NCBI GenBank assembly: GCA_903813345.2 | Contig: CAIIXF020000003.1 | Span: forward strand, 9,876,218-9,940,217 | From: Owenia fusiformis | Taxonomy: Eukaryota; Annelida; Polychaeta; Sabellida; Oweniidae | Reading direction: 5' to 3' | Length of the DNA stretch: 64,000 bases | Shown here: positions 1 to 64,000 of the stretch, piece by piece | Position numbering within the stretch: position 1 is the stretch's first letter | How the letters are laid out: each line of letters starts with the position of its first letter | The notes under the pieces: model-generated | Database searches by the model: none | Seen by the model: only the letters and a program-made list of their open reading frames with translations | Told to the model about the DNA's origin: nothing | Position numbers and translations under genes: made by a program

Positions 1-3000
1 TTTTCTTTGCCTTGTATCATAGCTATGATGATATTTTCGCTTATCGCTCTGTTATCGATAAAGCTCTTTGATACAATTAAACTGATATATTTTACCGTTA
101 CAATTGGAATGACAGTTTTAAATATAGCATCCATGTATCTGCTTATCCCACTGCTTCTAGTCCTAAGAATATACTCACTATGTCACAGGAAAATTAACCC
201 AAGGTTTTTGCTAGCCTTAATATGCATATTTTTAAGTGTTCCTTGATTAAGCGGCACTTATCTGCAACCTAATATCAATCAGCTCAAGCTTACATTATCA
301 AATGATGTACATCCTCACCCAGGGCCAGTCCCATATAAAGGTAACTTAAACATTTTATTCTCCAATATAAATAGTATTGGAGCCGATGCGGGTACTCGAT
401 TTGAATCCCTGAATGACCTAGTTAAGGAAATGAATGTATCAATTGTGGGACTTTGTGAGACTGGAAATTTGACCACTATATCAATCAAAGATAATTTCTT
501 GCTGAATGGATTTCATAATCCATTACACAATCAAAATAATCGAGGACTTTTGATCTATATAAACAACAACATTTTATGTAACGAAAGACCCGACTTGAAT
601 ACAAATTACTCCCTGTGGGCCGAACTGAGAATTAAACATAAAACCTTTTTGTATGAGTTTTTTATCGCTCACCCTCACAGTCAGTAAATGAGAGAGATGA
701 ATTTATGAAACTTTTGACAATGAACATAAAACAGGCAAAATCACGAAATGCAGATGGAATCATTTTGAATGGTGACTTCAACGCTAAATGTAAACAGTGG
801 TTTCTCAATGGGGATGAAGATAGAAACGGAAAAATTTTAAATGATATATTTTTTGATAATGATTTTGACCAGTTAATAAAAGAACCAACAAGAATCACAC
901 CAACATCTGCTACTTGCATTGATCTCACAGTCACTAATGTCCCAGGTCTTATAAATTCTTCGACTGTAATTGAACCTATAGGCTCATCAGACCATTGTTC
1001 AATTTTTACTCAACTCGATGTACTATTAAATAGAGAGGAAGATCAATTTAAACTTATTTGGAAATATGATACTGCAAATAAAGATGCTTTGAACCTTGAA
1101 ATTGAAAAAATAAACTGGGCTAATTTTTTTACTCAAAACCATGATATGAACACTTTAAATGATCAATTTACTGATACAATTCTTACTATCTTTAAAAAGC
1201 ATATCTCTCACAAAATGAAAAGAATTAAAGCGAATGATAGACCTTGGTTCAATGAGAGTATATCTCATGCGATTCAGAAAAAGAAAAAACTTTATGTTAA
1301 ATTCAAGAAAAGCAATCTTCCTGAACTTTATACAGCATATAAGAATCAGACTGAAGCTGTCAAGAACCTTATTTTAGAAACCAAAGCAAAATTTACATCA
1401 GATCAAATAGAAAGTCTAAATGGAGAAACACATGGAAGTGACAAATTTTGGCAACTTATAAAAAAGTTTTTAGGTAAAAAATTTAGCTCGCCTATTCCTA
1501 CCATAGAAAACCCTTTAACTGGAATTACCTGTTTGACCAGTCAGGAGAAAGCTACTGAATTTCAAAAATATTTCTCTAATATGTATCACTTAGAACCAGA
1601 TGCATTGAACAATAATATTCATTTTCCTGACAGATGCAATAACAAATTAGAGAACATTGACTTTGACCAACAGGAAATTATCTCTATAATTAAGGATCTT
1701 GACCCCTCAAAAGCAAATGGTCCAGATGGAGTTACAATAAAAATGCTCCAGCTATGCAGGAATACTATTTCTGTGCCACTTAATTTACTTTTTCATAAAA
1801 TTTTGACCACAGGTAATTTTCCCCAGAACTGGAAATTAGGGGATATCTGCCCAATATTTAAAAAGAATAATAAGAATGACATAAGAAATTATAGACCTAT
1901 ATCTCTTCTCAGTATTACTTCCAAAATATTAGAACGAATTGTCTACTCTAAGATGTACGAACACTTAATTGAAAATAACTTATTGTATAAATACCAGTCC
2001 GGTTTTTTGAAAGGGCACAGCAATGAGTTACAACTGTTAGCCATCCAAAACCTAATTTGGCGCAATTTTAGCGACGGCAATGATACACGTGCAATTTTTT
2101 GGGATATTTCGGCCGCGTTTGACCGTGTCCCCCATTACCTTCTTCTAAAAAAGTTGAAAGCGTATGGATTTTCAGGAAACTTATTAGTTTTTCTAAAATC
2201 TTATTTGACTGATAGGAGTGTCAAAGTAACTGTGAATGGCAAATGTTCTGACACCTCTCCTAACAACTACATAAACTGTTCTGTGCCTCAGGGAAGTATT
2301 CTTGGACCTTTGATGTTTCTCCTCTATATAAACGACTTACCGGACAACCTGACCTCAGAGTGCTTTATTTATGCAGACGACACCTCCCTCTTTGTACCTA
2401 CTTCCCCAAACAATCCGCAGTCTCATATACAAATTCAAAATGATCTAAAAAAATCGAAGCCTGGTCTAAACAGTGCAAACTAGATTTTAAACCAGAAAAG
2501 AGCAAAGAAATGACCTTTTCTAAGAAAAATAATCCAATCTATCCACCAGTTATCTTAAATGATAAACAAATTAAAAAAACTGACATTCATAAACACCTAG
2601 GCTTCATTTTTGATAAAAAATTAAGTGGGTCAGCACATATAAATTCTATCTGTGCAAAAATCCAAACAGCTCTTAACCCCTTAAAAGCACTTAAGGGTAG
2701 ACTAAAATCAAAACAATTAAATATTCTCTATACAGCTTATATTCAGTCCTTATTTGATTATTGTGATATCCTTTACGATTGTGCTCCTATTTGTGACCTT
2801 AACAGACTTGACAGTCTCCAGTACCATAGTCTCTGGTGCTCTCCCAGGCTCCAGCACTTCCAAAGTACTTAACATTTTGAACTGGTCCACCTTAACTGAG
2901 AGGAGGATCCTCCACTTTAAAACAATTATGTACAAAGCCGTGAACGATTTAACACCTATTTATATCTCAGATATATTTAGGCCATTCATAAACCCCCAAG

Positions 3001-3798
3001 CAAGATTGTTAAGGAAATCTCGAGATTTCACTATTCCTATTCACTATCCACATAAGTCTCCAATATACAAAATGATGAACCTATGGAATGATCCAGGATC
3101 TGTTCCCTTGGAACAAAAGCTCTTGCCAACTATTGCATCTTTTAAAAGAACACTTAAATTAAATTTGTTCCCTGGTGTTGTTTCAACAATTTGTTTAAAA
3201 TTAACTCGTCAACAAGAACTTTATCTGAATAGAGCCAGGGTAGATTTAATTTTAAAAGCCCAGCTCAAAGCCCACAATTGGAGCTCAGTTGAGTCATCAA
3301 ATTGTTTATGTGGTTCCCCCTAAACTTTTCCCCACTTCTTTTTCAAATGCCCTCTGAAAGAACAACAAAGAAATAAACTAATAACAGATACTTTAGGGAT
3401 TTATGGGGACTTATTAACTAATTTCAGAACTCAGCAAGACAAAATTCACTTTTTTCTTTTTGGGGATCCATCATTAACCCAATTAGAAATGGATAATCTA
3501 TTTTCACTGGTTGCGAATTATCTCATTGAAAACACAACCAGAATCTAAATATTTTCCTGCCTATGACCTGTTTCCATTTTTCAACATACTACCCCTCCCC
3601 CAGGATATCAGCAGCCCTCCTATCTTTTGTTTCATTGCAAGGCATTCTACCATTTACAGGTGACATCTAGGTTAAGATGAATATTGTACGTTATTGTTTA
3701 TTTATATAAGGGGACATCTTATGCTTACAGCGCTTTGCCCCTTGTAATTGTATCTAAATGACTTGTGCTTACAATAAATATGAAAGATGTTAAAAAAA
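1..3798 (+). mobile_element. Degraded CR1/Jockey-type LINE, 5' end outside window
   Basis: Non-LTR retrotransposon covering the start of the window. It shows the short motif NDVHPHPGP at about 301-327, which commonly precedes the endonuclease in CR1/Jockey-group elements, then an apurinic-type endonuclease, a reverse transcriptase and a C-terminal region. The 3' untranslated part runs from about 3550 to an A-rich end near 3798. Several frame breaks make it an inactive copy. The clade is assigned from motif style only, so CR1, L2 or a related Jockey-group lineage are all possible. Confidence 0.85.
7..3548 (+). pseudogene. LINE ORF2 endonuclease-reverse transcriptase, broken
   Basis: Copies the element RNA at a nicked target site when intact. 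The first segment (7-687) holds a hydrophobic stretch, an in-frame stop at 244-246 and the start of the endonuclease. A one-base loss near 655 moves the frame to the segment ending at 2483, which carries the endonuclease motif GDFNAK and the RT motifs SKANGPDG, AFDRVP, SVPQGSILGP and the catalytic YADDT (about 2371-2385). A run of seven A at 2447-2453 marks the next shift; others lie near 2830 and 3320. The C-terminal end has a CLCG...HFFFKC pattern like the zinc-binding tail of such elements and stops at 3546-3548. I give the breaks and do not rebuild the protein. Confidence 0.85.
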
Positions 3799-4919
3799 AC
3801 ATTTGACGAGATAAACCATTTGTGTCATATTGTGAAATTATTAAGTTTGCAATCGATTCAGGTCATAGTGTATTTTGGGTATTTTTGTGATAATCAATGG
3901 AAACTAATGGCCTCTATTGGGATCTGCTGATATCCTCATGTTAAGTCAATGATGCACAGCCCCGTGTAAGTCAATACAACCTTACTGAACTAAATGGCCC
4001 CTATCTCAGCCTATGTGTTCACGGTCGATATTCTCTCTTTTTTAATAAATTGGGGAAATTTGAAAATCCGTCGAAAAGTTTACATCCTGTAAATATCGAG
4101 AGGCTGGATTATTCAAAGGATTCACGACAGGCCATTTTATAAGAATATGCTTTCACCAATACTTGACTAGTTCATTTATTAATCTGAGTGTTCTCTTTGC
4201 CGTGATTGGGTTTAACTTCCGTGCGATGCTTTCATTGGTTGCAAATTCTCACTATTAGTTATTAATAAAACGCGCATTGAATTCCATGCGCTGCCATAGG
4301 CCACCATTAATTTTTTGCGTTTAGGGGCAAATAGGCACGGATGATAACCAAGGGCGGGCCACAAGATATGTCAGATAAGAAATAAGGCCCAGACTAGGTT
4401 TAACTTGTTGAACAAATACTTGACCGAGTCAATCAAAATACAAACATCAATGTTTATTCAACCGATGCTTTGGCATTCACCAATACTGAATCCAAATATC
4501 AATTTTTACCATTTATTATGACATACGATATAGACATTATAACAACAAAAGGTATAATTGATTTATCAAAATAAAAGATTCCCTTTTATAAATGTGTCGC
4601 AATCTATAGATCACTAAAACTGCACAAACAGCAAGATGTCCTTGTACTTGTGTACATAGGACATCAACCTTTGTACCCTTGAGTATTTTTCTGGGATCAC
4701 GCCTCTGTGAACAACACCAAAACCCGCGTTCGATTTCCTACACGCCATGCGTTACTTTTAAAAGATGAGGCGCACGTTAAATCTAATAAACAAAAATATG
4801 AACTCAATTTAAGGTTGATTACATTTACTATGTCTCATAGAAGTTAAAATGCCAATAATATGTCGATCGATTTCCGATTTCCATTCACCAATATAGATTG
4901 AGATCAATGTTCTGGTTTT
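3799..4919. other. Intergenic, no gene seen
   Basis: AT-rich sequence with stops in all frames. I see no domain, RNA gene or clear repeat. It would hold the promoter and 5' UTR of the PAN gene that follows, but no convincing TATA box stands out. Confidence 0.5.
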
Positions 4920-7900
4920 GTGATGTTTCTTATACAGAACGCATCAACAAAGATGACAGGCAAGATGCTTAATTTGTGTATGACGTCGGTGTCAATTTGG
5001 ATCCTAATCAGGGTAAGTAAAAATGATTATATATTAGATTTTGATACATTTTGTATATGTCCATGTAGTCTCTGTGTATGTAAATTTGCTATACTGTATA
5101 TTTAACTACATGTATATTATCATGTTTTCTCATATGATTATTCCAATCTTTTTCCCAATAAATAGAGTCATTTTTTATCATTAAAACACATGCAATATAA
5201 TTTTGTAACATCGTTTAATTAAAACCAACAACTGTTATGCATGAATCCATGTATTTACATCATAGTTCCCCGGATAAAGAAATTATAAATTGTACACCTT
5301 TATGGTTTTTCCAATTTTTGATAATGCACTGATATACCCCCCATGGGTATCTAGTGGGTACATGTAACACTTGATTATAATTATATTAGATAAATAAATA
5401 AAAAAATAAGAGAAGTGCAAATATAAATTTTTTAATTGGTACAGGCTGGTGAAAATTTTATTAGACGTGTCTTTCAAACAATAGCTACGGTGCATCAATT
5501 TTTGATGTCAACAAATAAGAAACGAATTGACTTTTTAGTAACTTTTAAGTTACTTCTTGACTTTACAATTTTATTTACACAATACTAGTATAATTTTATC
5601 TTTTTATTTTATAGATTGGCGATTTCCAAGCAGTAGCATATGGTGAGCTTTTATAATCGACACATTCGCCATAAAATAATTTACTCTTCGTGTATGCATG
5701 TAAAGGCGTGTTGTTATGTTTTCACACATAGCAATGCAAGGTGTATCCGATTCCAGCCAATCAGAACAGAGTATTCACATAATTTACAGTGTGTGAAAGA
5801 TCAATAACACATGCAAGGTCACCAGATCAACAGTTGTAACGGTGATGATTGGACTTCTCACATTGGATTTGATGACTTGCCAACTTGACCCTTGCAAAAA
5901 TGTCATTTAAAATGTGTTCTTTTAGTGATTTTGTTCCTTTTAGATAATTTTAAAGAAAATATTTTGCAATGTGTGTTAAGAATTTAAGCCCAAGACTCAA
6001 TGCATTGTAGGTGCTTCATTCGGTTCCACTCAGGCGTTGTTTCCTAAACTTTGCATTCCCGCTGCTCGGTCATGCAAAAATTTGGAAACAACACCTTCCT
6101 GATATGATTCAGAAAACAATGCACTGAGTCCAGGACTTAAATCCTTTAATAAGATTGAGTAAAGTAAAATGCATTTTTAGAGTACATTATCATTGAATAT
6201 TATCTATAATGTTTCAAAGTCACGGGGGATAAGCAAAACGAGGGCGAAGCCACGGACTGCGACTCGCGTAACTTTACACCGCAGCCCAGCGCCAAAATGG
6301 AGGGACATCCGGCAGTGCCTTCTGCTTCTTCCGACAAAATAGAGAAATCCAGGTATTTTAAATGCTATCGTAGTGTCTAATCGGTGACCAAAATATTACT
6401 CTGTATCTACTGTTGGTCTGTAGATAAGAAAATAAGCAGTTGTCCAGATCAAGCTTAAACAGTAGCAAAGTTCTGATTTTACCTGTAATATATGTGCATA
6501 TTATTTAATTTACTATACATTTGAAAGGAGTTTTAACACGTTTCTGATATCTAAAGGTTAGTTGAGACTCCGAGTATAATTCGTGAAAATGATTTGATAA
6601 TAGAATGTGTTCATGAGGAGAAAATTAGATTCAAACTGCGCATTCATAGTGGACGCAGTCCAGTAAACAAAGCTATTTCAACAACGCAACACAGCCTCCA
6701 TTGATATTCTAAGCAACGCAGTCCAGCCGCGAACACGAAATAAATAAGATAGTGTAAACTATATTCCTACGCTATTATTGTTTCAGGAAAAGAAAGTCAG
6801 CATCCAGATTATCATTCAAAGTTACGTTGATTTACATATATCTATTACCTGAATAAATGTCCCAAATTGCTATATTGTATCGTTTAAGACCTAGAAATTT
6901 GGCAATTCAATAGCGTATTTGGCAGAAAAGTCGAGCGCAAGATGACAACGTAATATGTTTATTACAAACCAATTTGTGGATAGGGTTAAATATATAGATA
7001 ATTGGATAGTGGTGAGACTTTTTATAAGAAGTAGAAATGCGAAACAATTAACTTTTTGATGATGCAATAAAAGCTGTTGGGGGAAGGGTACATTAACTAG
7101 TATTTAAGATATCAGGAAAATATCAAATAATTGGAGAGTTGGTGAGTTAATGTAATTTTGGATGATCTTTCCAACAGTCCATCAATATTGCTAGCTACCA
7201 TAAATTCATGATTTCAACTGTATTTGACAGCTTGTACATATTTGCAGAATGGATTGAGACACGATGTAGGTCTATTAAATAGCCCTTTATATTCAATTTT
7301 GTCCAAAGTTGCTCCATTTCGGCCACACCTGTACACACATTGTGCTATCTACCTTTGGCTGTGATTGCGTTCAGCTTCAGATATAAAGCAACACTGAGTC
7401 GCGGACTGCGTTGGGCAGATGGATGGACTGCGGCTATTATAAATTCCAATTTTCTATGTAATTGTACGTTTTCCGCTTACCAAATATCACACGAAGATGT
7501 AATTGTAACAACAGAACATGAATAATTATATTAATTCGATGTCATTTCTGATTCCTTTGTTTAAATCGGTATATTAGGGACAAATATTGACAAAATTACA
7601 TTTTTTGTGGCAGATTTCGAATTCATTTGTGTTCATGCTAAACTATTGGACAGCCGAGCACCAAGAATGCCATTGCAGGTGGAGTATGAATATGTTGATC
7701 ACCGACTGGAACATACTAGCTATTGTGTAGAATATCCAAACCAATAATCTACCCCAAATCCTAACATGCCTTCCAAATTAAGTTTGGACTTACCGCCATT
7801 GTTCAGCTATAATGCGTTGTAACCTCGTTTTGAATTACGCGAGTCGCAGTCCGTGGCTTCGCCCTCGTTTTGCTTATCCCCCGTGAAAGTCGTATTTAAA

Positions 7901-9769
7901 GGCAAAATCAGATCTATAGGGGTGAAAAAATTACAAGCAACATGTACAATTGACCCATTAATCTATTCTTTACAATCTCAAATACAATATCTCCAAAAAG
8001 ATTCATGATGTGTTATAAATTGGTGAAGTTATTATGGATTCAAAGTTTAAAAATGGGTGAAAAATGTTTAAATTCTCCCAAATAATAAGAATGGTAACCA
8101 TTCTTATAGAAAAATGACACCTTATTGTAAAAATCTTTAGTTTTCCTGAAATAAAGTGTGCACTTTGGGGATTTTTAGAAAATAGACATGACAAGGAATG
8201 ACATGAGCCAGAAATTTTCTAAAATTGAAACAATTTTTTGTTGGCCTGCTGGCTAGATCTGATTCTCTCTTTAAGTATAGATTCAGACATGTATTCAAAA
8301 ATGGAGATGGAGAGGAATGTCATATAAAATTGGTGAAAATAATTTGATTTGTATGACAGCAATTGATCTTGAAGTTTACGATTTAAAATATAATCAGAAT
8401 GCATTGCTTAATGACAAAGTGAGATCATATGAAGTGAAAACAGATCCAAACTAGTTTTATATTTGAATTTCAGATCCATCCAATAACTGGGCGGATATTA
8501 TTGATGCATGCATAATCGACTATAATGACGTGATTTACACGAACATAAATTCCTTAGAAGAATGCAAACAGTTATGTTTGGAGGAAACCTCTATCATATG
8601 CGGGTCTGTGGAGTATGGCATTGAAGGTGGTTCCCATTCGAAAAATTGTCAGCTCTCGACTATGTATTCAGCGACTGTCACTCTCGCAATACCATGTGGC
8701 CATGATATTCTATACTCAGAAAGGATTCAAGGTTAGCCAATAGAAATCTATTTTCTCTCGTATTTTCTCTCCGTGTTAGTCTTAAAAAGTGGATAATTTC
8801 ACCCGTTTGAGAGAATTTTTGTTGAATTAACCAACGGGAATTGCTTGTCCCATTTGGGGGACTTTATAAGACTTATTTTCCACACCGTCACTACTCTTTC
8901 ATATTTATGTCTCAAATCATATCAATTCTATACACATTCTCGTTTATCCGTTCAATAAATTCATCTGAATATCGGTGTAACATATCAGGACATTGATTTG
9001 TGATAAAAACGACAAATGGAGGTATTCAAAGGCCTTGAAATCCAGCGAAACATCCTTCTAGGAATCAATTTTCTTGTCAATAAGGATTGATTTTAGATAT
9101 GGCAAGTAATATGTTTTTACTGGTTGAGGCTGAACAAACCCATTTTTAATAAATGAGTATTTCAGAATCGCGATCTGACGCATAATAATGATATATCCAT
9201 ATCCCTATACAATAATCATAAAGGTAGTAAATGCTCATTTTCCCAGAATACCACTGGTTAATTACCTCTTGAAAGGTATGGTAAGGTAAAGATGGGTTAA
9301 GGTTACATCCATTTAACAAAGTCAACGTAGATTAGACGAGACAAAATGGGCTTGCTCGATGAATTTGACAAACCCATACCATAATATGCATGTCCTATAC
9401 TTAATGATGGGGATGTTATCCAATCCTTTGAGAGCATCATAGACCTTGGTACGTCTTATGCAGTCAACTATATCATCAACCTCTATATATTTTTCAGGTT
9501 ATAGACGGAAAGAGTTGATTGCTTACCTGCGACACCCTGGAAAAAGGCTTGAAAACCACATTGTGCAACTGGGATCGTTTAGCTCACCATTGGAATGTGC
9601 AGAATTGTGTAGCACTTACTTCATCTGTGTTGCTTTTAATTTCAACAAAAACAATGTCGCCGACAATTGTCAATTATTGTCTCAGAAGATGGATGTCTCA
9701 GCCCAAAGCGACGTGCTTGCGGATGCAAACTGGAGCTATTATGAGATTACTAACAGTGTTTTGGAATAA
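4920..9769 (+). CDS. Secreted protein with two PAN/apple-type domains
   Basis: Predicted extracellular binding protein of about 216 residues. Proposed exons: 4920-5012 (signal peptide; the hydrophobic part is around MLNLCMTSVSIWILIR), a 28-nt microexon 5615-5642, 8474-8731 (PAN domain 1) and 9498-9769 (PAN domain 2 and TAA stop). Intron phases run 0, 1, 1, so the PAN 1 exon is a symmetric 1-1 exon, as is usual for shuffled extracellular modules. PAN signs are the pairs EECKQLC...ICGSVEY...NCQL in domain 1 and ECAELC...ICVAFNF...NCQL in domain 2. PAN/apple folds bind proteins or sugars; the ligand here is unknown. The start could be Met at 4920, 4953 or 4965. PAN exons are well supported; the first two exons rest on splice sites and phase only. 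Confidence 0.65.
5983..6141. repeat. Palindromic MITE-like element in PAN gene intron
   Basis: About 80-base arms read as imperfect inverted copies of each other: outer ends 5983 onward against the complement of the stretch ending at 6141, and inner parts around 6032-6055 against 6073-6098. There is no coding potential. It lies in the second intron of the PAN gene, just before the larger terminal-inverted-repeat element. Confidence 0.6.
6216..7890. mobile_element. Transib-like non-autonomous DNA transposon with 51-bp TIRs
   Basis: The ends 6221-6271 and 7835-7885 are perfect 51-base inverted repeats starting CACGGGGGATAAGC. They are flanked by the 5-base direct repeat AAAGT at 6216-6220 and 7886-7890. 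CAC-initial termini with a 5-bp target duplication are the hallmark of Transib and RAG-like transposons; other DNA superfamilies normally give 2, 3, 4, 8 or 9 bp. The word GGACTGCG or its complement recurs inside near both ends (about 6650-6730 and 7395-7435). I see no transposase, so this copy would depend on another. It lies in the intron of the PAN gene. Confidence 0.75.
7929..8205 (+). repeat. Dispersed repeat, copy 1
   Basis: Diverged direct copy of 24810-25080; shared words include attacaagcaacatgt, a middle portion with ggattcaaagt, and the stretch aaaatctttagtttt. No coding potential. It is probably a fragment of an unclassified transposon. Confidence 0.6.
8940..9070 (+). repeat. Diverged duplicate of the region after the esterase stop
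   Basis: Aligns in direct orientation with 11117-11250 (shared core tttatccgttcaataaat and aagccttgaaa-like segments). One copy is in the last intron of the PAN gene, the other just beyond the stop codon of the minus-strand esterase. It is either a local duplication or a short dispersed repeat. Confidence 0.45.
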
Positions 9770-11359
9770 GAAACACTTAATCACTTCATTTTTATATTGG
9801 CATGACCATGACATTATCTTGCTTCACTATCAAACAAAAACAACCAACCAATGTTTTTCTTTATTTAAAGGTAAAATACCTTTTGATCCCCCATGTTTAG
9901 AAATATAAGTAGCGGATTTTCCCTTTGTTGAACCTGAAAACGTATCAATTTAAAAAAAAAAGTTAGCAAATTTAATTGCCTACTTAACTTGTTTTTTGCA
10001 AGGACCCGGATGGATGGATATTCTGTCATATAACTTGTGGCAAACCTACAATTTCCCATTGGTTAACATGGGGATGTCGATATTCAAAAATTTATCATCA
10101 ATTTTCGACCTATTGTAATTGAGTAAACAATTAAGGAAATATGGATGTATTGGAAATAAAGTCAAATTACGTTTCCATCAATAGTATAAGTATTTCCATC
10201 GCAGGTTAAGTTAATACAAATTCTAAGGTAAAGATGCCTTAACACGTAGTCTAATGAGGGAGCTAAGGTTGCCAAACTTATGAAGGGAAGCTTAACACTC
10301 CTTAAACCATTACTCCTATACCATAGCATAGGGTCATCTATTTCCATGATACAAATTGACTCAACCTTACGAGCATCATGCTCGATGGATAGATTTTTCA
10401 TGTCTACATGTACATAATTTTGTTATAATCTGTATATTTATTTTATATTTCTGTACATATAAGTTGTATCTCCATTTAATGATGGGCAATAACAATATAC
10501 AATACCATACATAAGGTATTAACTGTGCAACATTTCACTGTGGAATGTTCCCTTTTCATCGAGAGGATATTGTGATTCTGATATATTATACCAAGAAAGG
10601 ATACAAAGTAAATCAATGTAAACATTTCTCGAGTGTTTTTGTATCAACACAAATTAGCATTTTGCTATAATTTGCAATAAACATTTTTATATCCAGAAAA
10701 CAGCAATATATTGCAAAGGAAATACCTCCGTCCCAAATGAATTGGTGATCCAAAAATTTGTCTTCAGATGATTTAATTTTAAAAGCTATAAATCAAAAGT
10801 TTTATTGCAATTTATTTCAAAAATGTTAAAATCGAATGCACTGACTTTAGTGGTTAACGTTTCATAGAACTTGTACGTTAATATGTAATATTTGCCTCAA
10901 ATTGTTCCCCCCCCTTGGAAACCTAATTACACGTATTCCCATCGCATTCATATTCAATCAGGCAAACAAGGCCACTGATGTGAAAATAGCTGATAGGGGA
11001 CGACAATCTCACACGCATGCGCCCTTCAAAAGAATATTCATTTTACTTCCTTATTACAAACCTGTTAATTTCCATCTCAAATAATATCTCTGTTGTTAAG
11101 GCTACAAAACATCATCATTTATCCGTTCAATAAATCTATGTGAATACCAGTGTCAAAGAAACGTATCGTAAAACATCGATTAATGATAAAAATAACCAAC
11201 AAGCCTTGAAAATCGAACCAAAGCTGAAACCTAGGATTTAATTCTACCCTTACTATATTAATTAATTTCGCATTATCTCCATGCAAATTCTCTACACCTT
11301 TCTTCATTTCCTCAAGAATTTTTCCTGAAATTAATGTTTCTGGTGAATGTTTCTGTGAT
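9770..11359. other. Intergenic between convergent genes
   Basis: Separates the PAN gene (+) from the esterase (-), so it must hold both 3' UTRs. It contains the partner of the 8940-9070 repeat at 11117-11250. Nothing else is recognisable. Confidence 0.5.
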
Positions 11360-14300
11360 TTATGATAAGCACAGCAGAAAGAGACAATATAGCAAAGTTG
11401 CTCCACGACCGGCTCCTCCAATGATACAACCATCACTGGTTGGCATGGTAATATTGTTCAATTTGTTATTAAGCTTCTCCACATATTCATTCCAGAATTT
11501 CACCTTCCTATACCTATGGTACCTAGCTTCATATGATTCATTGGCGATGGTTAGATATTTCTCCTCTGTATGGGAAAACTCTGGCCACGATACTGTCATT
11601 TTAGGAACCTTTTCTGGGATGTTCGGATTTCTGAAACAACAATTATTGCACATCTACATTCGCTTTTGAAACAGTTAGAAACATGAAACATTGTTGGAAC
11701 TGAACTCAAATCATAAAAACAGCGTCTTTTATTGTCATTGCAGAGTCGGGTGGGCGAGTTCTTGCCGTTTGATATTACTAGCTTTAATACTAATTCTTTG
11801 TAAAGCCTAAACATACCCTGTTTTCATGAAGTTGGCCCATTGTGTCATCATCATTCTACTAATCTCTTTGTCCTGCTTGGTCCATACCTGTTTTACCCAG
11901 CGTATAGTGTTGCAGCCCCATGGACATGTTTCATTTGTAAAGAATGGTATACCGAATATATAGTCAAGTTCTGCTCCGTGTATTACACCTGCAATTTAAC
12001 ATCTATGAAGCCTCTACGGACACGGTGACTATCAAAGCCCCGTATATCGCGAGCACGTTCCCGCTGACAACGGGAGCAATAGTCTCATGTTAGAAGCGGG
12101 GCCTTGAGAGAAATGACAGAGTTTAGTTATAGTTGAAGATCGTCGATGCCCTGCCGTTGAAATTGCTATTGTAATATGAAATAAAGTTGTACTGAATTTC
12201 ACTTACTAACTTTTCATAAAAAAATTATATTTCAATCTTATCATATCTCTCAAGGTCCCGCTTCTAACATGAGCTAGCTAATTGTTTGCGATGTCAGTGG
12301 GGTCTGGATAGTCTCCGTGATGAAACGATTGACTTTTATGCAATTTAACTAGTGGGTAGAATTATTGAAGGCTTAAACATGTATTGTACTCCTTTGTGGA
12401 TATGTCGAGTAATTGAAGAGCCATATCAATTACACAAATCATCCAAAAAGCGATTTTCCATGATCTAGATTAATAAATTTATAGATCCTTGTTCGTTTTT
12501 GCCGCCTTACCTTTCTCTACTGGCTCGGGGCTGTTGATAGATCTATGTATAAAGTTGTAGAAATATGTATTGCTGACTTGTGCTGAGTGGCCAGTCGCAT
12601 GATATATCGCAGGAGCAGTGTACGAATGATCTGTTTGGAACTAAAATTGAAATGTATAATGTGCAATAACGTTTTACTACAATTGTACCCGTCCATTAAC
12701 CTAACTAAAAAGTTTTGTCCATAATGAACTAGTTTCCTCGTAGCAGGTTGATATTCTTCCCTACCTGATATAAAAACCTAAAATCAGCTTCCCTCCAAAG
12801 TTCTGGTAAACCACACCTCCCCTATCGAACCACATGTTCATCCTGTTTACCCTTTACGATTTCTTAAAATATCATCACAATCAATCGTTTTCCGACCTAT
12901 TTATTGTCATTAGGGATGACATTTTAAAGCAGGCCTTAGTATACTATCCATTTAAAGCTCAGAGTCACTAGTATTTGTTGAGTCAATAAATAATCAAAAT
13001 ATCTATTGTGCCATTTATTGTCTGAGTAACATGTCAAGATAAAAGACACGGTCAGTTTCCCATAAATTATTGTAATCGTTGGCTAACACAGTGAGCTTAT
13101 GGGATATACCAGGCGTCCGTCCATCCGTTGGTCCGTCCGTCCGTCAACATTGGCCGCACAAATTAAAACTGCTATTCGGAATGAGTCATATCCACATTCA
13201 TTTTATGCATATCCATAATGCCTATTTGCCCTATCATCGCCATTTCCCAAGTTCGTCCGGTTTCCGAGAAATTGTCAAAAAGTCAAATTTTCTGTAAATA
13301 CTAGACACTCTGTTGAAGTAGAACTTTCAAATAACTTGTAGTAGTTGCTGTATATGCAACTTATGTTCTCTGAAGATTTCAAAGCTCTTGAAATTACAGT
13401 TTTTGGTGTTAACTCTATAAAATTTGACAAAAAGTAGGACTTTGTCATTTTCAGGGAACTTTCTAACGTATAAAGTCAATCATCATTGGCTGTGCAAAAC
13501 ACTGTGTGAGCAAAGGACCGTGGGTCCTTTATTTTTAATATTTACCTCGACATATATATTCCGGTTTCTATCTACATTTCCATAAGGATCAGGATTGTAT
13601 TCCTGGGCAAATGCATCAAACATGAAACCTTGCTTTTCATCCCATCTATTACTGTAACCGTTGAACAGTGACAGCAGGAAGTCTCTCGAATAACCTTCTG
13701 CTGGTGCTACTACGTAATCTACGAGAGAACAAAAGTGAATAGTAGTGACTGTGTAAATTGTTGATCATCTAAGCTGGGTAGCCAAATCAAGAAATTAATT
13801 GTTGTCGCGCTAATTTGGCATTATTCATCTTAAAACGTTCTTTATTTCTGCAATTTTATCAATTTTAACACTTAGTATATACCTAACTCGTAAGAAGCAT
13901 CGTCCTTGTTCACGCCAGTCAGCATTGGAACATTCAAGAACTCCCCTCTCGTAATAAGATCCTCTGGGTCTTCAAGAATATAGTAGCCATCGATGACGGG
14001 CCCCCATAATGGTCCGAACAGAGGGTACTAAAATGAAGTGGCTTCCTCGGTGTAGATCACATTACATGATCATGAAATCATCATATTGAAATACATCCAT
14101 GTTGTTCTTGCAATTTAAATAACACTTAGTCATTTTGTGCATAATTATTTTGTAAAAAGTTTAACTTAATTCTATTTGTACGTGAGCTTTCGCTTTTATA
14201 AAAATGAACTCGTTTGGAGTAAACACAATGACAGATATAACTTATTTTAAAATACAGATACCCTTTACCGTAACATCATTATTGCCTCGTTCAACAAGCT

Positions 14301-16982
14301 CAGAGGCTGATTTTCCACGCATACAACTAATCAATTCTTTTGAGGAGGTCTGATTACATCCAACAAGTCGACCAAGCTCAAAAGCATATGAACGAGCAGT
14401 TTGTCGATCTCTTTTAATCGCCCAGTAACTGTTAGCCTGTCCACTTTGAGCAATAACAGCGTGGAAAAGTCCTAGAAAACAATGTAACATATACAGAAGG
14501 ACGGCACAACAGGGATCACAACTGTTTTTCAATTATTAAATTAAAGCATGCTTTTAATTATTTTGTGTCATTAACTGTACCTCTCGTTAATGGAGAAAAT
14601 AGATGCATTGTTGCAGACACTGCTCCTGAACTTTCTCCCCCGATAGTTATATTGTCCGGGTTCCCTCTAAAATTTATTATGTTTTCTTGGACCCACTCCA
14701 GTGCTCTGACTTGGTCCAACTGTCCGTAATTTCCTTTTGCCTCGACATCATCTGTTGCTAAGTAACCTGAATAAATAAAGGAAACGGAAAATGTACATGA
14801 GGATCCAAATGATGTTGAACGTCTATGTACAGGACAACTGATTACCCAAGATAAAGATCCTACAGCCTAGAGTTATGACAGTATATTTATGCTTAACGGG
14901 ATTGGCCACGCACAAGAAGAATTCATAGTTACCCAAGACGCCGACCCTATAGCTTATAGTGACGACTACTACATCTTTCTCAACTGCCAGCACTCGGCCA
15001 TCATATTCCTCGGCAGCTCCAGTAGAAAAGTATCCGCCATAGATCCATACAAACACTGGGTATCTGACTAAAGGGTCACCACCCTGAATAAACCATTTTT
15101 GCACGTATTCATAAATACATCCGGATATTACTTACGCTGTAGCAAGAATATTCCCGTTTTAATTTGAACATTAATTTTAAAGTAATATTAGAAGTTACAC
15201 TCCAGTTTGACAATCGGAAGTTTTAATTCAGACGAGACGGGAGTTTTCCTTCGGACAAAAACGTTCAAATGCTACTTCAAATGCGACCTACTTTCAATTG
15301 ATAAGACAGACAACTTTAACGCATGAAAAGTAGTAGCAAACTATTCAGTAGTGGACTTTTCCCGATTAACGAATATTTGACTGGGAATTTAAGTTGTTTA
15401 TTTGTCTACCTACCTTGGGCGAGTAGATATTAAGATATAAACAGTCTTCGTTAGTATTACTCCAATCGGAGCCAAAGCTCCAGCTAAAATTGAAGTACAT
15501 AAAATGTGGATATGTTGTACATGGTGCACATAAGTCTCTTTACAATTACAATGCATCAGTATATCATTAGTATTACTCCAATCACAGTCAAACCTCCAGC
15601 TAAAATAGAAGTACACAAAATATGGAATATGATGCACATGGTGCACGAACATCTCTTTACAATTACAATACATACGTCTGACTGAATTGAAGAGGCTTTT
15701 TGGCACTCTGTAGATTGGGAGCAGTGGACGGTAACCAGCGCACAAATTGAATTGTACTCATTATGTATATCGTGATAGAACTTGTTTTATCATAAAAAAT
15801 TAAACGTTTTTCTCGTACATTCCCAGAGTGAAATTACGATTTCTTCAACATATGATGTCAAATCGTGACTGATTTTTTGTGGACAATTTAATAGGAATAA
15901 TTACACCAAAAGTAGTGCGAAAATGGCCTTTTTACGTGTTGGAATAACGTTTGGATGACATTTAAAGACAAAGTTCCTCTTTCAAGTATATTATCTCATG
16001 GAAATGGGCATAGAGTGCAAAGATCTTTGTTCCGTGGTAAAGAAAAGCTTTTAAACATCTGAAGAGCAGATTTATCTCCGTAATTTTACTTTTAGCATGG
16101 CGACCTTGACCTTGAAAAATATAGCCATTTGGACGATAATAGGTGATTCAAAAGTGAAAATGAGTACTTTTTCGTAGTTTTACTTTGACCAAGTCTATAA
16201 AAAATCGAAGTGGTAAACCTACCCCCAATTGTTGACATTTTTATTGTCTAGAAGTGTCCTACATGATATCAAAGCTTAAGAAAATTTGTATGTCTAGAAA
16301 TATTTTATAAATTCGTGCCATTATGGTGGGTTTGGGTGCTTTTTTGCTCTCATTTTTACCCCATTTCTACGGTTGGCATGGCAACTATAAGGCTTTGGAA
16401 CCATGCCAACTTGATTTTTGAAGGACATCCACCTAATAGTAGTTGGGCCAAGTTTGATGGAAAATGGGCCTGGTTTGATATGCTGGCACTGAGGTTGATT
16501 GTGGCAAGTAGTAAACGGCAAAACAATGGGGTAGTCATACCAATACTATTTCCAAAACATTTTTGTGTCAACTATACTGAAGATAATGTGAGCAGTAAAT
16601 GTGATATAATGAAGCGATTTTACAAACTATACATGACTTCTAGGATAAATCGTTATTGTGAAATGTATATATCTTACCTTCTTACACTATAAAGAGACTG
16701 CGGACAAGCAGGTTTGAAAGAAAGTGTATCCAATATCCCTGGTCCCCATGGTTTTGGTGGCTGTGGGTTAGACCAGCGAAGGTTACCTATTGGAGGTGCA
16801 GCATATGGAATACCAGTGTAGACCTCCAACGTTTTATTTGCATAAGTAGTAGATATACTATGTCCCCTCATTCTACCGTATCGTGTGTTAGAAACTACCT
16901 GTTTCCCTAAGGCACTGTTTATTCCTTCTACCAACGCCAAAAGGACGATAAAATGGACGATCAACGATATATTCATATTCAT
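11360..16982 (-). CDS. Carboxylesterase/cholinesterase-like protein, possibly GPI-anchored
   Basis: Alpha/beta-hydrolase of the carboxylesterase type B family, 601 residues. Exons on the minus strand in order: 16982-16678, 15483-15414, 15083-14933, 14766-14581, 14471-14269, 14027-13883, 13718-13546, 12640-12511, 11988-11817, 11630-11360; all phases close. Signal peptide about 1-24; family motifs GIPYAAPPIG, NEDCLYLNIY and SYRVGVLG; nucleophile Ser221 in GGESSGA; His458 in GVIHGAEL. The catalytic acid position (GVNKDD) has Asp348 where cholinesterases have Glu, and the oxyanion loop reads GGYF instead of GGGF. A Trp precedes EDC, roughly where cholinesterases have the choline-binding Trp. The C-terminus ends in a hydrophobic stretch after small residues, like a GPI-attachment signal. 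The substrate is unknown; reduced or altered activity is possible. Confidence 0.9.
12084..12273. repeat. MITE-like inverted repeat in esterase intron
   Basis: Ends 12084-12113 and 12245-12273 are near-perfect inverted repeats (ctcatgttagaagcggg at the left end). It is about 190 bases long with no ORF, within the intron between esterase exons 8 and 9. Confidence 0.65.
13078..13536. repeat. Dispersed GTCCGTCC-type repeat, related to 27.2 kb element
   Basis: Begins with cacagtgagc near 13088, followed by a GTCCGTCC-rich tract, and ends near cactgtgtgagc and a 'ggaccgtgggtcc' hairpin. The same layout (tgagc ends, GTCCGTC tract, cacggtac-like end) occurs at 27185-27975. It lies in an intron of the esterase. 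The short ORF crossing it is not a gene. Confidence 0.5.
15451..15673. repeat. Tandem duplication of the esterase exon 2 5' part
   Basis: Two direct copies at a 116-base offset: 15451-15564 (containing the real start of exon 2 and its splice acceptor) and 15567-15673. The second copy keeps an AG acceptor and the first residues WxFxxDWSNTN but runs out before EDCLYLN. It is a partial, probably unused exon copy in intron 1. Confidence 0.7.
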
Positions 16983-18482
16983 TTTATAATAATCTCATAC
17001 GATGTCTTCAGTATCACTCTCAGCTGCTTGTTGGATGCCAAACTCATATCATAATTTTATTCCAATATACTTACCACTATACATTAATATCTACATAAAA
17101 AATACTTAACTTCTCAATCAAAAATAAAGTATATCAGATTTAAAGGTTTATTAACGGGTTATGTAGAGATAGTCACAGTTGTTTACCTTATATGAATCCA
17201 ACTATATTACATAACGTGTCAATGGTTGGTTTGTAAATATCTGATGAAAGCTGGCAGTGTTAAAACGACATATCTAATTATTTTGGCATGTTTACTTACT
17301 TTAAAAAAGTTTGATAGCTATAGTTGGGTTCGAATAAATTGTTTATATAGACAATTATACCTTAAGGTACATTAAGGTACTACATTAAAGCGTTTTACAA
17401 ATGCATCTAACTCTAGTATCTTGTCATTGGGAATTAAATTGCTGAAACACTTTTTAGCTGGAAACCCCTTTAAAATGATACAAAAGGGTATTTGACAATT
17501 CTGTAACATAAAAACAAATTGGTGATTTCATGTCCCATTTTCCCTGTTTGTGCGCTAAATTAAAGTCCAGATATTTGCAATATTATTTATATGTAACATC
17601 GGGCTAATGTCTTGGGTGGCGGATAAAGATTAATCACAATAGGAATGTAAAATATAATAAAATCTATTCAAACTTTCTTGTAAACATCACTCTACCCTCC
17701 CTTGGTCGCGCATGTGCGAGACTTCTGCACTGGCTTCAACAGAGGCTTCCAAAAGAAGTGAGTAGCTCCCATAATTCTTTCATATTCTATCATATTCGAG
17801 GATTCCCCGTTTGAGATTTCAAATCAAATTGCAGGGTGTGAACATTCATGAGCATGTGCTTTCTCAGTGCCGCGCATGCGCAAATTAAGTTTAGAATCGT
17901 TGAAATGGCGTTTATTTCAGTCTTCGCGATGATTTCATTTTTAAAGCAGACATTTTAAATCACGTGATATGACGTGTGTGGTTGAAACAACTGACCATGA
18001 AATACGATTTTGTAAATGAAAGCGAAACCCAGGCTTCCAGAAACGAGATATTCGATCTTATGTCGAGCCAATTATTGCATGACTGAGGCTATTCTCATCA
18101 ATATTGCGAAGGGTATAATATCAATTACAATTGAGTGCGGAATCATCGAGTTGACACGCTATTGAGAGCATGGAAGTTATATATCAGCAAACATTGCCAG
18201 TGTCTGGAGAATACATTTTTTAACCCGAATGTAATGTTGTAAGGCCAAAAATATAATTATTAGGCATTTTTAGTTATCGATATACGGTCTCACAAATGCC
18301 ATTTCAATCAATTCCTTATTTATTTTATTATTGGAATGCGCGCGAATGTGAAACTATTGTATTTTTATTGGTTCAGCCAGTGTGTAGTAGTAATTGCAAA
18401 AATAACGTTTCATGTTAGCGTCGGAATAACTTTGCACACGGTACGTCAAAACTGTCATGGTCAGGTGTCTAAAAAGCTTCCT
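16983..18482. other. Intergenic upstream of esterase
   Basis: Region 5' of the minus-strand esterase; should hold its promoter. No gene or clear TATA element is seen. Confidence 0.4.
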
Positions 18483-19205
18483 GGTCATCTCAACCCCAAG
18501 TCATCTCAACCCAGTCCAACTCAACCCCAAGTCAACTCAACCCAAGTCAAGTCGACCCCTGTAAAACTCAACCCCAAGTCAACTCAACCCTGTAAAACTC
18601 AACCCCAGTAAAACTCAACCCCTATATTTCTATATATTGATGAACTTATACGAAAGTTTATTTCATTAAAATAATTCTGCCGATCGTGGCATAAGCGAGC
18701 CAAAAAAATATATGTTTTGACAAAAAATGATGCAACTTCCTTCAAAATTGGGGGAGGGTGTGTGCGCACCCCTCCTGGCTACGTCTATATGCTTTCCGTC
18801 TATTAATTAGTAAATGTTAATGTTTTTGTTAAAGCATGTTCATATAAATAAAAAGTTATATGACATTTGTTGATTATTTCTAATTTATCTAAAATTTGAT
18901 TTCAAAAGATGTCTTAAATTAATTAATAGTTAATTAATCGTTTTCTTTTGGAATACTTTTACAACTTTCTATTCAAAGGATCATGCAAAATGCTAGATTT
19001 TCAGAAATCAATGACTTAAATTATTCATCATAAAAAAATTAAATTAGACATTGCACAAATGAATAGGGTTGAGTTTTACTGGGGTTGAGTTTTACAGGGT
19101 TGAGTTGACTTGGGGTTGAGTTTTACTGGGGTTGACTTGACTTGGGGTTGACTTGACTTGGGGTTGAGTTGGACTGGGTTGAGATGACTTGGGGTTGAGA
19201 TGACC
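18483..19205. mobile_element. Foldback-type element with sub-repeated arms
   Basis: Left arm 18483-18626 and right arm 19063-19205 are inverted copies made of short tandem sub-repeats built on ctcaaccccaagtca. About 436 AT-rich bases separate them and there is no ORF. Long arms made of short direct repeats around a small loop are the layout of Foldback elements. Target duplications are not clear: tctaaaaagc at about 18468 and tctaaagc at about 19213 are only a weak match. Confidence 0.75.
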
Positions 19206-19340
19206 TGTCACCTCTAAAGCAGTGCGCAAAAATAACAAGATTTCAGAAGTTGACAGTCAATTGTGTTTTGTGGGGAAATATCACAAGCTTTGTAGTCAGA
19301 ATAACAAAACGGATGTTATTTATGCTAAATACAAGAAAAT

Positions 19341-19810
19341 GCCTCACTTAGGGGTACCGCGAGCGCTCGAGCGCTCGAGCAATTCACCTCCGATACGAGC
19401 TGTATCGAAACATAAAATGAATATCGGTCGTATCGTTTTTTGACCGGAAGTCCCTTCTTACTTACCCAAAGGGAGGGAAAAACTCAGCGCTTAGAGATGA
19501 CAGACAGTCATAGTTATGTATCTTGCTTGCCGCCTTCGTTTGCCCCGATAGTTCCCGAATACCACACGTCGTTTAGATGTTTTAATCGATGTTAGCATAT
19601 TTTACAACTTTCTTTGTCGTGATGTGAAATAAACGTAATCTGGCTAAAATACTTCCGGCTTTACAAGTTTGAAAAATTAGAATAAATTTAAGTTTTACTT
19701 CAATTTACGCTGTATCATTGTATCGTATCGTTCGTATCGTATTGCGAGGTCAGTATCGTAGATACGTATCGATATTAAATTTATCGTATCGTGGTACCCC
19801 TAGCCTCACT
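19341..19810. mobile_element. hAT-type MITE with 8-bp target duplication
   Basis: Element 19349-19802 starts TAGGGGTACC and ends GGTACCCCTA. The 8-base direct repeat GCCTCACT flanks it at 19341-19348 and 19803-19810. Eight-base duplications with TAGGGGT-like ends fit hAT. The inside holds CGAGCGCTCGAG palindromes and many GTATCG words but no transposase. Confidence 0.85.
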
Positions 19811-20179
19811 ACATCATACCACACTATGACACATTACATCACATAACAATAGATGAAAACAATTACTGTCATTGAGTGTAACCCCGCACCTTTTCATTTT
19901 AAAAGACAAAGCTGCACCACATAACTTATTTTTCACAGTTTAGTTGAGTGAATATTATAAGAAATGTGCTTTTAGGCAATTGCCTCGCCTCTTTCGTTGT
20001 TGCTTACGGCCATTAATTAAACGGGAATGACATTCCCGAAGAAAGATCTGCCGTTATTAATAACACAACATTTTAAAACAACACAAGAAGCTATTTCATT
20101 GCAACGTTTACTTATTTATTTCAGTCAATATGGGATACAATTCTTATTTCATGCTCCTGAACTGACTAATTGCTGGATG

Positions 20180-23100
20180 TTAAGCACATGGCTTCGTGTT
20201 GCAGACTCGATCTTCAACAAACAACATTTCGCCATCTGTGGTTTTGAAGTTATAACCAGGGCACTCACCATTCTCAACAGGCATAGGATTTGTGCACGCT
20301 TTCACCCTGGACTTGATTCCGGTATCGCATGATACTGAACATGGCGAGAAACCACTGAACTCGCCCCACCCTCCAGGGGAAGAAATGATATCAGTGATCC
20401 AATTTAAGTAGTTAGATACCTTGGTAAATATTTCAGGACCATTCCCACAAGACGATGGCCCCCAGCTTTCCCATACTGATACCAGTGTAAATAATCACGG
20501 TACATAAAAGGCCCCCCAAAATCACCTGGGCATAAGCTAGTAATTATCCAACTGTCGCCGATTGCACAAAACATATTATTTGTCACTGTTTTATTCATAA
20601 ATGGAGTAATTGAACAAGTTTTCTGAAATTTATTGGGAGCTCCAAATAAAACGGCCGAATCGGTATGCCTTGAGTCCCATCCTATAACTTTTTTAAACAT
20701 TTTTTGGAACTTTTTAATTTTAACATTTTCAGCAGTTGGAAGCCTAATTGGATGCGTATGTTTATTGAACTTGATAGGTGAATCAAGGGTAATAATGGCA
20801 ATGTCATTATCCAAGGTTTTGACATTAAAATCTTCATGAATAGTGACTGTTTTAATTGCTCGAATTTGTTCAAGAGGGGCTTCACTTTTACTGAGATTGT
20901 GTTTACCAGTTTTAACTCCCATATTGTCTCTAATATCAGGCATAAGCATTTTTGAACCAGATTTTGCAAAGAAGCAATTAGCAGCTGTGAGGATATGACT
21001 TTGACTAAGAATTGTTCCACTGCAATGAGTTTTGTTATCATAAGCAATATGGGCTATCCAACCATATCTAAATTTAGGCTTCACTTCGTTCCCAGGTAAC
21101 ATTGATCCGCTGTATGTCAAAGGAACCCCGGGTTCAGGACATTGAGCAGGAGGGTGGGGTAAACAAAACGTGACGTTCAGTTCAGCATTACGTTGTGATA
21201 CTAAGTCGTTCTTTGCATTTCGACATTTCCTTATCTGGGCCCTTTTACCACAAATTGCAAGGCCATATGATAGTGGGCACGGGGAGAAATCAGAAAATTC
21301 ACCTATAATAAATACAAAATAATACATAAAAATGCCTAAATCTATGATAAATTATAACGTGTTTTGACAATACATTTCCAGAAACAACTTTCGACTTCTC
21401 AAAGCTTAGATATGCCGCTTTATTCCATGATGGTGAAATTCCCTGCAATCTGATTGGTGCACGTGACTTAAATATATCCTGTCTTTACACGCACATTCCA
21501 CTAAGCGTTGGATACAGAGTGAAAAAGACGTCAGCGTTGGGATACGGTCTAGTATCCCAACGCCCCAGATTTCCATCCAGGATATGACTATAACTTAAAA
21601 AATCAATGGTGATCAGTTTACACCAACGCATGCTAATATTTGCATTTTGCTAGAAATATCTGATTTGAATACCAGGAAATGATACGGTGATCATCACAAT
21701 TAATAATTTTAGGATAAAAACACACATCTGTGAATATAAAAAGATCAATATGAAGCATGCACATTGTTTTCATAAACTAGTAAAAAAATTTGAAATCTAA
21801 TATGGCAGACGAAAGTCGAAAAAACGTTTCGCTACACTGCACTTCCAGCTGATGGAAGCTGATGGATGCTAGCGCATCGTGAAATACAATCTTCTCGGGA
21901 AGAATATTTTCTGTATTTCACTCGAATCATTGAATAACTTATAGTACCCGTCGATGACCAATTTTATATACTGGAAGCGTTGTCATTAGAAGATCTTAGA
22001 ATTCACTGTCCTTTTCTGCATATAAAGTTTGGATAGCGAAAATGAAATTGTACAACTATAGAATTGATAATGTACAACTAAATTAAACAGTGCTAAGCGT
22101 AGTTCTCACGATTTCAAACTTTGCTAAATGCTATATTGCTCGTATCTGCGTTTGTTCATGTCATCATATCCAGCTGTATGGTGTATTGACTGATAAGCAC
22201 AAAGCGCATGAACGAATTATCTCATCACTTGCAAATAATTGCATCGCATATATAATCTGATTTGATCATTGTTGAATATCAGCATTTGATATCGTGCAGA
22301 TTGTTCTTTATATCACTTCGCCTAGTCCCACCTGAATACCACACATCACATGCAATTGTCTTGGGCACAATTGCAAAGATCTACCAATTAGCTAGCCACT
22401 TATAAGTCCTTGTCATATGTTAATATGCCCTTAAATATGTGTTAGATCGAGTGTCAATGTAGTGGACACCCTGTATATTTGAGTAAAATTGCTTTTGATA
22501 TCCTGATCTAAATCACGGGCTTATTTAATAACTGGGCCTTAGTATGTGTACCAAACGAAACGACACGACCTCCGAGGCTTTGCATGCCCTCATTACAAAT
22601 AATATCATCAGCAAATCGTAGAAATATAAGATGGATCGCTTCATATTATGCGAGAACTAAAATAACTTGCCTTGTTGCCAGGCCTATGTTTCTTTATTTC
22701 ATTGGTGATGCATTTGAGTGAACGTGATAAGGCTACCATTGCAAACTGTTTCAAGGAGAATGGAGGAGGTAGAATAATTGCGAAGGCATTTTCAAACAAG
22801 GAGGTGGGTCTTGAATCAGACTAAACAAAAGACACTGCACTGAACATGCATGAAGGGATGGGATAGTTATATCATGGGCGGCGACATCATTGCAAGAAAT
22901 ACTTCGTAAATGATTTGATAATTTAACAATTAAAGAATTTGTGACAAGTCGTCAATATACAAATAACCTTATTCCAATTATAAAGAGCAATATCGTGACA
23001 TTTTAGAGCAAGGGCCGAAGGCCAAAGGTCCACGAAACGGTATGTTCATTTCTTGTCGCGGATTACTGGACAACGACACTTTTACTTTTTGGAGCAGCTT

Positions 23101-23744
23101 ATAGGGATTAACTCCAACTCTTATTCTAATTCCATACGATTCATCTCCCACCCGATCCTTTCACCTGAAACAGGTTTCAATAGTGACCTTATCGCTTTCA
23201 CTGAAAGGCTTCATTAATCCTTCTAGACTGAAATTATGAACAGGAAGGATATGACAGATGCAAATAACATACCACATGTGTTTGCGCAAGCTGAGTCATC
23301 GCATTGTGAGAAGTTTTGGGAAACACACGTACAAACTGAACAACCATCAGGATCCTTCCACTTTCCTTCATATTTTCTATGAATATTTCCTGAGCTGTCG
23401 TAGCATGGGAAATCTTTACAGCACATGCTGTACCGACGGCGAGGCTCACCAACACATACATATCCATTCTCGCATGACTTCGATCCCAAGCCCTTGCATC
23501 TATACGGAACACCGGTCGTTTTATTAACTTCAGGCTGGCAATCTCTTGGAAAGTCCTTGTGTTTACAACAGTTCCCTGTCTTTTTATTGCAATTATAGGT
23601 GTTCGGGCAGATACTGCGGTTAGTGCGAGAACATGTCATGCCAGGATACTTATCACATTTTCTCGATTTCGGTTTCCCTTCTATTGATGGAGCAAGTATC
23701 AAAGTGAACAAAAAGTAAAATACCGCCATCCAAGCAACCCTCAT
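20180..23744 (-). pseudogene. Cys-rich/TSP1/trypsin-like/TSP1 secreted protein, protease inactive and frameshifted
   Basis: Two exons: 23744-23273 and 21302-20180, joined at phase 1. Exon 1 encodes a signal peptide (about 1-23), two Cys-rich modules each ending in a CCK, and a von Willebrand C-like segment (GKWKDPDGCSVCTCV). Exon 2 encodes a TSP1-like repeat (FSDFSPC...RAQIRKC), an S1A chymotrypsin-fold domain and a second TSP1 repeat (GEFSGFSPCSVSC...CNTKPC) to the TAA at 20182-20180. The triad is lost: TAANC has Asn266 for His (codon 20979-20977), GDFGGP has Phe419 for Ser (codon 20520-20518); Asp324 in DNDIAI remains. There is no IVGG-like activation site. A frameshift at about 20460-20475 splits the S1 domain before WGPSSCG. 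It is a pseudogene, or a serine protease homologue with an assembly error at the shift. Confidence 0.8.
21535..21562. other. Short perfect hairpin
   Basis: Inverted 11-base stem cgttgggatac around a six-base loop, in the intron of the TSP1/protease gene. Nothing shows a function. Confidence 0.6.
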
Positions 23745-23888
23745 CCTCGTAGCAATTTTAATATAGGGAAAGTCAACATATATTAATTATATTAACATAA
23801 ATGCATTGATGTATCAAGATAATGCCTTATGTTAAAAGCGTGGGTAGCGTCATTAATTCATATACTCCCCTTCATAAGTTTGGCAAAC

Positions 23889-24031
23889 TTTTCACTTTTC
23901 TTCCGTCACTTAATTTTAGTTCGAAAATTTACGACTTTAAAATTTTAGTTCAAAGAAATACGACATTGATGATTTAAAGTCGTATATCTTCGAACTAAAA
24001 TGAAGTGACGGAAGAAAAATTAAAGTGAAAG
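23889..24031. repeat. Hairpin MITE
   Basis: Outer arms around ttcttccgtcact (left) and agtgacggaagaa (right), with inner pairs ttttagttcga and tcgaactaaaa, give a hairpin of about 143 bases. There is no coding potential. It lies just upstream of the Cys-rich/TSP1/protease gene start. Confidence 0.65.
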
Positions 24032-24809
24032 GAATGTATTGAATATTACGATTTTTTCAATAAAGTTAGAATGTCAACTAGCAGTCTTGAATAATGGGCC
24101 ACGATATAGGATACTCTTTACCCATTTAGAATAAGTCGGGATATCAGTGACCCGATTCCCATTTTTCAAAAAATTTAAAATTATCATTTTTGGCTTCACT
24201 TGGATATTTTTCTCAACTTTCCAAAGAAACCAGCGTCCACACCCGATCTGATAACCTGAATATGATGTAAATGGCGAATACCTAAAATAGACTCGGATTC
24301 ACTTTGAAAACTGAGAGTTAACCTGAACTAATACTATTTTCATTTTAAGTTCGTGGCCAAATCTGTGAAGGGCCTCTCAAGGTCGATCTGTATTGGCGAC
24401 ACTTGGGCTTTCAGGAAATAGTTATTTCATACTTGTCGAAATATAGGTCCTACCCAAAATGTCGCCAAAACATATTACCTACCTTTGTTGATCTATATTG
24501 GCAGAACTAGGACATTGTTCATGTTTCGTAATCTCTAAATATTAAGATCCTATGGCATCATCTAAAAATGAGTCTCAAAGTGCAGATATGAAGCCAAAAC
24601 GTATAAATTCATTAGAACTAGTACTGAAAGGATCTACTTTTAAAATTATTGCTAGGATAATGTCAGATCGTTCAGACTCTATGAAGAGAAAATGTTGCAC
24701 AAACAATAAACTTGTTTGAATAGCTGTATATGATAGGATGTTTCAATGAAGATAAAAAACATGAAATGCCAACAGTAGACTTCTATTAAAGTCAGAATCT
24801 GGGGGGATT

Positions 24810-25080
24810 ACAAGCAACATGTTCAATTGACTTACCAATCTATTCCAAACAATTTAAAATTCAATATCCCCCAAACGACCCGCGATATATGATAAACTGG
24901 ATAAGTTATTAAGGATTCAAAGTGCAAAAATGGGGGAGGGGTGTTTAAAATTCTGAAAATTCCCCGTTAACCTCAATTATCAAAAAATAATAAATCATCT
25001 TAAAAATCTTTAGTTTTCTGAAATAAAGCTTGCACTTTAGGATTATTCAGAAAACAGACATTGCAAGGCCAATGAAAGAG
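24810..25080 (+). repeat. Dispersed repeat, copy 2
   Basis: Partner of 7929-8205 in the same orientation, diverged by substitutions and small indels. It suggests an unclassified interspersed family with more copies elsewhere. Confidence 0.6.
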
Positions 25081-25253
25081 GATTCGTCAAATAATTTTCC
25101 ATGCTCTGATTCAGGAAAAAATAAACAAGATACTTTTAGAAGTAACAACATTTTCGTTTAGAGATAAAGAAAAGTAATTTGAAAGAAAATTATCACTAAC
25201 AGTTGAGTTCAACCACTTAATTATTGTACGAACTGTGAGCATTCTCTAATATA

Positions 25254-25454
25254 TGAGCCAGGCCATAGGAAAAGGGGTCTTATCACAATTTTTTTCAAAT
25301 GAGCCATGACTTATGTCTTAACAATTTTCCTTGCATATACCAAAAAGTCTGATTTGAATTTAGCACATTTTCTTCTTAATCCTGAGCGCATTTTTGGCTC
25401 TGTAGCACAATTCAAATTTTTGTGATAAGACCGGTTTTCCTATGGCCAGGCTCA
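25254..25454. mobile_element. TA-inserting MITE, 201 bp
   Basis: Ends tgagccaggccatagg (left) and its near-complement at 25421-25454 form TIRs of about 34 bases, bordered by TA at 25252-25253 and 25455-25456. The inside is AT-rich without an ORF. The TA duplication fits a Tc1/mariner-type MITE. Confidence 0.65.
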
Positions 25455-27184
25455 TAAAGTCCCATGTCTAGTATTTTATTCAAAAGGACATCTGTGAAAA
25501 CTCCCAGATACATACTTTGAACATATCCGAATATTGGAGGACTATTTAAAAGTGTCCGAAATAAATGGAAACGATGGAATACATTTCCCCAAAATGAATC
25601 CTATTGCTTTGAGAAAGTTCTATATTCGATACTTAGATGTCACTTAAAACAAATTTAAACAGGAAATCGTCTTTCCCAATGGTCATAGATGTCACTTAAA
25701 GTGGATATGAATAGTTACTTTTATAGAAATAAAAATGATCTCAGCTCATATTCAAAATTTAAAATCAAAATATTCATATTTATATTGTTATTAAGTATCT
25801 ATTTCATCAAAGTCTGTTAAATACCCGAGGCTCTAACTCTAGAAACGAAAACAGCCTTCTATTTGCACAAAAAATAGATTCTAAACATCTTCACGAACAG
25901 TATTATCTGATCCTATAATGAGATTTGTATCAACGTCTATTAAATGGAAGCATCTTAATCAAGTTTAGAATTCCTTTTCAAAATGGTCTCTGTGATTTGA
26001 TAGAGAAATTAATCTAATATTTTCTATTACCTTTTTATTCATAGAAAACATTTGAAGGCAGTTACATCAACATATACAATATTCATAATATCATTGAAAT
26101 CACACAAAATATCCATCATATTGTTTTTTAAGGCATCTAACCACACTAGTCTAATCTAATCTAGTACCCATAATTTCCCACCTTTTTTGTCTGCCTATTT
26201 GCTTTTCAATATTACAATAAGATATTACATTCGCTTTAAATCATTAATCTAATATTATCAAGCACTTCGAATAGTATTTATTTGAAACATGTACATAATT
26301 GGGATTATTTGTCAATGATAAACTTGACTTGTGGAATTACATCGATCACTCCAAAAGGAAAGTCTAAAGTAAACACTTAACGTTACACAGAGTCAATACA
26401 TGAATATACTTGGGGTACAATTATCTTATTTCCCCTCTAAAAATCACACCTCTTTATAGATATTGATAGTATTATCCCGGAAACTTATGGAGGAAGTATT
26501 GCTTTAATGTATAGTAAAATGACACATTTAATTAATGTGAAGCGATATTTACCAAAAATACGTCTAGAATCGTCTCCATGCCATATCTATTTTTAGTATC
26601 ATAAACTTCTAACAATCATGTATACTTTAACAAAGGAAAAACGTATACCCACAAATCTAGTATATATGATGAGCTTAAATGGTTTGCTTATGAGATCTAA
26701 TATATGAGGGTGGTTCTATGAAATTAATACGAATACAAATGGTCCCATTTCTCTTTATATCGATATGTAGGCAAAATAATTTGAAAAATATATTTGTGCA
26801 TGTCAAAAGTAAATAATTTTATATGATTTAACCGATAATAATGATAATTTGATATTATTCATTGACTTCAAGGTTAAAATGTTCCAAAATAAAATGAATT
26901 GACGCCCTTCTTATCAATTATAACCTTGTAAATTTTATTTTATTTGAATAAGGCATATCTTAATAATTACCTCAGATAGGACGGTTTTTGATTTGAAGGA
27001 GCTAGTAAGAAGTTACAAGTTCCACTACCAGATTGCTAATTCAGGTCAAATAACAAAATAGGCTTACATAGATAGAGATTATCCTGTCGGTTCAGGATAT
27101 TGGGATTATCCCGAGGCCAATATAATATATCTGCCCGTGTTGGTCCACACCGCGCACACATAAATCAGCATCGCGTGTTAGCTC

Positions 27185-27975
27185 ACATGGTGAGCTTTTG
27201 CAATCACTCACTTGTCCGTCTGTCTGTCCGTCCGTCTGTCAACAATAGTGGCACGTTTTAAAACCTCTGTCGATAGGATTCCTGTTTTAAGTTATTTCTG
27301 TTCAACATCAATACAGAAAACTCTCCTATAACTCCTGGTTCAAAAGCTCGCCTATTTTCAAAATGGCCGCCATTTTTGTCTCACGAAATTCACTTTTGAC
27401 CCATTTCCTAGCTTTACAAATAATTCCAAGTGTCATACATTGTAAGAATCCATGTCAATGTAAAGAGTAGATATATGAAACAATTTTGATACAAAAAATC
27501 AGTGAAACATTATATCCATTTTTTTATTTTCAGCCATTTTAGTTAACATTGATTTGTCCATCTGAATCGCGAAATCCACTTTTCCGTCAACGACAGTGAC
27601 ACGTTTTAAAACCCCTGTCGATAGGATTTCTGTTTTAAGGTATATCAATACAGAAAATTCCCTTATGACTCCTGGTTCAAAAGCTCGCCTATTTTCAAAA
27701 TGGCCGCCATTTTTCTCTCGCGAAATTCACTTTTTACCCATTTCATAGCTTTACAAATAATTTCAGGTGTCCTACATTGTAAAAATCCATGTCAATGTAA
27801 AGAGTAGAGATGTATGAAGTAATTTCTGTCTTTCAGTCAGTCCAAATAGTGGCAAGTGGCTTGAATGATAATTTTGTTACAAAAAATCAGCAAAAAATTA
27901 TATCGTTTTTTTATTTTCTGTCATTTTAGCCATCTTTCACTTTGAGCAACACCATGTGAGCCCAGTACCCACGGT
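27185..27975. repeat. GTCCGTC-type dispersed repeat with internal tandem duplication
   Basis: Bounded by cacatggtgagc at the left and caccatgtgagc at the right, with a GTCTGTCCGTCC tract near the left end. Inside, 27246-27560 and 27593-27930 are tandem copies (about 346-base offset) sharing aaaatggccgccattttt and other words. It is related to the repeat at 13078-13536. Confidence 0.6.
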
Positions 27976-28933
27976 ACTATTTCATTTTCGTATAGCACAG
28001 TCTGCATAGCTAGGGCGATATAGACTTAATATCACCATCATATAAAGATTGACTGTGAGGTGTTCTCATACATTAAAACATATTCTGACTGAACAATTTG
28101 CTAATGCTCAATAATGAATGCATACAGTAGTACTAATTACATAACATGATATGCGATAAGTCGATCGGCTGATATACAGCTTTATAATGAGAGAATGCAT
28201 TAATTTGTTATAGATCACAAAATAAAAATCGAATGCTGTTTTTTCTCAATAGAGTCGTAACAAAAACCACGATGCATGGTATAGGAAGAGCATTTTACAT
28301 TTTGGTTTAACAGTTTTTGATATATTTTTTTGATAAATTGACTATTTGAAACATTGAAAAAGTCCGATTATGATCGTAAACAATGTCATATGTGGTAACT
28401 TTTGAGAGATTGCGAGGGCTGATGCGTGGGAGACAGGGAAACGGATGATGAGAGACAGGTATGACTTTAATCACGGGATAGAGGTCGTTGTGGCTTCAGT
28501 TCTGACTGTACCATATTAAAACCGGCTGGATGTAAACATTGAATTGTACGACTCTTCACTCGACTTATCATCACAGAGATAGCATACATTTTCATTTCTG
28601 ACTAAAGTCCGTGTTGAAAATTGTAATTAATTGGCATCGTGATTTCGTCAATTAGCTACGTGAAGATGGAGCGATTGATGAAGGTTCTTTCCCATTGAGT
28701 TCGACTGATTAGTCAGAAACACATGTCTTCGGGATGGAACTCTGACGGAGGTGGTACTTTATTATGTACAATCATTGTTTTCACAAAGCACCAGTCTGAG
28801 AGAAAATCAATGGGATAGGTCGCATATACACTGGTGATCCGCTCGATATAGTATTGACAGGCACCATGCAAACTAAGTAAAGAACAAGTTAAAGGGCCTG
28901 TATGGAGAAAGGTTTGGACTGTCGCTTTAATAA

Positions 28934-31900
28934 ATGATGGCAAGATTTCATCCGAAACGGTTAGCGGCATCAATTTTTGTGATTGTTGGATTGACTTCTA
29001 TGTATAAGTTTATTATACTTCGACCACCGTTAGATATTCAACCGACACAGAAACTGTTACTTGACACCATAAAAACGACTTCGCTAGCTTTAGACAATAG
29101 TGTACATTTAAAACATTCATTTGAACCTCGTCAAACAAATCAAACAGTTACCCAACATAAACAGAGTGCAGCAGTACACGTAAACAAAACTGAGACAAGG
29201 AACGATAGAAATTTTGGATTAAATCCAATCAAAGTCCACGAGGATGTTCACATGGACGCAATTAAAGTCCGCTTTGACAGTAAGACTGGTTTGATGAGCT
29301 GCCCTGGACTATCCAAACCCCAAAATATACCAAACGACACACAAGTATTCCAAGAGCTAAGGAAAGGTGATAGACTTATATTTGGGTTTGGCGCGTACTA
29401 TGATGTTCGGCGAAACCTAATAAGGATAACAGGTACAAATGTTACATAATAATATAGAATATCATTCGTATATTATTTCAAATTGAAAAATAGAAATCCA
29501 GTTATTCCTTAAACATGTATACGAAGTAAAGTAACAAAAAACACTCATAAAACATTGATTTGATACAATGATGCAGCTAGTTCTATGGCGGTATAGTTCA
29601 TTAAAGTTTTATGCGCTGAATCGTTGTAAGGAAGGATCGAACAATCTAAATGTAGATATTATTCTTTTTTTCTCATTTGTGAAGAGACTGACTGTGCTGT
29701 GCAAATACACACGCGATTCATTGTATTTTACCTTTATTCATAAGATAGCCAAATAGTGGCTTGATTACGTGATATAAACTACAGGGTGGTCCAAAAATAG
29801 TGAACCCTTGCAACAAGCTATATCTCACTACAGTTATTACTTGCATTAATGGCCTGGTATTCTCACATGTTTTAGAGGAAGGTCTAAAATTAGGTGGATA
29901 CCATAAAGAGCCATAAAGGTCACTCAGTCTTAAGTATTGCTGAAGTTACATAACATCTACAGGCATGCCTGAAAATGGGTGATGTGCTCAATCCAAAATT
30001 ATATGGACCGAGGGCCGAAAGCCCAATGTCCAATATTTCACTATATTGCTCGCAGAAATGACGTTATTAGTATTATTACCACCGTTAACGACCACGATTG
30101 AAACAGCAAGAAAATCTTACGCATTGAATGATATCTAATTTCCCGGGGAAAATTGCCGGTCCAGAATATATTCTAGACCAGTCCATATGGACCACCACTA
30201 TGACGTCACACATTTCTCAGGTCGATATAGTAAAATGAACGCCTTCTAAACTAGCAATAAAACCCCTAGAACTGGCCCGGCAAGGTAGTAATAATGTGAC
30301 GTGGTCACTGGCAATGGTGATATTTTCTAAAAAGCTAGTTTATTAATATACATTTGAGAATTTGATAATGAAACTGTTATGTTTGATGGCACTGGGGTCT
30401 GCTTTTCAGTTAAACCATGAAGGGTTCAAGTCTACAACGAACGATAGCGAGCGATCGGAATGCAACTGTCGAGTGGCACTTAATCGTATTTAATTAATTC
30501 GTTGATATACATTATTTGTAGAAATTAATGAAATATAAGCATTCCTGTATCGTAGATACATATATTCCTAAACATACACCAATGGAACATATAGGACCTC
30601 CATAGAGGTAGCATTCCCTTGATCCTGGTGGGGCAAAGTCAAGGAGGTCCCGTGGGACTTCATGGGACTCAACTGAGTGGATGGGTCTCTATGGTCTCAA
30701 AGTGACACTTTGCCGCAGTGATGTTTGTTGGGCTTAAGAGGAACACATCGAGTTTGAAAATATATATTACTGAAATATGTTTTTGACGTTTCTTCTCGCT
30801 GTCTTTTAGAAGTTGATTTAGTAGACTGATAACAATTTTGTCAATTTAATAAGATTGTTTTATTAGTTCAAGTGAAAACAGTGACGCTAAGATAACCTTT
30901 AACTTAACACATGTCGCGTTCTGATGTACATTATTGCAAAATAGCGCCAAATCGGGAAACTAGATTTTTTCTATTTTTCATATTATAGTTTATTTAACCA
31001 CCTGTGTTAAACAGAGTAATAAAACTCATCTAATATACTGTTGCAAGAATAATGATCTGTTAGATCTATTAATATTTATAATGTATGGCTTTATCATAAA
31101 CTGTATGTATGTTTGTATACACTGTATGTTCATGTATGTAGTGTATTTTATTGACTTTTTGCTTTTTTGACAAAATGAAATGAAAACATTATTTATGTGC
31201 ATTGCAAATACAGCAACCGTGTGAATCATGCAAACCTAAACATAAGTTCTTCTAAGATAATAGGGAGTTTAAGCGTGCGTACAAAATCGAAAGGCCAACC
31301 TATTTTACAACATATTAGACAACAAAACATATTTTACTACATATTAGCCAACACAACATATTTTAGAACATATTAGCCAACACAACTTATTTTACAATAT
31401 ATTAGCCAATACAACATATTTTACAGCATATTAGCCAACACAACATATTTTACAACATATTAGCCAATGCAACATATACAGCATATTAGCCAACACAACA
31501 TATTTTACAACATATAAGCCAACACAACATATTTTACAATATATCAGCCAATGCAATATACTTTACAGCATATTAGCCAACACGACATATTTTACAACAT
31601 ATTAGCCAATACAACATATTTTACAACTTATTAGCCAATACAACATATTTTACAGCATATTAGCCAACACAACATATTATACAACATATTAGCCAATACT
31701 ACATACTTTACAGTATATTAGCCAACACAACATATTTTAAAACATTTAAGCCAACAAAACATATTTGTCAACATACTTACCAACACAACATACTTTACAG
31801 CGTATTTGCCAACACATCATACTTTATATCATATTAGCAAACACAACATGTTTTACAGCAAATTAGCAAACAAAACATAGTTTTCAACATATTAGCCAAT

Positions 31901-34900
31901 GCAAAACAACATACTTTACAGCATATAAGCCAACAAAACATACTTAACAGCATATTAGCCAACACAACATACTTTACAACATATTAGCTAACAAAACAAA
32001 TTTTCAACATATTAGCCAACATAACATACTTTACAGCATATTAGCCAACACAACATATTTTACAACATATTAGCCAACAAAATACAATTTTCAACATATT
32101 AGCCAACACAATATATTTTACAACAAATTAGCCAACAAAACGAACAAAACATATTCTACAACATATGAGCCAACACAACATATTTTACAACATACTAGTA
32201 TAAGCCAAGAAAACGAACAAAACATATTCTACAACATATTAGCCAACACAACATATTTTACAACATATTAGCCAACACAACATATTTCACAAAACAGCCA
32301 ACACAGCATACTCTACAGCATATTAGCAAACACAACATATTTTACAACATATTAGCCAACACAACATATTCTTCAACATATTAGACAACACAACATATTT
32401 CATAAAACAGCCAACACAGCATACTCTACAGCATATTAGCAAACACAACATATTTTACAACATATTAGCCAACACAACATATTCTTCAACATATTAGACA
32501 ACACAACATATTTCATAAAACAGCCAACACAGCGTACTCTACAGCATATTAGCAAACACAACATATTTTACAACATTTTAGCCAACACAACATATTTTAC
32601 AACATATTAACCAACACAAAATATTTTGCAGCATATTAGCCAATACAACATACTTTACAGCATATTAGCCAATACAACATACTTTACAGCATATTAGCCA
32701 ACACAACATACATTACAGTGTTTTAGCCAAAACATCATATTTTACAACATATCATGCTGGCAATTAACATACTAGTGAAAGTCCTAGTGAAACACATAGT
32801 GATGCATCTGCATGATCTCTTATAATTAACAAGGTGTAAATAAACTGTAAAATATGTTTTGATCCACCATAACTTTCTATAATATGTTTGTACTACTCTG
32901 TTTAAATACAGGTTAATAAATTAATAAGTAAATTAATAATAATTAGCCAAGAAAACCTATTTTTCAATGCTTTACAACATATTTTTTAGCCAACAACACA
33001 TTTCACAATATATTTAAATACCAGACACATTAGTGTCTTATGCCTTGGTCATATTTGCTCCGATTTTCACTACGGCGCCCGGCCGATTGAGTATTTTTTC
33101 AGAAATGTATTCAATTTTGAACAAAATACTCAATCGGCCGGGCGTCGGCCGATAAATCGCAGCAAATGTGACAGGCATTCTTAAGTTTTACAGGTTATAT
33201 GCATACAGATATAATTCGCCTTTTCAGATAAAAAAACAATAATGCCTGGGTCACATTTGCTCCGATCCATCGGCCGGCGCCCGGCCGGTTGAGTGTTTTG
33301 TTCAATATTGTATTCAATTTTGAACAAAATACTCAATCGGCCAGGCGCCTTGTGAAAATCGGAGCAAATGTGACCCAGGCATAATTAATGCATCTGTTTA
33401 GTTGAATGAATCGACCACAATGCATCAAGCCTTTGTATTGAATTGTTTTCATACATTGCAAAATCACTCTTCTATACCTTGCAATTTGGTGTTCATGAGC
33501 AACCCATTTTGCTAATTTGTAATGATGATGTTATTTGTTTTTGTTTTTCTATTCCTTATTAATGGTTGATTGGATGACTGTTAGATGTTAATAAGGTACT
33601 TTCAAAAATATACTAAGCAATACAATTAGACAAACAGGGTATCTTATGCATTTCTAGGGGTTACGAATAGTATAGTGAAAATATGTTCTACGAATCACCT
33701 AAACGATACGAAATCACTAAAATAATACACTTCATGAAACATTTTGCAAGGGTTAAGTTGGGAAATTATTAATTTCAATATTTCAATCTCTAGAGTCAAG
33801 TTGTCACCTTGACAACACCTCAGCGAGTGACCTTGGGTGGGTTATTGGTTATATAACACAGTGCAGTTATATGGAATGGCTAGAATCGGGCACACCTTGC
33901 CTAGCTACATGTATACATGGATTGTATAACGATCTGTTCCCGGCTGTTTTTCTTACTTGTATGTGCCAGGTTATTTATCGTCAAAGTGCTTCATACCTTG
34001 TTCAAATGACACATAAATATTTTTTCCATCAATGATCATATCAAATTTCGAAATGATGTTCACATACGTAGAAAATTGGTCTATTGTTTTTGTTATATTC
34101 CCTGGAATTATATTAATGGTGTCCCTTATAATCCCAAAAAGGCACAAATGTATAACAAAAGTAGAATGGACCTTATTCGAAATTAATATCTTGCATGTTG
34201 TGAAATCTCTTGTCGAGTTGAGACGATGGCGCTAATTTGTTGATTAAACACGGCTAACTTTTGAACATTAATGTCACTGGTATTACACTCGATTACGCTG
34301 CTACCGGGTAACAAGGCACCGTTCCGGTCGGAAAGTTCGGTAATAATTTTAATTTTCCTTGATTGCCCGAGAAATAGCATAAACCATCCCAATCTTTTCG
34401 GGACAACCATGAATAAGCATCATATTCATATGTTCCTGGAAATTCTAGTTATTTCGCTTAAAATAACGTAGGATGACGGAATCTTCAATTTAATTCATAA
34501 CTTTTGTTACGTAAACGGATCGAACTACAAAGAGAGTTTCCGTAATAATAGTGAGGTATTAAAACGATGATTATATTGTCGTCTGAACTATTTGTTCGTA
34601 AACGTGTAGATTTTCTAGATCTTAAACATATGAAAGTAATTTGTGAAAAATTATTGCGAGAACTCTGTAAACATCATCGTGGGGAGAAAACATTTGCGAG
34701 GAAAATATGAATTATTCGCGCGGTTTTTGATGGCGATATCGTGTCATATAAGAGGTTAGGCCTTGGATTGATATTTCTAGGCAACCCTAGTTCTCCTAAA
34801 CTATCAATATATATCAGTAAGGGTTAACAAATTGCAAACTCTACTAACAAACTAACAAAAATCCCCCTCCGCACCACGTTCTTCTTTTTTTGTTTTAGCG

Positions 34901-37900
34901 ATTCAAGATGCACATACTGCAAATCGGCCGAAGTTTTGTCAACTGTGGAAGGAGTCTTCGAATGACGTCACTGTGACCAAGATGAGAATAGAGCGAAACC
35001 AAGGAGGCCATGGAAATAGGTATTTGTGGAACTAGATCTTATCCTGAATATCCGTCACATTTAATCTATATTGGAACGCATTTGCTTCTTATAAATATCC
35101 CGCATTTTCGCAATACGCGTTCATTTTGGCACCGAGTGATTCAAATTCATTCTTCTTGCATCTAACACCCCATTTACCGAGTTGACTCTAACAGTATCAG
35201 TCTTACAGATAGTGCGGAATATACATTAATAATCTTATGCGATAATACAAAATTCCGATTATATTATGAATTCACTTAATTATATATTCCCTAAAGTGAA
35301 ACTATAACTTATTTTTATGCGCATGTATAAGCAAACTAAAATATTTGCATATGAATTATTATTTCATGGTGAAATTAATTTAAACTTGAGAGGGGTTTCT
35401 CAAGACAGCCTGGGTCATCACCAGGTCAACATATGTTTCCTGCATGCTTCAACTGTTATGTAAAATTCTTGTGTCTGGCTGTTATCTGCTTATTCTGCTA
35501 CTGTCCTTGCAGCGGACAACATGTGCTAGTTATAATGCTATATTGCTTGTAATTTTTTGGCTCTTTTTGCCTTGGATAAATAACCAAATAATGGAATTTG
35601 AAGACTTCCTGGAGAAGTGGTGCCTATCACCAGACACTATCAAGACACTCAGTGACAATGGATTTACCAACATGATGTCACTAAAAAGTATGGCATTGCC
35701 CGATGACCTGAAGGCAATGAAAATCAAGCCAATAGGACAATATAGACTGTTGGAAAAAGGCTTGACCGTCCTGCAAGCTGGACAAGGGCCCGAGACCCCT
35801 AACTTCGCTGCAGTCGATGAACAAACGTCCTCATCAGCTGAAGAAACCCCCCAGCAGAGACAGGCAGAGGGTGATCGTTCGTTATCCGAAGTTTTACAGC
35901 AACTTGGGATAGGTACGCAGGATAACACAACTCAATCTGCCAGTGCAAGCGCTAACAAAGGTGAGCAATATTTAAAGATAGTAGACTTTGTGCGTCCATC
36001 TTTGCGTTCCCTTACAAACAAAGACAAAGTCATGGCCGCTGACGGGGAGACCAGCTTGGTAATGCGCACGTCAAGGAAACCTCGACTAGAATCTGTATCT
36101 ATCGAACAGTGGGGGCAGGCGAGTAACAGAATTTTGACTCATCTAATATCCACCAATACTTCATTTGAGGTAGCAGCCTACTTGGAATACCAAATTAACA
36201 TCTATGAACTGGCAGAATGCTATACCTGGCAAAGTGTCATTTTGTATGACGATGAATATAGATATCGCCAGGCTTTAAAAGGATTTGCATGGGGGACAGA
36301 TATCCCTCATATCTGTAGTACCCATCTGAAACAGAAGGTAACAACAAACAGGAGGGCTGAAAATAATGTAACAGCACCTAACGGCAATGTTATTTGTCGT
36401 AACTACAACAAAGGAATCTGCAGGTTTGAAAACTGCAGATTCGAGCATCTATGCCTGCAATGTTTCAAGAAACACCCCCAGAAGGAACACCAGGGAAACT
36501 AAAACACCCCTCTCACGGACCTATTAACTCACCCCTCAATTATAGTAAATGGGAAAATGAACTATCTGAAGATAATGACAAGGACTTTATTTTAAATGGT
36601 ATTTATAATGGATTTCGAATAATTGATGAGGATGCCTTCCCAACCTCCGCAGAAATGAACAATTATAATTCAGCTATTTGTTCTGAGAACAAGTGGAAAG
36701 TGGAAAATCAAATAATAAAAGAAATTGACAATAATCGTTATATCAAAGTGGATTATAAACCAACGATCATTAGTGCATTAGGGTCAGTGCCAAAACCCAA
36801 TTCGGAGGCTATACGATTAATACATGACTGCAGTCAACCGCAAGGTAGTGCTGTCAACGATTATGCTACAATTAAATCTTATAGGTATACCACAATTAAT
36901 GATGCAACAAAGGCTCTACATCCTGGATACTGGATGTGCAAAGTCGATTTAAGTGAAGCGTATCGATACGTTCCTATACACCCCCAAGACTATCAATATG
37001 CTGGATTAAAATGGAAGTTCAACAATAGTAAAAAATATGATTACATCATTGATACAAGACTTATGTTTGGGGCTCGCAAATCGCCCGAAATATTCCATCG
37101 CATCACTCAAAGTATAAAACGCGTAATGCAGAGAAAGTACAACTGCAGTGACATCTATGTTTACTTGGATGATTTTTTGATAATTGCACAAACCCAAGAG
37201 GAATGCATGGAGCATTTAAATTCATTAATTAGACTGCTTCGTGACCTCGGCTTTGGAATTAGTTGGGGTAAAGTGGATGGTCCGTCTCAGGTATTGACAT
37301 TTCTAGGGGTGGAACTAGACTCGCAAAAAATGAAAATGCTGTTACCACAACAAAAACTGCTAGACTTTAAAAATTTGCTAAATCAATATCTGCTACTTAA
37401 ACGAGCTACACGTACCCAGCTAGAATCGCTAGCTGGGAAGCTAAGTTGGGCTGCACAAGTCATCCGTGGCGGTAGAATTTACACCAGGAGAGTTCTTGAT
37501 GCTATATGCAAGCTAAAACGAAATAAACATAAATACAAAATCGGGAAAGAATTCAAAGAGGATATTAAGTGGTGGTTGAACTGTATTGACTCATTCAATG
37601 GCATAGCGCTTATATTGGACAGTAAGCCTGTTGTTGACATTGAAGTTGATGCTTCAAATACAGCATCTGGCCTCTTTTATCAAGGAGACTGGATGTATGT
37701 AAATTTTGCTATGGACGTACCTCAATACAAAGACTATCATATTAATTATAAAGAAGTCCTCTCAGTATATTTTGCCATCCTTAGATGGAAACATGTACTG
37801 GTGAATAAACGCATTCTGATTCATACTGACTCTACAGTGGCCATGACTATTGTTAATCGGGGTACAACAAAACATCCTGGTATAATGGAAATATTGAGAC

Positions 37901-40900
37901 ATATGTTTTGGATATCTGTTCAGTATAACTTTGACCTTCGAGCCGTTCATGTCCCAGGGAAACTCAATATTCTACCAGATGTAATTTCCAGACTAAATGA
38001 GCCCAAAAACTTTCTAACATTAGAGGCTATTTTGTATCCAGGAATTTTCCCTAATTCAGAGTTATCTGAAATGATTCTTCATCACCATATGACTCTAAAG
38101 TCCATGCTTTTTCTTCTTCCTCAGATCAAAGAGTGGCACAGCTGGAAAATAGCCTGGACAGGAAAATCATAGAGCTTAGGGGATATACCTACACAGACAA
38201 CACCAAGCGCACTTATGCAGCACATCTTGCTAAATATCTAGACTTCTGCAAGTTAATGGGATATTCACCAGCACCTGTTTCACAGTCTAATTTGCTTCGT
38301 TATGTGGCATTTCTTAGTGACCACATTAGACCATCATCAATTAAATTATATCTTAACATTATCAGGATATTACACTTAGAAATGGGTTTACCAAATCCAC
38401 TTCAAAGCAACTGGCCCTTAGACACACTGCTTATGGGCATATCAAAGAAACTTGGAGTACCCCCTAGGCAGAAGGCTGCCATTACGCCACGGCACTTGCT
38501 GGACATTAAGAAACAATTAGATCTTTCTAACTATGTTCATATTATCTTTTGGAGTTTATGTCTCACAGCCTTCTTTGGTCTCTTTAGGAAATCAAATTTA
38601 GTTCCTAATGTGTTTAACCCAGAGAAACATCTTACAATGTCTGATATTACAATGAACAGCTGGGGAATTTTGCTTCAAGTAAAGTGGTCAAAAACACTAC
38701 AATGTAAAGAGAGGGTCCTGCCAGTCCCCTTCTTAGCTTTGCCAAACCACCCCCTGTGCCCTGTTACAGCTTTAAAAGCAACCCTAGCTGTAACAAGCCC
38801 AAAGAATGTCACAGATCCACTCTTCACCCTCCCAGCTCCACATCAGAAGAAACCTTTCCCACCTTCACTATTTACTTCAATGCTACAGCTTTACCTCAAG
38901 AAAGCAGGTTACTGTAGCACAGAATTTTCTACCCATAGTTTTCGTAGGGGTGGGGCGTCCTGGGGTCTTCAATGCAACTTACCTAGTGATATTATCCAAC
39001 TGATGGGGGACTGGCGTTCTTCTGCTTATCAAAGGTATTTGGAGATGCCACTTCAAAACAGGCTTCAAGTTATTAAAGATTTCACAGCTAATCTACCATT
39101 AAATTGAAGTAGGAACTTTTATGACCAACATTAGGGGGAAGTGATCTTGATCTTTTGACTTTGATTGTTATAATAATTACTTCCTATATAATACTTCTAC
39201 ACTCTACTTTAAAATGTTTGGCCCATCTGGGGTAATTGATTCATTTCATTCTATGAATCAATTTTCCTGTAATTTTGTTGTTATTAGTTAGCCTAGAGTA
39301 GAACAATAAATTACATAATGCCAAACATTTTTCTCTAGTTGTGTGCGCATTCTTTTATAAGTCACATGAGTTTAATTATTATTTCATGGTGAAATTAATT
39401 TAAACTTGAGAGGGGTTTCTCAAGACAGCCTGGGTCATCACCAGGTCAACATATGTTTCCTGCATGCTTCAACTGTTATGTAAAATTCTTGTGTCTGGCT
39501 GTTATCTGCTTATTCTGCTACTGTCCTTGCAGCGGACAACATGTGCTAGTTATAATGCTATATTGCTTGTAATTTTTTGGCTCCCTCCCCCCCACCACGG
39601 TGCCATAATTCATACATGGTTTGTTTTTTCGATGCAATGTAACCTCTCCGGATGGTGGGGGTAATTGATTCATTTCATTCTATGAATCAATTTTCCTGTA
39701 ATTTTGTTGTTATTAGTTAGCCTAGAGTAGAACAATAAATTACATAATGCCAAACATTTTTCTCTAGTTGTGTGCGCATTCTTTTATAAGTCACATGAGT
39801 TTAAAGAGGGACTTATACAGAACTCGACATGTTTTATTGATCAATTCGAACATATTTTTCACCAAAAACGAACAGCATACTTGGCTTAGCTTTTGCGTCT
39901 ATTATAAACGTATTTGACTTTATGTTTTATATAGACTTTAAAACGTTTAAACATATAAGGGATTATGAACACTCTAAATTGAGTTATATATTGTGCTTAT
40001 ATATGATAATGTTTTTCATAATTAATTGTAATAAATTCATAATTAATTAACCTTACGTTTTCCAGGTACAATGGGGCATTTTTGACTTGCCCTCTCCAAG
40101 AAGACGGTGGTGTCTACAGCGCCGTGTCCATAACGTTTGAAGAATGTGAACGTGCGCAGAATATATTTTCAATTCAATACCCACAAATTGACGACATATC
40201 AGACGAACCAGCCAATGATTTTAACGTTTGTCTGGAAGCCCCTTTAAATTTAAACTACAGTCGCTATTATGAATTAATAGAATGGATTGAAATGAATAGA
40301 ATACTAGGGGCCAGTCATTTCACTATTTATAACCATACAAGTTCTAATCTAGTCAAAACAGTTTTAGAATCGTATATTAAGGATGGTATCGTCACGCTCG
40401 TACAGTGGCCGATACCGCTCCGAGTCCACATCTGGCCTCAGCCGAAGTCATACGTAGAAGAGATACATTATTATGGTCAAACTGCCATGATTAATGATTG
40501 TCTCTACCGGATGCGACACTCCGCGAAGTATCTGGTATTTGTGGACTTGGACGAGTTTATTATTCCAAAGAAGACTCAAACTTGGATTGAGTTTATCAAA
40601 GAAAATGATCCAAAGAGACGAATGGGTGGTTATGTATTTAGAAACGTCTTCTTCCGGAAGGAATGGGATTCTGGATCAGCAATATCAAATGATCAAACTG
40701 TACAAAAGTTAAAACTAGTGACGCTTATGAAAACTAAAAAGGAGACCAAAATCTGGCCGCCATACCAAAGATCAAAACTTATTATAGATCCTTTGAAAAT
40801 CAAAGAAATGGGTGCTCATCAAATATGGGGTGAGAAATCTGGGGCAGATTTAGTAGTTGATCCAAAAGATGGACTTCTGCATCATTATAGGAATTGGGAA

Positions 40901-41008
40901 AATCCGTCTGATCTTCCCGGCCCAGTCGATGAAACAATGCTTAAGTATAAAGACGACCTCATTGATGCTGTGATAAAGAGATATGCAAAATTGGGCTTAA
41001 ATTATTAA
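28934..41008 (+). CDS. GT92-family glycosyltransferase, type II membrane protein
   Basis: Predicted Golgi glycosyltransferase of the GT92 (DUF23) family, 520 residues. Exons 28934-29432, 34899-35019 and 40066-41008 join at phases 1 and 2. A short cytosolic N-terminus and one membrane span (about residues 10-30) are followed by a stem with several N-glycosylation sites. The catalytic domain starts near residue 150 (RLIFGFGAYYD) and includes YNGAFLTCPL, NHTSSN and VDLDEF (Asp-Leu-Asp at 367-369, the likely metal/sugar-nucleotide DxD). Exon 2 was found by phase and by a CQLW segment that fits the family. Introns are 5.5 and 5.0 kb and full of repeats, including a complete Ngaro-like element. C. 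elegans GT92 members are galactosyltransferases; the acceptor here is unknown. Confidence 0.88.
29784..30000 (+). repeat. Single mariner-like terminal end
   Basis: The TACAGGGTGGTCCAAAAATA start resembles the termini of the mariner-type MITE at 62117-62741, but no matching opposite end is seen nearby. It is a probable truncated copy in GT92 intron 1. Confidence 0.4.
31291..32755 (+). repeat. 29-bp tandem satellite, about 50 units
   Basis: Units vary around ttttacaacatattag followed by ccaacacaacata. Units show point changes and small indels. Near the right side a 113-base block of four units repeats three times (starts at about 32285, 32398, 32511), a higher-order repeat. It lies in GT92 intron 1. 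Confidence 0.9.
33041..33177. mobile_element. Palindromic MITE copy 1
   Basis: Starts tgccttggtcatatttgctc and ends with the near-complement; the inside holds a second inverted pair around actcaatcggccggg. Flanks are tta and ttc, an imperfect target duplication. It is about 137 bases and related to the next copy 65 bases downstream. Confidence 0.7.
33243..33381. mobile_element. Palindromic MITE copy 2, TAA target duplication
   Basis: The TIR tgcctgggtcacatttgctc is matched at the far end, bordered by TAA at 33240-33242 and 33382-33384. A 3-bp TWA duplication suggests the PIF/Harbinger group. It is better preserved than copy 1. Confidence 0.75.
35354..35573 (+). repeat. A1 split repeat of Ngaro-like element
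   Basis: 220-base left terminal repeat, repeated as A2 at 39374-39593. The region probably carries the promoter. An open frame runs through it into ORF1, so the true ORF1 start may be the downstream Met at 35591. Confidence 0.85.
35444..36502 (+). CDS. Ngaro-like ORF1, Gag-like protein with zinc-binding end
   Basis: Likely nucleocapsid-type protein. From the Met at 35591 it begins MEFEDFLEKWCLSPDTIKTL, a helical segment of about 65 residues that looks like a SAM domain. A Gln/Ser-rich linker follows, then a helical middle. The C-terminus has a Cys/His cluster (CRNYNKGICRFENCRFEHLC), CCCH-like, that should bind RNA. The upstream Met at 35444 would add a hydrophobic stretch encoded by the A1 repeat, which is probably not translated. 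It overlaps the next ORF by 52 bases in another frame. Confidence 0.75.
   Translation: MLQLLCKILVSGCYLLILLLSLQRTTCASYNAILLVIFWLFLPWINNQIMEFEDFLEKWCLSPDTIKTLSDNGFTNMMSLKSMALPDDLKAMKIKPIGQYRLLEKGLTVLQAGQGPETPNFAAVDEQTSSSAEETPQQRQAEGDRSLSEVLQQLGIGTQDNTTQSASASANKGEQYLKIVDFVRPSLRSLTNKDKVMAADGETSLVMRTSRKPRLESVSIEQWGQASNRILTHLISTNTSFEVAAYLEYQINIYELAECYTWQSVILYDDEYRYRQALKGFAWGTDIPHICSTHLKQKVTTNRRAENNVTAPNGNVICRNYNKGICRFENCRFEHLCLQCFKKHPQKEHQGN
36451..38172 (+). CDS. Ngaro-like reverse transcriptase/RNase H
   Basis: Copies the element RNA. The DIRS-type RT spans about residues 100-300: VPKPN, KVDLSEAYRYVPI, FGARKSPEIF and the catalytic YLDD at 37162-37173, then FLGVELD. RNase H follows with IEVDASNTASG, NYKEVLSVYFAI, IHTDSTVAM and VPGKLNILPDVISR, keeping the acidic residues. 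There is no integrase or protease, as expected for the order. It overlaps ORF1 and ORF3, so a re-initiation or frameshift mechanism is likely. Confidence 0.93.
   Translation: MPAMFQETPPEGTPGKLKHPSHGPINSPLNYSKWENELSEDNDKDFILNGIYNGFRIIDEDAFPTSAEMNNYNSAICSENKWKVENQIIKEIDNNRYIKVDYKPTIISALGSVPKPNSEAIRLIHDCSQPQGSAVNDYATIKSYRYTTINDATKALHPGYWMCKVDLSEAYRYVPIHPQDYQYAGLKWKFNNSKKYDYIIDTRLMFGARKSPEIFHRITQSIKRVMQRKYNCSDIYVYLDDFLIIAQTQEECMEHLNSLIRLLRDLGFGISWGKVDGPSQVLTFLGVELDSQKMKMLLPQQKLLDFKNLLNQYLLLKRATRTQLESLAGKLSWAAQVIRGGRIYTRRVLDAICKLKRNKHKYKIGKEFKEDIKWWLNCIDSFNGIALILDSKPVVDIEVDASNTASGLFYQGDWMYVNFAMDVPQYKDYHINYKEVLSVYFAILRWKHVLVNKRILIHTDSTVAMTIVNRGTTKHPGIMEILRHMFWISVQYNFDLRAVHVPGKLNILPDVISRLNEPKNFLTLEAILYPGIFPNSELSEMILHHHMTLKSMLFLLPQIKEWHSWKIAWTGKS
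38133..39107 (+). CDS. Ngaro-like tyrosine recombinase
   Basis: Integrates the circular DNA copy. 324 residues. The N-terminal core-binding part (TKRTYAAHLAKYLDFC) is followed by the catalytic part: Arg152 in GLFRKSN, a Lys in the KWSKT turn, His268-x-x-Arg271 in HSFRRGG, Trp294 in GDWRSSAYQRYL and the probable nucleophile Tyr302. All key positions are filled, so the enzyme looks functional. It overlaps the RT ORF by 40 bases. Confidence 0.92.
   Translation: MAQLENSLDRKIIELRGYTYTDNTKRTYAAHLAKYLDFCKLMGYSPAPVSQSNLLRYVAFLSDHIRPSSIKLYLNIIRILHLEMGLPNPLQSNWPLDTLLMGISKKLGVPPRQKAAITPRHLLDIKKQLDLSNYVHIIFWSLCLTAFFGLFRKSNLVPNVFNPEKHLTMSDITMNSWGILLQVKWSKTLQCKERVLPVPFLALPNHPLCPVTALKATLAVTSPKNVTDPLFTLPAPHQKKPFPPSLFTSMLQLYLKKAGYCSTEFSTHSFRRGGASWGLQCNLPSDIIQLMGDWRSSAYQRYLEMPLQNRLQVIKDFTANLPLN
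39229..39803 (+). repeat. B1-A2-B2 repeat block of Ngaro-like element
   Basis: B1 (39229-39374, 146 bases) adjoins A2 (39374-39593); a 64-base unique piece follows, then B2 (39658-39803). An ORF at 39464-39664 is only the repeat copy of the ORF1 leader. Confidence 0.88.
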
Positions 41009-41084
41009 CGGTTTAATTTATGATTATTCTAAAAACCATTGAGCTAAAAGGGTTATTTGGTTTAATAATATTATAAACAAGGTA

Positions 41085-42116
41085 TACGAGGGTTGTCCCA
41101 GAAGTAATGCACTATATGCTCTAACTTTCTTTAATATCTTCAATTCAGCTGAAATTTTGTGTATATAACAATTGAAGTTTTATCTATTATATCCCGAAGT
41201 TTCAGCATCCAACATTAATATTAAGTCTAAATATGGTTGCTATAACAACATGGGGGTAGGGGTGGGCGGGGCAGGTACCAATTTTTCTAATTATGAAAAG
41301 ATCTAAAGTGTTAATTTATTAATATTTCTTTCCTTTAAATGGTCAAAATGTTTGGGAAATTGTTAAATTTATTCAGCATGATGTTAACCAAGTATGAATA
41401 ATGACATTTAGCACTGTGATGTCATAATACCACATTTCAATAGTCATGAATTCAAATACAGTCACAGTCAAGAAATTGCAAAATTGGCTGCAATTCTCAC
41501 CTGATAACAGAAGGCCTTGCGTTTGGTGGCCTAATTTCATACTTCACTTGGACTCACAGCCACGCAAAACAATGCTACCATGAAGAAAGTATATAAGGAC
41601 TATATACCAGATAGAACTACAATAATGGGCAGAAGAGATTTAAAAGAGACGATTTGACCCTATATGACAAATCTAAACATAGGAGGCAAAACGCCACAAG
41701 TCACAGTGAAAGAAATTGCCGAGAGTATTTGACCTGACAGGCATCAAAAGTACATAACATGCAAAGGGCAATATTTTGAGAAAATGTGAAATGGGACACT
41801 GTGCAATATACATCCATTAAATCTAGGATGTGCTCATAGTAATTTAGTATCTTAAAATGTATTTTTGAGCATACTTCTTATAACTACACCAAATGGTATT
41901 TTTTATTCCTTTTGACGTGACTGTATAACCTGCCCCACCCTACCAAAACACACCACCTTGATTTTGTTATAACATCAATATAGTTTTATCAGTCAACATG
42001 AAGATTTTTAAAATAATCGAAATGTCTCTAAGGAACATTTACTGATTTCATGGAAAAATATCAATTATTGATAAAGATAGAGCATATAGTGCATTACTTC
42101 TGGGACAACCCTCGTA
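41085..42116. mobile_element. Mariner-like element, decayed, 1.03 kb
   Basis: TIRs of about 38 bases start cgagggttgtcccagaag at 41087 and end with the complement at 42114, bordered by TA at 41085-41086 and 42115-42116. The ends and TA target fit mariner. The interior has stops in all frames with only faint helix-turn-helix-like words, so it is a relic or a non-autonomous copy. It sits 77 bases past the GT92 stop, within or next to the 3' UTR. Confidence 0.85.
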
Positions 42117-45100
42117 CATTGATGAATATCGCAGTTTGAAAGCTGCCGTGTAATTTACTATGCATGCCCAAATTAAAATAAGACCTTGGTGCCAGTCGTC
42201 CCCTCGAATCTATTAAAACTTCAAGGGAACGAGAGATTTCCTGAAATATTCAGATGACAAGATTGATGTGGCGTCCGCCTGCCCGCACACATTACCAGCA
42301 GAGCCCAGCAGCACAAAGCGACTACAATATAGCAGTTCAGCATTTTTCATTTTTGAAATGTATGGAGCTCAGTGAATACGTTTTTGTATTTTACAAATGA
42401 AGATGTTCAGAGCATTACGGAACAGAAATACCACGTAAATGCCCATGTAGCCTATATCTCCGAATAGCTGTAAATATACCCTTAATATCAGAACCTGCAC
42501 ACTTATGATATCGTTTAGTGTGACGGTGTGGTATACTAGCAATATAAATTTATGTGTATAAAAAACGTCTGCTGGATAAAGACAGCCATACTATATAGCA
42601 AATAGCTATTGAATAATATAATGATTCAAAGACCGCTAAAGCAGTGAACTGTGATATTAAATTTGGTATAAAAGAAAGGTCTGAAATCAATTTTTAGCGA
42701 CCACCAGCATATTTCAAAGATAATCTCAACTCGCGGAAAACAATGGGCACCTGGATGATCTCAAAAAGATCATGACAAAGAAGTGCTTTGTTTGCAAAAT
42801 GCCACTGAATTTATTGAATTATGTTTATTTTCCCTCCATTTTTGGAGATAATTAATAATTTTTAGTCGCAAAAATATAAAATCATTCAATAGTACGAGAT
42901 AGATGTCAGCGTAGTAGTACTTTTTGATCAGATTTTCATCTATAGATGGTAGCACGCCATTATATGTATTAAACGTTTGAAATGTACACGTACCGTTTAT
43001 TTATCGATTTATTCATGTTTATATGCTTATTGATATAATTAGATTAAGGCAGATTTAAATTGAGTCAGTATTCTTTCCAAAAGTCTCAATTTTAGATTAT
43101 TGGGCTCATCAATTGTATGTATAGCTCTGTGCAAAATGATAACACCGATGTACAAAACCCCATTTTAAGTTTTTTAACTTAAGTATGGTTGAATCTAAAG
43201 AAACAAGACTTAGTGTATTTGTGAAGGAATCATTATGAGTAATACATGTTCAATTAATGTTCATATTAACCAAATATTAAGACATTTATCAATGGGTAAT
43301 TGTTATGTTACTGCGTTTTTTAATTACTTGTGTAGTGTTATTGTATTGTTACTTTAAAGGCAAATTATACCTACGTAGAATAGTTGTAGAATTCTGGAGA
43401 TACTTTTCTTTTTTCATTTAAATAATCCCTTTTCACCATATTTCAAGTAATTAATTGACTATTTTCACAAATAACATAAACAACGGCGTTTATTTTAAAA
43501 CAATAGAGAGGTTAAGCTTGCACTGATTTTCACAACACGAACAGAAAGTATATTAATTAATATAGGAATATATAGTGCGCTCATGCGCATTAACACATAA
43601 GTCTACCCAATACCCGTTCTGCTTCAGCGTTTCGCGTTTAAAACGGGAGAAATTTCACGTTGGTGTCAACAAAAATCAGTATTCTCATGTGTATTGGATA
43701 CTATGCTGTTAATTTTGATTTAGCAGAGGTCAAGAAATTACCAAAAACTAAAATCATTTTTTCCAAATTTGGAGTCCATAATGCGACAGAAAATAATATA
43801 AAATGATTTCGAATATATGATTTAGGTTTCTAAGCTATACGATTGAGGTTATTATTCTCATCAATACAAAAAATATGTAATCAGTACATATATGGTACAA
43901 ATGAATTACTTTTAATTAGAATGACAAATGCTAAAATTATGCTAGTTTCTCACAAAATGGGTCTCAATATGTTTTGATATATGGGTTGTTATTCCGCGCT
44001 GAAGATTGCCAATAAAGGAGGGCCTATTGTTCTTCCTTGACTGATTGCGACTACAGCTAAAATTCTATTTCTCGTAGTTAGATATAACTCAGTTGCGCAT
44101 AAAACAACTGCCAAGACTTGGTCGAATTCATGAGTCACTGAGAAAAATCGTTCTTTTTATCTTCCTTAAATATGATGATATCCAGCAGTTAGGTCAAAGA
44201 AAAAATAACCATCAGAAAATCTGATGATACCCGGCAATAACGTCGAGGAAGAATTGTAAGGCTTTCGATTGCATATGACTCTTATAGATTATTAGATGTG
44301 CCCTTGGAATATATTAACATTCCAGTACCTCTGTAACATTAAATTAGATATAAATATTACCTATTTAATTTGTAACTGTCTTATGTTTTATAAAACATAA
44401 ACAATAATTTGTTGTTTGACCCCTTGCGATAATATGGATAAATTCTGGTAATATAATGTTTTAAATGGTAAGAAAATTAATATGATTGCAATCAAAAATT
44501 ACCTAAATATTCCACACAAATTTGTTCAATCTGATTGGCTTGTATTTGAAAAGTCAAACAAAATCTGAAAAGCACACTTGTGTCATTACACTAATATTAT
44601 ACACTGACATTTCAAGTAAAATTATAGTAACTTTTTACATTATGATAATCTATTTTATTGTCCGTATGCTAAGAATAACGGCCTGTGTCTCATAAAATTT
44701 ATAAAACTTCGAATCAAAATATTTACATTTTTTGACCCCTTGTGATGAAAGACATTTTTCAACCCGAAACCCAGAAGTTTTTTTCAGCAAATGGTATTTA
44801 AAAAATATTCAAACATATGCACCTCCTTAAATATTGCTTTAAATGTTGCTGCGCTATATTGTGCTACGGATCCTTCATATTTGGAAGTCCAGTCATACCA
44901 TGGGCTATATGGGCGATTCATACGTGATATACGTTTTTGATTCGTTTTTTATATGCAAGCTTAACCTCCCTAATATGTGTTCATCTACGAATGACAAGAG
45001 AAAATATTATTTCCCCACACCGATGGGTGTTAATTTCATTCACTGCATTCTAATGGCTTCCTCAAAGTTTAGCCATCCAATCGTTTATGTGAAAGCACTT

Positions 45101-45159
45101 TATTATCAGGATATGTAGCAATATTTGGCTCGCAGACTGCATTTTTTTTATCCCATGTG
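42117..45159. other. Intergenic, no gene seen
   Basis: AT-rich with stops in all frames and no repeat or RNA gene that I can support. It separates the 3' ends of the GT92 gene (+) and the sulfotransferase (-). Confidence 0.5.
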
Positions 45160-46236
45160 TCAGGTAAGTTTGATTCCAAGATGCTTCAAGTGACGGTAAA
45201 ATCTTTGACTTATAAATTTGTAAAAATCGTAGTCATCCGCTAGATATTCCTTCATTACAGCAATTGTTTTATTACTTGGTCTCGCCTTCCTAAGTGAACG
45301 ATTCTTTACCTGTACAACGCGATGGGCGTTGTATGCCCTTGACAATTCATCTGTAAACCTCGGTAAGACCCTTTCCATTGCTCTAACGGTTTCGTTAAAG
45401 TGCTCAGTCAGACCAACGAATGCATAATATTTTTCAATGTTTGATTTTGCATTGGCGCTTGAAATCAGCGAACGGTTGGTGCTGTACTTCCCTGAAAACC
45501 AAAATGAGTAATATGAATGATAAACTTTGAAACGGAGGCAACCTTTGGCTGGTTTTTCTTTCAAACATGCAACGGTTTGTTTAATATTCTTTCCCGAACA
45601 CCCAGTCTTCTTTTTCCACATTTGGTAACATTCCTCAAATGTTTGGTTTGTTTCACCCTCAGTAAAGTTCAGACGTTTTATATGAATTTCGGAAGACCTA
45701 TAGTAATAAAAGTTAGAAATCCATCTTTCTACCGGATCTCGTACTATGTCTATAAACAATGGCTGTTTGAAGCCAAGTTCGATGAAATCGAAAAAGCTGA
45801 AATGGCCCACAACTATTGTGGGTCTTTTATCTTGAAGTTGAGTCAATGCATAATTTTGCTTTTCTGCAACTGTGGTCAATTCGCTTATTTCTGGTACGGG
45901 GAGTATATGAGTCAAATTGTATTTTCCGCTATATTCGCAAGCAGTTGTCATAACTGCAAGCAGCGTAGTGCTTCCACATTTAGAAGCTTTGCTGTACATT
46001 AGGAGATTTTCATTGCGATCATTCTTCCTAAATCCCTTTAAATGTAGATTAACTTTGCTACGTGGCTCAATATAACTACTTAATCCTTTATTTTTAACAA
46101 TGTAAACACGTTTGACGGGGACTGGCCTGTTTACTTCTTTTGCATGTCCAGTCCACTGAAAACTCATAAGAGCAATTGTTGTAATAATAGAAACAATACA
46201 GAGACATATTACTCGTATTTTGCTCTGAGAAATCAT
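45160..46236 (-). CDS. Uronyl/heparan 2-O-sulfotransferase-like enzyme, single exon
   Basis: Golgi sulfotransferase of the Sulfotransfer_2 family, transferring sulfate from PAPS to a glycosaminoglycan-type sugar; 358 residues. A short N-terminus and a membrane span at about 8-25 make it type II. The 5'-phosphosulfate loop is YSKASKCGSTTL (81-92), closer to the KCGS of uronyl 2-sulfotransferase than to the KTAS of heparan sulfate 2-O-sulfotransferase. A GHFSFFDF segment (144-151) matches the region of the catalytic His. The 3'-phosphate motif is IVRDPVERWIS (164-174). The reading frame has no intron, which may reflect a retrocopy or a naturally intronless lineage. The exact acceptor cannot be told. 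Confidence 0.88.
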   Translation of the reverse strand: MISQSKIRVICLCIVSIITTIALMSFQWTGHAKEVNRPVPVKRVYIVKNKGLSSYIEPRSKVNLHLKGFRKNDRNENLLMYSKASKCGSTTLLAVMTTACEYSGKYNLTHILPVPEISELTTVAEKQNYALTQLQDKRPTIVVGHFSFFDFIELGFKQPLFIDIVRDPVERWISNFYYYRSSEIHIKRLNFTEGETNQTFEECYQMWKKKTGCSGKNIKQTVACLKEKPAKGCLRFKVYHSYYSFWFSGKYSTNRSLISSANAKSNIEKYYAFVGLTEHFNETVRAMERVLPRFTDELSRAYNAHRVVQVKNRSLRKARPSNKTIAVMKEYLADDYDFYKFISQRFYRHLKHLGIKLT

Positions 46237-47647
46237 TGTTTACAAATCTCACCCGTCACAGTTTTAAAATATGGATATTTGCCGTTGATGTCCTTAATGT
46301 GTTCTAGAGTAGGAAACGCTTGTCGGTGTGACACCTTTATGTCTATAAAACAATTAAGTCCTGCACTGATCTTCCCGATTAGATTGTTATGTCGGTTGTG
46401 AGTGTTTTTCTCTCGTACCCCGAAGCGCAATACGTCAACTTTTTAAGGGATAGTTAGATGCAACAGCGCAGCAATGAATTCAAACCCGTCTGATTCAGCT
46501 CTTTCTTTCGCATGAATATTTTAAAGAAAAATCCAATGTATTGAAACCGCTTCTTTAATAACTTCTGAATTTTATATAAAGAAATTATACTGTACTGTGT
46601 CTCTATGTTCGTTGTACTCATTTCAATCATTCCGTTACATGTACATTTGGTCTTTGAGCTGTAATACACCGTTGCGCGCTAACTTTATGAGATTTGTATT
46701 ACGACCATTCATCTTGGACTGGATCAGATTAATTCTATTTAGTGTCTTAACCTGGATCTGAAAAGTTTATGGGCGTATTCCACCATTGCAATAAGATTTG
46801 AGTATTTTCCAATTTGCCATTGAACTCCCCTATCTTAAGTGCTATCAAATTTAAATGGATGGAGGTTTTCAAAATGATAGAAAGGCTTTGTAATTAAAAA
46901 CGTATTCCATGCCCAAGGAACTAATTGTTCAGAAACTGTACCTGTGTACTGTTTTTTAGAAAATTGTCCTGTATTCCAGGTAAATATACACTATTTGTAT
47001 ATTTATATGTGTATATATATATTCAATATAATGGAGATTTCGCTCATCAATGAAAGCATAACCTAGGTTTATGCGTATATCTATCTATACGTTATAAGTA
47101 TGAGCGAATTGAAATATGACGTTTCGCAAAAATATGTACGTTTAGAAATGTATAGTTTATTGCATATAATAAATATCTTGAATTAAACATCATAAAATAA
47201 TATTAAAACATCATTATAAATAGAAAACAAAGGTAAAATAAATTTGGTTAGAGCTGATCCAAATGACTTTAAATCATAATTATAAACGAAATACTATTAT
47301 TATACATAATATGAACGAACCCCTAGTATCTAAATTATAAAAATAATAAAATAATGATAATAAATGATAATTAATAAAATGATAAATACAATACTATAGG
47401 ATTAATGCATAACTTTATATAATTTAAAACAGAGCAAACATGGAATGTAATAAATAAATAAACTAATAAATAAATATATAGTCAAGATAAACACGTTTGC
47501 TTATAAGTAGCAATATTCTAAAATAGTTCGACCAATATGATCTACTAAATACTAAGTACTAAATAGTACCATTGAGTCCACTGCAGAATAATGATTTTGT
47601 CCATATTACCATGGAGTGTTTGGAAGAGATGACAAGTATTCTTCGTT
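46237..47647. other. Intergenic, very AT-rich
   Basis: Upstream of the sulfotransferase and downstream of the helical-protein gene. It holds long A/T runs with TAAATAAA words near 47450-47490 that could include a polyadenylation signal, but strand is not decided. Short ORFs here look random. Confidence 0.45.
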
Positions 47648-49530
47648 TTAAGAGGCGTTTTTCTTTGCCAATTCAAGAAACTCAAGTTTTTGGAAGTCAA
47701 ATAGATTCCCCATGTCTCTGAGTATGATGTAGTAAGCCACATTACGCTGAGCTTCGTTACCAAGGAGATCAATTATTGAATCTCTAATGCGACCCTCGTG
47801 ATTGAAATTGAAATCGTGGTTGACTCCGGTTGCAATCATTGTATGGTGAACGTTACAGAATACTCCACCATAAAAATATTTCTGTTCAAATTCTTTCATT
47901 TCATTGAGGAGGGACGCAGAGGTTTGTCCAATGAAGACGTCTTCCTCCTCCTCAATCATGTGTTTCAAGAAAACACTGACCTCGGCAAGTTCCTTTCTCG
48001 CTCTTCTTAATGAATCTTCATTCTGGAAAAGACAAAAATATATCCTCTAATAATTGTTTGATATTTTTTAATATGGTATGAGCGCTTTTAAAAAAAGATT
48101 GCTATATCCATATATAGATGTCACTAAGTCCTTATATGTAGCATTGACTATTGAACCAGTCTTCAGAATAGTGATCTGAATTAAATAATATTTGATTTAT
48201 TTGATTTGCAAATTGTAGTGTTGATAGACAAACAATTTGACACTCTGTATGATCATGATGTGAAGTGCATGGTAATCTCATATATTGAATGATTAAACAT
48301 ATTACTTACATGTGCCGTTTCCTTAGCTTTACTCAATGCTTCGCTGGTTGGCATATGGCTCAATTTAAGAGTTTTAATTTGCTCTATTTTACTTGTTGTA
48401 ATACGTCCTTTTAATACCTGAAATATAAATTTGGTTTGAAGAATATCATGTTAGCTTATCTTACGAATATGATAGTATGTCCCCCAAGATTATGAGCATG
48501 CAATATGTTATCCAAGAGATTTTTAAGATTATTTTATCCAGAGTTGAAAGAATGCCCAAACGATTATGAGAGTAATTAGTTGCTCAACAAGAGATAATGT
48601 TTGGTAGTTAGTTGGTTGTTAAAGTACAAAACAACTGTTAAGGGAATCATGATATTATATAACTTTGATCCTCTGCAGATAAAAAAGGCATATAAAATTA
48701 AACATACACCCACTAGGGTGTCATTATCACTTATATGTATATATGTTTATATGATTTTAATAAATAAAAAAAAACAAAAAAAACTTACAAGTAAATTTTG
48801 AATATCTTCAATACTTCGCTTGGCTCGAATTGCTGAATCCGAAACTTCTTTATAGTGAGTCGAATGCGTTCCGTCACCAGAAGTAACAGAAGCCCAGACA
48901 GCAGGCGTTGCGTCGCCGATGGACGAACCGTCCCCACAAGGGTTCTGCCAGGTAGGTGCGGTACCTACAACGGGCGCAGAGTTCACTTGGGCAGATAATA
49001 AAGTCATCAAGGTAATTACAGCCATCGTCGTTTCTGAAATAAGTAGATACGTATACATAGCATAATTAAATAATATAGATAATCTAATTAGGCCAGGTGT
49101 AAGCGATGGGTTAATGTATTTTTCCTGAATTCCCTTCTCAAATGATTATTTATGTGTAAATGGTTTTCAATGGGAGTAATGACTGCCATCTATGTTATGT
49201 ATTCAAAGTAATGTTTGTAGAATCATTGTCAGTTAAACAAAGTTTTTGAAAAAAAGAAAAATAAGCCATTCTATGCTGCACATTCTGTGAAAATTCCATT
49301 CGTACATTTTGAAAAAAAGAAATTAGAGAGATATTATGAGAACTTTATGATAACCCTTCGTACGTTGGTCAGTAATTAGAAACATAAATTTGCATCGAGC
49401 CGTCAACAAAGTAGCATTACTTAAGTCAAAATATTTAGAATTTAGAAACGACTGTTATCTGATACAAACAGAATGTCATTTTGACTTTATTAAACTATAG
49501 AATGACCTACTTACCTAGTGCCAATGCCAT
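47648..49530 (-). CDS. Small secreted all-helical protein, cytokine-like
   Basis: I do not recognise a named family. Four coding exons: 49530-49515, 49033-48789, 48417-48310 and 48022-47648 give 247 residues with phases 1, 0, 0. The start has A at -3 and G at +4. A signal peptide is predicted at about 1-25 (MAVITLMTLLSAQVNSA). The mature chain has a loop with one Cys (NPCGDG) and then four long predicted amphipathic helices, roughly HYKEVSDSAIRAKRSIEDIQNLL, SEALSKAKETAHNEDSLRRA onward, SASLLNEMKEFEQKYFYGGV onward (with the second Cys), and GRIRDSIIDLLGNEAQ to the end. A 16-nt first coding exon ending in phase 1, then phase 0 introns, is the usual pattern of class I helical cytokine genes (EPO, LIF, IL-6). 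The gene model is solid; cytokine identity is inference. Confidence 0.72.
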
Positions 49531-49575
49531 ATTGTTCTCACGATGTTTGTTCTAATATATAGATTGTATGTTTAG

Positions 49576-49581
49576 TTTATA
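49576..49581 (-). promoter_or_regulatory. Possible TATA box of the helical-protein gene
   Basis: TATAAA on the minus strand, 46 bases upstream of the ATG at 49530. A start site about 30 bases downstream would give a 5' UTR of roughly 20 bases. Such words are common in AT-rich DNA. Confidence 0.3.
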
Positions 49582-49599
49582 TGCCGGACTCAAAATACA

Positions 49600-50849
49600 A
49601 GTCGTGTAAATATAATCTATTAAGTCGTTTTCCCGTATCTGTAATCTGTATGATGCACTTTAATTTTTTTGCTATTGTGCAAGTCGTCTTGTTTCGTCTG
49701 TTATTGACATAGACGAATCAAACAACACTTATATAGTCTACAAACCATTACGAATCTTGGGAAATATTGCACAGGTTGTCCCGGTCAGTAATGAGTCATT
49801 CGACCAAAAAACAAATAAAACTCCGACAGTTCCCAGAATTCGATATATGAGAACGATAACTGTAATGAGCTGGATATATTACACGCCGGGTATTTAATTA
49901 ATGATGATTTCCTTCTAGTATTTTTATTTCCATGTTATTGGGTTTACTTCCTCATCGTTGTAGAAGTATTGTTAAGAAAAAATAACAGTAGATGACATGT
50001 AAATCTAGGCTACAGCTAATTTTAGAATTGTTTGACTTTATATTCATAAAAACATTGGTCATATTGTAAACAATATATTACTTTTATCGTGTTAAAAGCT
50101 AACATTTAGAAGGGAAAGCATTTTAGAATGAAAATTATCATGTATACATAATTTAGAGACCTAGGGGGGGGGGGGGGGGGGCGTTACTCTTGAAATAACC
50201 TTATATGAAAGATTACTATTTTAACCGTCTTTAATATAAATGTCTGAATATCTCTTGTAATGCCTGGTTAAACAATGTCTATTAGCACGTAAATTTATGT
50301 TAGACTCGATGAGGAAAGGGAAGCAAAGGAAGTGTCTTATGCTCTAGCTTTTATTGCAACTTCCTCCCAACATAACACTATGTACAGGGTAGACCAAAAG
50401 TATGTTTTAACAAAACAAATATAAATATTTGTATGATTAAATTTAACACCACTTGTAATACTTACAATTCAAATGAATCTGATATTGGATGGTCTAACAA
50501 ATTGCCTTCTATTCATTTATCTTTACTAATTGCGTGTTGTGACGATAATTTATTTTTCAGGAAGATATCTTGGAGAATAGTTGACTCTCTTATTATATTT
50601 CTGCATTTATCATGTATTATAGATAGCAGAATAATCATATAGTCAGTACTAACGACAAATTATTTTTTATAAGAAATATTCAATTTTTAATCTTTGAATT
50701 AATCGTTTTGCACAGTTAATATTTGGAAAATGTACATTAAAAGAAACAGATGGAATAAGTTTCTGGTTATAAGATATTTTATTAATTATTATGTATCACA
50801 AGAAATATTCGGCAAAGCTCACGACAAACTAGACATAAGTGATAAATAA
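49600..50849. other. Upstream region with an 18-G run
   Basis: Holds a run of 18 G at 50164-50181. A TACAGGGTAGACCAAAAGTA sequence near 50383 looks like a lone mariner-type end. TTCCCAGAA at 49830-49838 fits the TTCNNNGAA STAT consensus about 300 bases upstream of the helical-protein start, though such a match can arise by chance. Confidence 0.4.
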
Positions 50850-51275
50850 AGTAAAAACAACGAATAGATAAAAAAGGGAATCAAACAGGATTCAAACCTT
50901 CTTCCCACTACTAGGACAGATGTTCACTTTTAAAATTTGATTGTGAACTGACAATTCACTCATATTAGTAAGTAATACAACGATCTGATAAAAAGACGGG
51001 AATTAAACAGGATCCAAACCTTCTTCCCAATACTACGACAGATGTTGACTTTTAAACTCTGATTGTGAACTGACAATTCACTCATATCAGTAAGTAATAC
51101 AACGATCTGATAAAAAGACGAGAATCAAACAGGATCCAAACCTTTTTCCCACTACTAGGATAGATGTTCAGTTTAAAACTTTGACTGTGAACTGACAATT
51201 CACTCATATCAGTAAGTAAAAACAACGATCTGATAAAAAGACGGGAATCAAACGGGATCCAAACCTTCTTTAATT
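50850..51275 (+). repeat. 121-bp tandem repeat, about 3.4 units
   Basis: Units begin at about 50867, 50987, 51109 and 51232 with gataaaaagacgggaatcaa and share the phrase gaactgacaattcactcata. Unit lengths are 120-123. No coding meaning. A run of 14 C follows at 51374-51387. Confidence 0.85.
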
Positions 51276-51695
51276 TTTTAAAATTAAAGATTAAAATTTT
51301 GAAGAAAATGGGCCTCAAAATCTCAGTATTTTTTCCGCGCAAGAGCAGAAGAAATGACGAATGACGCAATTTGCCCCCCCCCCCCCCTGTTGGTTCTCAG
51401 ATCCGCCCCTGATGTGTATACTAATTCATAAATAACTTCAATGGCTTTGGACATGATAAGTTTCAGAGCGGGGTTTCAGAGGCAGAGAGGGGCTTTCTTG
51501 GAAAAAAAATCAATTATGTTTGAATATTTCACTGTTCCACTGTAAATCTCTGACGTTCAATTCATAGAAAACAAGTCACCACATTTTGAAGATCATATTA
51601 CTAATTACTTTGCACTAATTTCATTGGTTTAGACTAGGCTGTGAACGATTTCGGAAGTTAATTTAATTTTGTTCCATCTAAGTTCAATGTTTGAT

Positions 51696-52060
51696 AGAAA
51701 ACTGAATAAATCTAGTTTGAGGGAGGGGGTCAAAGCTATTTCAGTTTGCTATCCGACAAATTTCAACAAAATTATTTTTTTGCAATTTCTACTCAAAATG
51801 CCTTGGAATGGTTTACAAATAAAAACTTTATCAAATGCCTTCTTCACCAAGATGCATGCAACGTGGAATATTATGCCTATTGTTGTTGGCACATGTTTTA
51901 AGAATTATAGTTATAGTACTGCCCCCATGATTCCAGATTTCACAAATGACAGAGTCCCAGTCGCTAAAATATGTAAAAAGTCCGGGAACAACTTTCATTG
52001 TATTTAGTTTTGAGGGGGAGGGGGGTTCAACTCAAAACTAGATTTATTTAGTTTCCTATC
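51696..52060. repeat. Weak inverted repeat, possible MITE
   Basis: About 25 bases around aataaatctagtttgag (near 51703) pair with ctcaaaactagatttatt (near 52031). Between them is a 112-codon open frame without domains, which I do not call a gene. No target duplication was found. Confidence 0.35.
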
Positions 52061-52721
52061 AGACATTGATGCCTCCCCTAACTGTCTTTATTTGTGAATT
52101 TGTATGAAATGCCAAATGGCAAATGACGATTGAAATTAATACATTCTGTTTATTGCAAAGCAAAACATGGAAACAAGTTTAAAAAGTTTGCTTTTTCCTT
52201 GTAGCCTTAACTAATAAGACCACACTAAACCTTAAAGAAATTAGATAGGTCGAGCGTAGAGTTGTTTTCAAGAACTATGTCTTTTTGCATTATCTCGTCA
52301 CACCTGGTAGAACACCGAGCTTCCGTCAGCCGGCAGTTGATTTCGCGAATCCGATCTTTGTTTGGTCTATGACAAATGATATGCAATTGCAATACCAGAA
52401 CAAAATATCATCACTTTTTGGTGTCGACATTAGATTTCAGAACTAATGTGGTTGATTATAATCGGGAATGTCAAGGGGCTTGAAATTTTAGAAAATAAGT
52501 ACACATTTTCGTGGAAAGAATATGTACATTTTCATAAACAAACATCACTTTTAATTTGATTTGAATGACAACAGTTTTATGTAAAATAAATCGAAATCAA
52601 AAACAAAAATCTTTACGCATAACAAGTAAAACAAAAGTACATGAATGCACTGAGTGATCGGTCATTGCCACTTTTAAATATGTGTAGCCAGTATACACTC
52701 TCCTTTCATATTAGATTTCAT

Positions 52722-53042
52722 TTATTTTAGAATTGGTTTGAATTTTGTGACGTTGATAATTATTTTAGAATGCGTAGAGTACGTATATGATATAATTCGG
52801 GATCCGGATCGGTGGTGTTCACACAGTTTTGGTGATGGGTTTCCAGTCCGGATTGCTACATCGTCAATATTTTTGTTAATACATTGTGAAACTGAGAATA
52901 AACAATCGGAAATGATCATATGAAAAAGAGATTGATTATCATCTAAATTCCCAAAGCTGACATATCGATCAAAATCGTTCATCTTAGGTATTGAAATAGA
53001 TATGTTCGCTAAAATCACCAGAATCAGGCACTTAATATGTTT
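52722..53042 (-). CDS. Possible exon of an unknown secreted protein
   Basis: An open frame follows a plausible acceptor at 53043-53045 (cag on the minus strand, after a T-rich tract). It starts with a hydrophobic stretch like a signal peptide core (CLILVILANISISI), then has three Cys and a C-terminal half that faintly recalls a CUB domain. No Met begins the stretch, so a small upstream exon would be needed; I could not place it. It may be chance or a relic. Confidence 0.25.
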   Translation of the reverse strand, partial: KHIKCLILVILANISISIPKMNDFDRYVSFGNLDDNQSLFHMIISDCLFSVSQCINKNIDDVAIRTGNPSPKLCEHHRSGSRIISYTYSTHSKIIINVTKFKPILK

Positions 53043-55069
53043 CTGCCAGAATTGCAAAATAAGGAAAAATCAAAATAAAAACTCACAAAAGTTTATTCGG
53101 AAGTGCTCATTGACGTTTACATTTAACTTTCAATGTTGTTGTAACAACGTTGTGCAATATCCTCTAATTTAATACTTTTTTTACAACTTGTGTCAGTCTG
53201 ACCCACAATAAGGGAAACATAGACATAAAGACTACATGCTAGCTGTCAGTTGTCGGTATTGTTTATATGACATCCTACGACAAACGTCCTTCTTCAATAT
53301 GTTTCTATTTGTTTATTGAAATCACTTGACGCCACTTAAATAAAAAAAACAGTTTTAAAGTACACGACTGTACATGGTACTATAATGACCGTGATTTGAA
53401 AAGTTAAAACAGTGTAACTTGTCTATGGTGGCCCGCTTGGTTTGGCTCGCGATCGATTGGTTATTTCTGGATTGAAAAACATCGATACGACCGCCGTCAA
53501 GGTGAATGAATAATCCAAGTCCAAATGGTTTGACAATCCTGATGAAAGCGACTTATTTGACAGGATAAAAATGTGAGTTTCATAAAACTAATTGTAGTCA
53601 ATATACCTATAAGACGATAGAATGATTTCCTAAATAAAGACGGTAGCGCAGGTACCTCTTACACAATAGGTCCCGGATTCGATCCCCGGTTCAGGCAAGA
53701 CTAAATTTGCTTGTTTGCGTGAAGTACTTCAGGGTGTTTGACTGAGTGGTCCGCAACTCGTACAAAAGGCTGTGGTGTGTCTATTAGTATAGTAGGAACA
53801 AGGGGTTCCCATGCACCCATAAGGTGTGAATAAGTTACATACATTTTTGTAATTCTTAGGGTGTATATTTAATGAATTCATTTGTTAACATTGCCAACTA
53901 ATGTCCCATAGTACTTTTATGGCGGCATTCAGTTACCATGGTTACGCATCTTTAGACATCTTACCTTGGTATCTAAAATCATTTGTAGCTCTGTCATTAT
54001 TTGGTCTATAGAAATGATATTGGTACCAAATTAAACCTCGTTAAATTTCCAATAAATTTCTGTTATTCAATTATGCAAATTATCTAATTTGCATAAATTA
54101 TGACGTCATCAATCTATTTTTGGTTCAGAATTTCCAACTATAGCAACGAATCTATTAGAACTGAGGCCGTTTGGCAAAATTTCTGAAAGGTTTTGTCCTT
54201 TATTCTATTAGTAGAAGGTGTAAGCAACATAAAAGTGAAAACAGATCCAAAATTGAATCAGTATTACGAAAGTTATGTAACTTTCGAGGCAGCTATCGTG
54301 AATGTCATTATTTGACAATAATACACATTACGTCTTACCTTGGGAGTCTTGAATCAATGTAGCTTCGCCATTATTTGGTCTATAGAGATGATATTGGTAT
54401 CTGATTAAACCTTACTAAATTTACTATATGGTTACAATATTAAGTTATGCAAATTAGCTTATTTGCATTAATTGTGACGTCATCAATCCATTTTTGGTTC
54501 AGAATATCCTAGTATAGCAACATATCTATTAGAACTGAGGCTGTATGACAGAATGTGTATAGTTTTGTCCCTTATTTGATGAGTGGAAGATATAAGCAAC
54601 ATTAAAGAGACAACAAATCTTCAAAATTGGATCAGAATTAACAAAATTATCCAGCTTTGGAGGCAGCTACTGTGAACGTCATTGTTTGACAATTATAAAA
54701 AGAATATTAAATTAACAAAAAAAGTAACAACCATAGTTGTTTCAATCTTATTGAGTAAAAATGTGCATGTATTGAACTGAACTAATAAGTATGTGGAAAG
54801 GTTACATGTAGTTTGACTATCATTCAGAGGGGTCAAAACGGTTATCTCGACCCTGTATATTAAAGATCCAATCTTATAATTTACCATGCACTTTCAATGA
54901 TTCATATAAATAGTATACCTATAGTCTGTTTTTCATCATATTCTTCATATTCTTGATTCTTAAAGCATCTGAAGTATATAGCATGATTAGAAGTGAAGAT
55001 GATTCATCATATGGTTTATGTAATATTTCTAAAATTTCAGATGCTATGGTAACATCACTTGATAATGAG

Positions 55070-55596
55070 GTTTTTACTAGGGGTGGGACGGATAACCAAA
55101 ATACCTCAAATCCACGGTTCATAGCTTTAGGATCGGTTTTCGGATCATGGCCCTACTTTCGGATCAGCTTTTCGGATCGTTTTCGGATTAATATTTCATT
55201 GGTCAAGTATCAATAAAACAGTTAAAAACACTGTTTTACAGCAACAGTTTTGATATTCCTAGTCCCTACCTTGTCTGTCTTGTCTGCTGCTAGCTCACTC
55301 GTTTACTAGATTCGTTTTGTATCCGCGTATTCGTATCCCTCGGTAATCAATCATGTGGTCCCTGGTACTATATTCTTTAGTCGTGTATTCTAAATAATAT
55401 GTATTGTTCATGAAATACTATAACATAAAATTCCATCTATAAAATATTGTTATAACGTCAGAGACAAAGCAGCTAATCATGTCAATCAATACAAATCCTT
55501 AAAATGAATGAACCGAACCGAAAAAACTGAACCGACGGCTGATGATCCGAAAAACCGAACCGAACCGAAATGAACCGTCCCATCCCTAGTTTTTAC
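55070..55596. mobile_element. hAT-type MITE inserted in the left arm
   Basis: Element 55078-55588 (511 bases), ends taggggtgggacgg and its near-complement, flanked by GTTTTTAC at 55070-55077 and 55589-55596. The right arm has a single uninterrupted copy of this site (complement at 57428-57435), which proves the boundaries. The inside is rich in CGGATC and AACCGA words; no ORF. Confidence 0.92.
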
Positions 55597-55770
55597 ATTT
55601 CACGTTCTTAATGAGTTAAAAGGAAGTTATCCTCCCTTTGCTTTAGAGATAAAAAGTTGCATGAATTTGTTTAGAAAAATTATAACTTAATTAATTTAAC
55701 CCCCCCCCCCTGACAGCCCCCATATTTGAAGATTTTGGTGAAACCTGGCAAAATACATTAATAATTAGGT

Positions 55771-57255
55771 TCCAGAAGCCCCCAGAAGCTATATGATAGC
55801 CCCCAGTGGCCCCAAGAATCTATACAGGGGCCCCAAGTGGCCCCCAGAAGCTATACTGTGCTCCCCAGAAGCTATATGTTGGCCCCCAGAAGCTGAATAG
55901 TGGCCCCCAGGAGCTATACGGTGGCTCCCAGAAGCTATACAGGAAACCCTGTGGCCCCAGGAGCTGTACGGTGGCGCCCAGAAGCTATACAGGGGCCCCC
56001 AGTGGCCCCAAAAAGCTATACGGTGGCCCCCACAAGCTATACGGGGGCCCCCACAAGCTATACTATGGCCCCCAGAAGCTATACAAGGGCCCCCAGAAAC
56101 TATACTATGGTCTCCAGAAGCTATATGGTGGCCCCCAGTGGCCCTCGGAAGCTATATGATGGCCCCCAGAAGCTAATTAGTGGCCCCCAGGAGCTATACG
56201 GTGGCTCCCAGAAGCTATACAGGGGACCCCAGTGGCCCCAAGAAGCTAAACGATGGCCCCCAGAAGCTATACAAGAGCCCCAAAAAGCTACATGATGGCC
56301 CCCAGAATCTATATGATGGCTCCCAGAAGATGTGAAGGGCCCCCAGTAGCCCCTAGAAGCTATACGGTGGCCCCCAGTGGCCCTCATGGGCTATATGATT
56401 GCCCCCAGAAGCTAAATAGTGACCCTCAGGAGCTATATGGTGGTTCCCAGAAGCTACAAAATGGCCCCCAGAAGCTACAAAATGGCCCCCAGAATCTATA
56501 TGGGGCCCCCGATGGCTCCCAGAAGCTATAAAGGGCCCCCTAGGAGCCCCTAGAAGCTATACGGTGGCCCCCAGTGGCCCCGAAAGCTATATAGTGGCCC
56601 CCAGAAGCTATACAGGGGCCCACAGTGGCTCCCAGAAGCTATATGTTGGCCCCCAGAAGCTATGCAAGGGCCTGCAGAAACTGTACTGTAGCCCCCAGAA
56701 GCTATACAGGAGCCCCCAGTGGCTCCCAGAAGCTATATGATGGCCCCCAGAAGCTATGCAAGGGCCCGCAGAAACTATACGGTAGCCCCCATAAGCTATA
56801 CGATGGCCTCCAGAAGCTATACAGTGTCCCCCAATGGGCCACCATATAGCTTTGGGGGCCACCATATAGCTTCTAGGGGCTACTGGGGGCCCTGTATAGC
56901 TTCTGGGAGCCATTGGGGGCCATCATATAGATTCTTGGGGCCACCATGTAGCTTCTGGGGGCTGCTGTATAGCTTCTGGGGGCCATCGTATAGCTTCTTG
57001 GGGCCACTGGGGTTCCCTGTATAGCTTCTGGGTGCCAACGTGTAGCTCCTGGGGGCCACTAATTAGCTTCTGGGGGCCATCATATAGCTTCTGAGGGCCA
57101 CTGGGGGCCACCATATAGCTTCTGGAGACCACAGTATAGTTTCTGTGGGCCCTTGTATAGCTTCTGGGGGCCATCGTATACCTTCTGGGGGCCACTTGGG
57201 GCCCCTGTATAGATTCTTGGGGCCACTGGGGGCCATCATATAGCTTCTGGGGGCT
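55771..57255. repeat. GC-rich tandem repeat with central inversion
   Basis: About 20-30-base units of the type gcccccagaagctatac run on the left and flip to ggccaccatatagcttctgg after about 56845. The left block is about 1.07 kb and the right about 0.41 kb, so the centre is asymmetric. Open frames across it (Gly/Pro/Tyr/Ser repeats in all frames) are by-products. Confidence 0.88.
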
Positions 57256-59303
57256 TCTGGAACATAATAATTAATGTATTTTGCCAGGTTTCACCAAAAT
57301 CTTCAAATATGGGGGCTGTCAGGAGGGGGTTAAATTAAGTTATAATTTTTTTAAACAAATTCATGTGACTATTTTCTCTAAAGCAAAGGGAGAATAACTT
57401 TCTTTTAACTCATTAAGAACGTGAAATGTAAAAACCTCATTATCAAGTGATGTTACCATAGCATCTGAAATGTTAAAAATATTACATAAACCATATGATG
57501 TATCATCTTCACTTCTAATCATGCTTTATACTTCAGATGCTTTAAGAATCGAGAATATGAAGAATATGATGAAAATCAGACTATATGTATACTATTTATA
57601 TGAATCATTGAAAGTGTATGGTAAATTATAAAATTGGATCTTTAATATACAGGGTCGAGATAACCGTTTTGACCCCTCTGAATGATAGTCAAACTACATG
57701 TAACCTTTCCACATACTTATTAGTTCAGTTCAATACATGCACATTTTTACTCAATAAGATTGAAACAACTATGGTTGTTACTTTTTTTGTTAATTTAATA
57801 TTCTTTTCATAATTGTCAAACAATGACGTTCACAGTAGCTGCCTCCAAAGATGGATAATTTTGTTAATTCTGATCCGATTTTGAAGATTTGTTGTCTCTT
57901 TAATGTTGCTTATATATTCCACTCATCAAATAAGGGACAAAACTATGCACACATTCTGTCATAAGGCCTCAGTTCTAATAGATATGTTACTATACTAGGA
58001 TATTCTGAACCAAAAATGGATTGATGACGTCACAATTAATGCAAATTAGCTAATTTGCATAACTTAATATTGTAACCATATAGTAAATTTAATAAGATTT
58101 AATCAGATACCAATATCATCTCTATAGACCAAATAATGGCGAAGCTACATTGATTCAAGACTCCCAAGGTAAGACGTAATATGTATTATTGTCAAATAAT
58201 GACATTCACGATAGCTGCCTCGAAAGTTACATAACTTTCGTAATACTGATTCAATTTTGAATCTGTTTTCACTTTTATGTTGCTTATACCTTGTACTAAT
58301 AGAAAAAAGGACAAAACCTTTCAGAAATTTTGCCATACGGCCTCAGTTCTAATAGATACATTGCTATAGTTGGAAATTATGAACCAAAAATAGATTGATG
58401 ACGTCATAATTTATGCAAATTAGATAATTTGCATAATTGAATATCAGAAATTTATTGGAATTTTAACGAGGTTCAATTTGGTACCAATATCATTTCTATA
58501 GACCAAATAATGACAGAGCTACAAATGATTTAAGATACCAAGGTGAGATGTCTAAAGATGCGTAACCATGGTAACTGAATGCCGCCATAAAAGTACTATG
58601 GGACATTAGTTGGCAATGTTAACAAATGAATTCATTAAATAGACACCCTAGGGATTACAAAAATGTATGTAACTTATTCACACCTTATGGGTGCATGGGA
58701 ACCCCTTGTTCCTACTATACTATATGTATAAGTGCACATAAAAGAACACAGGGCTCCTTCAAGGAGGGGTTTCTGGGTCTATCTTCCATGTTAATTACGT
58801 AAATTACGACCGTATATATACGGGACATACCCAAGAGGTATTGCTCATCTTCATTGGTGGTAAACAAAAAAAATACAATACAATAAGACGATAGAATGAT
58901 TTCCTAAATAAAGAGGCCAGGTTAAATCAACTTGAATCAACATAGATTGTTAAGCTCATTATTGTTAAAGCGATAACAGTCAGTTCGGGTCACATGTTAT
59001 AAATAATCACAATTTCTTGTACACGAAATTGAACAGCACGACACTGCAGCTATATCAAGAGCACATATATTGACCCCAACAGTAGGGTTTTGCCAGTAGG
59101 GTTTTGCTATATCCAGTTAGTACTGAACTACAACCATATTGACGAAACAGCTATAATCACGTAAGTTATTAGTAGGCTTTCTGATCGACGGTCTATAGGG
59201 TCTTTAGATTATGAACATTCATGTATCAAGCATTTGGGCCTACTAGCCAAATTTATGCAGAAAACTCGTAATATATGAAATAAGAGTCAATAATAGTGTT
59301 TAT

Positions 59304-59361
59304 ATGACATTTATGAACCGATCAACCTTTCATGAAAGGTTGATCGTTTCATAAATGTCAT
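59304..59361. repeat. 58-bp near-perfect palindrome
   Basis: Starts atgacatttatgaa and reads the same on the other strand with one mismatched pair; the centre is tttcatgaaa. It could form a cruciform or an RNA hairpin. No flanking duplication was checked. Confidence 0.8.
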
Positions 59362-59734
59362 TTTACACATGATTCGAAATACTCATTTTGGATAAACTGT
59401 ATACATTGGAAATCATGAACACATTGTGCTATTTTTAGCTTGTGTAAAGTTAATTATACATGTACTACAGTGAAACAGTTCCTATTGTAGTGTTCATTAG
59501 GCTATTTTCTAGTTTTCATCATAATAAAATGATACCCTGGAAAAACATTAATATACTGTGAACAACGAGAAACCATAGAGATAGCACAGAACATTGATTC
59601 CTTAAATGCGCAACCATAAAGGACTTTTTGAGAACGTGCTACTGTACTATAAAGCTGGGGACATATTCCAGATAGTAAAGACATCATATATTTGAGGACA
59701 TAGAAGTCCCCACGGACTAGGTGGGTCCATGGGG

Positions 59735-60070
59735 ATTATTCAAAGGTCAGATTGCAAGGTCACCTAAAGGCCAATACCTAGGTATTTGGAGTTCTAAGAC
59801 CCTTGGCTTGGGGCTTTTGTGATCCTTGGCGATGATTAGTTGAACTGTGAAAGGTGATCTCAAGTCAAAGGTCTATAGACTGTAAGCCTTTTTAAGGTAC
59901 ATGATGGATACTGTGACCCTTAGCGACTAATTATTAGGTGACCTTAGGTCAAAGTCAATGTTTATGGGCCAAGATCATCACAAGGTCAAAGGTGAATATC
60001 TAGATAGTTGGCGTTTCAAGGCGTTTGGACAAGTTCATCTCAATTCAAAAATTGGTAAAGGTCAAATGAT
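59735..60070. promoter_or_regulatory. AGGTCA half-site cluster
   Basis: Multiple nuclear-receptor half-sites. They include a direct repeat with 1-base spacing (AGGTCA-A-AGGTGA at 59983-59995), AGGTCAAAGTCA at 59946-59957, and an everted pair TGACCT-T-AGGTCA just before it. It ends about 660 bases upstream of the P450 coding start. Such tracts also occur inside old interspersed repeats, so function is only a suggestion. Confidence 0.3.
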
Positions 60071-60728
60071 CAATATACAGGTATTTAACATTTTATGGGG
60101 GCTGCTGCCATATGCGGGCTGCTGTTACCCTTGGTGACCCACTCGAACGGGTAGTTTGCTAGTGAAGATAAAGATTTAAGTCCGGGATGATCCCGTGACC
60201 ATATGGATTTTGAAGAAAAAGACCTTCCCTCAATAACGTAGTACTTGTTTTAAAAAATCATTCCGCTATGGATAAAAAATTATAAAAAACAATTAAATAT
60301 TAAACTTTAAACAAATAAAATAAATTTTAAACTAAAAAGTCAATGAAAATTGTAGTATCATAAATTACTCCACCCACCTCTAGAAATGACATTTTTCACC
60401 AAAACGTACATTTTGTTCAGACATATTAGTAATTAATTACCCTATCAAGAATTAATTATTATATGACCTCATTTACCGAACAATAGATGGCGCTTTTCTG
60501 AGCAAAAAATAACTCAGAGCTTTACCATGTACAATGAGGTACGTCAGCAAGAAGTAGCCATTGTTTGAAACGTCATGATAATGAAAAAAGATATATTGTT
60601 AACGAATCTGGTAGAACCCCTGCTCCGGCCTGTAATTGTACTAATTACGAGAATGTCAAACAATTCAGTTTTTCGAATGTTACTCTTTATTTTACAAATA
60701 CATAATCTTGTTATTTTCTTTTTTCAGG

Positions 60729-63267
60729 ATGGTGACGTCGGTACTGATGTTTGTATGGACCAACTGGGTGTCAAGTCTGATGACAGTGACATTGTTGACC
60801 TTAATAACAATAAAGTACCTAGATTCAAGAAGGTGGAAGTTGCCACCAGGACCATTTGCTTGGCCAGTGATAGGTACATTTTGAAACCAATATTACGTTT
60901 TCTGTCTAAAAAGAGAACTACTAAAATGAAAAATATTTGCCCTTTAATTAACAAAAATGCTTCGAATCAGAATGAAACACATGTAGACATAATATACGAA
61001 GAAAACGTATCAATTGAAATTAGTCAAAATTAAAACTTTATTGATCATGTTCGTATACGTTATAAGGTATGTACACCATACACATATTTTAGGCTATTTC
61101 ATTTTCACTACATCATATAAGACAGTGTTTACTTGCATATGCTTTAGCTTTTATTTTTGTTTGGAATGGTGTGTTTTTTTGGTTGCCATGATATGCTCTT
61201 AGTTTTTGCTTTATGCTTCCATATCATGGTAAACGTATTCAATTTGATCACAGGAAATGCTTCAATCTTCAAAGCTACTCCCGAAGACAACAGTGGTGCG
61301 AAACGAGTTTTGGCATTGACAAAGAAATACTCGAGTGACATTGTCTCAATTAAACTTGGAACGCAGCAGGCAGTGGTAATGCACAACATAAACGATGTTA
61401 AAGAAGCGTATGCAAAAGAAATATTCAACGATAGACCCGACGGAGTGAGATTGGGATTCAAAGGAATTCTTGGTAACGATGGGCAACAATGGAAAGAACA
61501 GCGACGTTTCGCTTTGCACACGCTTCGAGATTTTGGACTTGGAAAAAATAGAATGGAAGCCGTTATCCAATCGGAACTCGACTATTTCGTTACCGAGATC
61601 TCACGTCACAATGGCGATCCCTTCGATCCGACAGATCTTGTCAGTAACGTAACGGCAAATATCATCAGCTATCTGGTATTTGGGCACAGGTTTGAATATG
61701 ATGATGCAGAATTCCAAGAAATGATACAAATGGTGTGTCAGTTGTTTCAATACGGAAGGAAAGTTTTCTTAGGAAACATGGTACCGTTGATAAAATTATT
61801 TCCGTATTATACCCAGGGGAAAGCTAAACTTGACCAGTCACTGGATAGACTATTCAATGGTATATACAAACCTGAGGTATGACACAACTTGATTCATTTC
61901 ACTTTTTTCTCGATGCTTTCGAAATGTATAGCATGACCGATAATGCCAAAACAACACATAGTTAAGTTATATTTTGTCATATCTTAAAATGTAAGAATGA
62001 CCTTCTTTCTCTATAACGCAAAATAGCTGTTAGGATAAAGCACGTACACTCTTGGCATCCCCGGGTTCTGTTGCCCACCTCTAAATTGATATAATCGGGA
62101 ACCTTATTTCTAACTACAGGGTGGGCCAAAAAACGCCACTTTTTTCAAAACACTATATCTATAACTTTTTTTATTTTCCAACCTACATACCCCAAATTTT
62201 GCAGTTATATAGTGCCAAGGGTTCTTAGTAATAATATAATGTAACGAGTCCTTCAACGGGGATTATATTTGATCTAAAAAGAGGAGTTCAATTGGTCCGC
62301 CACCCCATTTGATGATAGATTTTAGTTTTAGTCGCCTTGCTGATATAGCAGTATCAATGAAATGTTAGCTATATTTTTTTCAATGTATCTTAATTGCCAG
62401 CTTTAGTTAAGCAATTTATTAGATCGGGTGCCTTCATACCATCTCCTGGAGACCTCCCCATGCCCTATACTCACTTGGGTTTGAATAAAGGCTATTAGCT
62501 TGCGGTCATCAGGGCGTATCAGTTTAGGAACATTATGCAAATTATGCTTATTTCTCATGGCACACCACATGTTTAAGTGAGACGCTGGTAACATATTTTA
62601 TTCAAGCAAAAGTGTATAATTCATGATCAATGGCTAGATGACAACCTCGAGTTTCATTTGGTATGTGAATTATGATTTTGTATCAACAATTAAAAAAGTT
62701 ATAGCATTTTGAAAAAAAGTGGCGTTTTTTGGCCCACCCTGTATATTGTCCTCTTACCTTAATACTCGACTCGATCGGGCAAATGAAAGCCTGTGATGTG
62801 AAAAACAGCCTACGGGGGACCATAATTTTACAGGTTTCACGTAATCATTCTTCAAAAGAGTGTTTAAAGATTAACCTCCCTATTATTTCAGTTTGAACAG
62901 CACTTAAAGGAATATGACCCAAACAACATAGAGGATTATGTATCAGCTTTCATTAAAGAAATGAAACAACATGAAAATTCAACAGAACAACATTGGTTCA
63001 CGGGTAGGTTCTCCTCTACAATGCTTTGTCCACACAACAGAATTCGATATATGTGTCTTACCTACTTGTCTTAGTACACCATACGCGAATATATTTGCAC
63101 TACTGTTATACACCAAAATGTTCTTAATGTATCATACAATGACTGGGGGTTGATTTAGTAGTTTAAGACTACGTTCAATGATGATGAAATGTTTTAGAGG
63201 AGCAGTTGTTATATAACATCGGAGATCTTTTTCAAGCTGGCACCGACACAACAGCAGGCTCGATAAG
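60729..63267 (+). CDS. CYP2-type cytochrome P450, N-terminal part, continues past window
   Basis: Membrane-bound ER monooxygenase. Exons seen: 60729-60873, 61254-61876, 62892-63003 and 63198-63267, phases 1, 0, 1, 2, giving the first 316 residues of roughly 500. Exon 1 has the membrane anchor and the hinge KLPPGPFAWPVIG. Exon 2 has the C-helix WKEQR (Trp128, Arg132). Exons 3-4 give FTEEQLL and the I-helix AGTDTTAG with the oxygen-binding Asp/Thr. The K-helix ExxR and heme Cys lie in later exons outside the window. It belongs to the microsomal CYP2 clan; substrate unknown. Exon 1 is read in a different frame from the longest open frame there (60575-61033), which is an artefact. Confidence 0.9.
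62115..62743. mobile_element. Mariner-type MITE in P450 intron
   Basis: Element 62117-62741 has TIRs of about 35 bases (cagggtgggccaaaaaacgc at the left) and TA at 62115-62116 and 62742-62743. It is 625 bases with no transposase frame, and sits in the intron between P450 exons 2 and 3. Confidence 0.88.
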
Positions 63268-64000
63268 GTAAACATCATTACTATATGTTTTAAATTTATG
63301 GGTTTTCCGTTTGCAAATAACAACCCAAAGGATGAGTCTGGGAATGAGTCTGGGTATCGACTTAGAAAATATTGAAAATTGTCATGTCTGAAAAACCAAC
63401 TCAATCACACATATTATTAAACTTCAGTATCTTATCCTTCTTATGAGATTACAAAAATTTCAATTTGTATCACAATTGATGAAGAACATTGGGATCAAAG
63501 ACAGTGCATATCACTTTGTCAGAATTGAAAAAAAATCAATGGCAAATATTAAAGGAATTATTTATACACAAAAAGTGTGGAACATATCCTCCAAAACATT
63601 GCTTACTTTCTTTGTTTAGACATTGAATGGTATTTCTGGATAAGTGAATTGGTGTTTATCTGGGTAATCAAGGGATTATAGTCACTCAAAGGTACTGAGC
63701 ATCCAGTTTTGACACTTCAATTGTGTTGGTGAAGTTACACATATTTCAGTCGTCAAATTCATGCTGAGCGCAACATTTTGGTTTCAATTTTATAATCTCT
63801 ATACATGACCCTGGTGATGAAGAGCCAGAATCAGTCAAAAAACCTAAACCGGAAAACTGTGCTCAATGTGAAAACTAAAAGTGAAGCAACTTTTTTTCTG
63901 ATATTTCTTACATCAAATGGCAGCCATCTTGTTTTTCCCCCTTCAAATTAAACTGGTGGGAAATTCAAAAATTTGAAAAAAATTTAATCCTTAAATATAT
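63268..64000. other. P450 intron, to window end
   Basis: After the phase 2 donor at 63268 I see no exon encoding the K-helix region. The sequence is AT-rich and looks intronic. Confidence 0.5.

Follow-up and report, generated by a model that had tools for sequence, protein, structure and literature searches.

The gene at positions 47648-49530 of the 64,000-nucleotide stretch of DNA analysed here (the window) raises the question of whether its small product is a helical cytokine, as the original prediction proposed in assigning it to class I, or a secreted protein of another kind. Our best single guess, a tentative one, is a secreted helical cytokine-like ligand of class I or class II. The two main rival readings, a furin-cut precursor and a secreted helical protein of some other kind, jointly carry more probability.

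The gene model and its surroundings

Judged from the sequence, the span 47648-49530 holds a real spliced gene on the minus strand for a small, apparently secreted protein. Its four exons occupy exactly the span that the original prediction had given, and their lengths (16, 245, 108 and 375 nt) join to a coding sequence of 744 nt and 247 residues, as had also been foreseen, with zero stops and zero frame breaks. The proposed exon layout was recovered as well, with a 16-nt first coding exon that ends in phase 1 and intron phases of 1, 0 and 0 (Table 1).

Table 1. Features of the candidate gene and its flanks, in window coordinates
Feature	Coordinates	Strand	Description
Second TATA-like motif TATATAAG	begins 49735	-	motif match only
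TATAAA motif	49576..49581	-	precedes the ATG of exon 1 by ~50 nt; motif match only
Exon 1, first coding 16 nt	49515..49530	-	codes for MALAL plus one base of codon 6; phase 1, with a GTAAGT donor
Intron 1, 481 nt, phase 1	49034..49514	-	GTAAGT...TTTCAG, G+C 0.29
Exon 2	48789..49033	-	rest of putative signal peptide; Gly/Ser/Thr/Pro-rich linker with Cys38; RAKR at 75-78; first part of putative helix A; phase 0 after Leu87
Intron 2, 371 nt, phase 0	48418..48788	-	GTAAGT...TTTCAG, G+C 0.28
Exon 3	48310..48417	-	residues 88-123, comprising the last part of putative helix A and the putative A-B loop; phase 0 after His123
Intron 3, 287 nt, phase 0	48023..48309	-	GTAAGT...TTCCAG, G+C 0.27
Exon 4 and stop codon	47648..48022	-	residues 124-247; contains Cys179 and the three putative helices B-D
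AATAAA polyadenylation-type signal	47156..47161	-	~490 nt beyond the stop codon; motif match only

The splice signals argue for this model. All three donors read GTAAGT, and the span contains no further copy of that hexamer; its minus-strand count (n = 15 per 64 kb) would give 0.44 copies in 1883 nt, compared with the three observed. The acceptors of introns 1, 2 and 3 (TATTTCAG, TATTTCAG and TTTTCCAG) are pyrimidine-rich. The G+C content of exons 1 to 4 (0.50, 0.48, 0.35 and 0.39) exceeds that of the introns. With a codon score trained on four family-supported ORFs of the window, the frames in use scored +21.0 for exon 2 (free of stops), +7.8 for exon 3 and +26.3 for exon 4, and the three introns were negative in each of their nine sense frames. 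However, every sense frame of the exons was positive, three of nine antisense intron frames were positive, and an antisense frame of exon 2 that carries three stops reached 21.5, matching the sense value. Since antisense and off-frame readings also score positive, part of the codon-score signal reflects base composition. The window contains no second copy of the gene, the best other tblastn match having E = 2.5.

The AATAAA downstream of the stop codon is the sole AATAAA or ATTAAA in 47101-47648. Upstream, the region 49531-50531 was scanned for promoter motifs, and it holds a GAS-type TTCN3GAA at 49830, a TTCN4GAA at 50468 and an AP-1-type TGASTCA at 49792, with no TTCN2GAA and no kappa-B consensus. 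The three matches were set aside as evidence, the numbers expected per kb being 0.45, 0.34 and 0.19, respectively. Rfam gave no match in the window at gathering thresholds.

Two neighbours of the gene are sugar-acting by family match: one at 40043-41008 on the plus strand matches glycosyltransferase family 92 (E = 2e-45), and one at 45160-46239 on the minus strand is a Gal-3-O-sulfotransferase/Sulfotransfer_2-like ORF (E = 1.3e-06 and 3.8e-06). The window also encodes a P450 and a trypsin-domain protein. Along with the presence of introns, these four gene products point to an animal, with a mollusc as no more than a guess. The repeats of the window include, some 1.3 kb upstream of the candidate gene, a tandem array at 50867-51270 in which a 122-nt unit recurs 3.3 times with 90% matches, and a satellite-like array at 31296-32752 (29-nt unit, 50.7 copies). 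A palindrome of ~5 kb at 53785-58722 has outer arms at 53785-54558/57949-58722 (774 nt) and inner arms at 54554-55077/57428-57951 (524 nt), each pair 97% complementary, and a central array of ~21-nt units whose orientation also flips near 56850; it could be a foldback element or have arisen as an artefact of assembly. On the plus strand, 247-2480 holds non-LTR retrotransposon-like ORFs, of which 657-2480 matches endonuclease and reverse transcriptase models, and at 36430-39104 an ORF with reverse transcriptase and RNase H overlaps one with weak, below-cut-off tyrosine recombinase (Phage_integrase) matches, which we take to be a DIRS-type retrotransposon.

Helical character of the predicted protein

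The N-terminus is hydrophobic over its first ~20 residues (Kyte-Doolittle means up to 2.1), and we regard it as a putative signal peptide. It is followed by a Gly/Ser/Thr-rich linker of 41 residues (25-65) that holds Cys38 and consists of Gly and Pro to 24%. The remaining 182 residues (66-247) contain one proline and 5% Gly+Pro; assuming the usual proline content of 4.7%, so low a count has P = 0.0016. This contrast between a Gly/Pro-rich linker and a proline-poor remainder is the best evidence for helix, and the chain after residue 65 is therefore probably mostly alpha-helical.

The original prediction had gone further in reading four long amphipathic helices from the mature chain. As a set, these do not rise above chance: the mean helical moment of residues 66-247 is 0.241, compared with 0.214 +- 0.027 in shuffles, 79 of 500 of which reach the observed value. 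By segment, residues 66-87 gave p = 0.020 (uncorrected, the best of ten) and the other nine gave p values from 0.11 to 0.98; an earlier scan of five segments on another scale had yielded 0.076 to 0.53. A heptad spacing runs through Y66, V69, A73, A76, I80, I83 and L87.

AlphaFold models made without relatives had confidence too low to use, both for exon 4 alone (pLDDT 43.8; helices at 125-153, 159-174, 177-188, 201-209 and 213-246) and for residues 25-87 (pLDDT 54.1; strands at 50-56 and 62-68, helix at 71-84). Helix limits picked after the fact from these low-confidence models give a tentative division into A (~66-92), B (124-153), C (159-188) and D (213-246), and on those limits the loops would follow a long-short-long pattern of 31 (A-B), 5 (B-C) and 24 (C-D) residues. 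An up-up-down-down bundle needs long A-B and C-D loops and a short B-C loop. One intron then falls late in putative helix A and another just before putative helix B, the 36-codon exon between them corresponding to the A-B loop.

The two cysteines on which a LIF-like pairing had been proposed are present, as Cys38 and Cys179; the helix that was to surround the latter is not borne out. Cys179 follows directly on Gly175-Gly176, and windows starting at 166, 169 and 172 have no helical periodicity (p 0.57-0.82). Moreover, a furin-type motif absent from the original prediction, R-A-K-R at 75-78 followed by Ser, lies inside putative helix A; among 20,000 shuffled versions of the protein, 3.45% contain a motif of this type. 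A cut there, if used, would sever putative helix A and part Cys38 from Cys179 unless a disulfide held them together, and the motif would probably be hidden if residues 66-92 form a helix. Because the motif lies between the two cysteines and a helix at Cys179 lacks support, we consider a LIF-like Cys38-Cys179 disulfide doubtful.

Relatives, exon layout and competing readings

Similarity to a named cytokine had not been visible to the original prediction, and our searches agree with it, as Pfam, PDB and NCBIfam gave no significant match. With matches admitted up to E = 10, Pfam returned no cytokine family, and its sole match, DUF6062 (E = 0.062), lies below that family's cut-off and was dismissed as chance; PDB returned three chance-level matches (best E = 0.3), none of them a cytokine, and NCBIfam zero matches. 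Among viral contigs, the exon 4 query gave 10 pattern matches and the spliced protein 7; among prokaryote genome contigs, the numbers were 290 and 41; none was confirmed in either collection. Since these collections consist of viruses and prokaryotes, the negative results say little about animals. A literature search found no class I helical cytokine described for a mollusc, which is no proof of absence, and the terms cytokine, furin, four-helix and helical are all absent from a paper on molluscan prohormones (PMC6425005). Helical cytokines without detectable sequence similarity to one another are described in excerpts of PMC2654155, and the missing matches therefore count for little and are no refutation.

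The exon layout was a second argument of the original prediction. The phases 1, 0 and 0 are found if Met1 is the start, and the layout is nonspecific. In genes with signal peptides, phase-1 introns are commonest and peak near the cleavage site, at about residue 20 (PMC1626468, in part); this peak explains the phase-1 intron here only partly because that intron lies in codon 6. In the class II genes for interferon-lambda-2/3, the first coding exon likewise covers just four residues and ends in phase 1, and the later introns are in phase 0 (PMC2654155, in the same excerpts); the layout thus does not single out class I. Features of this sort have led to a real cytokine, interferon-upsilon having been picked out as a multi-exon gene with phase-0 introns whose product has a signal peptide and predicted helices (PMC8863823, in part). 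They also give many false positives, since in a threading survey ~400 human proteins scored like interferon-lambda and only ~13% of these were known helical cytokines (excerpts of PMC2654155).

Overall, the anatomy of the gene and its product is compatible with a helical cytokine, and each specific argument is weak. The low proline content, the tentative loop lengths, the intron places and the moment of residues 66-87 speak for the cytokine reading. Against it stand the lack of a cytokine-family match in the libraries searched, the overall moment that shuffles often reach, the furin-type motif within putative helix A, and a low-confidence strand (62-68) that overlaps the start of that helix. 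If the reading is right, the proline-poor remainder would fold as a four-helix bundle, and the protein would be released into the body fluid, where it could bridge two receptor chains and thereby switch on JAK-STAT signalling. The most specific form of this reading, in which the protein is the first recognised member of an invertebrate class I-type cytokine family with vertebrate-like introns and the ligand of a gp130/Domeless-like receptor without a known partner in its lineage, is improbable.

One rival is a secreted all-helical protein of another kind, such as a lipid carrier, a reproductive protein, an immune effector or a matrix component, that evolves fast and is restricted to its lineage; this is possible, if somewhat unlikely. 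The lack of a significant match in Pfam, PDB and NCBIfam is consistent with such a protein, its size, signal peptide and low proline content are common to many kinds of secreted helical protein, and the layout is nonspecific (PMC1626468 and PMC2654155, in part). However, positive evidence for any one kind was lacking, and cytokines are the somewhat closer fit to the tentative loops and intron positions.

A border between a Gly/Pro-rich linker and a proline-poor chain is a common site of propeptide cutting, whereas convertase motifs that lie within stable helices usually escape it. The RAKR motif lies near such a border and is followed by Ser, and its low frequency in shuffles adds to the case for a furin-type precursor of a non-cytokine hormone, growth factor or effector, cut after RAKR. 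Its products would be a 169-residue helical chain with one cysteine, or residues 25-74 as a propeptide or second product. This alternative, too, is possible, if somewhat unlikely: residues 66-87, which contain the motif, scored best for helical moment among the ten segments, and neither Pfam nor PDB gave a family match to a known hormone or growth factor.

The weakest alternative lies in the gene model itself. The original prediction had not mentioned a second in-frame ATG, Met9 in exon 2, whose context (ACGATGG) is as good as that of Met1 (AATATGG) and from which nearly the same signal peptide could be made; exon 1 would then be noncoding, leaving two coding introns of phases 0 and 0. The exon 1 ATG is the first one downstream of both TATA-like motifs apart from one at 49710, which sits downstream of the farther motif (49735). 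Met1 is favoured because the stretch from the nearer TATA-type motif (49581) down to it is free of other ATGs. A model that is partly wrong, through a Met9 start, a missed exon or decay of the copy, is very unlikely: Met9 is followed by the complete hydrophobic stretch, but exon 1 has a perfect donor in the right place as well as its good start context, a scanning ribosome would reach it first whichever TATA-like motif is used, provided that the 49710 ATG is not part of the transcript, and the 744 nt are intact.

Comparison with known cytokines

A class II helical cytokine has an all-helical fold of six helices and acts through a class II receptor. The candidate shares with interferon-lambda and interferon-upsilon a signal-peptide-like start, probably several helices and phase-0 introns (PMC2654155 and PMC8863823, in part). 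In contrast to the candidate, class II genes as a rule have five coding exons, not counting a short initial one where present.

Drosophila Unpaired (Upd) can be likened to the candidate by description and is longer. The Upd proteins, ligands of Domeless, are secreted invertebrate ligands of JAK-STAT signalling (PMC13203501 and PMC8226699, in part). The oyster protein CgIFNLP, for which a class II helical cytokine-like structure and antiviral signalling are described (PMC9756803 and PMC8218723, in part), is likewise compared by description; it is a protein of ~15 kDa with an IFN domain, whereas the product here has 247 residues. A 2026 survey reports that molluscs have an IL6R-like receptor along with JAK and STAT, finds IL6 in vertebrates only and suggests other ligands (PMC13203501). 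If the cytokine reading is true and the window comes from such an animal, the protein, as a helical ligand whose exon layout resembles that of vertebrates, would offer a concrete candidate, and the cytokine-receptor pair would date to before vertebrates. If the protein is no cytokine, it would merely add to the known range of secreted proteins confined to one lineage and would be of modest interest.

In vertebrate long-chain class I genes, the first intron is in phase 1 and those that follow are in phase 0. The intron places near the end of helix A and the start of helix B are similar in IL-6 and G-CSF. The candidate resembles IL-6, G-CSF, LIF and EPO in its small size, hydrophobic N-terminus and proline-poor, probably helical chain, and it resembles IL-6 and G-CSF in placing its 36-codon exon at the putative A-B loop. 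It differs from these class I cytokines in having four coding exons rather than five, the number described for G-CSF of carp and human (PMC6389648, in part), and in that putative helices C and D are not separated by an intron. Additionally, its 41-residue linker, its furin-type motif and its possession of only two cysteines set it apart from IL-6, G-CSF, LIF and EPO.
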